64,000 nt of DNA, from NCBI RefSeq assembly GCF_002573715.1, contig NZ_PDHM01000024.1, forward strand, positions 51,676 through 115,675. The letters are read 5' to 3'. Positions 1 through 64,000 of this stretch are shown one piece after another. The notes under the pieces were generated by a model that did not search any database, was not told where the DNA came from, and saw only the letters and a list, made by a program, of their open reading frames with translations. Source of the DNA: Paenibacillus sp. EZ-K15 (GTDB taxonomy: Bacteria; Bacillota; Bacilli; Paenibacillales; Paenibacillaceae). How positions within the stretch are numbered: position 1 is the stretch's first letter; the number at the start of each line of letters is the position of its first letter. The position numbers and the translations under genes were made by a program.

Positions 1-65
1 TATTTCAGCCCTTCTGCAAGGGCGCGGCCCTTCCACACGTCATTCTCTTGAAACACAAATGGCAT
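1..65 (-). CDS. Possible 5' end of a gene running off the left edge
   Basis: On the minus strand an ATG at 65 opens a frame that stays open to the edge and reads MPFVFQENDVWKGRALAEG followed by a few more residues. The composition is protein-like, but no clear ribosome site precedes it and only about 21 codons are visible. Product unknown. It would be divergent from the gene starting at 204. It could equally be chance. Confidence 0.3.
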   Translation of the reverse strand, partial: MPFVFQENDVWKGRALAEGLK

Positions 66-203
66 ACATCCAATCATTATCAGTTTTACAAACCTTTCCT
101 CTTTTTATCCAAAGTCTGCTTATTTTGTTTGAATCCTTGCCATGATGTTTTTTCCTGCATGGAAAAGAGGTACAATAAGAGGATAAGGAGGCGAGATCAT
201 ACC

Positions 204-1334
204 ATGAAAATTACATTTATTGAACCAACACCGAGCCCGAACTCCATGATGCTTCACCTTAACGAAACGCTAGAGTCCGGGATTCGCAGAACATATACAC
301 TGGACAACGAACGGTCGGCTCCCCCCTGGATCAGGCAATTGCTTCATATCCCGGGCGTAAAGAGCGTCTTTCATACCCTTGATTTCATTGCGCTCGACCG
401 TAAAGGCAACGCCGATTGGCCTTCCATTCTGGGCGCCGTTCAGGAAATATTCGGTCAGGAGGGCCTTGCGGCCGGACTCCAAGAAGGTGCGGATGATATC
501 GCTTTTGGAGAGGCTCAAGTATTCGTGCAGTATTTCCGGAATATTCCGATGCAAATTCGTGTCAAAAGCGGGAATCAGGAAGAACGCATCGGTCTGTCGG
601 AGCGCTTCGCCAAAGCGGTAGCCGCGGTGGGAACCACGACGCTCATCAAGGAGCGCAAGCTCAAGGAGTACGGCGTGCGCTACGGCCAGCTGGAAGGCAT
701 CGCCCGTGACGTAGAGCAGGAGCTTGAAGCTGCCTTCCCGCAGGAGCGCCTCGATAAGGTCGTTGCCCAGGCGATTGCCCACGGTGCCAGCGACGAGGAT
801 TTCGTCGAGCAGCGCCGGAAGCTGAGTGACGAGGAAACCGAAGCCGCGCTGCAGAATGAGGACTGGCGCGTCCGTTATGCCGCGTTGGATGCACTAGAGC
901 CATCCGAGAAGCATATTCCGCTTCTCCGCCAAGCGCTTCGGGATCCGAAGATGCAGATCCGCCGGCTGGTCGTCGTCTACTTGGGCGATCTTCGCACCCC
1001 TGAAGCGATGGAGCTCCTATATGAAGCCATGCGCGACGAAACACCGGCCGTTCGCCGTACCGCAGGCGATACGCTGTCCGATATCGGCGATGCTGCCGCT
1101 ACCCCGGTCATGATCGAATCTTTGAAAGACAGCAGCAAAATCGTACGCTGGCGTGCGGCCCGTTTCCTGTATGAAGTAGGTACCGAGGAAGCCCGCTCCG
1201 CCCTGGAGGAAGCCGCCGACGATCCGGAATTCGAGGTTAGTCTGCAGGCACGAATGGCACTGGAACGCATCGAATCCGGCGAAGAAGCTGCCGGAACCGT
1301 CTGGCAGCAAATGGCCAAACGGAATCAATCGTAA
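204..1334 (+). CDS. cvfC: Conserved virulence factor C-like protein (Nfu N-terminal domain plus HEAT repeats)
   Basis: I place the start at the ATG at 204 because AAGGAGG lies just upstream; a longer in-frame reading from 48 has no ribosome site and an unlikely Cys/Phe-rich leader. The protein is 376 aa, close to the staphylococcal CvfC family size. Residues 1-85 resemble the Nfu/NifU N-terminal scaffold domain. The middle is charged and helical. The C-terminal third holds at least three HEAT/PBS-lyase-like repeats, with repeated LLxxAlrDp and VRrxAaxxL patterns, suggesting a protein-binding solenoid. CvfC was named from a staphylococcal virulence screen and its biochemical role is not settled. 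No Fe-S CxxC is visible. Probably monocistronic, since the next gene has its own riboswitch leader. Confidence 0.8.
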   Translation: MKITFIEPTPSPNSMMLHLNETLESGIRRTYTLDNERSAPPWIRQLLHIPGVKSVFHTLDFIALDRKGNADWPSILGAVQEIFGQEGLAAGLQEGADDIAFGEAQVFVQYFRNIPMQIRVKSGNQEERIGLSERFAKAVAAVGTTTLIKERKLKEYGVRYGQLEGIARDVEQELEAAFPQERLDKVVAQAIAHGASDEDFVEQRRKLSDEETEAALQNEDWRVRYAALDALEPSEKHIPLLRQALRDPKMQIRRLVVVYLGDLRTPEAMELLYEAMRDETPAVRRTAGDTLSDIGDAAATPVMIESLKDSSKIVRWRAARFLYEVGTEEARSALEEAADDPEFEVSLQARMALERIESGEEAAGTVWQQMAKRNQS

Positions 1335-1454
1335 TCGTATCAGCAGGACCACCTTCATACCGTAAAATTTAACCATTGCCTCTGACATGGGATGTGATTT
1401 ATACTAGGACTCTCTTGTTAGAATTGAATATATAGATAGCCTCATCATTCCAAG

Positions 1455-1631
1455 ATGAGGTAGAGGTTGCAGACATGATCAGTAGTTGTGCCGAGGCGAA
1501 GAGAAGCCGGTGAAGCACAGTGAAAGGCATGAATGCCGAAGTGCAGGGTATACTCTTGTATTCTGTGCTGGGGCCGTTGTCGAAAGAGACGGAACTGTCA
1601 CGGGGATTTCCCCGTGTTGAGCTATCTTCAT
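1455..1631 (+). promoter_or_regulatory. Lysine riboswitch (L box)
   Basis: The leader of the downstream permease has the L-box conserved elements in order: TAGAGGTTGC in the 5' part of P1/J, AGTAG, GCCGAGGCGAAG, a TGCTGGGG-like element and a closing CTATCTTCATGG. The two ends (about 1455-1463 and 1622-1631) pair to form P1 with one bulge. A strong terminator follows 24 bases later. Bound lysine should stabilise the aptamer and favour termination, so the permease is expressed when lysine is scarce. This fits the AAT-family lysine permease identity of the gene that follows. Confidence 0.9.
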
Positions 1632-1654
1632 GGAGGGTATGATGCGGATACGAT

Positions 1655-1690
1655 AAAGACCGCAGGTATAATACCTGCGGTCTTTTTGTT
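1655..1690 (+). terminator. Riboswitch-controlled intrinsic terminator
   Basis: A perfect 15-bp inverted repeat (AAAGACCGCAGGTAT / ATACCTGCGGTCTTT) is followed by a T tract. It lies between the lysine aptamer and the permease start and is the expected expression platform. Confidence 0.92.
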
Positions 1691-1745
1691 CTAACAGGGT
1701 ATATTTTAAATATCATTTCTTAATGTATAGAAGGAGTGTTCGATC

Positions 1746-3194
1746 TTGAATCGCAAAAAAGCACCAGCTGCTTCGCTGAAGCAGAGCTTTAAAGCCCGTC
1801 ATATGACCATGATCGCCCTTGGCGGATCGATCGGTACCGGCCTGTTTCTGGCGAGCGGAACGGCCATCGCCTCTGCCGGCCCAGGCGGAGCGCTTATCGC
1901 TTATGCCGCGGTTGGCCTCATGGTTTACTTTCTGATGACCAGCCTGGGCGAGCTCGCTACGTATCTTCCGGATTCCGGCTCGTTCAGCACCTACGCCTCC
2001 CGGTTTGTCAGCCCTGCCTTCGGATTTGCCGTCGGCTGGAACTTCTGGTACAACTGGGCTGTTACCATCGCCGCCGAGCTCGCGGCGGCCACGGTTATTA
2101 TTAAATTTTGGTTCCCGGACAGCCCGTCATTTCTGTGGAGTCTTCTGTTCCTGGCGATTATGTTCGGCTTAAACTTTCTATCCGCCAAAGGATACGGCGA
2201 ATCGGAATATTGGTTTGCTATCATTAAGGTTGCAACCGTCATTATCTTCCTCATCATCGGTGTCATGATGATATTCGGTATTCTTGGCGGTGAAGCCGTT
2301 GGATTCAGCACCTTTAACCTAGGCGATGGGCCGGTACACGGCGGGTTCTTCGCGCTGGTCGGCGTGTTCATGGCTGCCGGCTTCTCCTTCCAGGGAACCG
2401 AGCTGATCGGGGTCGCAGCCGGCGAGAGCGAAAATCCGAGAAAACATGTCCCTAAAGCCATCCGTCAAGTGTTCTGGCGCATCCTGATCTTCTATATTTT
2501 CGCTATTTTTGTCATCGGCATGCTGATCCCTTACACCCACCCGAGCTTGCTTCAATCCGGGGTCGATAATATCGGAGTCAGCCCTTTCACGCTGGTGTTT
2601 GAGAAGGCCGGGCTTGCCTTTGCCGCATCTGTCATGAATGCCGTTATTCTAAGCTCCGTGCTGTCGGCAGGCAACTCGGGGATGTATGCTTCAACCCGTG
2701 TCCTGTATGCCATGGCGAAACAAGGAATGGCTCCGAGATGGCTGAGCCGCCTGAACAGTCGCGGCGTACCGGTTGCGGCTCTAATCGTAACCTCTGCCGT
2801 AGGTATGCTGGCCTTCCTGGCCTCCTTCTTCGGCGATGGCGTGGTATACGTGTGGCTCCTGAATGCCTCCGGGATGTGCGGATTCATTAACTGGCTGGCC
2901 ATTGCCGTGAGTCATTACCGCTTCCGCAAAGCTTATGTCGCCCAAGGTAAAGACCTGAAGGAGCTGCCGTTCCGTGCACGCTGGTTCCCCTTCGGTCCCA
3001 TCTTCGCCTTCCTGCTCTGTCTTGTAGCCATTATCGGTCAAGGCAATTTCAGCGGGGAGATCGATTGGTTAACGATCATTGCCACTTATGTCAGCATTCC
3101 GTTGTTCCTCTCCATCTGGTTCGGCTACCGCTTGATTAAGAAGAGCCACGTCGTGCCATTGGACGAGTGCGATTTAAGCACGAACGTCAAATAA
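1746..3194 (+). CDS. lysP: Amino acid permease, probably lysine-specific (AAT/APC family)
   Basis: A 482-aa membrane protein starting with TTG at 1746, preceded by GAAGGAG. The N-terminal signature MTMIALGGSIGTGLF and the ASAGPGGA loop are typical of the AAT branch of the APC superfamily, and about 12 hydrophobic segments span the sequence to a short polar C-terminus. AAT permeases import amino acids by proton symport. The lysine riboswitch in its leader points to lysine as substrate, matching LysP homologues. It stands alone as a single-gene transcript with its own terminator. Function is secure at family level; lysine specificity rests on the riboswitch. Confidence 0.9.
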   Translation: MNRKKAPAASLKQSFKARHMTMIALGGSIGTGLFLASGTAIASAGPGGALIAYAAVGLMVYFLMTSLGELATYLPDSGSFSTYASRFVSPAFGFAVGWNFWYNWAVTIAAELAAATVIIKFWFPDSPSFLWSLLFLAIMFGLNFLSAKGYGESEYWFAIIKVATVIIFLIIGVMMIFGILGGEAVGFSTFNLGDGPVHGGFFALVGVFMAAGFSFQGTELIGVAAGESENPRKHVPKAIRQVFWRILIFYIFAIFVIGMLIPYTHPSLLQSGVDNIGVSPFTLVFEKAGLAFAASVMNAVILSSVLSAGNSGMYASTRVLYAMAKQGMAPRWLSRLNSRGVPVAALIVTSAVGMLAFLASFFGDGVVYVWLLNASGMCGFINWLAIAVSHYRFRKAYVAQGKDLKELPFRARWFPFGPIFAFLLCLVAIIGQGNFSGEIDWLTIIATYVSIPLFLSIWFGYRLIKKSHVVPLDECDLSTNVK

Positions 3195-3211
3195 TATAGA
3201 CCAGACATACC

Positions 3212-3257
3212 AAAAGCAGCCTCCCTCCCATACTTGGGAACGGAAGCTGCTTTTTTT
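3212..3257. terminator. Intrinsic terminator, probably bidirectional
   Basis: AAAGCAGCTTCC-type stem (AAAAGCAGCC...GGAAGCTGCTTTTTTT) sits between the convergent permease and transglutaminase-like genes, with T-rich flanks in the plus direction and A-rich flank for the minus direction. Confidence 0.8.
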
Positions 3258-3269
3258 GATGCGGACATA

Positions 3270-4412
3270 TTACCAAATAATCTGCACTCTCAGATCATCG
3301 GTGTTCTCAAACGCATGATGATAGTATTGGATGGAGCCGAGATTGCTCTTCATCTGCAATTGCTGGAGCACATTCACAAGCTCTCGCTCGCTGCCGTCGA
3401 ACCGGAACACCAGCTTCTGGCTGCCTTCAGCCTTTGCAGCTTTAACCAATGGTTGGAGCTGCGTGTAGGAGCTGACGATGGAACGGGCATCATAGAGCTG
3501 ATATTCCAGATCCCGTTTCAATTGTTCGTATACTCCGGCTCTCGAACGATCCTTTACGGCAAGCCCTGACAGCGTGTTGCGGTAAAGGGTGCTCGCCTTC
3601 GGATAGGATTTGACCCAGGTATGATCACGGCCCATCTGTTCATCCGTCCGGAGGTAGTACGTATAGGATACCTCGTTGTCCCGATCCGGCACAGGATCGT
3701 TCCACGTCGTGTCCAGATGGTACCATTTGCCGTCCAGAAGGACCAGATTCCAGGCATGGAGCTGGCCCTTCGGATTATCGGAGGCATAAGCCGTCCCCTC
3801 CACAATTTTGTTCTGGATTCCGGCTTCCTTGAGCAGTTTATGCGTTAACAGGGAATAGCCCTGGCATACTGTGCTTCCGGTGTAGAGCCCGTCATAGGCC
3901 GTATATTTCGTAAGCGTGGTATCGTATTTCAAGTTCCGGACAACCCAATCATGGATGGCTTTCACCTTCTCATGATCATTCATGCCCGGCTTGACGATCT
4001 GCTTCAAAATGCTGTCGGCATTCTGGTTCACATAGTTCGTCTGCTCCGCAGTTTCGCGATAACTCAACCGAACCGTGACATTGGCGGAACTGGATGTCCC
4101 ACGATAGTCGTAGCTATAACTAGCGATGGTGTAGTGAATATAGGGATCACTGGCCATCGCCTGATCAAGTGCATCTTTAAGCTGCGATTTCAGCGATTGG
4201 GTCTCGCCCTGGTAAACAAAACGCACCGTCGACTGCCTGTCGCTCATCGCTGTCAGCAGTTTTTGCTGAATCCCATTGACCGACTTTACGACCGCTTTGT
4301 TGGAAGTGGCATAGACATCACTGAGATTAGCTGGTTCAGGTACTGCTGCAACGGTTACCGCCAAAGACCCTATGAACAGTAATTTAACGATTGTTCCTCG
4401 GCTTCGTTTCAT
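3270..4412 (-). CDS. Exported transglutaminase-like (cysteine protease-fold) protein
   Basis: A 380-aa protein with an N-terminal signal (basic MKRSRG, then a hydrophobic stretch to about residue 24). The central domain has the transglutaminase-superfamily triad: Cys183 in TVCQGYS, His219 in HAWN and Asp234 in HLDTTWNDP. Such domains in Firmicutes usually act as peptidases or remodelling enzymes outside the cell; substrate unknown. The N-terminal 130 residues and the C-terminal 90 residues are not recognised. It lies about 100 bp downstream of the YcdB/SLH gene on the same strand and may be cotranscribed. Confidence 0.85.
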   Translation of the reverse strand: MKRSRGTIVKLLFIGSLAVTVAAVPEPANLSDVYATSNKAVVKSVNGIQQKLLTAMSDRQSTVRFVYQGETQSLKSQLKDALDQAMASDPYIHYTIASYSYDYRGTSSSANVTVRLSYRETAEQTNYVNQNADSILKQIVKPGMNDHEKVKAIHDWVVRNLKYDTTLTKYTAYDGLYTGSTVCQGYSLLTHKLLKEAGIQNKIVEGTAYASDNPKGQLHAWNLVLLDGKWYHLDTTWNDPVPDRDNEVSYTYYLRTDEQMGRDHTWVKSYPKASTLYRNTLSGLAVKDRSRAGVYEQLKRDLEYQLYDARSIVSSYTQLQPLVKAAKAEGSQKLVFRFDGSERELVNVLQQLQMKSNLGSIQYYHHAFENTDDLRVQIIW

Positions 4413-4519
4413 CGGTACACCCGCCCTTCATCTTCCTCATCCGTATGCACCATTATTGTAACACATAACATCAGGGCTTAAGGGTTCTAGTTTTGTCGAC
4501 CGGGCACGAATATCAAATA

Positions 4520-6871
4520 CTACCAATAAAATGAGGACAGGAAGGAATCGCTACGTCCCGCCAGCTTCGACATGCGGACCAGTACCTCTGCAGCCTCCGC
4601 TCGCGTCACCTCACGCCCCGGCAAGAACTTGCCATCAACTGCCGGCAGAAGACCCAGCTTGAGAGCAATCAGGGCTGCTCCTTTGTTAGTGATGGCGTCG
4701 GCATCCGATATCCCTTGCACGTCAGTTGGAAGGATAAAGGCTTTGGACAGCTTCTCATAATTCAGGATGCGGGTCAGCGAGCTTGCCAATTCATCCCTTG
4801 TCAGCTTGCCGTCCAGCTGCAGCGGGCTGTCCGGATCATAAGGGATCCAGTTCTGACCGATTAGCACCTGAATGGCCTGGTAATACGGATGGTCCGGCTG
4901 CAAGCCTGCATATGGATCCATGGTAGATCTTCCATACAGCTGCTCATAGGACGGGCTTACCGAAGCCGCCACCAGCTGATACCATTCGCCAAGGGAAATC
5001 TGGCGATCCGGGTACACCTTTCCGTCCTTGTCCGGAACCAGCACCCGATATTTCACCAGCTCCTTAAGAGCCGCTTCCGCATAATGCCCCGTCGTATCGG
5101 TAACCGCCGGAATATCCTTGCGGCTCATTTCGGGCATGATATCGCGCCATTCCCCGCTCTTGGCATCAAGCGGTACCGTAATGCCGCCGAAGGCCGCCTT
5201 TTTATGTGTCGGATAATAAATCAGCTTAATGAAAGGCTTCATAACCTCATTACCGGCCATTGAGTAGCCACCGTAGTAACCGTATTTCAACTTCAGATCA
5301 ATTTCTTCCAGATATTTAGCTCTTGCCTGCTCCGCACTGATGGCCGGTTTTGCATCCGTTGGCAGTTTGGACAGAACGGCGTCCGAATTCACGCTAAAGC
5401 CCTGGATTTGCCCATTGGCCTCCATCGTGAGGCTCAGGGAATCACCCATGACGCGAATATCACCGACATAGCGTTGGAATGAAAATTGGTAGCTGAGGGT
5501 TTTAGTGTCTTTGCCCATTTTATCAACCGATGTCAGCTTCCATTCCTCGGCAGCATGCGGTACCAGCTTGCTTACCGTCTCGAATGCGAGATCCTGCGCA
5601 GCCTGCTGCGAAATCGGGTTCTTCACTTCCGCAGCCTCGGCCCGGTCAAAACGATATCGGTTGTACGAGTAAATCTGCCCGGTCCTGGCGTCCACCTCTG
5701 CGGATACCGTCTCCCCTCCGCCCATGGCGGAGAGCTTATTTTCGCCCCAACTTATGTTCCACGTCTTAACCTCGCTGTTGTTCCATCTTGTACCCAGTCT
5801 CTTGGATTCGGTCTTTAAACCCGACGGGAGCTTGATCTGCGATTCCACCCATATGGCTGCTGCCTCTCCGCCAGCGAATGGAGCGGTGATTGGCTTAAAG
5901 GTTTCTTTGGATGCCGGAATCGCGCCGTTCTCAACCGAGGTAAGCCCGCTCTCTTCCCCTGAGAAACTAATGAACTTGCCTGTATTGGCATCCAGTGAAT
6001 TGCCTGATTGATCATTAGGTATGTAACCTAAGAAATAATTGCCTTTGGCGTTGTTATATAAATTATCAGGTACATAGGCCAAGGATACCTGGAACTGATC
6101 TTCAAACACTTTACGGATGGAGGCCTCATTCCATTTCGGTGTGGATGAAGGAAACTCCTCATTGATTTGATTGCGGGAATAGTTAACGGTATTGCCCTGT
6201 CCGTCAAGCGTGATCGAGATGCTATTCACATCCGATTCAATCCCGTTCACCGAGGTCTGAAAATAAAACTCAAACCGCGGCGGGCTGAACAATGCCGTCT
6301 GCATCCCAAGATAAGCCTCATTCTCCTTAAGCTCACTCGTCTTCACATCCGATACATGGCTGCCGATCCATTTCAGCGCCTTCTCCTTGGCTGCTTCCCG
6401 GGTTAATACCGGTTTGTCGCTACCAGGGTTCATCAAAGAATGAGGGATATAAATGTTAAGAAGTTCCCCCGTGACCGCATTGACCTGGGCATTGAAGCCG
6501 GAGCTTGAGTTCCCTTTGGTCAGTACCATTTGCAGATCCCAAGCAAGCGCGCTCGATCTCATGCCATCATTCTCCAGGAACTGCACGTTCGACACTTTCA
6601 CGTACTTGAGCTCCGGGAAAGCCTTCTTAATGATGTCTTCCGCCTGCTTGGATGAAATTTTTGCGCCCTTCGGTATTTCGTTATCCGTTACGCTTTCCGA
6701 ACCGGTGTTATCGCTGCTAGTCACGGTAGTTACCGTATCGGATACAACGATTCCGCTGCCCGGAACGGAATTGTCTCCCCATACCGGCTGCGCCAAACAT
6801 AGCATGGCTGTAGCCGTAACCGCGCACACGGTCTTTTTTACCCTTACCTTCTTCTTACCCGATGGATTCAC
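4520..6871 (-). CDS. Exported YcdB/YcdC-domain protein with C-terminal SLH repeats
   Basis: A 783-aa protein. The start is GTG at 6871, supported by GAAGGGA nine bases upstream. A signal peptide covers about residues 1-32 (KKKVRVKK then hydrophobic, ending near VWG). The middle has repeated PepSY-like/YcdB modules with ITREQA-like helices and GKI.Y or GQIYSYNR strands (for example VDARTGQIYSYN). From about residue 590 there are three SLH-like repeats (AEAALKELVKYRVL, YYQAIQVLIGQNWI, AALIALKLGLLP) with T-R-x-E signatures, which normally anchor proteins to pyruvylated wall polymers. The precise function of the YcdB family is unknown; a wall-bound regulatory or inhibitor role is an inference. 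Confidence 0.85.
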   Translation of the reverse strand: MNPSGKKKVRVKKTVCAVTATAMLCLAQPVWGDNSVPGSGIVVSDTVTTVTSSDNTGSESVTDNEIPKGAKISSKQAEDIIKKAFPELKYVKVSNVQFLENDGMRSSALAWDLQMVLTKGNSSSGFNAQVNAVTGELLNIYIPHSLMNPGSDKPVLTREAAKEKALKWIGSHVSDVKTSELKENEAYLGMQTALFSPPRFEFYFQTSVNGIESDVNSISITLDGQGNTVNYSRNQINEEFPSSTPKWNEASIRKVFEDQFQVSLAYVPDNLYNNAKGNYFLGYIPNDQSGNSLDANTGKFISFSGEESGLTSVENGAIPASKETFKPITAPFAGGEAAAIWVESQIKLPSGLKTESKRLGTRWNNSEVKTWNISWGENKLSAMGGGETVSAEVDARTGQIYSYNRYRFDRAEAAEVKNPISQQAAQDLAFETVSKLVPHAAEEWKLTSVDKMGKDTKTLSYQFSFQRYVGDIRVMGDSLSLTMEANGQIQGFSVNSDAVLSKLPTDAKPAISAEQARAKYLEEIDLKLKYGYYGGYSMAGNEVMKPFIKLIYYPTHKKAAFGGITVPLDAKSGEWRDIMPEMSRKDIPAVTDTTGHYAEAALKELVKYRVLVPDKDGKVYPDRQISLGEWYQLVAASVSPSYEQLYGRSTMDPYAGLQPDHPYYQAIQVLIGQNWIPYDPDSPLQLDGKLTRDELASSLTRILNYEKLSKAFILPTDVQGISDADAITNKGAALIALKLGLLPAVDGKFLPGREVTRAEAAEVLVRMSKLAGRSDSFLSSFYW

Positions 6872-7114
6872 TTGATTCGCTCCCTTCCATTACTTGAACC
6901 TAACCATGTCTTACTTACACATGATGATATCCTTAACAAGTGCCTGTACACGGCAGCAATGACATAACCAAGCTACCTAAATAATACCATAACTTGTCTA
7001 TATATTCCTTATGTAGTAAGCTTCCGAAACATAACCTGCATAGTTAAGGATGAACAAAGTGTAACTATTTCGATCCCGCTTCTTGCGAATGGGGAATTCC
7101 CTTTCGAACACATC

Positions 7115-7744
7115 TTAACCAAGCCGCGCCGCTTCAACAAAAGCCGCAGTGCGACGCTTGATCTCCTCCATATTGCCGGACACGAGGGCATCCTGCGGAA
7201 GCAGCGCGCTGCCTAAACCAACCGCTGCCGCGCCTGCATGAAAATAATCCGTAAGATTATCCAACGTAACTCCACCCGTTGCAAGCAGCGGAATGTGATT
7301 CAGCGGACCCTGAAGCTCCCGGATAAATGACAAGCCCAGACTGGCCATAGGAAACAGCTTCACGATCTCGGCCCCGGCTGCGTACGCCGCGACGATCTCC
7401 GTTGGCGTCATTGCCCCTGGCCATACATCAATTCCCTGCTCCAAAGCAAATTCGATGACGGAAAGATCCGTGTTCGGGGAAATCAGAAATTGAGCTCCGG
7501 CTGAGACCGCTTCCTTCGCCATCTCCACATCAAGCACGGTTCCCGCGCCTATATATACAGCGCCATCATAGCGAGTACGCCAATCCTGGATCATATGTAA
7601 AGCACCTTCCGTATTCATGGTCACTTCCATGAACCGGACTCCACCTTGGGTCAATCCTTCTCCTACGAAGTTCGCCTGTTCTCTCGTAATGCCCCGCACG
7701 ATGGCAACAATTTTCTCGCGTTTGAGTTCAGCTGTCAGTTTCAA
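7115..7744 (-). CDS. eda: KDPG/KHG aldolase (2-keto-3-deoxy-6-phosphogluconate aldolase)
   Basis: A 209-aa class I aldolase starting with TTG at 7744 behind GGGGG. Family marks: IVAIVRG at the N-terminus, FMEVTMNT (catalytic Glu region), YIGAGTVLD, AQFLISPN, WPGAMTPTEI and the Schiff-base lysine in IVKLFPM. The enzyme splits 2-keto-3-deoxy-6-phosphogluconate into pyruvate and glyceraldehyde 3-phosphate, or acts on related 2-keto-3-deoxy sugar phosphates. It follows xylB on the same strand but a strong terminator separates them, so it is probably not simply part of the xylose operon. No KDG kinase or dehydratase is visible nearby, so the actual substrate is open. Confidence 0.88.
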   Translation of the reverse strand: MKLTAELKREKIVAIVRGITREQANFVGEGLTQGGVRFMEVTMNTEGALHMIQDWRTRYDGAVYIGAGTVLDVEMAKEAVSAGAQFLISPNTDLSVIEFALEQGIDVWPGAMTPTEIVAAYAAGAEIVKLFPMASLGLSFIRELQGPLNHIPLLATGGVTLDNLTDYFHAGAAAVGLGSALLPQDALVSGNMEEIKRRTAAFVEAARLG

Positions 7745-7841
7745 TGTGTTCCCCCATTTCTATTTAAACTTCCGGCACGTTCCTAAATCGCAAGGGCCGT
7801 AACTTCAGCCTGCTTCAAGTATATGCGGTCCGAAGCGTTCA

Positions 7842-7888
7842 CGCAAAAAGAGCAGGCCCGGAAAACTGTCTTCCCGACCTGCTCTTTA
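7842..7888 (-). terminator. Terminator after xylB
   Basis: On the minus strand AAAGAGCAGG...CCTGCTCTTTTT forms a long stem with an inner CGGGAA/TTTTCCGG extension and a T tract, 13 bases after the xylB stop. Confidence 0.85.
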
Positions 7889-7900
7889 ACATCTATAAGG

Positions 7901-9397
7901 TTATCCGCGGAATTCAGACAGCTCTGCGCCGAGTTCACGCGTTGCTCCATATACGCTTTGATAGAGTCCAAACAATTTATCATAGGCCTGAACCGCCTGC
8001 GGATTCGGAGAATACGAGCGTGCCGGCCGCAAAAACGCCTTTGCGCAGTCCTGAAGGCTCGGGAACCAGCCGCAGCCGTAAGCTGCCAGCATCGCCGCAC
8101 CCATAGCCGGGCCCTGTTCGCTTTCCAGCTTCACGATTTCAGCATTAAACACGTCCGCCTGCATTTGCAGCCACGTTTCGTTCTTGGCGCCGCCCCCGAT
8201 GGAAATAACGCGGTCGATCCGCTTGCCGGATGCGCGGAGGATATCGATGGATTCGCGGAGAGAGAACGTAATCCCCTCGAGTACCGAACGTGCAAAGTGA
8301 GGCAGCTTATGTCCGGCGTCCATGCCAATGAAGCTGCCTCGGATGGTGGCATCCGGATGCGGCGTGCGTTCACCGACGATATACGGCGTGAACAGCAGCC
8401 CTCCGCTACCAGCCGGGATGCTTCCGATATCGCTCAACAGCGCGTCAAAGGAGACATCCGGCGCAAAGGTATCCTTGAACCAGGTCAGGCTGTATCCCGC
8501 TGCCAGGGTCACGCCCATGATATAGTAAGCGTCTTTCTCGCTATGATTAAAGAAATGGACCTTCCCTGCAAAATCCACCTCGCGACGCTCCTCATAGGAC
8601 AAGACCACGCCTGATGTACCAATACTGCACATCGTCTGCCCTTCTTCGAGAATGCCGGCGCCGATGGCGCCGCAGGCATTGTCCGCCCCGCCGGCAAATA
8701 CCTTCGTCTCTGGCAATAGAGCCGACTGCTTAGCGATCTCTGGAAGCAGAGTGCCGCACTCGTCGAAGGATTCGACCAACGGTGGGCATAAGGTGTGCGG
8801 CAGCTGGAAGGCATCCAGAATATCGGTGCTCCAAGTCTTGCCCGCCACATCCAGCAGCAGCGTTCCGGCTGCATCGGAATAGTCCATCGCGTATTGCCCA
8901 GTCAGGCGGAAACGCACATAATCTTTAGGCAGCAGGAACAGGGCAGCCTGTTCGAGCAGCTCCGGTTCAAACTCCTGCACCCATAGAATCTTGGGCAGGG
9001 TGAAACCTTCCAGCGCGCGATTGCGTGCAATCCCGAGTAGCTTCTCCTGCAGGGTCTCCTCGATGCGACGGCATTGCGCCGTTGTGCGCGTGTCATTCCA
9101 CAGAATGGCCGGTCGCAGCACTGCACCCTCACCGTCTACCAAGACCAGACCGTGCATCTGGCCGGAAAAGCTTAACCCCTCAACCTCGGATGGGTCAATG
9201 TTGTTTCCGTTCATTAATTGCCGTAACGACAATACCGTTTTGTCCACCCAATCCTCCGGTCGCTGCTCGCTGTATCCCGGCTTCGGCTGGCTCAGCGGAT
9301 ACGATTCCGAATGCTCGGCGACAACCTTGCCGCTGCGGTCCACCAGCACGGTCTTCACAGCACTGGTTCCCAAATCAACTCCGATAACGTAACTCAT
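7901..9397 (-). CDS. xylB: Xylulokinase
   Basis: A 498-aa FGGY-family kinase phosphorylating D-xylulose to xylulose 5-phosphate for the pentose phosphate pathway. Visible marks: N-terminal VIGVDLGTSAVKTVL phosphate-binding loop, SFSGQMHGLV, ILWNDTRT, the GGADNACGAIG segment and the C-terminal ISIGGGAKN plus GPAMGAAMLAA signatures. The length equals the usual XylB length. ATG start with AGGAGG seven to eight bases upstream. It follows xylA by about 210 bp containing a hairpin, so the two genes are probably cotranscribed with attenuated or processed read-through. Confidence 0.95.
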   Translation of the reverse strand: MSYVIGVDLGTSAVKTVLVDRSGKVVAEHSESYPLSQPKPGYSEQRPEDWVDKTVLSLRQLMNGNNIDPSEVEGLSFSGQMHGLVLVDGEGAVLRPAILWNDTRTTAQCRRIEETLQEKLLGIARNRALEGFTLPKILWVQEFEPELLEQAALFLLPKDYVRFRLTGQYAMDYSDAAGTLLLDVAGKTWSTDILDAFQLPHTLCPPLVESFDECGTLLPEIAKQSALLPETKVFAGGADNACGAIGAGILEEGQTMCSIGTSGVVLSYEERREVDFAGKVHFFNHSEKDAYYIMGVTLAAGYSLTWFKDTFAPDVSFDALLSDIGSIPAGSGGLLFTPYIVGERTPHPDATIRGSFIGMDAGHKLPHFARSVLEGITFSLRESIDILRASGKRIDRVISIGGGAKNETWLQMQADVFNAEIVKLESEQGPAMGAAMLAAYGCGWFPSLQDCAKAFLRPARSYSPNPQAVQAYDKLFGLYQSVYGATRELGAELSEFRG

Positions 9398-9537
9398 CTA
9401 AATCCTCCTTCGTCTCCTCATGAACCGAACATGAAAACATCGTTGGTATTTCCCCCCGGGCTCACGATGCGTGATCCGGAGCATGCTTGGATGGCTGTCG
9501 ACCCTAGCTCGCTATAGTTTCCTGTTTGAAATAAGTA

Positions 9538-9564
9538 CACCGGCTTCCCTGAAGGGAGCCGGTG
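9538..9564 (-). terminator. Intercistronic hairpin between xylA and xylB
   Basis: CACCGGCTCCC / GGGAAGCCGGTG pairs around a short loop. On the minus strand it follows the xylA stop by about 40 bases but has only a weak T-rich tail, so partial terminator or mRNA-processing element are both possible. Confidence 0.55.
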
Positions 9565-9606
9565 AAGGTTTGGATTTCATGGTACAAGCACTAAAACGTG
9601 TATCGA

Positions 9607-10923
9607 TTAATTGGCAAGAATGTACTGGTTCAGAATCGCTTTCAGCATTTCTTGACGTCCGGATTCGTTCTTGCGCGGAGACTCGTTGTTCAGCGCGTAT
9701 TCTGCAAGGGAAGCCAGTGTAGCCTTGCCGGATACGACGTCTGCGCCGATGCCTTCACTAAAGCTGCTGTAGCGCTTCGCGATGAAGTCCTCGAATACGC
9801 GGTCTTCGATCAGCTTCGCTGCCACCTTCAAGCCTTTTGCGTAAGTATCCATACCGGCGATGTGCGCATGGAACAGATCTTCCGGCTCGAAGGATGGACG
9901 ACGAACCTTCGCATCGAAGTTCACGCCGCCGCGGCCGAGACCGCCGTTCATCAGCACTTCGTACAGCGTCAATGTCGCGTCATAGATGTTAACCGGGAAT
10001 TCGTCCGTATCCCATCCGATGAGCATATCACCTTGGTTCGCGTCGAGGGAACCGAGCATGCCGTTGATGCGTGCTACGCAAAGCTCATGTTCGAAGGTAT
10101 GACCGGCGAGCGTGGCGTGGTTGGCTTCGAGATTCAGTTTAAAGTGCTTGTCGAGGCCATATTTCTGCAGGAATGCAATCGTTGTAGCCGCATCAAAGTC
10201 ATATTGGTGCTTCGTTGGCTCCTTCGGTTTAGGCTCGATCAGGAATTGGGCATCAAAGCCGTTTTCCTTCGCATAATCAACCGCCATATGGAACAGGCGA
10301 GCCAGGTTATCCAGTTCAAGGCCCATATCCGTGTTGAGCAGGGTCTCATAACCTTCGCGGCCTCCCCAGAACACATAGTTCTCGGCGCCAAGGCGTTTGC
10401 CCACCTCAAGTCCTTTTTTCACTTGCGCAGCCGCATGAGCGTATACATCCGCGTTGCACGTAGTGCCCGCACCATGCATGAAACGAGGATTGGTGAACAT
10501 GTTCGCCGTGTTCCAGAGCAATTTTTTGCCGGTGGACTTCATGTGGTCTTCAATCGAATCCACGATTGTATCAATGTTGCTGTAGAACTCACGCAGGCTG
10601 CTGCCTTCCGGTGCAATGTCCACATCGTGGAAGCAGAAATACGGAAGGTTCATTTTCTCCATGAACTCAAAGCCTGCCTCAACGCGTGCTTTGGCGAGAT
10701 CCATGCCGGAGTAATTGCCCCAAGGGCGAACCGCAGTGTCGGCGCCGAACGGATCCGAACCCCCTGCAGTCAATGTATGCCAGTAAGCCATGGCGAAACG
10801 GAGATGCTCTTCCATCGTTTTGCCGGCTACAACTTCTGTTGGATTATAAAATTTAAAAGCATAAGGGTTGGTTGATTGGCTGCCTTCGTACTCGACTTTG
10901 CTAATGTTGTTAAAATAGGCCAT
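9607..10923 (-). CDS. xylA: Xylose isomerase
   Basis: A 438-aa class II xylose isomerase converting D-xylose to D-xylulose with divalent metal. Recognisable blocks: GGSDPFG near residue 55, [12 protein letters not shown] (catalytic His), [31 protein letters not shown] (metal Glu), [18 protein letters not shown], and [21 protein letters not shown] (metal Asp/His region). The length is that of the Bacillus enzyme. The start ATG at 10923 follows AGGAGGA. The upstream region carries promoter, xylO and cre sites, and xylR is divergent, so xylose induction with glucose repression is expected. Confidence 0.97.
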
Positions 10924-10954
10924 GAATAAATCCTCCTATACCTTGTTAAGGTGT

Positions 10955-10968
10955 GGTTAACGCTTACA
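10955..10968 (-). promoter_or_regulatory. cre site (CcpA binding) upstream of xylA
   Basis: On the minus strand TGTAAGCGTTAACC matches the cre consensus TGWAANCGNTNWCA at all but the last base. It lies over the predicted transcription start of xylA, a position where CcpA-HPr(Ser-P) would block transcription. Confidence 0.75.
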
Positions 10969-10973
10969 AGGTT

Positions 10974-11002
10974 ATCCTATCACAGGATTTCCACTTTGTC
11001 TA
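10974..11002 (-). promoter_or_regulatory. Candidate xylA promoter
   Basis: On the minus strand TAGACA and TAGGAT are separated by 17 bases, one or two mismatches from each sigma-A hexamer. The -35 element overlaps one arm of the xylO operator, so bound XylR would exclude polymerase. Confidence 0.5.
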
Positions 11003-11017
11003 TTGGTTAAACAAAGT
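10993..11017. promoter_or_regulatory. xylO operator
   Basis: The 25-bp element has inverted arms ACTTTGT and ACAAAGT around CTATTGGTTAA. It closely follows the Bacillus xylO pattern (arms with ATTGG.TAAACAAA), and it sits between xylA and the divergent xylR. Confidence 0.8.
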
Positions 11018-11289
11018 TATTCCTTTACAACTTTTTCAAAACCGATGCCCCCTCCTATTAGGGTTATTTCCCGCTAAAGTTCAACATATCTCCGTTTGGC
11101 TCACTGCCTATGATTCCTCTAAATCCATATTCAAATGTTCGACGATGGAAACCACCGGACTAAGGATTGTGCGTACCCGGGCAGCGTTACGGGCTGTTGC
11201 AATTTCCGGGCTTAGCCCCTAGACTATGAGCATATCAAGTCTCCAAAACTTATAATGATCAGAAAGCAAGACTAAAAGGATGAGTACAC

Positions 11290-12462
11290 ATGGCGAATAT
11301 TACCGGTGACCAGGCTCTGGTCAAAAAAATAAACACCTCAATTATTCTCGATACGATACGGCAGCACGCCCCTGTTTCCCGAGCAAAAGTATCCAAGCTG
11401 ACCGGACTGAACAAGGCTACCGTCTCCAATCTCGTACAGGAGCTGTGCAGCAACCACCTGGTCCAGGAGATCGGCCCCGGCGAATCCAGCGGCGGCAGGA
11501 AGCCGCAGCTGCTGCTGTTTAACGGACAAGCTGGTTATGCCGTCGGCGTCGAGCTGCGCGTCAAGCAAATGACCGCCGTGCTTACAGATCTGGAAGGCCG
11601 GATTCTTTCCGAAGAGGATACCGCCCTTGAAGGACATGACGTGGAATCGGTGACGCGGCTGATGGTTAGCCTGATTCATGGCCTGATGCGGCAGGCTCCT
11701 CCCTCCCCATACGGCATCATCGGGATCGGCGTAGGCGTCCCTGGGATGGTGGACGGTGACGGCACCGTCCTCTTCGCCCCCAACCTGGGATGGGACATGG
11801 TGCCGCTGCAGAAGCAGCTCGAGCAGGAGCTGGGACTTCCCGTTACCATCGACAATGAAGCGAACGCGGGCGCCCAAGGCGAGCTGCGCTTCGGAGCTGG
11901 CCGGGACGCCCGCCATCTCCTCTATATCAGTGCCGGCAGCGGTATCGGCTCCGGCATTATCATCAATGGCGAGCTTTATAAGGGCGCCCGCGGATATGCC
12001 GGCGAAAGCGGCCATATGTCCATCGAAGCCGATGGACTGGAATGCACCTGCGGCAACCGCGGCTGCTGGGAGCTGTATGCCTCGGAGAAATCCTACGACA
12101 GCAAAGGTGCCGCTCTCCCGTCCAGGCGGACATCCGAGCTGATTCACCATGCAGAGCGAGGCCATGAAGAGACCATCCGGCATTTTGAAGAGCTCGGACG
12201 TTATCTCGGCGTTGGCATTACCAATCTTGTCAACGGATTCAATCCGCAATCGGTCATTATTGGCGGTCCGCTGTCCGACGCGCGAGCTTGGATTGAGGAT
12301 ACGCTGCGACAGGTCGTTGCCCAGCGCACGCTTCCCTACCACCGTGAGCTAATGGAGATCCGGTTCGCCGAGCTGGGCAGCCGCTCGACCATGATCGGTG
12401 CGGCCTACTCCGCCATCTCGCAGTTTCTGGGGCCGGTGCGGGTCTCCATGCCAATTCATTAA
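11290..12462 (+). CDS. xylR: Xylose repressor, ROK family
   Basis: A 390-aa ROK protein. Residues about 15-70 form a winged helix-turn-helix (VSRAKVSKLTGLNKATVSNLV), followed by GGRKPQLL and a sugar-kinase fold with GIGVGVPGMVDG, IDNEANAGAQGE, and the ROK zinc motif CTCGNRGCWE near residue 255. It should bind xylO and release it with xylose. ATG at 11290 follows AAAAGGA by nine bases. It is divergent from xylAB, the classical arrangement. A TATAAT at 11251-11256 may be its -10 element, without a clear -35. Confidence 0.93.
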   Translation: MANITGDQALVKKINTSIILDTIRQHAPVSRAKVSKLTGLNKATVSNLVQELCSNHLVQEIGPGESSGGRKPQLLLFNGQAGYAVGVELRVKQMTAVLTDLEGRILSEEDTALEGHDVESVTRLMVSLIHGLMRQAPPSPYGIIGIGVGVPGMVDGDGTVLFAPNLGWDMVPLQKQLEQELGLPVTIDNEANAGAQGELRFGAGRDARHLLYISAGSGIGSGIIINGELYKGARGYAGESGHMSIEADGLECTCGNRGCWELYASEKSYDSKGAALPSRRTSELIHHAERGHEETIRHFEELGRYLGVGITNLVNGFNPQSVIIGGPLSDARAWIEDTLRQVVAQRTLPYHRELMEIRFAELGSRSTMIGAAYSAISQFLGPVRVSMPIH

Positions 12463-12613
12463 AATTGACGATATTTTGTCGTAATTAACACCCTGCATAT
12501 TAAGGAAAATCCCGCGATTTTCCGCTATAATTAATCTCGTCCTGTAATTAAATCACGATTCTCCTTGAGGAGAAACGTGTGATCGTTATACAAAAGGGAG
12601 AGGAAACGCTCAA

Positions 12614-12817
12614 ATGACCTATGTAAGCACTGCGGAAATATCGGCACAAATGTTTGTGACCATATTGCTGTTTCTCCTAGTTATCGCACCTTTGTTCAGT
12701 CTCGCCATCATGCGTTTTTTTCAAGGCAAGAAAAAAGTCGGTTTCATTCTCCTCGGCTCCGGCGTGGCTGCATACGTCGTATTCCAGATCATCATGAGTC
12801 TGTTTTTTAGCAAGTGA
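12614..12817 (+). CDS. Small two-helix membrane protein of unknown function
   Basis: 67 aa, ATG start behind GGGAGAGG. Two hydrophobic segments (about residues 11-35 and 44-64) are separated by a basic loop RFFQGKKK. I do not recognise a characterised family; similar short membrane proteins occur in Paenibacillus. It is followed by a strong terminator and preceded by about 150 bp of AT-rich leader with a TATAAT near 12525, so it seems to be a separate transcription unit. Confidence 0.6.
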   Translation: MTYVSTAEISAQMFVTILLFLLVIAPLFSLAIMRFFQGKKKVGFILLGSGVAAYVVFQIIMSLFFSK

Positions 12818-12859
12818 ACACGATCTGAGCGAACGTTGGCAGCATAGACTCGGAAGCTA

Positions 12860-12896
12860 AAAAAGCTCCTTCCCTGATTCAGGGAAGGAGCTTTTT
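12860..12896. terminator. Bidirectional intrinsic terminator
   Basis: AAAAAGCTCCTTCCCTG / CAGGGAAGGAGCTTTTT is a long near-perfect stem with A and T tracts at either end, lying between convergent genes. Confidence 0.9.
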
Positions 12897-12944
12897 ATTC
12901 ATATCATGAAGCAAGCGATCGGCTTGCGATGACGCCTGATTAGA

Positions 12945-13181
12945 TTAACCCTCCGGGTTCAACGCTTTGTTGAACTGGAGCTTGTTCATGCCAAGAATGC
13001 GGTGCTCGCCGATGATCGTGAGCGGTACTGCGCGAACGCCCATATCCCATACTTGCTGTGCGAATTCGTCGTTTTGCTCGATGTTGCGCTCTTCAAATTC
13101 GATGCCTTGATCGGACAAGAAGCCTTTTACTTGTTTGCAGTGCGGGCAGTTGTTCGAAGTGTATACAATCACATTTTCCAT
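12945..13181 (-). CDS. Glutaredoxin/NrdH-like thiol redox protein
   Basis: A 78-aa thioredoxin-fold protein with active-site C12-P-H-C15, the cis-proline region RAVPLTIIG, and a C-terminal helix. The CPHC pair is unusual compared with glutaredoxin CPYC and NrdH CMQC/CVQC and resembles the YruB-type family. It probably reduces protein disulfides. It lies 67 bp downstream of trxB on the same strand and could be a direct partner of that reductase and share its PerR-type control. Confidence 0.85.
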   Translation of the reverse strand: MENVIVYTSNNCPHCKQVKGFLSDQGIEFEERNIEQNDEFAQQVWDMGVRAVPLTIIGEHRILGMNKLQFNKALNPEG

Positions 13182-13248
13182 GGTTGGTCAGTCTCCTCTA
13201 CTCATGATTTGGCTCTGCTTAAAGCCATTTCGATCTCTATCTATCAGT

Positions 13249-14190
13249 TTACAACACGACAGCGTTGTGTTCCAAGCTCTCGATATATTTCTCCGCATCC
13301 ATAGCTGCCATACAGCCGCTTCCTGCCGCCGTGATCGCTTGTCTGTAACGAGTATCCTGCACATCGCCGCAAGCAAATACGCCTTGGATATTCGTCTCGG
13401 ATGTTCCCGGGGTCGTTACGATATAACCGTTCGGATCCGTCGTAATGTTTCCGCCGAGGAAACTGGTGTTCGGATGATGACCGATCGCCACAAATACGCC
13501 GCTGACTGTGATCGTCTCTTCTTCGCCAGTCTCATTGTTGAGCACTTTGATGCCTTTGACGCCTGTCTCGTCCGCAATGACTTCCTGCGGTGTGCGGTTC
13601 AGTGCCCATTCGATTTTCTCGTTAGCGCGGGCGCGATCCTGCATGATTTTCGATGCACGAAGCTCCTCCCGACGGTGAACCAGCGTTACTTTGGATGCAA
13701 AGCGAGTCAAGAAGTTCGCTTCCTCCAGCGCGGAATCGCCGCCGCCGACAACAACGATCTCTTTGCCGCGGAAGAAGAATCCATCACATGTTGCGCAGGT
13801 ACTTACTCCGCGTCCTACATTATCCTGTTCTCCCGGAATGCCAAGGTATTTGGCCGTTGCGCCTGTAGAGATGATCAACGTTTCGGCAACTACCTCGCCG
13901 ATACCGTCTACGTCCAGCTTGAACGGACGCTCTCCGAATTCCACGCTGTTCACCCAGCCTGTACGAAATTCTGCGCCAAAACGTTCAGCCTGCTGACGCA
14001 TATTGTCCATCAGCTCAGGACCCATGATACCTTCGGGAAAACCCGGGAAATTCTCAACTTCGGTTGTGGTTGTCAGCTGTCCGCCAGGTTGCGGACCTTC
14101 AATGACGAGCGGGCTCAGGTTGGCACGAGCCAGATAGATTGCAGCCGTAAGGCCGGCAGGGCCTGTGCCTATAATAACGGATTTGTACAT
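13249..14190 (-). CDS. trxB: Thioredoxin-disulfide reductase
   Basis: A 313-aa low-molecular-weight TrxR. FAD loop [10 protein letters not shown] at residues 8-17, redox-active C132-A-T-C135 in [14 protein letters not shown] motif [10 protein letters not shown] and the C-terminal FAD motif [10 protein letters not shown]. It transfers electrons from NADPH to thioredoxin and possibly to the downstream CPHC protein. ATG at 14190 with GGAGGG upstream. A promoter and a perfect PerR-box match lie immediately upstream, suggesting peroxide-inducible expression. The nucleotidyl and redox motifs are intact. Confidence 0.96.
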
Positions 14191-14221
14191 ATCGTTTCCC
14201 TCCTATATATGGAACGCTTAA

Positions 14222-14236
14222 TTATAATCATTATAA
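14222..14236. promoter_or_regulatory. PerR box overlapping the trxB transcription start region
   Basis: TTATAATCATTATAA matches the PerR consensus TTATAATNATTATAA at every fixed position. It lies just downstream of the trxB -10 element, where a bound repressor would block initiation. Confidence 0.8.
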
Positions 14237-14246
14237 ATTAATATTA

Positions 14247-14275
14247 ATTATGGTTATATCAGAGCCGTCTGTCAA
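14247..14275 (-). promoter_or_regulatory. trxB promoter
   Basis: On the minus strand a perfect TTGACA is followed after 17 bases by CATAAT, one mismatch from the sigma-A -10 element. Confidence 0.8.
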
Positions 14276-14331
14276 TATGTCACATCACACCCTCTCTGAA
14301 AATATTGTTAATCCATTCTTCATAAATCGCA

Positions 14332-14445
14332 ATGAAATCCAATATTTTTGGGAAATGGACCCCTTTCTCCAATGAAGAAGACGATCTTGATGTTCTGGAA
14401 ACGTTTACTCCGAAAATAATCGCGCGCATAGAGGGGGTTAGATGA
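14332..14445 (+). CDS. Possible small acidic protein or gene remnant
   Basis: A 37-codon frame starts with ATG at 14332 (MKSNIFGKWTPFSNEED...) and looks protein-like: hydrophilic with an acidic centre. There is no convincing ribosome site. A second short frame begins at 14445. The interval 14276-14600 holds no other recognisable gene. It may be a decayed gene or coincidence; listed only because the composition is not random-looking. Confidence 0.2.
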   Translation: MKSNIFGKWTPFSNEEDDLDVLETFTPKIIARIEGVR

Positions 14446-14601
14446 ATGTACGGCTACCAAGTGCCTCCCCCACTCTTTTAACGAAAGGAAGATGAATGTT
14501 TGATGAAAAAAGGATAACGTTGGCACGAGCCCTAATGCCGAACTTAGCAGCGTAGAAGCTTGAGAGAAATCGAGAGCGACCACGGCCATTGAGAGCCAAC
14601 C

Positions 14602-14639
14602 AAAAAATCCCCTTCTTCCCGAAGAGGAAAAGAAGGGGA
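14602..14639 (-). terminator. Terminator of the P-type ATPase gene
   Basis: On the minus strand TCCCCTTCTT / AAGAAGGGGA encloses a short loop and is followed by TTTTTT, about 40 bases past the ATPase stop. Confidence 0.88.
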
Positions 14640-14681
14640 CTTTATCATTAACACAAGCACAGATTAGCGATGACCGATCGA

Positions 14682-16691
14682 TTAACGGCTAGAGCGCAGC
14701 AGACGAAGCCCGTTCAATATAACCAGAATGGTGCTTCCTTCGTGACCGATGACGCCCAGCGGCAGTGCAACGCCTTGAATGAAATTGGCTGCTATCAGCG
14801 TCAAAATCACGGTAATGGCAAAGATCATATTTTGCTTCACGATGCGTTGAACCCGGCGTGCCACTTTGACGGTACCGGCGATTTCGTCGATGTTGTCATT
14901 CATAAGCACCGCGTCCGCTACCTCCAGCGCCGTTCCGCTTCCCGAAACGCCCATGCCGATGCCAACGGTCGCGGTAGCCAGTGCCGGCGCATCGTTCACA
15001 CCATCTCCAACCATGACCACATGGCCGTAACGGGCCCGAAGCTCCTTAATATGTGTAACTTTATCTTCCGGCAGCAAATCGGAGAACACCATGTCTACGC
15101 CGCTTTGCTTCGCAATCACGTCCGCCGTCGCCTTGCGGTCCCCTGTCAGCATCGCTACCTTGATGCCCAACTGCTGAAGCCGCTTAACAGCCATCGCCGC
15201 TTGTGGCCGGACCGCATCCTGCAAAGCGATCATACCCGCGATACGGTCTCCCTTCAGGATAACGGATACCGTCTTGCCTTCGGATTCCAGCGTGTTCCGG
15301 ATAGACAGCCAATGCTGGCGCGCGTTCATTTCCTTTTGTGCGGAAGCTTCACCCGAATACTGATCTACAGTCGGTTGATCCAGAATATCGCTTTTTCCTA
15401 TTTTCCAGGTAATACCCTCTACATCCGCCTGCATCCCCCAGCCTGTTATGGACTGGCCGTTCTCCACCTGCTGCAGTTGAGCTCCCTCTTTCTCAGCCGA
15501 TTGGACAATCGCCAAGGCCAGAGGATGCTTCGACATTCTTTCGATAGAAGCACTGATGCCAAGCAATTCATGCCGATCCCAGCCCTCACCTGCGATAAAA
15601 TCCGTAACCACTGGCGTACCAAGCGTCAAGGTACCGGTCTTATCAAAAGCGACAACCGCCGTACGTGCCATATTCTCGATATGGGCGCCGCCTTTGAACA
15701 GTACGCCTTTTCTGGCGCGATTCGAAATCGCCGACAGCATCGCAGGCATGATCGAAGATACCAGCGCGCAAGGGGATGCCACGACGAGAAACACCATCGC
15801 TTTGTAGAAGGTTGTATCCCAGTCCCATCCCAAGACGGGAGTAGCCAGAACAATCAGGGCCACGGTCGCAATGACAACAACACGGGCATAAATCGATTCG
15901 AACCGCTTGATGAACCGCTGCGATTCCGGTACTTCGTTCTCCGCTTCTTCCACCAGCTTGATAATCTTGGCGAACAACGTTGATTCCGCCGACTGGGTAA
16001 CCTCAATGTACAATACGCCTTCCCCATTCAAGGTTCCGGTAAATACTTCATCGCCTATGGACTTATCGACCGGTACGGATTCACCGGTAATCGAAGCCTG
16101 GTTGACGGAGGAGCTGCCGCGATAAATGTTGCCGTCTGCAGGAATAAGCTCGCCCGGCTTTACCAGAATCAGATCGCCGATCTCCAGCTTGCTGATGGAT
16201 ACCGATACCATCTCCCCCTTCTCGATACGCAGGGCCGTCTCCGGCTGCAGCTCCATCAAGGACGAGATATCCTTGCGGCTTCTCTCCATGGTATAACTCT
16301 CAAGCGCCCCACTGAGGGCAAAAATGAAGATCAGCATTGCGCCTTCATTCCAGTACCCGATCGCTGCAGCTCCCATAGCAGCAGCAATCATTAGCAGATT
16401 CACATCCAGATCGCGCTCCTTCAGAAGGGTCTCCACACCTTCTTTGGCTTTTACCCATCCGCCGACGGCGTAGGATATCACGTACAACACAACAGAGAGC
16501 GGCTCAGACCATTGGCTGGTCAGCCAAGCCACCAGCATCAGCAGGCCGCTGCCCAGTGCAGCCACCACCTCCGCATTGCTCAGCAGGCTGCGTATATCCC
16601 ACTTCCCAGGCTGCCGCGGCTCACGTGGATCGGCTCCATTTTCTATTGTCGATATGCGTCCAGTCGTCGTTTGACTTTGTATCCATTGCAT
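14682..16691 (-). CDS. P1B-4-type metal-efflux ATPase (PfeT/CoaT-like)
   Basis: A 669-aa P-type ATPase. ATG at 16691 is preferred over TTG at 16697 because AGGAAGGTG is correctly spaced to it. Motifs: TGES at 202-205 (actuator), S306-P-C in the metal-binding helix, phosphorylated Asp350 in DKTGTLT, SKHPLA (ATP-binding HP), GDGVND, and HEGST at 650-654. SPC together with HEG(G/S)T defines the P1B-4 subgroup, which includes Bacillus PfeT and Listeria FrvA (Fe2+ efflux) and cobalt exporters. No N-terminal heavy-metal domain is present, as usual for this group. Fur-like boxes upstream favour iron as the substrate. Located in the membrane; single-gene unit. Confidence 0.9.
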   Translation of the reverse strand: MQWIQSQTTTGRISTIENGADPREPRQPGKWDIRSLLSNAEVVAALGSGLLMLVAWLTSQWSEPLSVVLYVISYAVGGWVKAKEGVETLLKERDLDVNLLMIAAAMGAAAIGYWNEGAMLIFIFALSGALESYTMERSRKDISSLMELQPETALRIEKGEMVSVSISKLEIGDLILVKPGELIPADGNIYRGSSSVNQASITGESVPVDKSIGDEVFTGTLNGEGVLYIEVTQSAESTLFAKIIKLVEEAENEVPESQRFIKRFESIYARVVVIATVALIVLATPVLGWDWDTTFYKAMVFLVVASPCALVSSIMPAMLSAISNRARKGVLFKGGAHIENMARTAVVAFDKTGTLTLGTPVVTDFIAGEGWDRHELLGISASIERMSKHPLALAIVQSAEKEGAQLQQVENGQSITGWGMQADVEGITWKIGKSDILDQPTVDQYSGEASAQKEMNARQHWLSIRNTLESEGKTVSVILKGDRIAGMIALQDAVRPQAAMAVKRLQQLGIKVAMLTGDRKATADVIAKQSGVDMVFSDLLPEDKVTHIKELRARYGHVVMVGDGVNDAPALATATVGIGMGVSGSGTALEVADAVLMNDNIDEIAGTVKVARRVQRIVKQNMIFAITVILTLIAANFIQGVALPLGVIGHEGSTILVILNGLRLLRSSR

Positions 16692-16710
16692 AACCAATCA
16701 CCTTCCTAGT

Positions 16711-16729
16711 TGAGAATGAGATCCATTAT
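16711..16729. promoter_or_regulatory. Fur-like box, proximal
   Basis: TGAGAATGAGATCCATTAT resembles the triple GATAAT Fur array (GAGAAT-GAGATC-CATTAT). It lies about 20 bases upstream of the ATPase start. Confidence 0.5.
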
Positions 16730-16748
16730 TACTACCCTTAAAATGACA

Positions 16749-16779
16749 CATGCTGCCCCGGCTTGGCCGGAGCAGCATG
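16749..16779. other. Strong hairpin between two Fur-like boxes
   Basis: CATGCTGC / GCAGCATG plus an inner CCGGC-TTG-GCCGG stem gives a near-perfect 31-base hairpin. Neither strand has a terminator-grade T tract, so a leader attenuator, a mRNA-stability element or a protein site is possible. Confidence 0.5.
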
Positions 16780-16784
16780 CTAAA

Positions 16785-16805
16785 TGAGAATGAGAATCAT
16801 TTTTG
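16785..16805. promoter_or_regulatory. Fur-like box, distal
   Basis: TGAGAATGAGAATCATTTTT matches GAGAAT-GAGAAT-CATTTT, five of six in each Fur hexamer unit. It is the better of two boxes upstream of the P1B-4 ATPase. PerR or another Fur-family member is also possible. Confidence 0.6.
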
Positions 16806-16951
16806 AACTTATACAATTTATTTTCCTTCGTACAACTTTATATGTATCATACTCACTTCACCCTCATTTGTAAACCATATTTTTCACATTTTTTAATTGC
16901 TGAAGAGTGCCTATTGGCGTTCCTGAGGATGAAGATGAACCTTCAACACGT

Positions 16952-16982
16952 AAAAAAGCCCTTGCGATCTCTCGCAAGGACT
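16952..16982 (-). terminator. Terminator downstream of the PEP-enzyme-like gene
   Basis: On the minus strand AGTCCTTGCG / CGCAAGGGCT (one mismatch) is followed by TTTTTTA, about 45 bases after the stop at 17026. The 16806-16951 stretch holds nothing else recognisable. Confidence 0.8.
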
Positions 16983-17025
16983 TCTCTCTATACAATCACT
17001 TATTTCGTAAAGCGCTCACATTCCA

Positions 17026-18135
17026 TCAATCGACAACCGTCGAACATCTGCGGCGCATCTCCAGCCTCGCGCCGGTTATTCGAATGGCTGCAATCTCTGA
17101 GGGCTGACAGCACACTTCGTGTATGCCCTGCCGGTAAACCATCCGTAAATCCGTGGTAGCTACCCCATTGATCCGGAGCGTTAATTGTGGCTTCGTTCGC
17201 CTAATTCGATGGATCATCTCTGAGAAAGCCGCAACCCTGTGTCCTGCCTCATCCGACGATCCGGAATTCTCCGTACCCTCCGAATCGAATACAATCACAT
17301 CGGCCAAACGGGCAATCTCCGCTGCCGCTGCTGGTTTCATCCCTTCTCCGAACAGCGCCCCATAGCGAATACGCACAAAACGCCTTTGATCCATAAGGGT
17401 CTGCTCTGCCACTTCTTCGATAAAATTATGAATCGATATAAAGTCATCCGCGTGCGCCGGACGTACAGCCAGGAGCTCTAATTGGCAATCTACGCCTTCC
17501 TCGCTGCACTGCTCCATAGCTCGGAACAGGGACTCCAGCTGAGCATCCTGCGCTTCACGTAACTCCATCGTGTTGGAAAGCCGGGCATCATGCAGCAAGC
17601 TGACCGCACATCGGGCTCCACCCGCCGCCTGAAACACCGACACCCAATAGGTCTTCCATAGCATAATGAGTCTCCGCCTTAACAGGGCGCTCTTCTCTGC
17701 GCTCCGCGAATTCAACCACGCCGTGTAAACCTCCTGCAGCAGGCCATGCTGCACAGCATCCTCCCCGCGTATCAGCCCAATTCCCTGAGCACCTTGCCTG
17801 ATATCTCGTGCAATGGATTCAGGGTCTGCGGATCGGCTCATGACTTTCAGTCTTCGGTTCCTGTCACTCCACCCCAGCAGTCGGGTCAAGGAAGGTCTGT
17901 CCGTGCCGTTATGCCGGATCCCGGAAACCCTGAGGGCTTCTTCAATATCGTCAGGCGATGCCAGTAACAGCAATACCTCCTCATGGGTGACTCCTCCTGC
18001 CATTGCAAAATGCTTCAGCAGATCCGTCTCGGGAGAAATCTCGTTTGCCATAATCTCCTCTGCTCCGATGAACTCTTCATCTTCAAATCGACGCTCTCCC
18101 AATTCACTGCCAGCTCCCCATTGCCTTTCCGTCAT
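17026..18135 (-). CDS. PEP-utilising-enzyme TIM-barrel-like protein (putative PEP-binding, degenerate)
   Basis: I use the ATG at 18135 (369 aa) because AGGGAGTAGAAGG precedes it; the longer frame to 18264 has a Cys/Ile-rich non-coding look. Residues 116-127 (AQGIGLIRGEDA) match the GIGLxRtE signature of the PEP-binding barrel of pyruvate phosphate dikinase and enzyme I, where R-T-E-H/F is usual. Other barrel strands (RIRYGALFGEGM, IADVIVFDSEGT) follow. The catalytic CGE and phosphohistidine regions are not seen, so it is probably a regulatory or non-catalytic relative. Monocistronic with its own terminator. Role unknown. Confidence 0.6.
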   Translation of the reverse strand: MTERQWGAGSELGERRFEDEEFIGAEEIMANEISPETDLLKHFAMAGGVTHEEVLLLLASPDDIEEALRVSGIRHNGTDRPSLTRLLGWSDRNRRLKVMSRSADPESIARDIRQGAQGIGLIRGEDAVQHGLLQEVYTAWLNSRSAEKSALLRRRLIMLWKTYWVSVFQAAGGARCAVSLLHDARLSNTMELREAQDAQLESLFRAMEQCSEEGVDCQLELLAVRPAHADDFISIHNFIEEVAEQTLMDQRRFVRIRYGALFGEGMKPAAAAEIARLADVIVFDSEGTENSGSSDEAGHRVAAFSEMIHRIRRTKPQLTLRINGVATTDLRMVYRQGIHEVCCQPSEIAAIRITGARLEMRRRCSTVVD

Positions 18136-18409
18136 GGTTATCCTTCTACTCCCTTTCACCTTGAATTGGATAAACGCCTCCTTACAGATTATTATGAAAC
18201 AATTGGAAATATACAGCGCATGGGATAAACAGCGGCTGAAAAATATCGGGAGAGAACGAACCATGCACCCTACTCTCTTTATGCAGAATGCCTGCGCGAA
18301 GGTGGGAAAGCCTGACCCTATCTATTTTTCCTCATTTCACGGACAGGATAAAACCTGTACAATGGAGGAATGAATCGAAGACGCATGAAAACGTAAGGGA
18401 GAGTTGAAC

Positions 18410-19024
18410 ATGAGAACTGATTATGATCATTGGGAACTGATCAGCGTATCGGATACCGTCAGAATTTTTGCTGATATCCCTGCTCGTTGGTATATCGCCG
18501 GAGGCTGGGCTTTGGATTTATATTTGGGAGAGCAGACCCGGGAACACGGCGATATCGATATCCTGATCCTTCGCGAAGAGCAGGCAGCCATTTACGCTGC
18601 ATTAGCCAAAGAATGGACGCTGTACAAAGCGGATCAAGGAACCTTATCCATCTGGGAGGAAGGCGAATATTTGCATTCGGTTGGCGATGTATGGGTAAGC
18701 CGGAATGATGAAGCCCCATTTTCATTCCAGATCATGTTGGTAGAAACCGAACAGGACCGCTGGGTTTATCGAAGAGAACCGTCGATCCGAAGACCTCTCC
18801 AAGATATATCCTTAAAAACAGACCAAGGAATTCCCTATCTAAAACCGGAGATACAGCTTCTATATAAGGGTGGCAGTAAGAACATTCGGGAAAAAGACGA
18901 GCAGGATTTAATCAAGGTGCTCCCCTTCCTTCACCCGCAAGCTAAAACATGGCTTACCTATGCGCTCCATTCGCAGTTTCCATCGGGTCACCCCTGGATC
19001 GATTACATAACAACCTCGTTATAG
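18410..19024 (+). CDS. Nucleotidyltransferase of the aminoglycoside-adenylyltransferase-like superfamily
   Basis: 204 aa from the ATG at 18410, which is better spaced from AAGGGAGAG than TTG at 18404. GGWALDLYLG (31-40) followed by D48-I-D50 forms the nucleotidyltransferase metal site, as in ANT(2'')-like and other small nucleotidyltransferases. A helical C-terminal half (KEKDEQDLIKVLP) completes the fold. It may transfer a nucleotide to a small molecule or protein; the substrate cannot be read from sequence. It sits alone between two minus-strand genes, 4 kb from a large antibiotic gene cluster, so a link to self-protection is conceivable but unproven. Confidence 0.7.
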   Translation: MRTDYDHWELISVSDTVRIFADIPARWYIAGGWALDLYLGEQTREHGDIDILILREEQAAIYAALAKEWTLYKADQGTLSIWEEGEYLHSVGDVWVSRNDEAPFSFQIMLVETEQDRWVYRREPSIRRPLQDISLKTDQGIPYLKPEIQLLYKGGSKNIREKDEQDLIKVLPFLHPQAKTWLTYALHSQFPSGHPWIDYITTSL

Positions 19025-19145
19025 CCGCCGAACGGACACACATCTCCATAAAAAAGACTGCTCCATGGTTTAGCCAAAATAACCGAAGAGCAGCCGCTGT
19101 CATATCATTGCCTTATGAGAATATGAAATTCACATTCAGCTCGCT

Positions 19146-20480
19146 TCACTTTTTATACTTGTCCTCACCGAAATCGATGTTCATTATCCGAGCGACCAAA
19201 TGCGGTAAGTCCGTATTATTGTGTAGTCCGCGGAATAACTCAGATCCCGGTCCAAAAGCATACAGCGGAACATCCACACCCGTATGCAGATAGGTATTCC
19301 ATCCCACGAGGGAACGTTTGCTGATGACTTGATTTATAGCTTGCATAGCGTCAGAAGCATTGATAATTGCGATTTCTTCCTCAGGCGTCACATCGATGCC
19401 AGCATAAGCTTTGAGCACCTCTTTGACATTGCTTCTATCCGTCTTCAGCTGTTTAGTCATATAGAGTCCGGATGCTTGTACCTGCCGCAGCACCTCCAGT
19501 TTGGCGTCCGTTTGATCATATCCTCCGACCGCCATTCCTCCGGTGTCGTGATCACCGGCTATAACGACTAGCGTGTTCCCGTCCTCTTCTGCAAACTTTC
19601 TTGCCAGCTCCACTGCTTCTTCGAACGATTCCGTGTCCTTCATGGCCCATGCGGCATCATTGTAGTGACCGGCCGAATCAATCTGGCTTCCTTCCACCAG
19701 CAGGAAAAAACCGTCCTTGTCTCTACGGAGAATATCGATCGCTTTTCCCGTCATTTCTTTCAGGCTTGGTTCGTTCGTATGCTCCCGGTCCAGCTCAGGC
19801 GCCATGTCTCCGTCCGCGAACAAACCGAGAATTCGGTTTCCTCTTGCTAATTCCAGTTGAGTCCGGTTCTCAACTACATGATAACCTCTCTGTTTCGCTT
19901 CTTCCAACAGATTGCGGCTGCTTTGCTTCCCTCCCATCGTCTCAGGAAGAAAGAAGGCCTTACCTCCCCCTAGCAAAACATCCGCAATTTGCAGTTGCTG
20001 CGACGCAATATGGCTTTCATCTTTCCTTGAGAATACATGCGATGAGAACGCAGCTGGGGTCGCATCGGTAATGCTCGAAGTAGCTACGAGACCGGTTGCC
20101 TTACCCTGTTCGCGGGCCGCCTCAAGAATCGTCTTACGCTCAATCCCATCGGGAGTCCTCCCGATCATTCCGTTATTCGTCTTGTATCCCGTGGCCATTG
20201 CAGTCGCCGCAGCGGCTGAATCGGTGAGCGCGGAATCAGCCGAATATGTCCTTACCATGCCCACAATCATGGAGTCCATCACAGAGGGCTCACCCTTGTA
20301 CAAGCGGTAGTTGGCTGCATAGGCAGGTGAAAATCCATCCGGAATCATAAAGATTACGTTTTTGGCCTTCGTACGAGAATTGGAGGCGGCTGCCTCCGCC
20401 GATTGGTCAGCCTGTAAACCCAAAATGCAGCATACCAGCACAAGAGTCAATATGGCAGCAGCTGAAAGCTTAATTTTCAC
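19146..20480 (-). CDS. Exported alkaline phosphatase (PhoA superfamily)
   Basis: A 444-aa protein starting with GTG at 20480 behind GGTGAGG. A signal peptide covers about residues 1-31 (hydrophobic, ending AEAAA). Metal and catalytic motifs: VIFMIPDGF (metal Asp), catalytic Ser88 in LTDSAAAATAMATG, DSAGHYNDAAW, AGDHDTGG and LHTGVDVPLYA. All active-site groups look intact. It releases phosphate from organic monoesters outside the cell. Usually PhoPR-regulated, but no clear Pho box was identified here. Confidence 0.92.
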   Translation of the reverse strand: MKIKLSAAAILTLVLVCCILGLQADQSAEAAASNSRTKAKNVIFMIPDGFSPAYAANYRLYKGEPSVMDSMIVGMVRTYSADSALTDSAAAATAMATGYKTNNGMIGRTPDGIERKTILEAAREQGKATGLVATSSITDATPAAFSSHVFSRKDESHIASQQLQIADVLLGGGKAFFLPETMGGKQSSRNLLEEAKQRGYHVVENRTQLELARGNRILGLFADGDMAPELDREHTNEPSLKEMTGKAIDILRRDKDGFFLLVEGSQIDSAGHYNDAAWAMKDTESFEEAVELARKFAEEDGNTLVVIAGDHDTGGMAVGGYDQTDAKLEVLRQVQASGLYMTKQLKTDRSNVKEVLKAYAGIDVTPEEEIAIINASDAMQAINQVISKRSLVGWNTYLHTGVDVPLYAFGPGSELFRGLHNNTDLPHLVARIMNIDFGEDKYKK

Positions 20481-20530
20481 AGTTCCTCACCTTCCTTAAC
20501 GGGTATTCTGAAGCTGGAACCAAATATGAA

Positions 20531-20550
20531 CGGGGCACATGCGTGCCCCG
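20531..20550 (-). terminator. GC-rich hairpin after the dimethylformamidase-like gene
   Basis: CGGGGCACGCATGTGCCCCG is a perfect palindromic stem about 45 bases past the stop; the T-rich tail is weak, so termination strength is uncertain. Confidence 0.6.
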
Positions 20551-20595
20551 ATTCGCCCACTGTTGTCTCGGATGAATTGATGCATGTCCTGTTTG

Positions 20596-22851
20596 CTACA
20601 GCAGCAGCTTGCTCAGCACGTTGTCACTGATACGGACTACATTGTTGTTATAATCGTTCCAACCTAGGCTGCCGGCCCAGTTAACCGAACCGACAGAGAA
20701 CACAGCGCCGCCGCCATGAATATCAAAATAAGTCATGTCCGCCCGCACGAGCGGATTTGTGGTGCCTCCCTGACCTGGTGCAGTATGAAGTTGATCTTCA
20801 TGCACGAATTGGTAGTTATCGTCATGACCGGTCGACGTCGCAAGACGCAGCGTGTGCGGAGGTGTTCCGAAACTCAGATCGTAACGGTCGATCTCATCGC
20901 CAGCTGCTCCTCCGGCAGCATGTCCGAAATCACCAATGATCTCGTTCTCGTCGATACCCTCAAAAATAAACCCGGCTTCCGGTTTGAAGCTGTCGTCTAA
21001 CCGCCGGTAGCCGGCAGCAGACCCGCCACCCAAAGCGCTAGTTCCTACACCGACTAGACGCTGGGGCACATAACCATGGTGACGCCATAGACCACCGGAC
21101 TCCCCCGTCGTGCTGTGGAACAGTTCACCCGGAGGAGAATCCGAAGCACGTGAACCGGCGTTACCGCGCCTTACTTCCAATAGTGACGGCCGGTCCGGCT
21201 CAAGACTCGTCACCCAATAAAACCCGTTTCCGCCTAAATACATGACCCGCCCGCCGTTCGCTAAATATTGCTCCAGCGCCTTCATCATCGGTCTCGTCCA
21301 GTATTCGGGATGGCTGCCGGTGATCAGCACCTTGTAAGGGCTCAATAGATGAACTCCCTCATGATGCAAATCCTCGTCCGTAGCAACGTCATAGCTCTGA
21401 CCCCGTTTTTCCAGCCACCCTGTAATGTACAGATCGGCGGAAAAGTGGCGGACAGCCCGCCAATTACGGTAGTGAGGCCGGATATTCAGAAGCGGTCGCA
21501 GACGGGATGAGAATTGCACGCCGCTGCCATCGTTATGCAGGTCGTAGATGGAGTTGCCCACCTCGGGATGTTCATCCAAATAAACGTCCTGGGAAGGAAG
21601 AACGTAGTCCTCACCCAGATAGTCTTTGGCAAATTTAAACAGCCGTTCGTTCCCGTAAGCCAAATAAGTATTAGTCGGCGCAAGAAACAGAACGGGTGCA
21701 CTTACGGTTCCTTGAAGAGGGCGAACAAAGAAAGGAATAAAGTCTACGCTGCCTTCAGCTTCAAGTTTGAGCGCATATATTCCGCTCGGCAGATCGTCCG
21801 GGATTTTCCAGGAAATATCAATCTCCCACTCGGCATCGACAAGATCATTATCATGAAAGTGAACAGCCGCATATTGTTTAGGTGCGTGCCGGTAGTCCAG
21901 GTGTTCCCCAGTCCAGCTGTGACTGGTTACCGCCCTTGTTCCCCCCTGATGCAGGGTGCCGTGGTAGCCGCCTGCCGACAGGTCCTCAAGGCGTGTTGAA
22001 GCAATATCGACGCTGAAATCGTAATCCGCAAGGGGAACAACGCCAATTCCGTCTGTGCCAAGCAGCACGTCCGATAACAACTCCTCGGGTAGAAGCTCTC
22101 CCCAGAACCGGGGATTGCCGATTTTGCCATTGTAATGATGAATGGTGCGTCCCGGAGCGGCAGGGTCGGAATCCGCAGCGAGCAGCACACGCGCTAAGGC
22201 GACATTGCTGTAATCCAGATTTGCAGCAGCGGTATGAACTTGTAGGCCATCATCCGCCTTCCACCCGTCCCGGCTGGTGACAAAAAGCTTGGCTGCCTGT
22301 GTGCTTGCAGCATACTGAAGGACTACGGAATACCATATATTTTCCTTAAGCGGGATATCGGTGCGGACTGTAACGGATTGCCCGCAGCCCCCGGTTAGGG
22401 ATAACGCCAGACGTCCGTCAGTTTCCAATGCCAGGGCAGCGCCGGATGTGCCATCTGCTGAGCGTGCGGACCAGACGGTCTGGATATAGTCATAGATGGG
22501 AACCGTCGGGTAAATCCACAGCTGTGCCGAGAATTCGCCGCTCTGCATCCAATTTCCCGGCAGGGGCAACTCGGCATAGGAACCTGGAGCCGTTATCTGC
22601 CGTCGCCCAGGATATTCACCTGCACAATCTGCCGTCACCGGTTCTGTCGGCAAAAAAGTCGAGTTGTCCGGATCAGGCATTCCTCCGATTAAACGCACAA
22701 CATTAGCCGTATATACCGAGCTTCCGGTATCAATCATAAAGTGCAGATCTTGACCGGGCTGGACGCTGAATTCATTCGTATACCCGATAATAGTTACAGG
22801 ATTTGGCGCCTGCGGATCGGTCACATTCGCCTTCACATCTTCTTTGGACAT
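20596..22851 (-). CDS. N,N-dimethylformamidase large-subunit-like protein with LamG-like domain
   Basis: ATG at 22851 is preferred because GGGAGGA lies at ideal spacing; a longer frame to 22941 lacks one. The 751 aa match the size of the Paracoccus DMFase large subunit. Roughly residues 80-310 form a concanavalin-A/LamG-type sandwich (ALALETDGRLALSL, WYSVVLQYAAST). The C-terminal part has the DMFase-type fold with His514-Pro-Glu516 in GSHPEYW, corresponding to the His/Glu ligands of the DMFase mononuclear iron. The small subunit needed by the studied enzyme is not seen nearby. Probably hydrolyses an amide; the substrate is unknown. It lies just downstream of the biosynthetic locus but beyond its terminator. 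Confidence 0.75.
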   Translation of the reverse strand: MSKEDVKANVTDPQAPNPVTIIGYTNEFSVQPGQDLHFMIDTGSSVYTANVVRLIGGMPDPDNSTFLPTEPVTADCAGEYPGRRQITAPGSYAELPLPGNWMQSGEFSAQLWIYPTVPIYDYIQTVWSARSADGTSGAALALETDGRLALSLTGGCGQSVTVRTDIPLKENIWYSVVLQYAASTQAAKLFVTSRDGWKADDGLQVHTAAANLDYSNVALARVLLAADSDPAAPGRTIHHYNGKIGNPRFWGELLPEELLSDVLLGTDGIGVVPLADYDFSVDIASTRLEDLSAGGYHGTLHQGGTRAVTSHSWTGEHLDYRHAPKQYAAVHFHDNDLVDAEWEIDISWKIPDDLPSGIYALKLEAEGSVDFIPFFVRPLQGTVSAPVLFLAPTNTYLAYGNERLFKFAKDYLGEDYVLPSQDVYLDEHPEVGNSIYDLHNDGSGVQFSSRLRPLLNIRPHYRNWRAVRHFSADLYITGWLEKRGQSYDVATDEDLHHEGVHLLSPYKVLITGSHPEYWTRPMMKALEQYLANGGRVMYLGGNGFYWVTSLEPDRPSLLEVRRGNAGSRASDSPPGELFHSTTGESGGLWRHHGYVPQRLVGVGTSALGGGSAAGYRRLDDSFKPEAGFIFEGIDENEIIGDFGHAAGGAAGDEIDRYDLSFGTPPHTLRLATSTGHDDNYQFVHEDQLHTAPGQGGTTNPLVRADMTYFDIHGGGAVFSVGSVNWAGSLGWNDYNNNVVRISDNVLSKLLL

Positions 22852-23133
22852 TCTTACATTCCTCCCGTAGTTCAAAGTTTTTCTTTGTACAACGTGAATC
22901 GGTTCTGTTATGCCTGCCATGAATAAGATGAGAACAAACACCTGGGTTCCTTCCTCTTATACCGCATACAAGTTTTCGAAAGTCTTCCATAAGTTGTATG
23001 AGATATAATAGAATTATAGCATGTAAATATTATGGTAAGAAGGCAAAACTTGTTATAATAAATAAAATCTACTGAATATTGGCAGGGATATCAATTGATC
23101 TTTGCATGATTATCCACCTGTTTATTCAATAAA

Positions 23134-23183
23134 ATGAAAAATACCATGACGAAGCAGGAATAATTCCCGCTTCGTCATGGTAT
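23134..23183 (-). terminator. Terminator closing the biosynthetic locus
   Basis: On the minus strand AATACCATGACGAAGC / GCTTCGTCATGGTATT forms a long stem with a T-rich exit, 35 bases past the last ACP gene. The AT-rich 22852-23133 interval presumably carries the promoter of the DMFase-like gene (a TATAAT is present on the minus strand near 23020) but no confident -35. Confidence 0.88.
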
Positions 23184-23217
23184 TGTGAGGATCCTATCTT
23201 CTGATGCCTGCTGTAAT

Positions 23218-23472
23218 TCAGGAGTTCTCCCGTTTGCTCTTAATCACCCATTCCGTCAGGTTCTTAACACTGCTGATTGAATCCAGAGTCAAATCATCCT
23301 CGTCCACCGTAAAGTCAAACCGCTTCTCTAACTCCGCAAGCAGTCTAATAAATGTCATAGAATCCAATACTCCGGCCGTGCCAATTAAGACGGTATCATT
23401 ATCAACAAATGACAACTGAAGCATTTTCTTAATTATGTCCGTAATCTCTTGTTCGATCGCATCGCGGTTCAT
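23218..23472 (-). CDS. Free-standing acyl carrier protein
   Basis: 84 aa, ATG start. Ser38 in GVLDSMTFIRLL is the expected phosphopantetheine site (D-S-M), in the usual four-helix ACP frame with acidic helix II. It lies three bases after the free FkbH gene, the arrangement seen when FkbH loads a three-carbon glyceryl unit onto its own ACP. It differs from the hydroxymalonyl ACP at 58.4 kb, which has N-S-L. Likely carries an acyl or glyceryl group used by the adjacent GNAT or by the NRPS/PKS; this partner assignment is inference. Confidence 0.88.
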   Translation of the reverse strand: MNRDAIEQEITDIIKKMLQLSFVDNDTVLIGTAGVLDSMTFIRLLAELEKRFDFTVDEDDLTLDSISSVKNLTEWVIKSKRENS

Positions 23473-23475
23473 CGT

Positions 23476-24510
23476 TCATTCTCCAATCTCGAGCCAATTA
23501 AATACTTTGTGCGGAAGCGGCAGTTGCAGTATGTAAGTGGATGCCAAGTCATCCGCAGCGGATTTCTTGAAGCCCAGCATTTCCAATAACAGTCTGGCCG
23601 GTAAATTTCGCTGTTTGCGCACCAATCGGCACCGTACAGCTTTCGCCATCGGCACCTGTTGTCCCAGCCGTTCAAGAACCGTATATAAAAATGCCGAAGC
23701 GATGCCACGGCCTTCGATCCGACAGGAGATGCAAAAGAGATCAAGATTGATCTCTGCGTCGACGATATTCACAAAACAGGTCCCGATAAGCCCGTGCGCG
23801 CCGAACCGATCCTCAAGCTTGGCCACATACAAATAGCGGCCGTCCTGCTTGCAATAGGAATCGACGAACGTCATGTCAATTCTCTCCAGCAAACTGTTCA
23901 TCTGATTCGTACGATGGGACAATTCAACAACCCGGGGGTAATCCCTCTCCTGCGCTAATCGGATCTGCAGCTTCATACCGCATTCCTTTAAAAATTGCTC
24001 CCGGCTTCCCTTGTGCTCTTTTTGGGCTTCTTCTCTCCTAGATCGCGCCTGCATATATTGACGCCGGTTCTCCGATTCCTCGGTCGCATGACCGATCTGA
24101 AATTCGGGGTACTCAGGCAAATCCCGAAATTGACGGGCGTCATATGTACGTATCTGAGGAGCATAATAGTTTATTTCAAACCGTTCGAACGGATCATTGT
24201 CGATCAAAGCCAGCGTATCCAATCCGATGTTCAGTTCCTTCGCTATCCGTTCCATACTGAGCGCTTTTGAGTCAAAATGACACTGTGGATACAGAAAATA
24301 TTGACCGACGCCCAGCTCCTCCAGCTTGCTTTTCACCTGGTCCCAATTGTTGCGGCTGGCTATGCTCTGAACAATTCCGCGTCGGTCCAATGTATCGAGG
24401 ACATTTATTATCCCCGGCAGCAGTTTAATGCCTGCTTCGTCTTCTTTAAGCGTCCCCTGCCACAACGTATCGTCTAAGTCCCATACTAGACATTTAATCT
24501 TGGGGTCCAT
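23476..24510 (-). CDS. FkbH-like HAD-IIIC protein (glyceryl-ACP-forming type), second free copy
   Basis: 344 aa. Nucleophile motif D11-L-D13-D-T15 in VWDLDDTLWQG, then SIASRNNW, ALIDNDPFE (second HAD acid pair) and a GNAT-like C-terminal half with HRTNQMN, RFGAHGLIG and SCRIEGRG. Studied FkbH proteins dephosphorylate 1,3-bisphosphoglycerate while placing the glyceryl group on an ACP. The start overlaps the GNAT gene by 17 bases and the ACP follows by three bases, so translation is coupled. The D-D-T instead of D-N-T at the third motif position is a minor difference. Not the hydroxymalonyl FkbH, which is the copy at 58.7 kb. Confidence 0.88.
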   Translation of the reverse strand: MDPKIKCLVWDLDDTLWQGTLKEDEAGIKLLPGIINVLDTLDRRGIVQSIASRNNWDQVKSKLEELGVGQYFLYPQCHFDSKALSMERIAKELNIGLDTLALIDNDPFERFEINYYAPQIRTYDARQFRDLPEYPEFQIGHATEESENRRQYMQARSRREEAQKEHKGSREQFLKECGMKLQIRLAQERDYPRVVELSHRTNQMNSLLERIDMTFVDSYCKQDGRYLYVAKLEDRFGAHGLIGTCFVNIVDAEINLDLFCISCRIEGRGIASAFLYTVLERLGQQVPMAKAVRCRLVRKQRNLPARLLLEMLGFKKSAADDLASTYILQLPLPHKVFNWLEIGE

Positions 24511-24952
24511 TAGGAAATAGCTCCATCGTCAAATGTGTCGGCTTGAAGCCGTATTTCTTATAGAGAAGCCGCATCGGCAAGTTGCTCACATGCACCTTAC
24601 CTACGATCTGCGTAACTTCCTCGCTTCTGCAGTAGTTCATTCCCGCCTCGAAGAGCTCATCGACATAGGCGGTTCCCCGGCAGGATTCAGCAATATAGAA
24701 ACTTTTGAAATTCGCATACGTCTCTTTGGTAACCGAGTTTTTACGCGGGGTTATCCACATCCAGCCTGAGACTTCCCCATCCACATCGAGAACAAGCATT
24801 CCTTCCCTTTCATATCGAAGAGCCTTTTCTAGCTTTTTCGTATGAAATAGAGGATCGGTAATCGCATCTTCTCCGAATGAAATCATGGAGATTTCTGTCT
24901 CGAATATTGTAATAACGGGAATATCCTGGGGCTCGATTTCTCTAATCGGCAT
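24494..24952 (-). CDS. GNAT-family N-acetyltransferase
   Basis: 152 aa from the ATG at 24952, behind GGAG; a longer frame into the upstream gene is unlikely. GNAT features: MLVLDVDGEVSGWMWI (beta4), FYIAESCRGTAYVDELFEAGMNYC (motif A with R-G-T-A replacing R-G-x-G-x-G/A), and KVHVSNLPMRLLYKKYGFKP (motif B, N..A..LY.K.GF). It transfers an acyl group from CoA or possibly ACP to an amine. Its position between a polyamine synthase and an FkbH-ACP pair suggests that a polyamine or the final antibiotic is the acceptor. Self-resistance by N-acetylation is the main alternative. Confidence 0.82.
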   Translation of the reverse strand: MPIREIEPQDIPVITIFETEISMISFGEDAITDPLFHTKKLEKALRYEREGMLVLDVDGEVSGWMWITPRKNSVTKETYANFKSFYIAESCRGTAYVDELFEAGMNYCRSEEVTQIVGKVHVSNLPMRLLYKKYGFKPTHLTMELFPNGPQD

Positions 24953-24977
24953 CTTGCTGTAACTCCAATCTGTATTC

Positions 24978-26147
24978 TTATGCGTTCTTTTTTTGAATGA
25001 GCTCGAAAGTCTCATAGCGGCAGCCCGGGCAGCCCTCTTTCTTCAGGTGCTCAATCGTTTGCCACTCCATTTGGAAACCTACTTCGGTCACGCGATTACA
25101 GCGTTTGCACTCGTATAAGCGAACCGTACGTTTGACTTCTCCGGTATACAGCGCTTGCCTGTATTCACGTTCGATACTTTCATGCGTCTCTTCAGTAGAT
25201 TGTAACACAATCATCTGGCTTGTGTTACCAATAATTTCCGCACCGATATATTCATTGAAGCGAGGCAAGACACTCGTCACTAACAAGCCCATATTGGCAA
25301 ATTCGCGCTGCATCGCCAAGGTAAAGTCAGGCGATTTGTGGGCGAACGACAGGAAGATAGGCAGTCCTACATCCCGCTTCAGCAATTGAATTCCGCGGGA
25401 GACGAATAACGACATCCCCTGCTGTGTATAAGGCGGATCGGTGAACACGCAATCAAAGCGGTGCAGAAATTCAGACGGAAGCTGTTCGCGAAAATCCATT
25501 TCGTAGCAGACGATAGGCAAATCTTCGGTTTCCGCCAGATAGTTCACATAGCTGGTAATACGTTTGTCAATTTCGAATACGTAAATACGGGTGTTCGACT
25601 TGGAGGCATCATTACGATAAAGCTGCTTCAGCAGAAACGCCAGCGACACGCTGACGAGATCATCGTCCCCCAGACAAACGATGTCCCTGCCGATTAGAGC
25701 CTCGTGACGAAGCGCCAGAACAGCCCGGTTCATGCTCGTAGCCAGAGTGCAGCTTGACTGATCAATCGTAACATCGACCTGAGGCCGTCCCTCAAAAACG
25801 CTCTCCAGCTTGGTCATCATGTCCTTCAGTTCGTCAGGCTGCCACTGCTCGTACTTCAAACGCTGATACAGGTCATGCTCCAAATCGCCGAACCCCATCA
25901 CTTGCTCGACAAAACGGCTTCCTCTTGCCGTGCAGTTCACCCCCCGCTTTTGTTCAATGAGGCCAACCTTGATTAGCTCTTTCTTAATTGCGGACACCAG
26001 CGGCAGGGGCAGCAGCGTTTTTCTGGCAATCTCTTTGGTGGAAATGCCCGGTTTGAAGTAAATATCCAGAAGAATATTCTCAATTACTTTTTTTCCTTCC
26101 TTCATTGACACTTGAGAATAAACGTAATCTATCAGTTCCTCGTTCAT
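24978..26147 (-). CDS. BpsA-like branched-chain polyamine synthase (aminopropyltransferase) with zinc ribbon
   Basis: 389 aa from the ATG at 26147, which has GGTGG seven bases upstream. An N-terminal winged helix (about 20-80) is followed by a Rossmann methyltransferase-like domain with G160-D-D-D-L164 and T236-D-P-P-Y-T241, the signature pair of bis-aminopropyl spermidine synthase. C347/C350 and C373/C376 form a C-terminal zinc ribbon. Characterised BpsA enzymes from thermophiles add aminopropyl groups from decarboxylated SAM to spermidine, giving tertiary or quaternary branched polyamines. Such a gene inside a mesophilic NRPS/PKS locus is unusual. It heads a four-gene unit after the PKS terminator. 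An N-methyltransferase acting on another amine is a weaker alternative. Confidence 0.75.
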   Translation of the reverse strand: MNEELIDYVYSQVSMKEGKKVIENILLDIYFKPGISTKEIARKTLLPLPLVSAIKKELIKVGLIEQKRGVNCTARGSRFVEQVMGFGDLEHDLYQRLKYEQWQPDELKDMMTKLESVFEGRPQVDVTIDQSSCTLATSMNRAVLALRHEALIGRDIVCLGDDDLVSVSLAFLLKQLYRNDASKSNTRIYVFEIDKRITSYVNYLAETEDLPIVCYEMDFREQLPSEFLHRFDCVFTDPPYTQQGMSLFVSRGIQLLKRDVGLPIFLSFAHKSPDFTLAMQREFANMGLLVTSVLPRFNEYIGAEIIGNTSQMIVLQSTEETHESIEREYRQALYTGEVKRTVRLYECKRCNRVTEVGFQMEWQTIEHLKKEGCPGCRYETFELIQKKNA

Positions 26148-26159
26148 ATATTTACCACC

Positions 26160-26250
26160 AGCTCCTTTAATAAATATATTATCCAACACAATGCACAATT
26201 GTATATTATTGTATTCCCATGAAGCTCAATCATTATCCTATATTTACCAT
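26160..26250 (-). promoter_or_regulatory. Candidate promoter/operator of the polyamine-GNAT-FkbH-ACP unit
   Basis: An AT-rich stretch with ACAATTGT palindrome at 26195-26202 flanked by further CAAT/ATTG arms, a TAATAT and a TTGAGC-18-TATACA pair on the minus strand. Because a terminator precedes it, this gap should contain an independent promoter; the palindrome could bind a regulator. Confidence 0.4.
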
Positions 26251-26304
26251 AAAAAAGCAAGGCATCCGTTGACAGGCGATAGCCTTGTCTCATGATGCCT
26301 TGCT
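26251..26304 (-). terminator. Terminator after the last PKS gene
   Basis: On the minus strand AGCAAGGCATC / GATGCCTTGCT closes a structured 27-base loop and is followed by TTTTTT. It separates the PKS transcript from the four downstream genes. Confidence 0.85.
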
Positions 26305-26321
26305 GGTAAATTTGCCTCGTA

Positions 26322-29300
26322 TTATTCCATGACAGAGATTCGAATGAACGGACTTAATTGATGAATCGTGCGATATTTGAATAATTGCTGTCCTTCTGCC
26401 GATAAACCTTGTTTCTCCATTTCGATCTCAACCCGAATAGCATGAAGGGACGTTCCGCCCAGCCGGAAAAAATCGTCATCAATTCCGATGCCGCCGATCC
26501 CGAGCACCCGTTCCCAAATTTGCACTAAGGCTTCCTCTGTCTGATTGGACGGCGCCCGGTACGGAGCTCTCAGAGCTGCGCTCTCTTCTACTTCCTTTAC
26601 CGGAATCTGGAGCATCCTTGAAGCGTCAGAATACTGCAGCGGAAGCAAATGTCGGCGATGCTGCTGATTTTCACGGCCGCTGAGAACTTCTTCCCAGCCC
26701 GTTCTCTCTAAACTTCGCACCGTCCCTGCGGCGGTGCCCGCTTCTCCTTGATTTTCGCTGCCGCTGAGCTGAGACTGGGTCAGTCCTGCGCCGGGCAGTG
26801 GCTCGTTAAGGACTTCAATATGCTTGATGGAATCAGGGATATCCTTTACTGCAATCCGGAAACGCACCTTGCGGCCGGACTCCTCCGTGATGCTCCACGG
26901 TCCCGATCTCAAAAATGCGAGCAGCGGCTCATTTTTCCCGGTAATTGTGCACACAGCCTCCATATATTCGACCTTCCGTTCATGGCAATAAGCCTTTAAA
27001 GAACTGATTACGGCTGACTCGATCCCTCTCCCAAGAATGCGGCAGCTGAGCAGGAATACATCCAGATGAACAATGTCGTTTTCGAAGCGCGTTATGACCG
27101 CCCCTGTCAGTCCGTAATGCCCGAACCTGTCTGAGGCTTCAATCGCCCAGCATTTCGTATCCGGTTCAGCCCGCGTGGCTACCAGCTCACTCTCTGACAT
27201 TATATCTGCGTTCAGCGTGAATTGATTGGTGCGCTGCGTCAGCTGGGCTATGCGGGGCAGTTGTTCAGCAGTTGCTTCGTAAATGCCCAGTCTAAGCTCC
27301 AATTCGTCGAGAAAAGTCTGCAGAGAGGGAGCCGAAGAACGAATTTGTCTGCGCTTGCGCTCTGAGACATACATTTCGGTTCTCCGTCTATCCTCTTCTG
27401 TGACGCGCAGGCGATCTGTTGCCCAGATATGCTCCAGGAATGCCGGGATTAGACGCTCTTCAGGAAGCTGAAGCGTAAGGACTTCCGGACACTGTAACTG
27501 TACCTCGGAACATTCCAGCGAACTGTCATCGATGAAGATAAAACTGTCTAGTCCTAACCCCAGTTCTTCCGCCAATGAAAGCAAGTTTTCGGATTTTAAG
27601 TTCCAATTGATCCGCGTTCCCGCAAAATGTTCTTTTTTAAGCAGCATGTCCGGGTTATTGTCCAGTACATTCCATACATCTGCTTCATTATTCTTGCTGA
27701 CCAGCACCAGCAGCATGCCTTCTTGCTGCTTGCTCAGCAGATACCGCTGGAACTCGCGGTAGGGACCGGAGGCTGTTACCCCTGCCGCTCCATCCTCCCC
27801 GCATACCCCACGCCAGAGCGTGTTATCGCAATCCACCGCAATAACTTTGAAGGGATGTCCCTGCCAAGCGAGCAGCCGGCGTGCAATAAGAGTACCGATT
27901 GCCGCATAAGATTCCGGTGTAAACGGCATATGTGCAGCTTCATCGGCAGTGGAATCGTGTATGTGTTCAATACCGAACATGGAGCCAAGCTCTCTGAAAT
28001 CGATAACCTGAACATAATCCAGCCTTTCCAATTCGCGCTTCCAACGATTCCCGAGCTCTTCCAGGTAGCTCTCCATGACCGGAGAAGCCCCTAATGAAGC
28101 GGATACGGGAAACACTCCGGCGAATATCGGGCCCGTTCTCCGGCCGGCAGATAATGTCTGCAGCAGATCGGCCAGTGCTCGTTCGAGCTTTTTAATCTGC
28201 TGGGCCTCCGGAGAGCGGTCATCCCTCAACCAATCTTCAAAGCGGACGAGCAGCAGTCCCGCAGCCTCTTCGGACGAGAAGGAGCTGTCCGGGTTCAATA
28301 GCTCCTGAAACACTTGTTGATATGGTGCAAAACGGATGTCAACACGTGTTCCGAACTGCTCTCCCCACCAGCTGACATAAGAACGAATCGGGTCCGCAGT
28401 AAAGGTAGAGACGGCCGTTACGGTAAAGACACGCTCCGGCAGCGAACTGCTTCTTTTTGCCGCCGCTTCGGCCTCCTGCTCTTCGGTGAACAGCCGGATT
28501 TCGCTCAATTCAATAGCCGGGTTTTCCAGAGCCAGTTCAATCAGATCCGTAAAATGCCCCATGAGTCCCGCCATGGTTGCTTCCGCGAACAAAGCGGTAT
28601 TGTACTGCATGACACAGAGCAAGCCGCCATGATCCGCATAGCCGATATCGAGTTTGAAATCGAGCTTGGAAATTCCCTTCGTAATTTCAAAGTTCTCGAA
28701 AGTGAGTCCTTCTGCGGTAAGCACGGTGTCACCATCAAATTCATTGTGAAAAATCATCATCGTATCAAACAGAGGATTACGTCCGCGCGGTAGTTTCGCC
28801 GAGAGCTTCTCGACCATCCGGTCGAACGGGAAGTCTTGATTCTCATATGCATTCATCATCGTGTCATTCAGAATAAGCAGTTGATCGAGAAGACTGAGCC
28901 GGTCTTGGAAACGGACCCGGATCGGCAGGAAGTTCGTGAACATGCCTATTAAAGGCTCCACATCGGCATGCCGCCTGCCTGCCACCAGCGAGCCGACCGT
29001 AATGTCGTCCTGACCGGTATATTCATGCAGCACAATCGTGTATAGATGAAACAAGAGCACATTAATCGTAACATTCTGCGATTTGGCCAAAGCATTCAGC
29101 CGGTCTGCGGTTTCCTTGGACAGGCTGATCTTGTGCGCTCTGCCGACAAACGATTGAAATTCAGGTCTCTCGAAGTCATACGGCATGTTCAGCACAGGGA
29201 TTGTCTGCCGGAACTGGTTCATCCAATAATCCTCTTGCTTCCGAATAACATCCCCGCTCAACAGGCGATGCTGCCATTCCGCGAAATCCTTATATTGAAT

Positions 29301-32300
29301 GCGCAGAGGCGGGAGATCTTTTCCGGCATACAGATCGCTGAATTCCTTAATAAACACATTCATTGAAGCGCCGTCCGAAACAATATTGTGCATATCCATA
29401 AACAGCACATGTTTCTCCGGCTCTATTCGAACGAAAGCGGCGCGAATAAGAGGGGCTTTGCCCAGATCAAACGGCCTGATAAACTTCCGCATGATTTTCT
29501 TCAAATCTTCCTCGTCCGCTTCCATGCGTTCCACGGTAAACGTGAAACTCTCATGAATTTGCTGAACCGGTTCTCCGTCTACCATATGAAACGAGGTGCG
29601 CATGTTCTCATGACGGTGAATCAATTGAATGAAAGCCTGCTCAAAACGATCCGCTTCCGCTTTTCCGTGCACCCACAAAGCCATCGGCATGTTGTAAGTC
29701 GTTACCGAACCGATTTGCTGATGAATGAGGAACGTGCGTTTCTGTGCAGAGGACAAGCGGTAGTAAGGTTTGCTCTCTGCCGGTTCGATTGCAAAATATT
29801 TATTTTTAGCTTTCTGTCCGATATAACGGGCAAGCGCACTTATCGTCGGCATGTTGAATATATCCGACAAAGCCAGCTCCACATCAAGTTCCTTGTGAAT
29901 CTTAGTGATCAGACTGGTCGCTTTCAAAGAATGCCCGCCTATTTCGAAGAAATCCTCATGAATTCCGATGTGCTCCAAGCCGAACAGATTGCGCCATATG
30001 CCGGCCAGCGTCTCTTCCAGCGGGTTGCTTGGTTCGGATAACCCATTCTCTTTCTGGGTCTCTATCCGGTCATCCCGCTCCGTAATAGCTTGTTGTCCTG
30101 CCCTCTTCCCTGGCAAATCGGAGTGGACGATCTGGATCCCTTCCTCATCCAGCCAGAAACGGCGACGGTCAAACGGATAAGTTGGCAAAGGAATACGGTT
30201 TCTTTTCTCTTCCCCGTAGAAACGGGCCCAATTTATTTTTATCCCCGCATTCCACAGACGCCCCACTTGAAGGAGCAGGTAAGCGACATCAGAGGTATTC
30301 TGCTTCGGATGACGCAGGAGGTTCACCATAACACGCTCTTTAGGGGCCCCGGCTGAGTTTTTGGAGAATTCATGATGACTCTTCGCAAATGCGGTCAGGG
30401 CATTGCCTCCGCCAACCTCTACAAACGCAGCATCCATTTCGTTCATCAGGGTACTGAGCCCGTCTGAGAACCTTACCGTGCCGCGCAGGTGCTGTGCCCA
30501 GTAAGCGGGACTGATTGCCTGCTCATCCTGAATCCAGGTCCCCGTGACATTGGAAATAAAGGGCAACTGCGGTGCTTTCAGCACAAGCTTGCCTACCTCG
30601 CGCTCATAGGCTTCCAGAATGGGTTCCATCATGGCGGAATGGAAGGCGTGTGACGTGTGGAGACGACGGCATTCGACTCCTTTCTCTTCCAAGGAACCGG
30701 CCAATGACTCTACCGCTTCCGAAGTGCCGGAAACAACGCACATGGAAGGAGCATTCACCGCAGCCAGCGATACGCCGCCGGACAACAGTGGAAGTATCTC
30801 CTGCTCGGTCAGCGGGACGCTCAGCATGACACCACTTGGCAGACTCTGCATCAATTGACCGCGAAGGGTAACGAGCCGCACTGCATCCTCCAGCGAGAAG
30901 ACGCCTGACAGACATGCGGCGACATATTCACCGATGCTGTGCCCGATCATGACTTGCGGCTGTACTCCCCATCTCATCATCAGTCTGGCAAGCGCATATT
31001 CGACCGTAAACAGAACCGGCTGGGCAATGTCAGTCCGGTTAATAAGTGACGTATCCGGCTCATCGGCGGAGGGATATAGAACCCGCTTCGCCTCATGGCC
31101 GATCTCATCCGGCATCAGCTCGAAGCAGCGGTCCGCCTCCTCGCGAAACACCGGTTCCTGTTCATACAACTCCCTGCCCATTCCGCTGTACTGCGAGCCT
31201 TGGCCGGAAAACATGAATACGACCGGCGGCTCATCGACAGAGGCAAATCCGTTCTGAACTTCGGGCGAACCAGGTTGAGCAAGCAGCATGACCGCTTCAT
31301 CCGCGCTTCCGCAGACCAGTGTCCTGCGGTACGCGAAAGCAGCCCTTCCCTCATGGAGCGTATAGGCCATATCTGCGAGGCTCACGTCAGGATGCTCCTG
31401 CAAATGCAGCGCTATCCGCTCCGTCAGTCTGTCGAGCGATGCTTCCGTCTTGGCCGACAGAGAGATAAGCTGCGCCGACCTGCCCCGTGAGGAAGCGGAA
31501 GCAGGCGGCGCTTCCTCCAGGACAACATGCGCATTCGTGCCGCCGATGCCAAAAGAGCTGACGCCTGCCCGGAGAGGGAAGGCATCGTTGGTCCAGTCTT
31601 TTAACCGGTCGTTAACAAAGAACGGACTGTTCTCAAAATCGATTTTGGGATTCGAACGTTCATAGTGAAGTGTAGGCGGCAGCTGTTTATGGGTCAGAGC
31701 GAGCACGGTCTTAATGAATCCGGCTACCCCTGCGGCGTTGTTTAGATGCCCGATGTTGGATTTAACCGAGCCGATGCCGCAGTATCTCTTCTTGTCCGTT
31801 TGAAAAGCGGTCTTCAATGCTTCGATTTCGATTGGATCGCCAAGTGTCGTACCTGTACCGTGCGCTTCAATATAGCTGATGCTTTCCGGCTCCACTTCAG
31901 CTACATGATGAGCGGCACGGATTACGGACGCCTGACCGGATGTACTAGGAGCGGTATAGCCTACTTTTCGGCTGCCGTCATTATTGATCGCCGAGCCTTT
32001 AATTACAGCGTATATATGGTCGCCGTCTGCAAGCGCATCCTCCAGCGGTTTCAAGGCGACAATCCCGGCGCCCTCACCGAAGACGGTGCCCGCCCCTTTC
32101 TCGTCGAAGGCCCGGCAATGGCCGTCAGGTGAATTAATCATCCCTTCCTGATAGAAATAACCGGCTCTCTTGGGCAGTTGTATCGATACGCCGCCGGCCA
32201 GCGCCATGCTGCACTCCCCGCTGAGCAGACTTTGACAAGCAAGATGAATGGCAACAAGCGAAGTCGAACAAGCTGTCTGCACCGTAAAGCTCGGTCCCTT

Positions 32301-32819
32301 CATATTGAGCTTATAAGAAACAAGCGTGGCCATATAATCGCGTAAATTCAGCATAGCCGTCTCCAGGGTGGCGGATTCTTCCGCTGTTCCCAGCCCCTTG
32401 AACGCGCGCATGAACCAGTTGGAATTAAAAGCCGCGCCTATATATAACCCGATCGAGCCTCTATATGTCTTGGGATCATAACCCGCTTGTTCGAGCGCTT
32501 CCCAGGAACATTCGTGCATAAGACGGAACTGCGGATCCATAAGTTCGGCCTCGCGAGGCGTATAATCGAAGAATTCGGGATCGAAGTACTCGAGATCATC
32601 GAGTACTCCCTTGGCCTTCACATAATTAGGGTGAGTCACCGTCTTCACATCGATGCCTTCTTCCAACAGCTCTTCATCACTGAAAAAAGAGATACTCTCC
32701 TTGCCGCTGCAGAGGTTATTCCAATATTCCCGCAAGTTTTTGGCTCCCGGAAACCTACCGGACATGCCGATTACGGCAATTTCCGAACCGTTATACTCTC
32801 TACCGTTCGATATGCTCAT
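26322..32819 (-). CDS. PKS/NRPS hybrid: KS-AT-ACP-C-FkbH-ACP
   Basis: 2165 aa. KS with Cys183 (QTACSTS) and EAHGTG; AT with Ser627 in GHSIGEY and HAFHS near 723, the malonyl-CoA type; ACP Ser about 963 (GGHSLKA). No KR, so this is a non-reducing last extension module, predicted to leave the keto group that becomes the phenol at C8 of a dihydroisocoumarin. A condensation domain (about 1000-1440) follows with H-N-I-V-S-D-G near 1142: the second, catalytic His of HHxxxDG is Asn. Then comes an SGNH-like linker and an embedded FkbH domain with VDCDNTLWRG at about 1661, and a final carrier domain with Ser about 2123 (LGGTSLH). There is no thioesterase or reductase. Its ATG overlaps the upstream PKS stop by four bases. 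Confidence 0.93.
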   Translation of the reverse strand: MSISNGREYNGSEIAVIGMSGRFPGAKNLREYWNNLCSGKESISFFSDEELLEEGIDVKTVTHPNYVKAKGVLDDLEYFDPEFFDYTPREAELMDPQFRLMHECSWEALEQAGYDPKTYRGSIGLYIGAAFNSNWFMRAFKGLGTAEESATLETAMLNLRDYMATLVSYKLNMKGPSFTVQTACSTSLVAIHLACQSLLSGECSMALAGGVSIQLPKRAGYFYQEGMINSPDGHCRAFDEKGAGTVFGEGAGIVALKPLEDALADGDHIYAVIKGSAINNDGSRKVGYTAPSTSGQASVIRAAHHVAEVEPESISYIEAHGTGTTLGDPIEIEALKTAFQTDKKRYCGIGSVKSNIGHLNNAAGVAGFIKTVLALTHKQLPPTLHYERSNPKIDFENSPFFVNDRLKDWTNDAFPLRAGVSSFGIGGTNAHVVLEEAPPASASSRGRSAQLISLSAKTEASLDRLTERIALHLQEHPDVSLADMAYTLHEGRAAFAYRRTLVCGSADEAVMLLAQPGSPEVQNGFASVDEPPVVFMFSGQGSQYSGMGRELYEQEPVFREEADRCFELMPDEIGHEAKRVLYPSADEPDTSLINRTDIAQPVLFTVEYALARLMMRWGVQPQVMIGHSIGEYVAACLSGVFSLEDAVRLVTLRGQLMQSLPSGVMLSVPLTEQEILPLLSGGVSLAAVNAPSMCVVSGTSEAVESLAGSLEEKGVECRRLHTSHAFHSAMMEPILEAYEREVGKLVLKAPQLPFISNVTGTWIQDEQAISPAYWAQHLRGTVRFSDGLSTLMNEMDAAFVEVGGGNALTAFAKSHHEFSKNSAGAPKERVMVNLLRHPKQNTSDVAYLLLQVGRLWNAGIKINWARFYGEEKRNRIPLPTYPFDRRRFWLDEEGIQIVHSDLPGKRAGQQAITERDDRIETQKENGLSEPSNPLEETLAGIWRNLFGLEHIGIHEDFFEIGGHSLKATSLITKIHKELDVELALSDIFNMPTISALARYIGQKAKNKYFAIEPAESKPYYRLSSAQKRTFLIHQQIGSVTTYNMPMALWVHGKAEADRFEQAFIQLIHRHENMRTSFHMVDGEPVQQIHESFTFTVERMEADEEDLKKIMRKFIRPFDLGKAPLIRAAFVRIEPEKHVLFMDMHNIVSDGASMNVFIKEFSDLYAGKDLPPLRIQYKDFAEWQHRLLSGDVIRKQEDYWMNQFRQTIPVLNMPYDFERPEFQSFVGRAHKISLSKETADRLNALAKSQNVTINVLLFHLYTIVLHEYTGQDDITVGSLVAGRRHADVEPLIGMFTNFLPIRVRFQDRLSLLDQLLILNDTMMNAYENQDFPFDRMVEKLSAKLPRGRNPLFDTMMIFHNEFDGDTVLTAEGLTFENFEITKGISKLDFKLDIGYADHGGLLCVMQYNTALFAEATMAGLMGHFTDLIELALENPAIELSEIRLFTEEQEAEAAAKRSSSLPERVFTVTAVSTFTADPIRSYVSWWGEQFGTRVDIRFAPYQQVFQELLNPDSSFSSEEAAGLLLVRFEDWLRDDRSPEAQQIKKLERALADLLQTLSAGRRTGPIFAGVFPVSASLGASPVMESYLEELGNRWKRELERLDYVQVIDFRELGSMFGIEHIHDSTADEAAHMPFTPESYAAIGTLIARRLLAWQGHPFKVIAVDCDNTLWRGVCGEDGAAGVTASGPYREFQRYLLSKQQEGMLLVLVSKNNEADVWNVLDNNPDMLLKKEHFAGTRINWNLKSENLLSLAEELGLGLDSFIFIDDSSLECSEVQLQCPEVLTLQLPEERLIPAFLEHIWATDRLRVTEEDRRRTEMYVSERKRRQIRSSAPSLQTFLDELELRLGIYEATAEQLPRIAQLTQRTNQFTLNADIMSESELVATRAEPDTKCWAIEASDRFGHYGLTGAVITRFENDIVHLDVFLLSCRILGRGIESAVISSLKAYCHERKVEYMEAVCTITGKNEPLLAFLRSGPWSITEESGRKVRFRIAVKDIPDSIKHIEVLNEPLPGAGLTQSQLSGSENQGEAGTAAGTVRSLERTGWEEVLSGRENQQHRRHLLPLQYSDASRMLQIPVKEVEESAALRAPYRAPSNQTEEALVQIWERVLGIGGIGIDDDFFRLGGTSLHAIRVEIEMEKQGLSAEGQQLFKYRTIHQLSPFIRISVME

Positions 32820-35800
32820 AGCAAGACCTCTCCTTTGCGTCTTTTTTCTTTTTGCAGCTGCTGCCGCTTTCTTCCCTTCGCGGCGGAGTCGATCATTTGA
32901 TGTTCCATCTCCGCCTCTGCCGCCTCGTTTTCTTCGCTGTGGGTAAGGCGCTGAGCCAGGGCATGAATGCTGGGATAGGTGAACATATCAACAACGGCGA
33001 TACTCTCGTCTAACGCTTCATTCAATTTGGCGGTCACCTGGATCATATCCAGCGAGCTGGCTCCCAGATCGAAGAAATTATCGTGGATACCTACCTCGTC
33101 AATACGGAAAAATTGTTTCCACACCTCGGCGATCGTCTTCTCGACCCGATTGCGGGGCGCCGCATAAGGTGTGGTTAGATCCGGCCTGCTGAATGAGGCG
33201 CCGCCTGCCGCGTGACTGTCTTCTTTCTTGCCTGCGTGCCGAATCCATTGATCGATACGCGTCTGAAGATCACCGGTCGATACAATAATTTGGTTGCTGC
33301 CGCACGGACTGTAGACGTACCGGAACAGATCAGGCGCTTCGGCAGGCGTTATCGCCAGTTCGACAAGCGACTCTCCGATCGTCGAGCGGTGTTCTTCCCA
33401 GAATTCCCACGCATCCCAATTGACGCACAGCCACTTCGTCCCGCCAGCCCGGTTCTGTTTGCGGGCAAAGGCATCCATGTACAAATTCGCGGCCGAATAA
33501 GCGCTGAAGCCAAGTCCCCCGAGTATGCTGGCGATGGAGGAGAACAGGATGCATATCTCGGTCTCCCTGTCAGCAATTAGCCTGCCCAGCGTCTGCAAAC
33601 CCTGGACTTTGGCCCGGAACTGCTCGTCGGATTGGTCTCCGCTAATATTCTCGATCGCGCGGAAAGATTCGCCGCCAGGAAGTCCCGCCGCCTGCACGAC
33701 GCCATGAAGGCGGCCGTACTCACGATCAATAAACTTGAAGACATGGCTCATCTGTTCTTCATTAGACAAGTCGGCCTGCATATAGTTAACCTCAGCGCCG
33801 AGTTCTTCCAATTGCAACACACGTCTGATTTTTCGAGAAAGCGGATGCTCCTCTCCATGTTCAGCCAGACAACGCGTATATTCTTTCTTGTCGGGAAAGC
33901 TTGAACGTCCGGTAAGAATGAGCCGTGCGCCGTAATTGCGTGCGAGGAACTCTGCTGTCAGCATCCCGATTCCTCCCAGCCCTCCCGTAATCAGATATAC
34001 ACCCTGCTGCCGAAATGGAGCTGCCGGTTTCTCCGCCTGGCGCAGTCCCACCGGCTTGAAATTCTGAACCCATCGGTAATTCCCCCGATAAGCGATAAGC
34101 CGATCCGAAGGCGGGGACGATAATTCCCTCATAAGTTTGTCAGCGATTCGCCGCTTTTGCTTGGTCTCTTCCTGTACATCAATATCAATGCTCACACATG
34201 TAATTCCGCTGTATTCCTGCTGAATAACCATGCATGGGCCGAGGAGCGTCATTTTACCTGGAGACAGCCGCTCCATCCCGGTTACCTCCTGCATCCCTGA
34301 AGACACGACTGCTATACGGATATCCTCTTCCTTATGCTTGCGCAGTGCCTGAGCCAAATAGATCAGGCTGTAGTAGCCTTCTTCTTGCTGGCGGCGTTCA
34401 ACCGCTTCCGTATTGGAGCGTTCCATTTCCTCTTCTTCATCCCCAGAGGAGGAAACATTCCACAGGTGAGCGACCCTGTCGGGAACGAAATCTCGCTTTT
34501 GCAGTTCCTCCAGCAGCCGGACGTAATGCTCCGCAGAACTTGGGGACAGCGTGAACGTTCCATTCTCATGCGCGCAGAATGCGTTCCCCGCCTTAACCAT
34601 CACCGTACGTTCACCCATATTCTGAATACTTGCAGCCAATTCGTCCGCGATCCCGCAATCATCCTTGAATACAAGCCAGTTATGACTGTTATGACCATTC
34701 TGATGACTTTCTTCCGGTTGCTCCTCCAGCAGGGCGCGTTCCCAGGAAGGATAATAAAACCAGTCTGCCATGTCAGAGTTTTTACCGCCTCTTGGGGCTG
34801 AGGATGGCCTCGCTCCCGTTAATGGCTGCTGCTCATCATCAAGCCAATAGCGCTGGCGCTCCATCGGATAGGTTGGCAGCTCGATGCGTCTACGCCGCTC
34901 ATGGGCGTAATAGCCCGTCCAATTGATATCGATACCGGCCAGCCAGAGGCGTCCGATTTTGTTCAACAAGTGCGCGGTATCAGAAACCGCTTCCTGGGGA
35001 TGTCTCAGCATATTGACAACGATCCGGTCGCGTGAACCCGCTTCATGCTTGCGCACGAATGTGCTGAGCGAATTGCCCGGTCCGGCTTCTATGAATACAG
35101 AGCGCGGATTATTCAACAGTTCTGCAAGCCCGTCCGCAAACCGCACGGTCGAGCGCAAATGCCTGACCCAATACTCCGCATCCGTAGCCTCTTCAGATGT
35201 GATCCAAGTGCCGGACACGTTGGAAATAAAGGGCAGCTCAGGCTCATGCAGCTGGATCGAGCGTACTTTATCCGCGAACGCCGCAAGTATCGGATCCATC
35301 ATATGAGAATGGAAGGCATGAGATGTATGGAGAAGACGGCAGGCACAGCCTTTGTCTTCCAGCAGCCGTGAGAATGCATCAATCTCAGCCGATGTGCCAG
35401 ATACGACGCACAAGGAGGAGCTGTTGACTGCCGCCAGCGCAATATGATCAGGCAGCAATGGGCGCAGTTCCGCTTCCGACATCGCCACGCTGAGCATAGA
35501 TCCCGCCGGCAGCCCCTGCATGAGCCGGCCTCGAAGCGCTACGAGCTGAAGCGCATCTTCCAGCGTGAATACACCAGCCAGGCATGCTGCCACATATTCA
35601 CCGATACTGTGACCCAGCATCGCTTCGGGCCGGATGCCCCAGCGGATCAGCAGTCTGGCAAACGCATATTCGATCATAAAAAGCATGGGCTGGGCGATAT
35701 CCGTCCGCATCAAGATTTCCTCTCGATGATCTTGGTCCGATTCGCCAGCGGCATAAAGGACAGCCTTTAAGTCAAGCTCTACATACGGTTGAACGAGCTC

Positions 35801-38800
35801 GAAACAGCGATCAAGTTCTTCCCTGAATTCAGGTTCGTTGAGATAGAGCCCCCGTCCCATGCCAACGTATTGCGATCCCTGGCCCGGGAACATGAATACT
35901 ACAGAGCGTGTTTGCGTCCCCGTTTGGCCTTCGGCAATTTTATCGGACCCTGTCGATGTCAAGATGGCGGTCGCTTCTTCCGCATCCTTGCACACGAATG
36001 CGGCTCTCCACTCAAAAGCCTTCCTGCCTGCTTGCAGCGTATACGCCGTATCTGCCAGATTCACTTGCGGATGCTCTGTCAAAAATGCGGCCAGACGTGC
36101 TTTCGCCTCCGTCAATGCTGTTGGCGTTCTTGCTGACAAGATCAGCAGCTTCTCTGCACGACCTTCGTCGGATGGTTCCCTAGGGGGAGCTTCTTCCAGT
36201 ATGACGTGCGCATTCGTGCCACCGATGCCAAATGAGCTGACTCCGGAGCGCAGGGGATGCTCCCTTCCTTCCCAAGGCACCAGTTCCGTATTGACGACGA
36301 AGGGACTGTTAGCGAAGTCAATGTTGGGGTTGCCCCGTTCATAATGCAGGCTCGGCGGAATTTGCTTCGCTTTGAGTGCCAGTACCGTTTTAATGAACCC
36401 GGCCGCTCCGGCTGCGCTGTTGAGATGGCCGACGTTCGTCTTGACGGATCCGATACGGCAAAATCCCTTTTTATCGGTGCCGAAGGCTTCCTTCAAAGCC
36501 TCGATCTCAATCGGATCCCCCATGCTTGTGCCTGTTCCGTGCGCCTCTACATAAGAGATGCTTTCCGGGTCCACACCCGACATCCGATGAGCGGCACGGA
36601 TGACCTCGGCTTGTCCCTTTGTGCTCGGAGCGGTAAAGCCTACCTTGCGGGTACCGTCATTGTTCAAGCCAAAACCCTTGATAACGGCGTGGATAACATC
36701 TCCGTCCGCAATGGCATCACTCAGACGTTTCAGGACAACGACACCGACCCCGTCTCCGAAAACAGTTCCTGCCGCCTGCTCGTCGAAGGCTCGGCAATGC
36801 CCGTCCGGCGACTGAATCATACCGTCTTCGTACAAATAACCGGATTTGTTGGGTACGCTGACAGTGGAGCCGCCGGCCAGTGCGATGTCGCACGCCCCCG
36901 CCAATAATCCTTGCGAGGCCAGAACGATATTAACCAGGGATGTGGAGCAAGCGGTCTGCATAGAGATGCTGGGGCCCCGGAGATTGAGTTTATACGACAG
37001 CTGGGTGCTAAAAAATTCCCTGTCGTTAAGAAGCATGGCGCTGAATCGTTCCGTTCCGCCCAAAGCAGCCGCAAAACGGGAAACCCACTCCAGATTCGGA
37101 GTCGCGCCCGCGTAGACGCCGATAAGTCCCGGGTAGGTGTCGGGATTGTATGCGGCGGCTTCGATCGCCTCCCATGCGCATTCGTGAAACAGCCGCAGCT
37201 GCGGATCCATTAGCTGAGCCTCCCGCGGAGAATATCCGAAGAACGCGGCATCGAACTGATCGATCCCATTCAAAGCACCTTTGGCTTTTACATAGGAAGG
37301 ATGGGATACAAGCTGCGGGTCAACGCCTGCCTGTACCAGCTCTTCGTCCGTGAAGAACGTTATCGATTCGACGCCGTCGCGCAAATTGTTCCAGAACTGA
37401 TCGATGCTGTCCGCACCCGGGAATCTGGCGGCCATACCTATGACCGCTATCTCAAGCCCATTCTCCCCCACGGCTTCACGTTCCGTTTGTTCCTGCCTTC
37501 CCGTCAGATCTCTATCTTGGACCGATATGGTCCTCATCCGCTCGGAACGCGCCATTCCCTCGTTAATGACATTCTGGCGTTCTGCTTCCTCTTCAACCGC
37601 TGCCTCATCGGACGCTGATCTTCCCTGCCCGTTTTCACGCAAGAATGACGCTAAGGTACGAACGGAGGGATAGGAATACAAGGTAACCACGGGCACTTCC
37701 CTCCCCAGCACTTCCGCAAGCTTATCAGCCAGCTGGGAAATATCGAGCGAGCTTGCACCGATTTCAAAAAAGTTGTCATTGATCCCAAGATGCGCGAATC
37801 CGAAGTGATTCTGGACAAGTTCTGCAACCGTCTGTTCTATAGAGGATGCAGACCGCATACGGGCGGCTGCTTGGGATTGTTTAACCGCATCGCTTCCTGT
37901 CTCCGTTTCCGGAGGGCGGCCCAATCTCCGCTGAGCTGTTTTCTCGTGCATGTTTCCCAATGACATTTGTCTGCCCTCTACGGAGTACCGCTGGCTTTCG
38001 AACGGATAAGTCGGCAGAGCAACCCGCCGTCGGCGTTCCGAGTTGTAGTACCCCTTCCAATCGATCTGCGTGCCTGCAATCCACAGTTTGCCGATCTTCT
38101 CTAGTAAGAAAGCATCATCTGCGGCCTGCTCGTGCGGATGACGGACGAGATGGAACACTTCATGCTTACGCTCCGTGTCCTTCCCCTGTTGTTTGCGGAT
38201 GAAGCTGCTGAGAACATTGCCAGGTCCGATTTCTATAAATACGGCCTGCTTCTCCTTAAGCAGCTCGGCCGCCCCGCTTGCGAACCGCACCGTTTCCCGT
38301 AAATGCCTAGTCCAATATGCGGGATCAGCGACATCTTCCAGCGTTATCCATGTACCCGTTACATTGGACACATACGGAATTGACGGGGCGGATAGGACGA
38401 CCTGCTTGACTTTGTCCATATACTTCTCCAATATCGGCTCCATCATGGCCGAATGAAACGCATGTGACGTATGAAGCTTTCGATGCACCACCTGCATCCC
38501 GGTAAGTTTGGTTTCAAAGGAAGCGATGGCCGCATGCGGGCCGGAAACAACGCAGAGCTCGGGTCCATTAACGGCTGCGAGTGCCAGTTCTTTCGGAAGA
38601 AGCTCTACTAAACTTGCCTCGTCAAGGGAGACGCTCAGCATCTCTCCGGCTGGCAGGCTCTGCATAAGCTTGCCGCGCAGTGTGACGAGCTTCAACGCGT
38701 CCTTAAGTGACAGAACACCCGACAGGCACGCAGCCGTATACTCTCCGATACTGTGCCCGATCATGGCATTCGGCTTAACGCCCCATGACATCAGGAGCTG

Positions 38801-40630
38801 CGCAAGCGAATATTCGAACGCGAACAATGCCGGCTGCGCCGCTTCCGTCTGGTTAATCCCATCAGCAGCTGCCGCACTGTCCGAAACCCCATACAGCACA
38901 TGCCTTGGATCGGCGCCACCCTCTGCTGTAATGATTTCGCAGCAGCGGTCCATTTCCGCCCGGAACAAAGGCTCCTTACGGTATAAATCAGCTCCCATGT
39001 TCACATACTGCGAGCCTTGCCCCGGGAAGAGGAAAACAACCCGGGTCTGATCCCTCTCCGACTCGCCCGTTTGCAATTTGCCTTCATCGATAGCATCCAG
39101 ACGCTCCAAAGCTTCACGGACATCAGCGCAGACCAGTGTTCGGCGGTAGCGGAACCGTTTGCGGCCTGTCTGCAGCGTATAAGCCGCATCAGCCAAATCG
39201 GCTTCGGGACAAGTCCGCAGAAACTCGCCGAGATTGCGAGTCGCCCGTTCTAACCCTTCCTCCGTCCGGGCAGAGAGTACGAGCAGTTTCAGATCGCGTC
39301 CCGCCGAACTTGCCGCGCCAATCGGGGCCTCCTCCAGAATGACGTGGGCATTCGTACCCCCGATACCGAAGGAGCTGACTCCTGCTCTCCGAGGTCCTTC
39401 TGTTCTTCTCCAATCGCTAAGCTCCGAATTGACTATGAAGGGAGAGTTTTCAAAATCGATTTTGGGATTCGGATGATGAAAATGAAGGCTTGGCGGGATC
39501 TGCTGATGCTTAAGCGCCAATACGGCCTTGATGAAACCCGCGACTCCTGCCGCGGCGTCCAGATGACCGATATTGGATTTGAGCGAACCGATTTTGCAAA
39601 AGCCCCTTTTATCCGTGGCGAAAGCAGCCTGCAGCGCCTCCACTTCGATCGGGTCCCCCAGTGTAGTCCCTGTTCCGTGGGCCTCAATGTACCCGATACT
39701 TTCCGGATCAACTTCTGCCATCTGGTGGGCCGCGCGGATGACTTCCACCTGACCGTTGGTGCTTGGCGCCGTGTAACCTACTTTCCGGCTGCCGTCATTG
39801 TTAACCGCCGAGCCTTTGATAACCGCATGAATAACGTCGCCGTCCCTAGCGGCGTCTGCGAGACGCTTGAGCACGACGATTCCGATTCCGTCGCCGAACA
39901 AAGTGCCGCTTGCGCCTTCGTCAAAAGGCCGGCAGTGTCCGTCGGGAGATTGGATCATGCCTTCCTGATAGAGATAGCCGGTTGTGCGTGGCAAATTGAC
40001 CGAAACCCCTCCTGCTAAGGCAAGATCGCATTCGCCGGCCAGCAATCCCTGACAAGCCAGATGAATAGATACAAGAGAGGTGGAGCAAGCCGTTTGCACG
40101 CTTACGCTTGGGCCTTTCAGATTCAGCTTGTATGAAATTCGCGTCGTAAACGAAGGATTATTTAATTGCAGAATTTGAAATTGATCACTGGCATGTGCAG
40201 CATTCATGACTTGGCTTGCGACCCAATAGGTGTTAGGAGAAGCCCCTGCATACACCCCGATGAGTTGATCCTCGGTTTCGGGAAGGTGTCCCGCATGCTC
40301 AAGCGCTTCCCATGCACATTCGTGGAACAGACGGAACTGTGGATCGATTAGCTCGGCTTCTCGCGGCGTGTATTCAAAAAACGGCGCATCAAACGACTCC
40401 ACGTCATCTAGCTGAGACTTTGCTTTGACATACTGGGGATGCCTGAGCATTTCCGGGGCAATTCCTGCCTTCTCCAGCTCTTCATCCGTAAAAAAAGTGA
40501 CCGACTCCTTGCCGGCACGCAAGTTTTCCCAAAACTCCGCGAGGTTCTTCGCACCCGGAAATCTTCCTGCCATTCCAATAACGGCAATTTCCAAACCGGT
40601 TTCTCCGTACTTCTCGTTCTCGGCACTCAT
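32816..40630 (-). CDS. Two-module PKS: KS-AT-ACP-KS-AT-KR-ACP
   Basis: 2604 aa. Module a: KS Cys181, AT Ser626 (GHSIGEY) with HAFHS at about 723, ACP Ser about 960 (GASSLDI), no reductive domain. Module b: KS Cys1227, AT Ser1674 with HAFHS at about 1771, KR with TGGLGGIG at about 2213 and S/Y/N residues in SSIASI...YSAAN, ACP Ser about 2525. Both ATs look malonyl-specific. As the second and third extensions after leucine, they leave one keto group and one hydroxyl, exactly the pattern needed for an aromatic ring that keeps oxygen at C8 but loses it at C6. The C-terminus ends in a basic tail (KGRKRQQLQKEKRRK) that may be a docking element. Confidence 0.95.
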   Translation of the reverse strand: MSAENEKYGETGLEIAVIGMAGRFPGAKNLAEFWENLRAGKESVTFFTDEELEKAGIAPEMLRHPQYVKAKSQLDDVESFDAPFFEYTPREAELIDPQFRLFHECAWEALEHAGHLPETEDQLIGVYAGASPNTYWVASQVMNAAHASDQFQILQLNNPSFTTRISYKLNLKGPSVSVQTACSTSLVSIHLACQGLLAGECDLALAGGVSVNLPRTTGYLYQEGMIQSPDGHCRPFDEGASGTLFGDGIGIVVLKRLADAARDGDVIHAVIKGSAVNNDGSRKVGYTAPSTNGQVEVIRAAHQMAEVDPESIGYIEAHGTGTTLGDPIEVEALQAAFATDKRGFCKIGSLKSNIGHLDAAAGVAGFIKAVLALKHQQIPPSLHFHHPNPKIDFENSPFIVNSELSDWRRTEGPRRAGVSSFGIGGTNAHVILEEAPIGAASSAGRDLKLLVLSARTEEGLERATRNLGEFLRTCPEADLADAAYTLQTGRKRFRYRRTLVCADVREALERLDAIDEGKLQTGESERDQTRVVFLFPGQGSQYVNMGADLYRKEPLFRAEMDRCCEIITAEGGADPRHVLYGVSDSAAAADGINQTEAAQPALFAFEYSLAQLLMSWGVKPNAMIGHSIGEYTAACLSGVLSLKDALKLVTLRGKLMQSLPAGEMLSVSLDEASLVELLPKELALAAVNGPELCVVSGPHAAIASFETKLTGMQVVHRKLHTSHAFHSAMMEPILEKYMDKVKQVVLSAPSIPYVSNVTGTWITLEDVADPAYWTRHLRETVRFASGAAELLKEKQAVFIEIGPGNVLSSFIRKQQGKDTERKHEVFHLVRHPHEQAADDAFLLEKIGKLWIAGTQIDWKGYYNSERRRRVALPTYPFESQRYSVEGRQMSLGNMHEKTAQRRLGRPPETETGSDAVKQSQAAARMRSASSIEQTVAELVQNHFGFAHLGINDNFFEIGASSLDISQLADKLAEVLGREVPVVTLYSYPSVRTLASFLRENGQGRSASDEAAVEEEAERQNVINEGMARSERMRTISVQDRDLTGRQEQTEREAVGENGLEIAVIGMAARFPGADSIDQFWNNLRDGVESITFFTDEELVQAGVDPQLVSHPSYVKAKGALNGIDQFDAAFFGYSPREAQLMDPQLRLFHECAWEAIEAAAYNPDTYPGLIGVYAGATPNLEWVSRFAAALGGTERFSAMLLNDREFFSTQLSYKLNLRGPSISMQTACSTSLVNIVLASQGLLAGACDIALAGGSTVSVPNKSGYLYEDGMIQSPDGHCRAFDEQAAGTVFGDGVGVVVLKRLSDAIADGDVIHAVIKGFGLNNDGTRKVGFTAPSTKGQAEVIRAAHRMSGVDPESISYVEAHGTGTSMGDPIEIEALKEAFGTDKKGFCRIGSVKTNVGHLNSAAGAAGFIKTVLALKAKQIPPSLHYERGNPNIDFANSPFVVNTELVPWEGREHPLRSGVSSFGIGGTNAHVILEEAPPREPSDEGRAEKLLILSARTPTALTEAKARLAAFLTEHPQVNLADTAYTLQAGRKAFEWRAAFVCKDAEEATAILTSTGSDKIAEGQTGTQTRSVVFMFPGQGSQYVGMGRGLYLNEPEFREELDRCFELVQPYVELDLKAVLYAAGESDQDHREEILMRTDIAQPMLFMIEYAFARLLIRWGIRPEAMLGHSIGEYVAACLAGVFTLEDALQLVALRGRLMQGLPAGSMLSVAMSEAELRPLLPDHIALAAVNSSSLCVVSGTSAEIDAFSRLLEDKGCACRLLHTSHAFHSHMMDPILAAFADKVRSIQLHEPELPFISNVSGTWITSEEATDAEYWVRHLRSTVRFADGLAELLNNPRSVFIEAGPGNSLSTFVRKHEAGSRDRIVVNMLRHPQEAVSDTAHLLNKIGRLWLAGIDINWTGYYAHERRRRIELPTYPMERQRYWLDDEQQPLTGARPSSAPRGGKNSDMADWFYYPSWERALLEEQPEESHQNGHNSHNWLVFKDDCGIADELAASIQNMGERTVMVKAGNAFCAHENGTFTLSPSSAEHYVRLLEELQKRDFVPDRVAHLWNVSSSGDEEEEMERSNTEAVERRQQEEGYYSLIYLAQALRKHKEEDIRIAVVSSGMQEVTGMERLSPGKMTLLGPCMVIQQEYSGITCVSIDIDVQEETKQKRRIADKLMRELSSPPSDRLIAYRGNYRWVQNFKPVGLRQAEKPAAPFRQQGVYLITGGLGGIGMLTAEFLARNYGARLILTGRSSFPDKKEYTRCLAEHGEEHPLSRKIRRVLQLEELGAEVNYMQADLSNEEQMSHVFKFIDREYGRLHGVVQAAGLPGGESFRAIENISGDQSDEQFRAKVQGLQTLGRLIADRETEICILFSSIASILGGLGFSAYSAANLYMDAFARKQNRAGGTKWLCVNWDAWEFWEEHRSTIGESLVELAITPAEAPDLFRYVYSPCGSNQIIVSTGDLQTRIDQWIRHAGKKEDSHAAGGASFSRPDLTTPYAAPRNRVEKTIAEVWKQFFRIDEVGIHDNFFDLGASSLDMIQVTAKLNEALDESIAVVDMFTYPSIHALAQRLTHSEENEAAEAEMEHQMIDSAAKGRKRQQLQKEKRRKGEVLL

Positions 40631-40643
40631 CTCGCCACCTCCT

Positions 40644-43600
40644 TCACGTTCTATTCCTTTTTTGCAGCCGCTTCTGCAGCCTGTGCTTTCCGTCCTGTAT
40701 CAGTTCTGTGCGGTCCGCTGTCTCTTCCTGCTGACCGGTTCCCGCTTGTAATCTTCTCAGCAACCCAGCGAGTGCATAAATGGTCGGATGGCTGAACATG
40801 TCAACCACTGACACTTCCTGCCGAAGTGAACGTTGGAGCTTGGAGTTCATTTGAATAATATCGAGCGAGGTAGCCCCCAGCTCGAAGAAGTTATCATGCA
40901 GGCCGACTTGATCAATACCCAGATAATCCTGCCAAAGCTGGGCTAAAGTCTGCTCCAGTTCGTCCTCTGGAGGCGCAAACGACGTGCTGACGTCGGAACG
41001 TGCCGTTGTGCGGGATATGCCGCTCATCTCCCCGTCCACTAGGGATTGCAGGGATGAAGTGCGGGCGGCATGCAGCCGCAAGCTCAAATCCGTCGTCGAT
41101 ACCGTTACCTGAGGCAGACCGCAAGCCAGTGCATACCGGAAAACAGCGATTCCTTCCTCAGGGAACAGCCGGGTCTGCTTGTCCGGGCCTTGTGCGGACA
41201 CTCCCGCTTGCGCCGCAGCGATGGCGACTTCTTGTTCAGCTGCCGCGGCCATTCCGACAGTCTGCCACCCGTCCCAATCAATCGCGACGACATGCGTATT
41301 GTCCAGCGCGCGTTTACGGTAGGCGTAAGCATCGAGAAACGCATTGGCCGCGCAGTATCCCGCTTGGCCCAAGGCGCCCAGCGCACTGGTCAGAGAAGAA
41401 CACAATACGAGGAAGTCCAGCTTCCTTCCCGCCAGCACTCGCTCGAGGACACGCGTGCCGTTCACCTTGGCCGTCAATGCACGTTCTTCAATCTCCCAAG
41501 TCCGCCGCTGGATGAGCGCACCATCGGCCGTGCCGGCCGCATGGATAACGCCATGAATCGTTCCGAAGCGGTCGACCGCCCGGGCTACGGCCTGCTCCAT
41601 TTGCTGCTCATTGCTTACATCCGCTTTGCAGACCACTACCTCGGCCCCGTACAGCTCCAGCTCCTCGAGCTTTTTCAGCTGAATCGCCTGAGTTTCGTCT
41701 GCCGTATGTTCGGCACATTGACGCCAGTCCGCTTCTTCCCCTATTCCCGATCGGCTGACAAGGATGAGCTTAGCCCTTACAGTCTTCGCCAGATGCTCCG
41801 CCAAGGTCATTCCTATTCCACCCAAGCCACCGGTTATTAGGTATACCCCCTCTTCCCTGAGGCCGGATTTCTCTTCGACAGCGGCAGGAACCGGAATTGG
41901 AACGTATGTCTGAACCCAGCGGTTCGAACCGCGATACGCGACGAGAATATCCGCAGAACCAGCGGTTAATTCGGCTAGTAATCGGCCCAATAGCGCTTGC
42001 TGCCGATGTTCTGAAACCTCCTGCCCGAGCGAATCCGCAATATCGATGCTGCGACAGCGCACATTGCCGTATTCCTGCGGAATAACCAGACATGCCCCAA
42101 GCACCGCCGCTTGTTCCGGCAGCAGCCGCTCATCTCCTGTCACCTCTTGCATACCGGACGTTATGACCGTAAGCTGCAGCTCATCCTGCAGCCCGCAAGT
42201 CCCAATCGCCTGAGCCAGTGCAATAAGGCTGAGATAACCATTATCGATTACCCTGGCACTGCGGGAAGCGGTCCATTCCTCGGTATGTACGCTCTCCTCC
42301 GTCAGCCAGGCATGAACAATGCGCTCCGGCATAGTGCCGGTTTCCTTCAAATTCTGCAGCAGCCGGGTATAATGTTCTTGCTGCCCCGGATCGATCCCGT
42401 ACGCATGATCATCCAGCTTAGCAAACGAATCGGATGGATAAACCGAAACGATGCCATGACCGGCTTGCTGTAACCCCGCTGCCAGCCGGGAACAAATGCC
42501 ATGCTCTGGCGCAAAAACTAGCCAAGTGGTCTTGGCATTCATGCCCGCAGCCGCAACCGCCTCTTCGTTCAACAAGGAACGTTCCCAGATTGGCGTGTAC
42601 AGCCACTCCCGTACAGCATTCTTTTTAACTCCGGCAACGCTTTGGGGTCTTGATTCCTTCGCTTCCTTGCGGACAAGACCTTGCTTTAGAACATCCGTAT
42701 CAAACGGCGGATCAACCCAATAACGCTTGCGCTCAAACGGATACGTCGGCAGGGCAATCCGCCGGCGCTGTTCGTTCGCTTGGAATGCCTTCCAATCGGG
42801 CCGAGCTCCTTCCAGCCACAGGCGTCCCACCTGCTGCTGCAAATAATAATCGTCGCGCACCTGCTCCTTCACATGCCGGATAAGATTGATCACGGCGTGC
42901 CGTTCCTTCTTATCCGGATGCCGGCGCACGAATGCGCTTAATGTGTTGCCGGGACCGACTTCCACAAACACGGACTTGTCGTCATGCAGCAGCTCGCTAA
43001 GACCGTCGGCAAAGCGGACGGTGCCGCGCAAATGCCGGACCCAGTAATCGGAATCGACTGTTTCTTCCTTCGTAATCCAGCCTCCGCTTACATTTGAAAT
43101 ATACGGTATGTCCGGGGCCTGCAGCTTCATCCCGCTCAACTTCAGACGAAACGGCTCCATTGCCGGTTCCATCATGGCGGAGTGAAAGGCATGTGACGTA
43201 TGTAGCCTTGTGCAGGCCTGCCCTTTCCGGGTCAGCTTTTCTTCCAAAAGCTCTATCGCCTCATGAGATCCCGATACGACGCACATCGCCGGACCGTTAA
43301 CTGCCGCAATCGACAAGCCTTCGTTCACGAACGGTAGGAGTTCCTGCTCGGGTAAAGGTACGCTTAACATCGCTCCCCCCGGCAGATTGTGCATAAGTTT
43401 ACCCCGCAGCACGACCAGCTCCAGCGCTTCTTCTACCGTTAATACTCCTGCCAGACAAGCAGCCACATATTCTCCGACGCTGTGTCCGATCATGGAGGCG
43501 GGCTTCAGCCCCCATCCGATCAGCAGATTTGCCAGCGCATAGGAGAATATAAACATGACCGGCTGTGTCACGTCCGTCTGCTTCAAGCGATCACTGTGAT

Positions 43601-45374
43601 CGCCGGCCGCTTCGCTACCGGTGGGAAACATCAAAGCTTTTAAATCAACGTCCATCAACGGACGGATAATGTCAAAGCACCGGTCGGCCGCTTCGCGGAA
43701 TTGGGGCTCACGGTTGTACAGATCCAGTCCCATATTGACATACTGCGCGCCCTGCCCCGGGAACATAAATACGAGTCTGGGCTGTTCAGTGCCGCCGACA
43801 CGGTTGTAAACCCGTTCAGGAGGCAGGCTGTCCAGCAGCTCCAGCGCTTCCTCCGCCGAAGAACTTACAAGCATGCGTCTATGCTTGAATGCCCTGCGGC
43901 CGATTTGCAGTGTATAGGCCGCATCGGGTAGAGACAGGCCGGGATTGGCCCGCAAATATTCGCGGAAGCGGGCTGTAGCTTGTTCAAGTCCCGATTCCGT
44001 CTTTGCGGATAAAAGGAGCAGCTGTGAATCTCTTCCTTTGCTTTCTTCCGCCAGGGGCGGCGCTTCTTCAAGTACCACATGCACATTGGTTCCGCCGATG
44101 CCGAACGAGCTCACTCCGGCTCTTAGCGGATGAAGCTTGTTCGTCCAGTCCGTGAGTTCCGTATTGACGATAAACGGACTGCCGGCAAAATCGATTTTGG
44201 GATTAGGCTTCTCGAAGTGTAAGCTTGGCGGAAGCTGCTTGTGCATAAGGGCCAGCACCGTTTTGATGAATGCCGCAACCCCTGCGGCGCTATTTAAGTG
44301 GCCGATGTTCGTCTTGACGGAGCCGATCCGGCAGAACCCTGTCTTGTCCGTCTGGAAAGCCAGCTTAAGCGCTTCGATCTCGACCGGATCGCCCAGCGCC
44401 GTACCGGTTCCGTGCGCTTCGATATAGCTGATACTGTCCGGAGCGACCCGGCTCATCCGCTGCGCCGCCCGGATTACCTCCGCCTGCCCCTCTACACTGG
44501 GAGCGGAGTAACCCATTTTACGCGTACCGTCATTGTTCGCCGCCGAGCCCTTAATAACCGCATAAATAGCGTCTCCGTCGGCTAATGCCTGCTTAAGCGG
44601 CTTCAGCACAACGACCCCCGCCCCTTCGCCGCCGACGGTTCCCTTGGCATTTGAAGCGAAAGCACGGCAATGGCCATCCGGCGAGCTGACCATCCCTTCC
44701 TCATATAAATAGCCTTCCGTCCGGGGTACCGTTACGGTAACTCCGCCGGCTAACGCTATCCTGCATTCGCCCGTAAGCAATGCTCGGCAGGCCAGGTGAA
44801 TGGCCAGCAAGGAGGTGGAGCAAGCAGAATCGACGTTCACACTCGTGCCTTTTAAATTCAGCTTGTGGGCAATACGCGTGCTCAAGAAATCTTTGTCCGA
44901 CAAAGCCAGTGCGGCGAACTGCTCGGCTGTGCTCTCGCTGCGCGAAAGCATGGCCACTAGCTGCCAGTAAATACTCGATGATGCCCCTGCGTACAGACCG
45001 ATAGCGCCGTTTGTCTGCTCCGTGTCGTAGCCTGCATGCTCCAACGCTTCATAGGCGCACTCATGGAAGATCCGCAGCTGCGGATCAATGACTTCAGCCT
45101 CGCGCGGCGAATAATCAAAAAAATCAGAATCAAACCATTCCGCATCCGGTACGAGCCCTTTCGCTCTTACATATCTGGGATTTCGAATCAGTTCGGGATC
45201 GACGCCTGCCGCCTCAAGTTCGCTATCGGAGAAGAAATGGATCGATTCCTTGCCGTTTCTCAGATTATCCCAGTACTCCTCGATATTTCGCGCTTCGGGA
45301 AACCGGCCCGCCATACCGATCACAGCGATTTCCAGCCCGGTAGCCGTTTGTGAATGTCTGGTTTTAGTCATCAT
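40644..45374 (-). CDS. PKS module: KS-AT-KR-ACP
   Basis: 1576 aa. KS Cys184 in SACSTSL, AT Ser631 in GHSVGEY with HAFHS near 727 (malonyl type), KR with TGGLGGIG near 1179 and catalytic SSLTS...GYCAAN, ACP Ser about 1503 (GATSLDI). It would extend a leucyl thioester with malonate and reduce the leucine carbonyl to the hydroxyl that later closes the lactone. The start overlaps the upstream NRPS gene by 11 bases, so translation is coupled. The basic C-terminal tail (HRLQKRLQKRNR) again resembles a docking helix. Confidence 0.95.
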   Translation of the reverse strand: MMTKTRHSQTATGLEIAVIGMAGRFPEARNIEEYWDNLRNGKESIHFFSDSELEAAGVDPELIRNPRYVRAKGLVPDAEWFDSDFFDYSPREAEVIDPQLRIFHECAYEALEHAGYDTEQTNGAIGLYAGASSSIYWQLVAMLSRSESTAEQFAALALSDKDFLSTRIAHKLNLKGTSVNVDSACSTSLLAIHLACRALLTGECRIALAGGVTVTVPRTEGYLYEEGMVSSPDGHCRAFASNAKGTVGGEGAGVVVLKPLKQALADGDAIYAVIKGSAANNDGTRKMGYSAPSVEGQAEVIRAAQRMSRVAPDSISYIEAHGTGTALGDPVEIEALKLAFQTDKTGFCRIGSVKTNIGHLNSAAGVAAFIKTVLALMHKQLPPSLHFEKPNPKIDFAGSPFIVNTELTDWTNKLHPLRAGVSSFGIGGTNVHVVLEEAPPLAEESKGRDSQLLLLSAKTESGLEQATARFREYLRANPGLSLPDAAYTLQIGRRAFKHRRMLVSSSAEEALELLDSLPPERVYNRVGGTEQPRLVFMFPGQGAQYVNMGLDLYNREPQFREAADRCFDIIRPLMDVDLKALMFPTGSEAAGDHSDRLKQTDVTQPVMFIFSYALANLLIGWGLKPASMIGHSVGEYVAACLAGVLTVEEALELVVLRGKLMHNLPGGAMLSVPLPEQELLPFVNEGLSIAAVNGPAMCVVSGSHEAIELLEEKLTRKGQACTRLHTSHAFHSAMMEPAMEPFRLKLSGMKLQAPDIPYISNVSGGWITKEETVDSDYWVRHLRGTVRFADGLSELLHDDKSVFVEVGPGNTLSAFVRRHPDKKERHAVINLIRHVKEQVRDDYYLQQQVGRLWLEGARPDWKAFQANEQRRRIALPTYPFERKRYWVDPPFDTDVLKQGLVRKEAKESRPQSVAGVKKNAVREWLYTPIWERSLLNEEAVAAAGMNAKTTWLVFAPEHGICSRLAAGLQQAGHGIVSVYPSDSFAKLDDHAYGIDPGQQEHYTRLLQNLKETGTMPERIVHAWLTEESVHTEEWTASRSARVIDNGYLSLIALAQAIGTCGLQDELQLTVITSGMQEVTGDERLLPEQAAVLGACLVIPQEYGNVRCRSIDIADSLGQEVSEHRQQALLGRLLAELTAGSADILVAYRGSNRWVQTYVPIPVPAAVEEKSGLREEGVYLITGGLGGIGMTLAEHLAKTVRAKLILVSRSGIGEEADWRQCAEHTADETQAIQLKKLEELELYGAEVVVCKADVSNEQQMEQAVARAVDRFGTIHGVIHAAGTADGALIQRRTWEIEERALTAKVNGTRVLERVLAGRKLDFLVLCSSLTSALGALGQAGYCAANAFLDAYAYRKRALDNTHVVAIDWDGWQTVGMAAAAEQEVAIAAAQAGVSAQGPDKQTRLFPEEGIAVFRYALACGLPQVTVSTTDLSLRLHAARTSSLQSLVDGEMSGISRTTARSDVSTSFAPPEDELEQTLAQLWQDYLGIDQVGLHDNFFELGATSLDIIQMNSKLQRSLRQEVSVVDMFSHPTIYALAGLLRRLQAGTGQQEETADRTELIQDGKHRLQKRLQKRNRT

Positions 45375-47991
45375 GAGCTCCCTCCAGAATCAACATCGTC
45401 TGTTCCATGGTTTCGAATCCCGCATCCATCTCTTCGTTGTCGGCCATATCTTGGGGCATTGGAGCCTCCCCATTGTCCATCCTCTGTAAATAGCCGCCGA
45501 GCGCCGAAACCGTAGTGTACTGGAACATAACGGGTACTGGAATGTCATGCCCGAAGGTTTCCTTCAGCATATTGACTACCTGGACCAGCTGAAATGAGTT
45601 GCCTCCCAGGTCGAAAAACGTATCCTGTACCCCGACTTTGTCTTCGCTAACCGCCAAAACCTCGGCCCAGATCCGGACCAGCGTGTTCTCTGTTTCACCC
45701 TGTGGTGCCACGTATTTCTTGCCAGTATGAACATGAGCTTTCGGATCAGGTAATGCTTTCATATCCAGTTTGCCGTTTGCCGTTACAGGAAGCTCATTCA
45801 GGTAGACAAAATAGGCCGGAATCATATAAGCGGGCAGCTGCCCGGAGAGATGCTCCCGAAGTTTAGCAGCGGAGAGATCATCCGGCCCGGTATAGTACGC
45901 GCATAAGAAGTTCTGCCCGCTCTCATCTTCCATGATGCGGATTACAGCTTCGCGAACTTCCTCGTGACGCCGCAGCAGAGCTTCGATCTCACCGGGCTCT
46001 ATGCGATATCCCCGTACCTTGACCTGGTCGTCCTGTCGGCCCAAGTACTCCAGCGTTCCGTCTTGAAGCCAGCGTCCCAGATCACCCGTCAAATACAGGC
46101 GCTCTCCGGGAGCGAACGGGTGAGGGACGAATTTCTCTCCTGTCAGCTCCGGTCGACCGAGATAACCGCGAGCCAGACCCGCACCCGAAACGCAGATTTG
46201 GCCAGGCAATCCTGGTGGAAGCAGTTGAAAATTAGCGTCTAATATATAAACCTTGGCATTGTCGACCGGCCGCCCGATCGGAAGGCCTCCGTTGTCCAGC
46301 TTAATTTCGGTGAACGTAGTCACGACCGTATTCTCAGTAGGACCGTAATTGTTGAACAGCCTGTAGTTGCCCGGCTTATACCGCTTCAAGCGATCGCCGC
46401 CTGTTAACAAGATCCGCAGCGGGGTTTGTTCCCGGTCCGGCAAATCCATAAACTGCTCGCACATCAGAGTCGGCAGGAAGGCGATGGAAATGCCGTTCTC
46501 TGTGAAAAAATCATCCAGTTTGTTTGCATCCAGTCTGATCTCGGATGGCACGATATGAATGCATGCCCCTGCAAGCAGATAGGGAAACACTTCCCACACC
46601 GAAGCGTCAAATCCGAAACCGGCATACTTAATGCTGCGATCCAATGTTGTTACACCAAAAGTGCGATTGTGCCAGAAGGCCAGATTGACAAGCGAACGGT
46701 GCTCAATCATGACACCTTTCGGCTGTCCTGTTGACCCGGATGTATAGATAACATAAGCCAGATCATCCGCTGTGCTCTCTAATGCCAAATTGCCTGCTTC
46801 GCCGGCAAACAACTCTTCATCATCCAGACACAGTGTCTTGCGGCCTGTCATTCTGCCGATAAAAGCCTGTTGTGTCAGCACCACTTGTGCGCGGCTGTCT
46901 TCCAGCATGTACGTTATGCGCTCGTCGGGATAATCCGGGTCTATCGGCAGAAAAGCACCGCCGGCTTTAAGGACGGCCATCATACCAAGCATCATGTCAG
47001 CGGAAGGTGCAAACAGCATGCCTACGATGTCACCCGCCCCGATTCCTTCCGTCCGCAGTACCCGGGCAAGCTGGTTGGCCTTCTCATTCAGCTCACCATA
47101 CGTCATGTGCTGCCCTCGGTTAACGATGGCAGGCGCATGCGGGGTCCGTGCCGCCTGCTCTTCAAACCATTGCTGAACGGTCTTATGTTCAGGAAATTCG
47201 GCTGGACTGCCGGCCAGAGGGCCGAGAAGATCCTCTCTCTCCCCCGGCAGCAGAATGTCGATGCTGTTCAGCGGAAGATCCGGATTCGCCAGCGTCTCCC
47301 GCAGCAGAAGTGTGTAACGCGAGACAAGTTTATCTATCGTGTCGCTGCGGTAGAGCTGTGCGTTATATTGAACCGTACCGCCGATGCGGTCTTGCTTCCT
47401 GCAAAAAGAAAACAACGTAGTCCATTTCACATTCCGGAAATAACGCTCTTCATGAATGTTGTCGAGCAGCAATGCCGCCTCGAATAACGGATGTGCGATG
47501 GGATCATCCGTTTGAAGCGCCAACTGTTCCGCCACCATCTCCATCGGATAGCTCTGATGATCCACGGCTGCCACAACCGTATCTTGCGTGTGAAGAAGAC
47601 ATTGTCTGAACGAGAGTGAGCGATCGATCTTAATCCGTAAAGGCAGTACGGAATTGATAAATTCCGCCTCTTCCTTCTGCTTATAGATCGGAGTCCCTAG
47701 CGTAACGACACTGCGATTGGACATTTTGGCCAGCAAAACGGCGAGTGCAGCAGATAGTACGATATGAAGCTTTGAATCCGATCCGTTGCTGACTTGCAGC
47801 AGGCGGTCCGCCAGCTCCTGCGGGAAGGAGAACGAAACATCTTCAACCGTCACCCCTGTTCCGCGCGTGTAATCGCCAGGAAACCCGCTCTTGTCATATT
47901 CTCCGGACAATGCGGCCAGCCAGTAATCCCGTTCCTTGCTCTTTTGAGAAGCTGCCACTGCCAGACGGTCCAAACGATTTTCAAGCCCCAT
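45364..47991 (-). CDS. NRPS: C-terminal half of a condensation domain, leucine adenylation domain, PCP
   Basis: 875 aa. Residues 1-250 match only the C-terminal lobe of a condensation domain: the HHxxxDG motif and the whole N-lobe are absent, and the start lies 33 bases after the preceding gene, which itself ends in a complete C domain. The A domain has YTSGSTG at about 415 and specificity residues D-A-W-F-L-G-N-V-V-K, a published leucine code. PCP Ser about 799 (GGNSFQL). It therefore supplies the leucine that starts the dihydroisocoumarin. Whether the half C domain is a structural relic or contacts the upstream C domain is unknown. Confidence 0.93.
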   Translation of the reverse strand: MGLENRLDRLAVAASQKSKERDYWLAALSGEYDKSGFPGDYTRGTGVTVEDVSFSFPQELADRLLQVSNGSDSKLHIVLSAALAVLLAKMSNRSVVTLGTPIYKQKEEAEFINSVLPLRIKIDRSLSFRQCLLHTQDTVVAAVDHQSYPMEMVAEQLALQTDDPIAHPLFEAALLLDNIHEERYFRNVKWTTLFSFCRKQDRIGGTVQYNAQLYRSDTIDKLVSRYTLLLRETLANPDLPLNSIDILLPGEREDLLGPLAGSPAEFPEHKTVQQWFEEQAARTPHAPAIVNRGQHMTYGELNEKANQLARVLRTEGIGAGDIVGMLFAPSADMMLGMMAVLKAGGAFLPIDPDYPDERITYMLEDSRAQVVLTQQAFIGRMTGRKTLCLDDEELFAGEAGNLALESTADDLAYVIYTSGSTGQPKGVMIEHRSLVNLAFWHNRTFGVTTLDRSIKYAGFGFDASVWEVFPYLLAGACIHIVPSEIRLDANKLDDFFTENGISIAFLPTLMCEQFMDLPDREQTPLRILLTGGDRLKRYKPGNYRLFNNYGPTENTVVTTFTEIKLDNGGLPIGRPVDNAKVYILDANFQLLPPGLPGQICVSGAGLARGYLGRPELTGEKFVPHPFAPGERLYLTGDLGRWLQDGTLEYLGRQDDQVKVRGYRIEPGEIEALLRRHEEVREAVIRIMEDESGQNFLCAYYTGPDDLSAAKLREHLSGQLPAYMIPAYFVYLNELPVTANGKLDMKALPDPKAHVHTGKKYVAPQGETENTLVRIWAEVLAVSEDKVGVQDTFFDLGGNSFQLVQVVNMLKETFGHDIPVPVMFQYTTVSALGGYLQRMDNGEAPMPQDMADNEEMDAGFETMEQTMLILEGAHDD

Positions 47992-48024
47992 CCCTATTCC
48001 TCCCTTTCTTCCTCCGGCTCTCGC

Positions 48025-51000
48025 TCATAGTCCGAATTCCCCCCGGGCTCCGGCAAGATAGACAGGTTCAGGCTCAGCTAAATGATGAGCAATCGTGATG
48101 TCCTTCAGCTTCTTGTCCGGATTTGCCAGAACACCGGACATAATATCCTGCATATAACCTGCAAAACGCACAATCGTGTCCCTCAGGAATAAGCGGGTGC
48201 TGTATTCAAACTTGAAGGACAGTCTTTCTCCGTCCTCCTCCGCGATCAAAGACAAATCAAAATGAGAGGCGTCGTGAACGAACGGGAAAGGTTCCATCTT
48301 CAGGCCGGGAATGCTCATCTCAGGGTTCTGCATATTCTGGAGCGCGAATACAACATCAAATACCGGATTACGGGCCAATTCACGATCCTGCCCCAACCGC
48401 TGAACCATTTCCTCAAACTGGCAGTCCTGATTGGCAAATGCATCCAGAGTTGTAGCTCGCACTGTCTGTAGAAGGGCGCTGAAGCTCATTTCTTCATCCA
48501 ATTGATTACGCAGCGGAAGCATGTTGACGAATTTGCCGATAATAAGCTGCAGAGACTGCTGTTTGCGGCCGATAATCGGAGTTCCTACAACGATGTCTTG
48601 CTGAGCACAAACTTTGGATAGAAGCAGATTGAAAACGGCGAGCAATGCCATGAACAACGTCACATCTTCCTTCAGGCAGAGCGACTTCAGCGCTTGCGTC
48701 TGCTCCATACTCAGATCAAAGGGAACTCGGCTGCCGGCGAAATTTCTTGTCTCCGGGCGTGGATAATCCGTGCGCAGGGCTAACCGGGGAACTTCCTGCA
48801 GCTGATTTAGCCAGAATTCTCCCTGCCGTTGCTGCTCCTCCGTTTCCTTCATCCGGTTCTGCCATTCTGAAAAATCCTTATATTGCAGCTCAAGCTCGGG
48901 CAATTCACGACCGGCATACAGAGCCATAAAATCGTTAACGAATATGTCCTGTGATAAACCGTCCGACACGATATGATGAAGATCCACCATCAACACATGC
49001 CGCTCATCCTCAAGCTTGATGAGTCCGGCGCGCATCAAAGGCGCCCGGGTCAAGTCAAAGGGCCGCACGAACTTCGCCACTGCTTCGCGGATTTTCGCAG
49101 CGGTTTCCCCTTCCTCATCAAGGAGTCCCGCGTCCGAATCCCCCAGCTCAATTTCGCCGCTGAAGTCCGCATATTCAACCTCGAACTCGACGGTTTCGCT
49201 GATTTTCTGCATGGGTAGGCCGTTAACCAGTTCAAATGAAGTACGCAAGCTTTCATGACGCTTTATCAGTTGCCGAAGTACCGCTTCCATTTGGGCCCTG
49301 TCCAGTTTGCCGATCAGAATGCCTGCGACGATTTCGTTATATCCCGTATGTCCCTTCTCCATCTGCTGGATCAAATACAGACGCTTCTGCGCGGAGGACA
49401 GCGCGTAATATTCGCGTGGTGGAGCCTTTTCAATATCTTGGTAGGCACTCTGTTCCGCCTCATCGATATAGGTGGCCAACTGCTGGATCGTCGGCATATT
49501 GAAAAAGACGGGCAAGCTGATTTCCACCTTCATTTCCTTATGAATCCCGGTAACAACCGTAATCGCTTTGAGTGAATCTCCACCCAGTTCGAAGAAATCA
49601 TCCTGCACCCCGATCCGGTCTATCCGGAAAAACTGCTCCCACATCCCGCAAAGCCTGCGTTCGGACTCTGTTACGGGAGCGATATATTCACCGGACAGCG
49701 CGGGACGGGTGTAGAAACCGCCGTCTCCCTTCGGGAGCGGTGCCTCTTCCTGAGCCGTCCGTTTCACCCACTTGTCGATCCGATCCTGCAAGCTGCCGGT
49801 CGACAGGACGATCTGGCCTGCTTCCCGGACCGACAACACGCGCCTCAGCAGCTCGATCCCCTCTTCTGGCGCAATGAGCAGCTCGGATATCGAAGCGCCC
49901 GCCTGCCCATGAATCGTTTGCTCTTTCTCCAGCTGCCAACCGTCCCAGTTGATACTGGTCCAAGGTGTGCGCAGACGGCGATTGCGATCGTGTACATATG
50001 CGTCCATAACATGGTTCGCTGCCGAATAGGCGGTAAAACCTAATCCGCCGAGCATCGGAGACAGCGACGAAGCCAGCAGGCAGAAATCAAGCTCCTTGTC
50101 AGCCAGCACCTGATCCAAAACATGGAGTCCATATAACTTTGCTTGAAAATGTTGCTCGCTTAATTCCTCGTCTGTCTCCTCCAGCATCCTAAATGCCGCT
50201 TCGCCTGTCATACCGGCTGTGTGAATCACCCCGTTCAATGAACCGAACAGCGCCTCGGTTTGCCGGATAGCCTCCTTCATTTGCTCTTGATCCGACGAGT
50301 TCGCTGTAAACACAAGCACTTCGGCTCCCTGAGATTCAAGCTGTTTCAGCTTGCCGATCTGAACACTGACGGTATTCTCTGGGCCGTATTCGGCAAGCCA
50401 CTGCTCCCATTTATCGTTCGGCGGAAATGGTGAGCGGCTGGTAAAGACAAGCTTCGCCTGTACGCTTCGAGCCAGATGACCGGCAAGGACCTGACCGATA
50501 TATCCCAATCCGCCTGTGATCAAATAGACGCCGCCTTGACGGAGTTCCGCCGCTCCCGCTTCAGGTTCTGCTACCTTAACCGGTTCATAACCGAGTACCC
50601 AGCGTTCGTTGTTGCGATAGGCAGCCGCCAATTCGAACCGGGCAGCGCTAAATTCGTCCAGCAGGCGGCGGATCAATCTATCTCTCTGCCAGCTCCCCGC
50701 TTCCGGCAGGTTAATATCGATGCTGTGACAATGGATGTGCGGTAATTCCTGCGGAATAACCCGGCATGGTCCCAGTACTGTCGCTTTCTCAGGATACAAG
50801 ACAGATTCACCGGCAATGGCTTGCATATTATCCGTTAGCACCCACATGCGCATTTCATGCCCCGAAGCTTGTTTTTTCAGCGCTTTGCCCGTGTATAACA
50901 AGCTGTAGTACCCGCGTTCCTGTGTGACCCTCAGCCACGATGGACCACTGTAACGAGGAGATGGAGCGGAGATTCCCCAAGTATGAAGCAGCAGGTCAGG

Positions 51001-54000
51001 CAAGATTCCCCCAGCTTTCAGATCAGCAAAAAGCTTCACATAATGATGTTCATTATGTGGATTTACGGTATATTGATGAGCTGCCGCCCGTTCGTAGTGC
51101 TCGCCCGCACGAACTACAATGATTTGCCCTCCACACTCGGCAAGGGATTTGATAATATCGGCAGCCAGGCCGTTTTCATCGGCGAATACAAGCCAATTTC
51201 CGGCAATGTTTGCGTTCATGCTGGCGGAGCCAGGAAGCAGCTGCTCTTTTTTCCATGTCGGTACATAGAACCAGTCGGACATATCCGGCAGCTTGGCCAC
51301 CTTGCCGCCCGCGCCCTGAATCTTGTTCTTAGCGCTGCCCACCGGCAGTGAAGTACCGGCAGCAGACTCGATCCAATAGCGCTGTCTAGCAAACGGATAA
51401 AGAGGTAGAGAGATACGCCGTCGCGGTTCTTCTCCATGAAATGCTCTCCAATCGACGGACTGGCCGTAGAGCCACAATCTCCCGATCCGGTTAACGAGCA
51501 GGGAGGTGTCCGGTATACTGCTATGCTCAGGCGGCATAAGGTTTAGTGCCTGCTGTCCGCGCTCTGTATCGATGTAGCGACGCGCCAAGAGTGTTAAATC
51601 CTGTCCCGGACCGATTTCCACGAACAGCCTGCCCTGCTGCTCTGCAAGCCGCTCAAGCCCATCCGCAAAACGAACGGTATCCGTCATGTGCCGGGTCCAA
51701 TAACCCGGGTCTGTCGCTTCTTCATCCGTTATCCAATTGCCCGTCGTTGTGGAGACATACGGTATTTGGGGCGGATTCAAACGGACCTGTCGGACGGCTT
51801 CGGCGAACGGCTCCGCCACTTCTTGAAGAAGCGAAGAATGAGCAGCCGTCGACACCGGCAATCTCATGCAAACGAATTTGCCCGCCTTCATCTGCTGTTC
51901 GAATGAGGCGATTTCTTCTTCTGGGCCGGATACAATGCAGGAAGGCCCGTTGACGACCGCCAGTGATAAGGAGCCGCTAAGAAGGGGTTTGATATCTTGC
52001 TCAGGAAGAGGCACGCTGAGCATCCCGCCTGGCGGCACCTGCTGCATAAGCTCTCCGCGCAGTATGATGAGACGCATCGCCTCTTCCAGTGACATGACGC
52101 CGGCGAGACAAGCGGCAGCATACTCGCCGAAGCTGTAGCCGATCATCGCATCCGGCATCACTCCCCATGACAGGAGAAGACGTGCGAGCGCATATTCGAG
52201 CATAAGCATGGCAGGCTGGATATGTTTAGTCTGATTTAATTGAAGGGACGCTGCCGCAGTCTCCGCTTCTAGGTCCGGGTACAGCATTACCTTCATATCA
52301 GAGCCGGTAATGTCGAGATACAGACGGAAGCAGTGGTTCATCTCTTCTCGGAACACGGGCTCGGTCTCATACAAACCCTTCCCCATGTTGATATATTGCG
52401 ATCCTTGCCCGGAGAACATGAACACGATTGAAGCTCGCTCCTCCCCGGTCGTGCTGGAGATTACTTTCCGTGCATCGAAGTTTGCCCTGTCAGCAGAAGG
52501 CGTCAGCGCCGCTATCGCTTCCTCAACCGTGCTGCAGGAGAGCAGGCGCCGGTATCTGAAGGGACGCCGGCCGGTCTGCAAGGTATACGCAATGTCGGCC
52601 AGATTCAACGAAGGATGTTCCTTGAGATAGACGCCCAGGTTGGCCGTCATCGTATCGAGCGCATCCGGTGTCTGCGCGGACAATACCAGCACCTGATGGG
52701 TTCGGCCCTTCCCGGCTGCTTCCTGTATAGGAGCCTCTTCCATGACGACGTGGGCATTCGTTCCGCCTATGCCGAAGGAACTGACTCCCGCACGCAGCGG
52801 ATAGTCATCGTTGCGCCAATCTCTCAGGCCGGTATTGACCACGAAAGGACTGTTCGCGAAATCAATATTCGGATTCGGGGTCTCATAATGCAGGCTGGGC
52901 GGAAGCTGTTTATGATGAAGCGCCAGTGCCGTCTTGATCAAACCCGCCACCCCTGCTGCGGCATCCAGATGTCCTATGTTCGTTTTTACGGAGCCTATGC
53001 GGCAGAAGCCGGTCTTGTCCGTCCGGAATGCCTTCGTCAACGCCTCGATCTCGATCGGATCGCCAAGCGTAGTTCCCGATCCGTGCGCCTCAACGTAAGT
53101 GATACTTTCGGCTGGAACTCCTGCGGCTTCTTGAGCCCTGGCGATAACATCCGCTTGGCCCTGTACGCTTGGCGCCGTATAGCCGACCTTGCGACTGCCG
53201 TCATTGTTGATGGCCGAGCCTTTGATTACCGCATAAATCCGGTCACCATCTGCGATAGCTGCCTCGAGCGATTTGAGCGCCACGAATCCGACGCCGTCTC
53301 CGCCTATCGTCCCCTTCGCTTTGGCATCGAAGGTGCGGCAATGACCGTCCGGCGACTTAACCATTCCTTCCTGATAAAGATAGCCCGATTTATGAGGAAG
53401 CACGATGGACGCGCCTCCGGCCAGAGCCAGATCGCAATCCCCGTTAAGAATAGACTGGCAAGCTAAATGTACAGCTACCAGTGAGGTAGAACAGGCCGTT
53501 TGCAAACTGATCGCAGGACCTTTCAAATTCAGCTTATGCGAAATACGGGTGCTGACCGTATACGAATCATTCAGCGAATCAACCTCAAACATATCCGATA
53601 AATTCCCGTGCAGGCGGTCAGACAGCTGCGACAACCAGTGGAAATTGTTCGTAACCCCGGCAAACAGCCCGATAGACCCAACATGTCGCTGCGGGTCACA
53701 GCCGGCGTCCTCCAGCGTATGCCACGCGCATTCGTGCAGCAGGCGAACTTGAGGATCCATCATCGCCGCCTGATCGGGAGTATAACCGAAGAAGGCCGGA
53801 TCAAAGTGGTCCATCTCATCCAGCACGCCCTTTGCTTTGACAAACTCCGGCCGTTCCAAAAGCTGGCGGTCAAAGCCATACTCTGCCAGTTCGTCATCCG
53901 AAAAAAATGAGATCGACTCTCTGCCCTGCTGCAAATTGCTCCAAAACTCACTGATATTTCGTGCGCCAGGGAATTTGCCGGCCAAACCAATAACTGCAAT

Positions 54001-57000
54001 ATCCCGGCTGCCTTCATTCTCGTACTTCACACGGCCGGGTTGTGCCAGGGAAGGCTGCTCGTTCTTCCTAGTGGGTGCTGCACTCTCGCTCTTCCGTTCT
54101 GCCGATCGTTCCGTTTCGCCTGCCAAATGCACAGCCAGTTCATACACGGTGGGGTATTGGAACAGCGTGACGATTGAAATCTCACGCTTAAGCTGTCTTT
54201 GCAGTCTGCTCTGCAGTTGGATAAGGCTAATCGAATTGCCGCCTACTTCAAAATACTTATCGTGGATACCGATGCGGTCCAGCTCAAGCACGGCTTTCCA
54301 GGCGTCTGCGATCAGATTCTCCAGCTCTGTCCTCGGCATCGCAGCTTCCTGAACCTCGCGGGGAGCCTCCGCAAGCGCAGGCAGTGCCTTGCGGTCCAGC
54401 TTTCCGTTAGGTGTCAGCGGGATTTGTTCCAGCTGGACAAAGTGAGACGGTATCATGTAATCAGGTAATCTCCCGGCAAGAAACGCCCGCAGCTCAGACA
54501 CAGATACCGTCTCAAAAGCGGCTACGTAGGCGCATAACTCAGTCTGAGAACCCCGTCGTTGCACCGTTACCGCTGCTTCTTGCACTGATTTGTGCTGCAG
54601 GAGCATCGTCTCGATTTCACCGATTTCGATGCGGTGGCCGCGGATTTTCACTTGCTGGTCCATTCGTCCCATATATTCAATGGTTCCGTCTTCCAACCAA
54701 CGCGCCATATCGCCTGTCTTGTAGATAATCCCGCTTGAGCGGAAGGGATCCAGTACAAATTTCTCTGCCGTCAGGTCCGGCCGATTCAAGTAGCCGAGCG
54801 CAACACCGTCACCTCCGACGATCAGCTCGCCGGGAATGCCGATAGGCAGCAAGTTATCATAGCGGTCGACGATATAAGCCGTAGAATTGCTGATAGGCGG
54901 CCCGATCGGAATATGCTCGTTAAATTCACGGTCGATACGGAAACAGGTCGAAATAACCGTGTTTTCGGTAGGTCCGTACGCGTTCCAAATCGTCAGTCCA
55001 GGACATGCTTGTCGAACAGCCTCAATGTGCTTCGGAGAGAGTACATCGCCGCCTACGACCAGGTTCCGCATCCCGGCGAACATGTCTGGACGCTGCTGGG
55101 CCAGCTGATTGAATAATGCCGGAGTCAGCAGTCCGCCCGATATTGCGCGCGTACGCAAAAAGGCATCCAGTTTGGCATTGTCAAGCAGCGTATGCTTGTC
55201 CGCAATATGCAGGCTAGCCCCGTTCAAGAGCGCTCCGAACACCTCGAATGTTAGAGCGTCAAAGCCGATTGCTCCTGCCTGAAGGACGCAGTCATGCGCT
55301 TCGAACTGGACGTGGTTCGTGTTCCGAACCAGCCTCACAATTCCTCGGTGCCCGACAATGACACCTTTGGGCTTACCGGTCGAACCGGATGTATACATGA
55401 CGTAAGCCGGATGTTCCGAACTGCCTGCCTGAGGCAACTCGGACGCTTCGCCGAGATGAAGCAGCGCTTCGTCCAGCTTCAGCACCTGGGCATGTTCCGG
55501 TATCAGATCCTCAAGGCCCGGTGAAGCCAGCACTGTGCGCACATTGCCATCGGACAGCATATAGGCAATCCTTTCGGCAGGATGCGCGGAATCAAGCGGC
55601 AGATAGACCCCTCCCGCTTTCAGAATGCCGAAGATTCCGGCAACCAATTCTGTGGATCTGTTCGCCATCAAGCCCACAATCTGACCGCTTTCCATGCCTT
55701 TCGCCTGCAGCGAACGAGCAACCCGGTTAGCCTGCTCATTCAGCTCGCGATAGGTATAGGATATATGCTCATCTGTTACAGCCGTACTCTCAGGGGACAG
55801 CAGCGCCTGTTCCTCGAACAGCTCATGAACCATTTTCTCACTGGGATAATTTGAAGTTGTCAGGTTGAATAACAGAATTTGCTCCCGCTCTTCATGGGTA
55901 AGAATCCCGATATCCTTAAGCCTGGTCTCCCGGTATGTAGTAACCTGGGCTTGGGCTTGTGTGATTTGTTCAAGAATGTACAGATAATGATGAGCAAGCT
56001 TCTTGACCATATCCTCGTGATACGCCTGTTTATTATAAGAGAAGGTTAATTCCAGCTCTTCGGCCACTGTAATGCGGAGTGTCAAATCGAACTCGGTCTC
56101 TTCCTCAATATGATGAGGTTCCATGATAAGCGGTCCGTCGGTGCTTGTAACCACTTCATCCAGCGGATAATTCTCCACTACGACTAGGGTATCGAACGGA
56201 CTACCTTCAGCTCGGAGCCCTCCGTATGTTTTAATATCCGTCAAGGAAGTGTTCGCATGCTCTTCGCTTGCTTGAATCGATGCATTCACCTCGGCCAGGA
56301 GCTCGGGCATCATCTTATGCGGACCCGCCGTCATGCGAAACGGCAGCGTATTAATGAATAAGCCGACCATATGCTCCATTCCGGGAATAATCGTATTACG
56401 TCCCGACACAGTAGTACCGAACAATACGTCGTCACTATTAGTATAGTGCTGAAGCAGAATGCCCCACGCCGTATAGAAAAGAGCGGCTTGCGTCACTTCC
56501 TCGGAACGGACCCACCGGTGCAGTCCGGCAGTGAAGGTACTGCTCCGTTTTTCCGTGTATAAAGCCATGTCCGGCATCCCCGAAACTTTTGTGCTCCTTG
56601 TAACGATGGGCCGGTTCTGCATGTCATGCAAGTACTGGCTCCAGTAGTTCTCTTGTGTTTGCTTGTCCTGCTGCTGCAGCAAAGAGATAAACTGCTTGAG
56701 GTGCGGCTTGTATTGCCGCTCCGGCTCCTGCCCCTGTGCCAGCATCAGGTAGGCGCTCCGCCATTCCTTCAACAGAATACCGGTGCTCCAGCCATCGAAC
56801 AAGATATGGTGAAAGCTCATCAGCATGGTGTGTTTACGCTCGGTCTGCTTGCACAGCGTCAAGCGGAAGGGCACTTGATCCAGCTGGAATTTTTCCTTTT
56901 TATCGGCGGCAATCCGGTCTGCAATCAGCCCAGACTGCGCATTCTCGTCATAATCGGAATAGTCCTCATAACGAATAATGGGACGGTGTTCCCGCAGTAC

Positions 57001-57264
57001 GATTTGAACAGGCTGGTTCACCTCTTCCCAGCGGAACAAGGACCGCAGCGCCTCGTTGGTCTGCACAACGTAGGCCCACGCCTGTTCAAACAACGAGGGC
57101 TTCAGCTCTCCGCTGACGCCAAGTGCGATCAACTCTACATACTGCGAAGTTTCGGGATCTTTCAAGTATTGAAGCAGCATCCCGGACTGCATAGGAGACA
57201 ATGCCAAAATATCTTCAACATTGCTTTTATCCAGCTTCTGAGGTTTCTTCACACTCTCACCCAT
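48025..57264 (-). CDS. NRPS-PKS hybrid: C-A-PCP-KS-AT-KR-ACP-C
   Basis: 3079 aa. C domain with HHILFDG at about 151; A domain with YTSGSTG near 624; PCP Ser about 1011 (GGNSISL); KS Cys about 1258; AT Ser about 1711; KR TGGLGYIG near 2248 with SSLSP...YSAAN; ACP Ser about 2564 (GGDSLKA); terminal C domain with HHIVSDG near 2763. The A-code reads D-A-F-L-V-G-A-V-I-K, suggesting a hydrophobic or aromatic residue rather than the Asn of amicoumacin or Arg of xenocoumacin. The AT differs from every other AT here, with GYSFGEY and TAAHS replacing GHSxGEY and HAFHS, fitting a hydroxymalonyl-ACP substrate. The module would make a 4-amino-2,3-dihydroxy acyl chain, and the terminal C domain would join it to leucine. 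Confidence 0.95.
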   Translation of the reverse strand: MGESVKKPQKLDKSNVEDILALSPMQSGMLLQYLKDPETSQYVELIALGVSGELKPSLFEQAWAYVVQTNEALRSLFRWEEVNQPVQIVLREHRPIIRYEDYSDYDENAQSGLIADRIAADKKEKFQLDQVPFRLTLCKQTERKHTMLMSFHHILFDGWSTGILLKEWRSAYLMLAQGQEPERQYKPHLKQFISLLQQQDKQTQENYWSQYLHDMQNRPIVTRSTKVSGMPDMALYTEKRSSTFTAGLHRWVRSEEVTQAALFYTAWGILLQHYTNSDDVLFGTTVSGRNTIIPGMEHMVGLFINTLPFRMTAGPHKMMPELLAEVNASIQASEEHANTSLTDIKTYGGLRAEGSPFDTLVVVENYPLDEVVTSTDGPLIMEPHHIEEETEFDLTLRITVAEELELTFSYNKQAYHEDMVKKLAHHYLYILEQITQAQAQVTTYRETRLKDIGILTHEEREQILLFNLTTSNYPSEKMVHELFEEQALLSPESTAVTDEHISYTYRELNEQANRVARSLQAKGMESGQIVGLMANRSTELVAGIFGILKAGGVYLPLDSAHPAERIAYMLSDGNVRTVLASPGLEDLIPEHAQVLKLDEALLHLGEASELPQAGSSEHPAYVMYTSGSTGKPKGVIVGHRGIVRLVRNTNHVQFEAHDCVLQAGAIGFDALTFEVFGALLNGASLHIADKHTLLDNAKLDAFLRTRAISGGLLTPALFNQLAQQRPDMFAGMRNLVVGGDVLSPKHIEAVRQACPGLTIWNAYGPTENTVISTCFRIDREFNEHIPIGPPISNSTAYIVDRYDNLLPIGIPGELIVGGDGVALGYLNRPDLTAEKFVLDPFRSSGIIYKTGDMARWLEDGTIEYMGRMDQQVKIRGHRIEIGEIETMLLQHKSVQEAAVTVQRRGSQTELCAYVAAFETVSVSELRAFLAGRLPDYMIPSHFVQLEQIPLTPNGKLDRKALPALAEAPREVQEAAMPRTELENLIADAWKAVLELDRIGIHDKYFEVGGNSISLIQLQSRLQRQLKREISIVTLFQYPTVYELAVHLAGETERSAERKSESAAPTRKNEQPSLAQPGRVKYENEGSRDIAVIGLAGKFPGARNISEFWSNLQQGRESISFFSDDELAEYGFDRQLLERPEFVKAKGVLDEMDHFDPAFFGYTPDQAAMMDPQVRLLHECAWHTLEDAGCDPQRHVGSIGLFAGVTNNFHWLSQLSDRLHGNLSDMFEVDSLNDSYTVSTRISHKLNLKGPAISLQTACSTSLVAVHLACQSILNGDCDLALAGGASIVLPHKSGYLYQEGMVKSPDGHCRTFDAKAKGTIGGDGVGFVALKSLEAAIADGDRIYAVIKGSAINNDGSRKVGYTAPSVQGQADVIARAQEAAGVPAESITYVEAHGSGTTLGDPIEIEALTKAFRTDKTGFCRIGSVKTNIGHLDAAAGVAGLIKTALALHHKQLPPSLHYETPNPNIDFANSPFVVNTGLRDWRNDDYPLRAGVSSFGIGGTNAHVVMEEAPIQEAAGKGRTHQVLVLSAQTPDALDTMTANLGVYLKEHPSLNLADIAYTLQTGRRPFRYRRLLSCSTVEEAIAALTPSADRANFDARKVISSTTGEERASIVFMFSGQGSQYINMGKGLYETEPVFREEMNHCFRLYLDITGSDMKVMLYPDLEAETAAASLQLNQTKHIQPAMLMLEYALARLLLSWGVMPDAMIGYSFGEYAAACLAGVMSLEEAMRLIILRGELMQQVPPGGMLSVPLPEQDIKPLLSGSLSLAVVNGPSCIVSGPEEEIASFEQQMKAGKFVCMRLPVSTAAHSSLLQEVAEPFAEAVRQVRLNPPQIPYVSTTTGNWITDEEATDPGYWTRHMTDTVRFADGLERLAEQQGRLFVEIGPGQDLTLLARRYIDTERGQQALNLMPPEHSSIPDTSLLVNRIGRLWLYGQSVDWRAFHGEEPRRRISLPLYPFARQRYWIESAAGTSLPVGSAKNKIQGAGGKVAKLPDMSDWFYVPTWKKEQLLPGSASMNANIAGNWLVFADENGLAADIIKSLAECGGQIIVVRAGEHYERAAAHQYTVNPHNEHHYVKLFADLKAGGILPDLLLHTWGISAPSPRYSGPSWLRVTQERGYYSLLYTGKALKKQASGHEMRMWVLTDNMQAIAGESVLYPEKATVLGPCRVIPQELPHIHCHSIDINLPEAGSWQRDRLIRRLLDEFSAARFELAAAYRNNERWVLGYEPVKVAEPEAGAAELRQGGVYLITGGLGYIGQVLAGHLARSVQAKLVFTSRSPFPPNDKWEQWLAEYGPENTVSVQIGKLKQLESQGAEVLVFTANSSDQEQMKEAIRQTEALFGSLNGVIHTAGMTGEAAFRMLEETDEELSEQHFQAKLYGLHVLDQVLADKELDFCLLASSLSPMLGGLGFTAYSAANHVMDAYVHDRNRRLRTPWTSINWDGWQLEKEQTIHGQAGASISELLIAPEEGIELLRRVLSVREAGQIVLSTGSLQDRIDKWVKRTAQEEAPLPKGDGGFYTRPALSGEYIAPVTESERRLCGMWEQFFRIDRIGVQDDFFELGGDSLKAITVVTGIHKEMKVEISLPVFFNMPTIQQLATYIDEAEQSAYQDIEKAPPREYYALSSAQKRLYLIQQMEKGHTGYNEIVAGILIGKLDRAQMEAVLRQLIKRHESLRTSFELVNGLPMQKISETVEFEVEYADFSGEIELGDSDAGLLDEEGETAAKIREAVAKFVRPFDLTRAPLMRAGLIKLEDERHVLMVDLHHIVSDGLSQDIFVNDFMALYAGRELPELELQYKDFSEWQNRMKETEEQQRQGEFWLNQLQEVPRLALRTDYPRPETRNFAGSRVPFDLSMEQTQALKSLCLKEDVTLFMALLAVFNLLLSKVCAQQDIVVGTPIIGRKQQSLQLIIGKFVNMLPLRNQLDEEMSFSALLQTVRATTLDAFANQDCQFEEMVQRLGQDRELARNPVFDVVFALQNMQNPEMSIPGLKMEPFPFVHDASHFDLSLIAEEDGERLSFKFEYSTRLFLRDTIVRFAGYMQDIMSGVLANPDKKLKDITIAHHLAEPEPVYLAGARGEFGL

Positions 57265-57270
57265 CCTTTT

Positions 57271-58437
57271 CTATTCGAACTTCCCCTGCTTCTTTACCGC
57301 ATATTTGCGAAGTCCGTATTGAGAAATGACCTGCTGCTGAATTTGGCTGGTGCCTTCAATGATTTCCAGCACCTTGGCTTCCCGAAATAACCGCTCGGCA
57401 GGGTAGCCGCTGCGGCAGCCGTTGCCGCCGTGAACTTGCACCGTATCGTTCGTGACCTCAACAGCAACTTTCGATGTAAAATATTTGGCGATCGCTGTCT
57501 CGTCAACCGCTTCCGCCGCCCCGTCTTTTCGCATTTCACCTGCGGCTATACAAAGCGTACGCGCGGCATGAACCTTGGTGACCGCGTCCCCAATCAATCC
57601 TTTGATCAATTGGAACTGATGCAACTTCTCTCCGAATTGGGACCGCGACATCGAGTAGGCTACCATCGCTTCCAGGGCCTCGCCTGCAATTGCCGCTCCT
57701 GCCCAAGCAATGCTGTATCTGCCATGATCAAGCGCGGTGGATACGATATAAGTAAAGCCTCCGCCTACGATGCCGAGCACGTTCTCCGCCGGAATTCTCA
57801 CTTCATTGAGCTGAATCTCCGCAATGTGAGCCCCCCGGTTGCCGAGCATGCCCTGCATAGGGATTGTATGCACTCCTTCACGTTCGCGCTCTACGATGAA
57901 TGAGGTGATTTGCCCGCCCGAATCAGCTGCGATCACAACGAAAAAATCAGCGATTGCGGCGAATGAAATCCACTTTTTGCTGCCATTCAGAATATAATGG
58001 CTTCCTTCTTTACGGTAGGTGGTCTGTACGCTTTTAGCATCCGAGCCCACATTCGGTTCTGATAAGGCGAACGCGCCCAGCTTCTCCGCTCGCGCCATCT
58101 GTGGCAGCCAGTATTTTTTCTGTTCCTCTGTGCCGAATCGCAGCATGGTCTCTCCGAGCAGTGAGGTTTGAACGGTTATCAGAGCCCTCGTGTTGCAGCA
58201 TGCTTTTCCGATCTGCTCCGTAAACAGTCCGTATGCCACAGGATCCAGCCCCAGACCGCCATATTCCTCCGGCCAGCTGGCCGCCAGATATCCCAATTGC
58301 CCCATTTTGTTAATCAAGCTGCGGGGCAGCTCGCCTTTGACATCAATTTCTCCTGCGAGCGCCCGGATTTCCCGACCGGCAAAAATTTTAGCCTCCTCTA
58401 CGACTTGGGCGGCAGACGCGCATGTCTGTCCAATCAT
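57271..58437 (-). CDS. Acyl-CoA dehydrogenase-like enzyme of hydroxymalonyl-ACP synthesis
   Basis: 388 aa with acyl-CoA dehydrogenase marks: FALSEPNVGSDA, WISFAAIADFFVV, YSMSRSQFGEKLHQFQ, and the C-terminal VQVHGGNGCRSGYPAERLFREA followed by IIEGTSQIQ. In FkbI/ZmaE-type pathways this enzyme completes oxidation of the ACP-bound three-carbon unit from glyceryl to hydroxymalonyl. It lies in the same order as in zwittermicin, xenocoumacin and amicoumacin loci, six bases upstream of the NRPS-PKS gene and three after the ACP. An FkbG-type O-methyltransferase is missing, so the unit should remain hydroxymalonyl rather than methoxymalonyl. Confidence 0.9.
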   Translation of the reverse strand: MIGQTCASAAQVVEEAKIFAGREIRALAGEIDVKGELPRSLINKMGQLGYLAASWPEEYGGLGLDPVAYGLFTEQIGKACCNTRALITVQTSLLGETMLRFGTEEQKKYWLPQMARAEKLGAFALSEPNVGSDAKSVQTTYRKEGSHYILNGSKKWISFAAIADFFVVIAADSGGQITSFIVEREREGVHTIPMQGMLGNRGAHIAEIQLNEVRIPAENVLGIVGGGFTYIVSTALDHGRYSIAWAGAAIAGEALEAMVAYSMSRSQFGEKLHQFQLIKGLIGDAVTKVHAARTLCIAAGEMRKDGAAEAVDETAIAKYFTSKVAVEVTNDTVQVHGGNGCRSGYPAERLFREAKVLEIIEGTSQIQQQVISQYGLRKYAVKKQGKFE

Positions 58438-58440
58438 CGC

Positions 58441-58692
58441 TTAGGCCTCCTGCTTATGCTTTTCGATTAGCTTTACGATATTGTTAAGCGTGCTGAAATT
58501 AGCGATATCCAAATCCTCATTCCTGACCGTGAATCCGAATTCTTGTTCGATGTAGCTGAGGAGTTTCATCGCAAACAACGAATTGACGAAGCCCTTTTGA
58601 AAAATATGATCATCGTCAGTGAACACGGCCTCGTCTTCAAATACAACCAGATTGCTTTCAATAAAACTGCGGATTTTTTGTTTGATTTCCAT
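58441..58692 (-). CDS. Acyl carrier protein for the hydroxymalonyl extender unit
   Basis: 83 aa. The pantetheine serine is Ser38 in KGFVNSLFAMKLL; N-S-L with the F-V preceding is characteristic of the FkbJ/ZmaD-type extender ACPs rather than D-S-L of ordinary ACPs. Adjacent to FkbH on one side (its stop abuts this ATG) and acyl-CoA dehydrogenase on the other. It should carry glyceryl, then 2-hydroxy-3-oxopropionyl, then hydroxymalonyl groups. Confidence 0.92.
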   Translation of the reverse strand: MEIKQKIRSFIESNLVVFEDEAVFTDDDHIFQKGFVNSLFAMKLLSYIEQEFGFTVRNEDLDIANFSTLNNIVKLIEKHKQEA

Positions 58693-59760
58693 CTAGTTAC
58701 CCCTCTTCCCGGCAACCGTTACCAACACATCAATATAAGGCGGGAACGGTTGAATATGATTTAAATCGTTCTCGAACAGAATGTTTCCTTCTCCGTCATT
58801 GGAGATTTCCGTGAAACTAGCGAAACGGTACGTGACGTACATCATCTTGTTGCGGTCCGTCTGTTTAAAGTCGGCCCTAAGTACTTTCCCTTCATTCTTC
58901 GCCTGCTGCATGATATACGTAAGCATGACGGTACCGACTCCGCGAGACATCACTCTGCAGGACATGAGCAGCATTTTCAGATGCCAGCAGCTTTCCTTCA
59001 ATTCGATCAGAGCGAGCCCGATCTTGCCGTAAGAGCCGTATTTATCCGTCAATTCACACACGAGCAGGCTATGATTATCCGACCGTCTGATCCTGTCCAG
59101 TTCCTCATAGCTGTACGTATAACCCGTCGCATTCAGCTGATTCGTGCGGATGGTCAGTTCCTCCGCCCGTTTCAAGTCCTCCTCTCTAGCCTCGCTAATG
59201 ACAAAGCGCATGCCGAGCGAGCTTAGAAATGCCTCTTGGGGGCCCTCAAACGATTCTTCTTCGTTTTTGCGCAGTATGTCTTCCAGATACATGGCCCGCC
59301 TACGTCTTGAATCTTCCGTAATGAACCGGGGATTGAGACGCGGGTGACCGAGCAGTGTCTCGTATGGCGTTACATCCAGACACTCTACCTCTTGATGGAC
59401 GCTTAGGACCTCATCCCGTTCGAAGGGCTGATCGTCAATGAATAGGATCGTGTCCAGACCGATGTTCAAGTTCAAGCGTATTTTATCGATCGACGTTGAT
59501 TTGGCATTCCAGTTGATTTCGGGGTACAGAAAATAGGTATCGATGCCGAACTCCTTCAGCTTGTCCAGCGCATGCTCCGTATCATTGCGGCTTGCGATGG
59601 ATTGCAGAATGCCGCGAGAATCCAGTTCCGCGAGAAGCTCGCGCATGCGCGGCTTTAACTTAACCTCATCGGACTCCAGCAAAATACCGTCCCACATCGT
59701 ATTGTCCAGATCCCAGATCACGCATTTGACTTCCTTTATCTTGTCCGCTGCTCTGCTCAT
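58693..59760 (-). CDS. FkbH-like protein, glyceryl-ACP formation for hydroxymalonyl-ACP
   Basis: 355 aa. D17-L-D19-N-T21 in IWDLDNTMWDG is the HAD nucleophile motif; SIASRNDTEH and FIDDQPFERDE complete the HAD site; the C-terminal half has the typical RTNQLNATGYTYS and SCRVMSRGVG. It takes the glyceryl group of 1,3-bisphosphoglycerate to the adjacent ACP with loss of phosphate. The gene is end-to-end with the ACP gene and preceded by the dehydrogenase, matching the fkbK-fkbH-fkbJ-fkbI type arrangement without fkbG. Confidence 0.93.
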   Translation of the reverse strand: MSRAADKIKEVKCVIWDLDNTMWDGILLESDEVKLKPRMRELLAELDSRGILQSIASRNDTEHALDKLKEFGIDTYFLYPEINWNAKSTSIDKIRLNLNIGLDTILFIDDQPFERDEVLSVHQEVECLDVTPYETLLGHPRLNPRFITEDSRRRRAMYLEDILRKNEEESFEGPQEAFLSSLGMRFVISEAREEDLKRAEELTIRTNQLNATGYTYSYEELDRIRRSDNHSLLVCELTDKYGSYGKIGLALIELKESCWHLKMLLMSCRVMSRGVGTVMLTYIMQQAKNEGKVLRADFKQTDRNKMMYVTYRFASFTEISNDGEGNILFENDLNHIQPFPPYIDVLVTVAGKRGN

Positions 59761-59772
59761 CGTTATCCCTCC

Positions 59773-60627
59773 CTACTTGCTGTAATCGAAAAATCCTTTT
59801 CCTGATTTTTTGCCCAGGTAACCGGCATCCACCATCTTGACGAGCAGCGGGCAGGGCCGAAACTTCGGATCCTTGTAGCTGTCCTGCAGCACCAGCAGCG
59901 AATTGAGAATGGTGTCCAGGCCGATCAGATCACATGTAGCCAGCGGCCCCATTTTGTGGCCGAAGCCCAGGCGGAAAATCTTATCGACATCCTTCGGCTC
60001 TGCGACTCCATCCTGCACGGTCCAGACGCATTCGTTAATCGTCAGCATGAGGACTCGATTCGTTACGAAACCGGGGAAATCACGAACCACTACCGGGACT
60101 TTATCGAACGATTTTAAAAACTCCTCCCCGCAGGCAACGGTCTCGTCCGATGTATGCTCGCCCCGGATGACTTCGACCAGTTCCTTCATCGGGACGGGGT
60201 TCATGAAATGCATGCCAATGACATTCTCCGGTCTTGGCATTAACGAGCCAACCTTCGTAATGGAAATGCAGCTTGTGTTAACGGCATAGGTGGTTTGTAC
60301 GGCGCACACCTCGGACAGTTCCGTAAACACCGTTTTCTTAAGTTCCCATTCTTCTGTCACGTTCTCAATAACAAACTGGACGCGTGCGAAGTCATCATAA
60401 GCCGTGGTAAAGGTAATCCGGGACAGAAGGTCCTCCACGGTAAGCTGTTTCGCTTGAGGCTTGACCAGCTTTAATAGCCGGAAATCTGTCTTAATTTTCT
60501 CCTTAGCTTGATGCAAGACATCTTCGTTAATATCTTTGAGCACCACTTCGTATCCATAGCAAGCCAGATCCAAAGCAACGTCACTGCCCATTACACCCGC
60601 ACCGACTACTCCGACGGTTCGTATCAT
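59773..60627 (-). CDS. 3-hydroxyacyl-CoA dehydrogenase-like enzyme of hydroxymalonyl-ACP synthesis
   Basis: 284 aa, usual length for 3-hydroxybutyryl-CoA dehydrogenase. N-terminal NAD fold VGVVGAGVMGSDVAL, VIENVTEEWELKK, NTSCISITKVG, GMHFMNPVPMKELVEVIRG (catalytic His) and PGFVTNRVL. In this context it oxidises the primary alcohol of glyceryl-ACP to the aldehyde (FkbK/ZmaG type). It follows the thioesterase by four bases and precedes fkbH by twelve, clearly one operon. Confidence 0.92.
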   Translation of the reverse strand: MIRTVGVVGAGVMGSDVALDLACYGYEVVLKDINEDVLHQAKEKIKTDFRLLKLVKPQAKQLTVEDLLSRITFTTAYDDFARVQFVIENVTEEWELKKTVFTELSEVCAVQTTYAVNTSCISITKVGSLMPRPENVIGMHFMNPVPMKELVEVIRGEHTSDETVACGEEFLKSFDKVPVVVRDFPGFVTNRVLMLTINECVWTVQDGVAEPKDVDKIFRLGFGHKMGPLATCDLIGLDTILNSLLVLQDSYKDPKFRPCPLLVKMVDAGYLGKKSGKGFFDYSK

Positions 60628-60631
60628 GAAT

Positions 60632-61363
60632 TCACGACTCCTTTTTGGTGGACATTAGTTCAACAGAGCTGCTTAGCACATCGTTGATGAGCGACACTAC
60701 TTGCTCGGTATGTTCGTTTATGAAGAAGTGACCTCCTTCGAATTCATAAAGTTGACAGTCTCGGCTGCCATACGCGGACCACTCCATCAGGTTGATGCCT
60801 TCTGTCGCTTTATCCTCTTTTCCGTTAAGCACGGATATATCACAAGGAATAAGCTCCTCTCTGCTCTTAAAGCAATGCGTTTCCACCAGTTCCAGATCTC
60901 TCCGCAGACCTGGCAAAAACAGTCTCAGCAGTTCCTCACGTTCAAACACTTCATCCTCGGTTCCGCCAAGCAGCTTAATTTCTTGCTGCAACCTTGCATC
61001 AGATAGCAGATGCAGTGTAAGATTCCGGCGGGCGTGAGGGGGATAGGTCCCCGAGACGAATAAATGGATGGGTTCGCGCCCCTTCTTCTTCCTTACGGCG
61101 TGCGCCAGTTCGTAAGCGACAAGGGCTCCCATGCTATGGCCGAAGAAAGCAAAATCAGCTTCGTCCAGTTGCGGTTCCAAATATCCGTATAAATCCTCAA
61201 TCATTTCGTCCATGCTGCCGTAATGAGGTTCGAGTAATCTTCTTCCCCTGCCGGCCAGTTCAACGGGATGCAGTTCAATATGGCCGTGCAGATGGCGTTT
61301 CCATCTCATATAGTTGGTAGCGGAACCTCCGGCGTATGGCAGGCAGAACAGCTTGCATTTCAT
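60632..61363 (-). CDS. Type II thioesterase
   Basis: 243 aa alpha/beta hydrolase. LFCLPYAGGSA near the N-terminus, ELAGRGRR, nucleophile Ser77 in GHSMGA, DAELK-like acid region ISVLNGKEDKAT, and His in FEGGHFFI. Such enzymes remove stalled or wrong acyl groups from NRPS/PKS carrier domains. ATG directly follows the peptidase stop, with GAGGTGATC as ribosome site. It is the only free thioesterase in the window, so it may also contribute to release if the last PKS truly lacks one. Confidence 0.95.
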   Translation of the reverse strand: MKCKLFCLPYAGGSATNYMRWKRHLHGHIELHPVELAGRGRRLLEPHYGSMDEMIEDLYGYLEPQLDEADFAFFGHSMGALVAYELAHAVRKKKGREPIHLFVSGTYPPHARRNLTLHLLSDARLQQEIKLLGGTEDEVFEREELLRLFLPGLRRDLELVETHCFKSREELIPCDISVLNGKEDKATEGINLMEWSAYGSRDCQLYEFEGGHFFINEHTEQVVSLINDVLSSSVELMSTKKES

Positions 61364-62902
61364 TTAGATCACCTCCTCTGGGGGAGCTGGAAGAATCAGC
61401 CCGGAACGTCGTTTCACGGATGGAAACAACCAGACTGCAAGAAAGAACAGAAACGCGATTCCGACGAATAGGTAGAGTGCATAGACGAGCCAGATGATGG
61501 TGGAAGGCGACCATACTGCGACTACAGCAAGCGGTAGACCTGCAAATGCAGCATCGAGCAGCAGGCCGATCCCCCACAAGCAGGCTCCGGTCAGCACAAG
61601 CGCAGCTCCAAGGCCGATGAGCCTTCTTCCTTGGGGCGGAACGAAAGTGCGCCGCTGACGACGCAATTGTCCGGGGATACCGATGGCTTTACCTGCCAGT
61701 ACAAGCATGAGAATGCTGATAAGACTAAGCGAGATCATCGCGATGCGATCAAGCAGCGGATAAAAATCCGCTTCAGGGGGTGGAAGCTCTTGCTCCCGCA
61801 TCAGGCTCATCAGGCCTTGACCGATATGAAACGTATAGGCTGAGTTGATGTTGGCGAGTACTCCTACGCCGAGCTGCTCTTGCGGACGCATGATGAAATA
61901 GGACGAGAAATTGGGATTAGAGCCTTGGTTCGAGAGCTCTTTGCCGTCCGGCGTTACAAACCACCCCGAGGCATAGTAGGTTCCGTTGGCGTCCGGCCCT
62001 ACGCTCGTATCGGGTATATGGGAACGTTCGATGATGATACGGTCCGGCTCGGAGATACTCTTCGTCCCGAGCTGGAGCAGCAGCCACTGTCCAATATCGT
62101 CAGCACTGGAGATTAAGTAACCGGCGGGCGTGTTTCCCCTGTAATCGGGCGCTTCATATAGACGAGGCGAACCGAATCCAATCTTATATCCCCTGGCGAG
62201 CCGCTGTGGGTCCTTCAGCTGGGCCGCAGGCACCGTGTTATTCATACCAAGCCGCTGCAGCAACCCCGACATGTAATCCTCATACGACATACCGGATACT
62301 TCCTGGATGACCAGCCCCAGAACATCATAATTAATGGTGGCATATTGATACTTATCTCCGGGAGGGGCGTCCAGCGCCGTACCCGATAATGCCCGTACAG
62401 TCAGTTCCAATGCCTGCTCTTCGGAACTGATCGGGATGGAAGCTAGCGAAGCAAAAGGCACGCCGCTCGTATGGTGCAGCAGTTGGGCCAGCGTCACCTT
62501 GGCCGGCTGCCCTTGATAGGTTAGCGAGAGCCACGGAATATAGCGAGTGACCGGATCGTTAAGGCTAAGCTTGTCTTCATACTCCAGCTCTAACAAGGCC
62601 AGGCCTGTGAATGTTTTGGAAGTCGATCCCAATTCAAATAATGTAGTACTTGTCGCCGGAATCCCCGATGCGCTATCGGCTAGTCCGAATCCCTTCGTAT
62701 AAACCACCTGATCACCGCTAACAATCACAACGGCGGCTCCCGGACTTTGTGCCTTCACCAGTTGGGCCTGTACAAACTGGTCGAAGGCATCCTCATCTAT
62801 GTTCGGCTGTCTTTGCGTAGAAGGGGCTCCGCCTTCGGCTGCTGCAGCTGATGAACTGACTAGCAGGAGCATCAGTACGTAGAAAGCAAGTTTCTTTACC
62901 AC
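61364..62902 (-). CDS. Membrane S12 D-amino peptidase for prodrug activation (ClbP/ZmaM/XcnG type)
   Basis: 512 aa, GTG start at 62902. A signal peptide (about 1-22) is followed by a beta-lactamase-fold peptidase with Ser93-T-S-Lys96 and Tyr187 in YATINYDVLG, then three C-terminal membrane helices (about 385-410, 430-455, 465-490). This layout is that of ClbP, ZmaM and XcnG, which remove an N-acyl-D-Asn cap in the periplasm or outside the cell to release the active antibiotic. The gene follows an NRPS that ends in an epimerization domain, which would make that D-residue. Ordinary D,D-carboxypeptidase or beta-lactamase roles are less likely because of the helices and location. Confidence 0.92.
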   Translation of the reverse strand: MVKKLAFYVLMLLLVSSSAAAAEGGAPSTQRQPNIDEDAFDQFVQAQLVKAQSPGAAVVIVSGDQVVYTKGFGLADSASGIPATSTTLFELGSTSKTFTGLALLELEYEDKLSLNDPVTRYIPWLSLTYQGQPAKVTLAQLLHHTSGVPFASLASIPISSEEQALELTVRALSGTALDAPPGDKYQYATINYDVLGLVIQEVSGMSYEDYMSGLLQRLGMNNTVPAAQLKDPQRLARGYKIGFGSPRLYEAPDYRGNTPAGYLISSADDIGQWLLLQLGTKSISEPDRIIIERSHIPDTSVGPDANGTYYASGWFVTPDGKELSNQGSNPNFSSYFIMRPQEQLGVGVLANINSAYTFHIGQGLMSLMREQELPPPEADFYPLLDRIAMISLSLISILMLVLAGKAIGIPGQLRRQRRTFVPPQGRRLIGLGAALVLTGACLWGIGLLLDAAFAGLPLAVVAVWSPSTIIWLVYALYLFVGIAFLFFLAVWLFPSVKRRSGLILPAPPEEVI

Positions 62903-62919
62903 GATTGTTCGCCCCTTTA

Positions 62920-64000
62920 TTAATTGAAGAGTATGTCCAGTTCTTCTTGTGCAAGCTTGACCGTCTCAAAATCAGAGGGCGTAAAATCAGTCTGTCCCCT
63001 GTCTGAGCCCAACTGAATGACTTCAGCCAACCGCTGCATAAAAACTTGAATGAAGGCGTTCATTGTATCCCGTCTGAACATAGCCGTGCTGTATGTCATG
63101 CGGATCTGAAGCCTCTTGTCCGTAATCATGGCTACCACATCGACCAGACAAGACAACCTGTTGCTTGGGCATGTCTCTCTTCCGGTATCGTCCCCGGAAA
63201 TGGCGAGCACAGGGCTATGCAATAGATTATCGATTTCGCCCATATAGTTGAAACGGAGCAAGTTGCCGCCCATCTTCGGAATCTCGCCGGAACCATAGGC
63301 CAAAATACCATAGTCGATTCCTTTGTTTGGAATGGATCGAAGCCGTCCTTTTATGCTCTTGATGATTTCCGCTGTTCTAGTTTCAGTCATCTCGAGATTA
63401 ACGGGATACAGCGAGGTGAACCACCCAACGGTTCTGGATACATCCACATTCTCAAACAACTCTTCGCGTCCATGCCCCTCCAATTCGATCGAGAATTTAT
63501 TCTTGCCGGTCATATCGCTCACAGCCATAGCCAGCGATGCGATCAGCAGATCGCTCGTTTGAGTTCGGAATGCAGTATTCGCCTCCCCTAGCAGCCTGCT
63601 CGTCTCCTGCTCGGAAAGGTCCTGGACCAGCGTGTCGCACACGGCAATCCGGTCGTCATCCGAAGGATAATCAGTTTCAAGGCTATTTTCTGTTACCTCT
63701 AAGACCGAATGCCAGTAGTCGAGATGTTCCAGCGCCTTCTCGCAGCCGTAAGCATCTATAGCATCCGACCAAGTTTGAATGGAATGCGTTTTATTCGGTA
63801 GAGAACAAACCGACCCGGTCAAAGCTGCTTTCAGCAGCTGGTCCAAGTCTTCCAGCATAATTCGCCAGGATACTCCATCTACAATCAAATGATGCGCCGT
63901 CAGCAAGAGACGTTGTCCCTGATTTCCTTCATCAAATACAAGAGCCTTGAATAGAAGGCCTTCTCCAAGCCGTACACTTGCTTTGAAAGATTCAGCTTGT
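62920..64000 (-). CDS. NRPS, C-terminal epimerization domain (gene continues past the right edge)
   Basis: The frame is open to base 64000, so only the last about 359 residues are seen. Epimerization-domain motifs: LTAHHLIVDGVSWRIMLEDL, ELEGHGREEL, TVGWFTSLYPVNLEM and LRFNYMGE. No carrier or thioesterase follows, so the protein ends with E and must hand a D-aminoacyl chain to the next NRPS. By analogy with ZmaO, XcnA and ClbN, this is expected to be the acyl-D-Asn prodrug module (C-A-PCP-E), but its adenylation domain is outside the window. Stop is 17 bases before the peptidase start. Confidence 0.92.
   Translation of the reverse strand, partial: QAESFKASVRLGEGLLFKALVFDEGNQGQRLLLTAHHLIVDGVSWRIMLEDLDQLLKAALTGSVCSLPNKTHSIQTWSDAIDAYGCEKALEHLDYWHSVLEVTENSLETDYPSDDDRIAVCDTLVQDLSEQETSRLLGEANTAFRTQTSDLLIASLAMAVSDMTGKNKFSIELEGHGREELFENVDVSRTVGWFTSLYPVNLEMTETRTAEIIKSIKGRLRSIPNKGIDYGILAYGSGEIPKMGGNLLRFNYMGEIDNLLHSPVLAISGDDTGRETCPSNRLSCLVDVVAMITDKRLQIRMTYSTAMFRRDTMNAFIQVFMQRLAEVIQLGSDRGQTDFTPSDFETVKLAQEELDILFN

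Follow-up and report, generated by a model that had tools for sequence, protein, structure and literature searches.

We identified a conserved four-gene cassette in Paenibacillus sp. EZ-K15 and in 23 other genomes that encodes, always in the same order, a BpsA-like protein, a GNAT N-acyltransferase, a stand-alone FkbH protein and an acyl carrier protein (ACP). In 12 loci the cassette directly follows the last polyketide synthase (PKS) gene of an amicoumacin-type antibiotic cluster. With middling confidence we regard it as a dedicated maker of an acylated polyamine that is fed by the ACP and that, where it lies beside the PKS, most likely serves the antibiotic pathway. No description of a BpsA-GNAT-FkbH-ACP cassette was found in the open PubMed Central literature (matches were mostly at the level of titles, and subscription papers lie outside it). 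Within that scope the cassette is new to the literature; the amicoumacin-type cluster around it is of a known kind.

In the window, by which we mean the whole stretch of 64,000 nucleotides that was analyzed, the cassette occupies the minus strand from position 26147 to 23218. The first gene (24978..26147) encodes the BpsA-like protein of 389 amino acids, a putative aminopropyltransferase of a zinc-ribbon subfamily. It is followed on the same strand by genes for the GNAT (24494..25015, 173 amino acids), the FkbH protein (23476..24510, 344 amino acids), which is predicted to load a three-carbon (glyceryl) acid onto a carrier protein, and the ACP (23218..23472, 84 amino acids). The BpsA and GNAT genes overlap by 38 bases and the GNAT and FkbH genes by 17, while the gap between FkbH and ACP is three bases; a possible GNAT start also occurs 21 codons downstream, at 24952. 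The BpsA start codon (ATG) is 174 bases past the end of the last PKS gene, and at this gap we found a hairpin with a T-run that is likely a terminator (26240..26325, minus strand; fold -34 kcal/mol, z -6.57). A second hairpin with a T-run, 3' of the ACP gene (23130..23200, minus strand), has a 20-pair stem (z -10.29) and likely terminates the cassette. A scan with a terminator consensus listed only this second hairpin, because the loop limit of the scan excludes the one preceding BpsA. Given such hairpins on both flanks, the four genes look like one separate operon. A consensus promoter scan gave no excess of matches (10 found versus 6.5 expected). The preliminary description of four tightly packed genes after a PKS terminator is borne out, as all four are in place on the minus strand with domain scores above the respective cut-offs.

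The neighborhood search that had been proposed for these four genes recovered the same genes in the same order in the 23 other genomes. We scanned one genome per species (84,980 species) with a profile built from an alignment of seven cassette GNATs and obtained 21 loci, all of them in Paenibacillus; the scan is biased because the GNAT was itself the query. All four genes are present in 19 of the 21 loci by tblastn, and the remaining two (L084 and L085) are damaged cassettes. Nine of the complete loci lie beside a PKS (L065-L071, L082, L083) and ten do not (L072-L081). Together with the window and genomes G504 and G671, the PKS-linked loci number 12, and in all 12 the cassette is complete, in the same order and directly after the last PKS gene. 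With G014 and G645, complete PKS-free cassettes are likewise found in 12 genomes, where PKS-free means that no PKS occurs within the fetched stretch (at most 10 kb per side, shortened by contig ends in several cases); in L081 a weak PKS-like match (25%) is located a few kilobases from the cassette. Both settings put forward in the preliminary description, a branch of the antibiotic pathway and a pathway of its own, thus exist as gene arrangements.

The cluster had been described as a dihydroisocoumarin-type pathway, and its gene content, compared with published ami gene lists as far as these are given in passages of PMC4894447 and PMC5055758, is indeed of the amicoumacin kind. The core genes (57271..62902, minus strand) encode an acyl-CoA dehydrogenase, an ACP, a first FkbH and a 3HCDH, which form the hydroxymalonyl-ACP set, together with a thioesterase and an AmiB-like beta-lactamase-fold peptidase. 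AmiI- to AmiM-like megasynthases lie upstream of the cassette, the last of which is the AmiM-like PKS/NRPS directly preceding it (26322..32819, minus strand; KS-AT-ACP-C-[FkbH-like]-PCP). An AmiA-like NRPS and a BtrH_N-like protein extend past the right end of the window (locus L086). AmiA-, B-, D- to G- and I- to M-like genes are shared, in matching order, with the Bacillus ami cluster and the related xenocoumacin cluster, and a probable AmiC (BtrH_N-like) is shared as well but differs in position, preceding AmiA in the four Paenibacillales clusters that were looked at. The BtrH_N-like protein was ruled out as a member of the cassette, since each of the six clusters inspected has such a gene, including two that have no cassette. 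Downstream of the cassette, the next gene encodes a DMFA2_C (dimethylformamidase-like) protein, a candidate amidase (20596..22941, minus strand; PF20254) that is additional to the ami cluster. It is followed by an AmiO-like alkaline phosphatase (19146..20480, minus strand; PF00245; 37% identical to the counterpart in G132). The DMFA2_C gene follows the cassette in 10 of the 12 PKS-linked loci and is missing from the most divergent lineage (L083, L116), and the phosphatase occurs in seven (split into two pieces in one locus). Paenibacillus profundus Sl 79 is a reported maker of a known isocoumarin antibiotic (PMC12698334, PMC12843358), which bears indirectly on a dihydroisocoumarin product. The passages concerned are silent on polyamine, a point against the acyl-polyamine reading; the P. 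profundus genome with the cassette is that of another strain, YoMME. For strain M4.5, antiSMASH gave no isocoumarin-like cluster according to a passage of PMC12698334 that is also silent on polyamine.

Both the FkbH protein (TIGR01686, 220.2 bits; cut-off 146.65) and the ACP (PF00550, 31.7 bits; cut-off 20.8) appear intact. Members of the FkbH family load glyceryl from 1,3-bisphosphoglycerate onto a carrier protein, and the cysteine of the SCR motif is the acyl-carrying residue. This cysteine and the HAD residues (DxDxT, SRN, K and D) are kept in the aligned columns of all 24 FkbH copies, as is the DS motif with the phosphopantetheine serine in all 24 ACPs. Pattern counts were lower (22, 18 and 19 of 24 for FkbH and 23 of 24 for the ACP) because the patterns were too strict, and the aligned columns were taken as decisive. 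Glyceryl-loading pairs of FkbH and ACP occur in tetronate and methoxymalonyl pathways, and the cassette resembles these in that an FkbH with intact residues and an ACP, both stand-alone, are neighbors. However, its operon contains neither dehydrogenases nor a ketosynthase III, and the partners are instead a GNAT and a BpsA-like protein. A role of this second FkbH and ACP as supplier of an extender unit was ruled out, as the accompanying dehydrogenases are lacking and the cluster has its hydroxymalonyl set at another place. The FkbH-like domain in the C-[FkbH-like]-PCP end of the last PKS protein was likewise dismissed as the cause of the cassette, since G132 and G467 have this tail and no cassette. 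On plasmids we found 53 FkbH records, all below 60% identity, in a search that covered FkbH alone.

The GNAT (PF00583, 36.5 bits; cut-off 20.7) departs from its family at the cofactor site. The canonical CoA loop of GNATs is R-x-x-G-x-G/A, and the glycine at the fourth position is found in none of the 24 aligned cassette GNATs; in the window protein RGTAYV occupies this site, at which the aligned YycN reads RGKGYA. The solved folds nearest to the GNAT model are the polyamine N-acetyltransferases DpA and SSAT, with 15–18% identity. Unlike these, the cassette GNAT has no canonical glycine loop and is partnered by FkbH and an ACP. The margin is small, with other GNATs within 1–2 Z, and this near tie counts against the acyl-polyamine reading; a shared fold, moreover, shows no function. 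No ACP-dependent GNAT was recognized among the structural matches listed, which is uninformative either way. The missing loop and the position of the model near polyamine acetyltransferases fit an acyl-polyamine role, in agreement with that part of the preliminary description.

We propose that the BpsA-like enzyme would move an aminopropyl group from decarboxylated SAM (dcSAM) to an amine, a step suggested by its motif, its fold and the co-occurrence of SpeD. FkbH, as expected from its family, would charge the cassette ACP with a three-carbon acid, for which glyceryl derived from 1,3-bisphosphoglycerate is the likeliest candidate, and the GNAT may then take the acyl group from the ACP to form an amide on the polyamine. 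The cassette stands alone in several Paenibacillus and would have been fixed once, in one lineage, beside an amicoumacin-type PKS. The analysis shows the gene content and order, the intact residues, selection on the genes and the lack of the CoA loop; from these we infer each of the reactions, the nature of the acid and any connection with the antibiotic. Attachment of the polyamine to the antibiotic is possible, as is replacement of AmiN self-protection by the cassette.

The strongest hint of a link between cassette and antibiotic comes from outside the order. Genomes G132 and G467, of other Bacilli, have the core cluster, with a last PKS protein of 49% identity over nearly its whole length in G132 and of 55% in G467. 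Neither has the cassette, and neither is among the 37 genomes of the class sample with a BpsA-like match; its slot is occupied by an APH-family (AmiN-like) kinase (58% alike). No match to this kinase was found in the window or in the PKS-linked loci. Among 11 other genomes the best match was 32%, with none in the cassette-bearing G092 and G718, and in G000 the best match (31%) is elsewhere in the genome. In passages of PMC7235827, AmiN is the kinase that confers self-resistance and AmiO the phosphatase that activates the product, and in those of PMC5055758 a Xenorhabdus bovienii cluster without amiN and amiO inactivates amicoumacin by the N-acetyltransferase AmiS. AmiS and PamZ of the paenilamicin locus, the latter named as a GNAT, resemble the cassette enzyme as N-acyltransferases encoded in loci for amicoumacin or a related antibiotic, a likeness drawn from their descriptions. 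In the passages at hand both act on the antibiotic, and PamZ is described as acetyl-CoA dependent. Given the exchanged slot, the DMFA2_C gene in 10 of 12 loci and the AmiO-like phosphatase in seven, a role in self-protection is therefore possible. In that case the cassette would replace AmiN, the ACP-fed GNAT would acylate an amine of the antibiotic, perhaps with aminopropyl extension, and the DMFA protein would unmask it. However, the BpsA-like protein has no clear part in such a scheme, 12 genomes have the cassette without this PKS, the phosphatase is retained in seven loci, and the DMFA gene is missing from the most divergent lineage. We therefore consider masking unlikely.

A separate question is whether the cassette has anything to do with its PKS neighbor. 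When trees were built for each of the four genes, the PKS-linked copies grouped into a single clade every time (12 rows for BpsA, 10 for GNAT, 12 for FkbH and 12 for the ACP). This fits one joining event with the PKS, such that the amicoumacin-type pathway appears to have recruited the cassette once, in one lineage. Copies of one lineage are not independent events, which also counts against the acyl-polyamine reading. Among 392 genomes sampled from the order, a fairer test than the GNAT-based scan, a PKS tail of at least 55% identity was found in nine, all of them among the 22 GNAT-positive genomes, and the next PKS-tail matches reach at most 47% identity (reading frames uninspected). The corresponding Fisher value (9e-13) is not a true probability, because the nine PKS genomes share descent. 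The two order samples (PKS tail and GNAT) and the two class samples are equal in size and share genome labels, which is short of proof that the sets are identical. The cassette might make its own acyl-polyamine as a small independent pathway, with the PKS a neighbor by common descent only. The likely terminators on both sides, the 12 complete PKS-free copies and the absence of the PKS from 13 of the 22 genomes with the GNAT (one of the 13 with a partial match only) are in favor of this. However, adjacency is kept in all 12 linked loci while the last PKS protein diverges to about 65% identity, even though the DMFA or phosphatase gene is missing in some, and the linked copies group into separate clades on long stems. 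Independence of the two is accordingly improbable in our view. The ratio dN/dS of the four genes, comparing the window with L067 and L070, is 0.085 to 0.188; wider pairs are saturated and give no value.

The first protein belongs by its sequence to a distant, zinc-ribbon subfamily of BpsA-like proteins without the carrier tail of the studied BpsA. It shares with BpsA, the N4-bis(aminopropyl)spermidine synthase (EC 2.5.1.128), the PF01861 (BpsA_C) domain (133.8 bits; cut-off 27), the catalytic-domain fold and the GDDD motif (Asp159/Asp160, dcSAM), which is kept in 35 of 35 copies; 13 extra copies picked by this motif were left out of the count. Toward either terminus the model is barely probed by the fold search. 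In contrast to Tk-BpsA, the residue aligned with Glu259, which is near the accepting amine, is the His of AHKSP (35 of 35 copies). The acidic C-terminal aminopropyl-carrier cluster is absent, with CxxC..CxxC in place of the classical DDE-type tail, and scattered acidic residues persist ahead of the zinc ribbon. The subfamily also has DPPY, a motif found in amine methyltransferases. The BpsA assignment stands as to domain, fold and GDDD, and not as to Glu259 and the acidic tail, which leaves the branched-polyamine synthase of the preliminary description a putative one; these differences together with DPPY count against the acyl-polyamine reading. That the protein is instead an amine or nucleic-acid methyltransferase, so that the cassette makes no polyamine, is doubtful, as BpsA structures score clearly higher in the fold search, the invariant GDDD is described as indispensable for dcSAM use (in passages of PMC12979288), and SpeD, which is permissive for polyamine making and no more, is present in 15 of 15 carriers.

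If the cassette does make acyl-polyamines, it adds a carrier-protein route to amine acylation, gives a role to the large zinc-ribbon BpsA-like family of Bacilli and explains the stand-in for AmiN in Paenibacillus amicoumacin-type clusters. As four small genes, the PKS-free copies bring this chemistry within reach. A bolder scheme, offered tentatively, is that the Paenibacillales pathway dropped the AmiN phosphate mask and that the ACP-fed GNAT joins the antibiotic to a glyceryl-polyamine from a new zinc-ribbon aminopropyltransferase, with the lone cassettes making an as yet undescribed class of glyceryl-polyamines.

A BpsA-like gene had been thought unexpected in such a locus. However, 15 of 120 relatives carry one, so it is not rare, and solo BpsA-like genes are frequent in other Bacilli. 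The class sample gave 25 strong hits and a fragment. Solo genes are chromosomal in relatives, which is half of the outcome that the preliminary description had considered refuting, but the other three genes co-occur strongly with the cluster copy. In BpsA trees cassette and solo copies are intermixed. The view of solo genes as mere remnants of cassettes was dropped, as the tree with the f21 and f32 solo copies allows both loss and gain.

The last PKS gene preceding the cassette (26322-32819) ends in a C-[FkbH-like]-PCP segment that occupies its C-terminal part (26322-28500), and its DCDNT motif is intact. The same tail is found in G132 and G467, two genomes outside Paenibacillales that carry a related cluster. 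In contrast, the domain list given in a figure legend of the amicoumacin paper PMC4894447 does not include an FkbH-like domain.

The gene next after the cassette (20596-22941) encodes a dimethylformamidase-like (DMFA2_C) protein that also contains a laminin-G-like domain. This arrangement is seen in 10 of the 12 PKS-linked loci, and the protein is possibly an amide-cleaving partner of the cassette.

A BtrH_N-like protein is encoded ahead of AmiA, just past the right side of the window (4108-5130 of locus L086), with a match of 28 bits that is slightly below the cut-off. Because the BtrH_N-like gene of G132 and G467 is placed between the AmiB-like gene and a thioesterase, the L086 protein is probably AmiC.

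The genome that holds the window (G000) contains a second BpsA-like gene, which stands alone on contig C7 (9414-10580 of locus L059) and is preceded by another GNAT gene whose CoA loop looks canonical. Solo genes of the zinc-ribbon BpsA-like subfamily are also frequent in some other Bacilli, mostly in family f32 (L148 and L150-L171).

Between the phosphatase gene and a metal P-type ATPase gene lies an ORF for a 412-aa protein (17026-18264). It has no Pfam match; its sole similarity is a weak, central one to pyruvate phosphate dikinase. The AmiO-like phosphatase of L082, one of the PKS-linked loci, is split into two pieces as read from the assembly (14496-15787), reflecting either a frame break or real damage.
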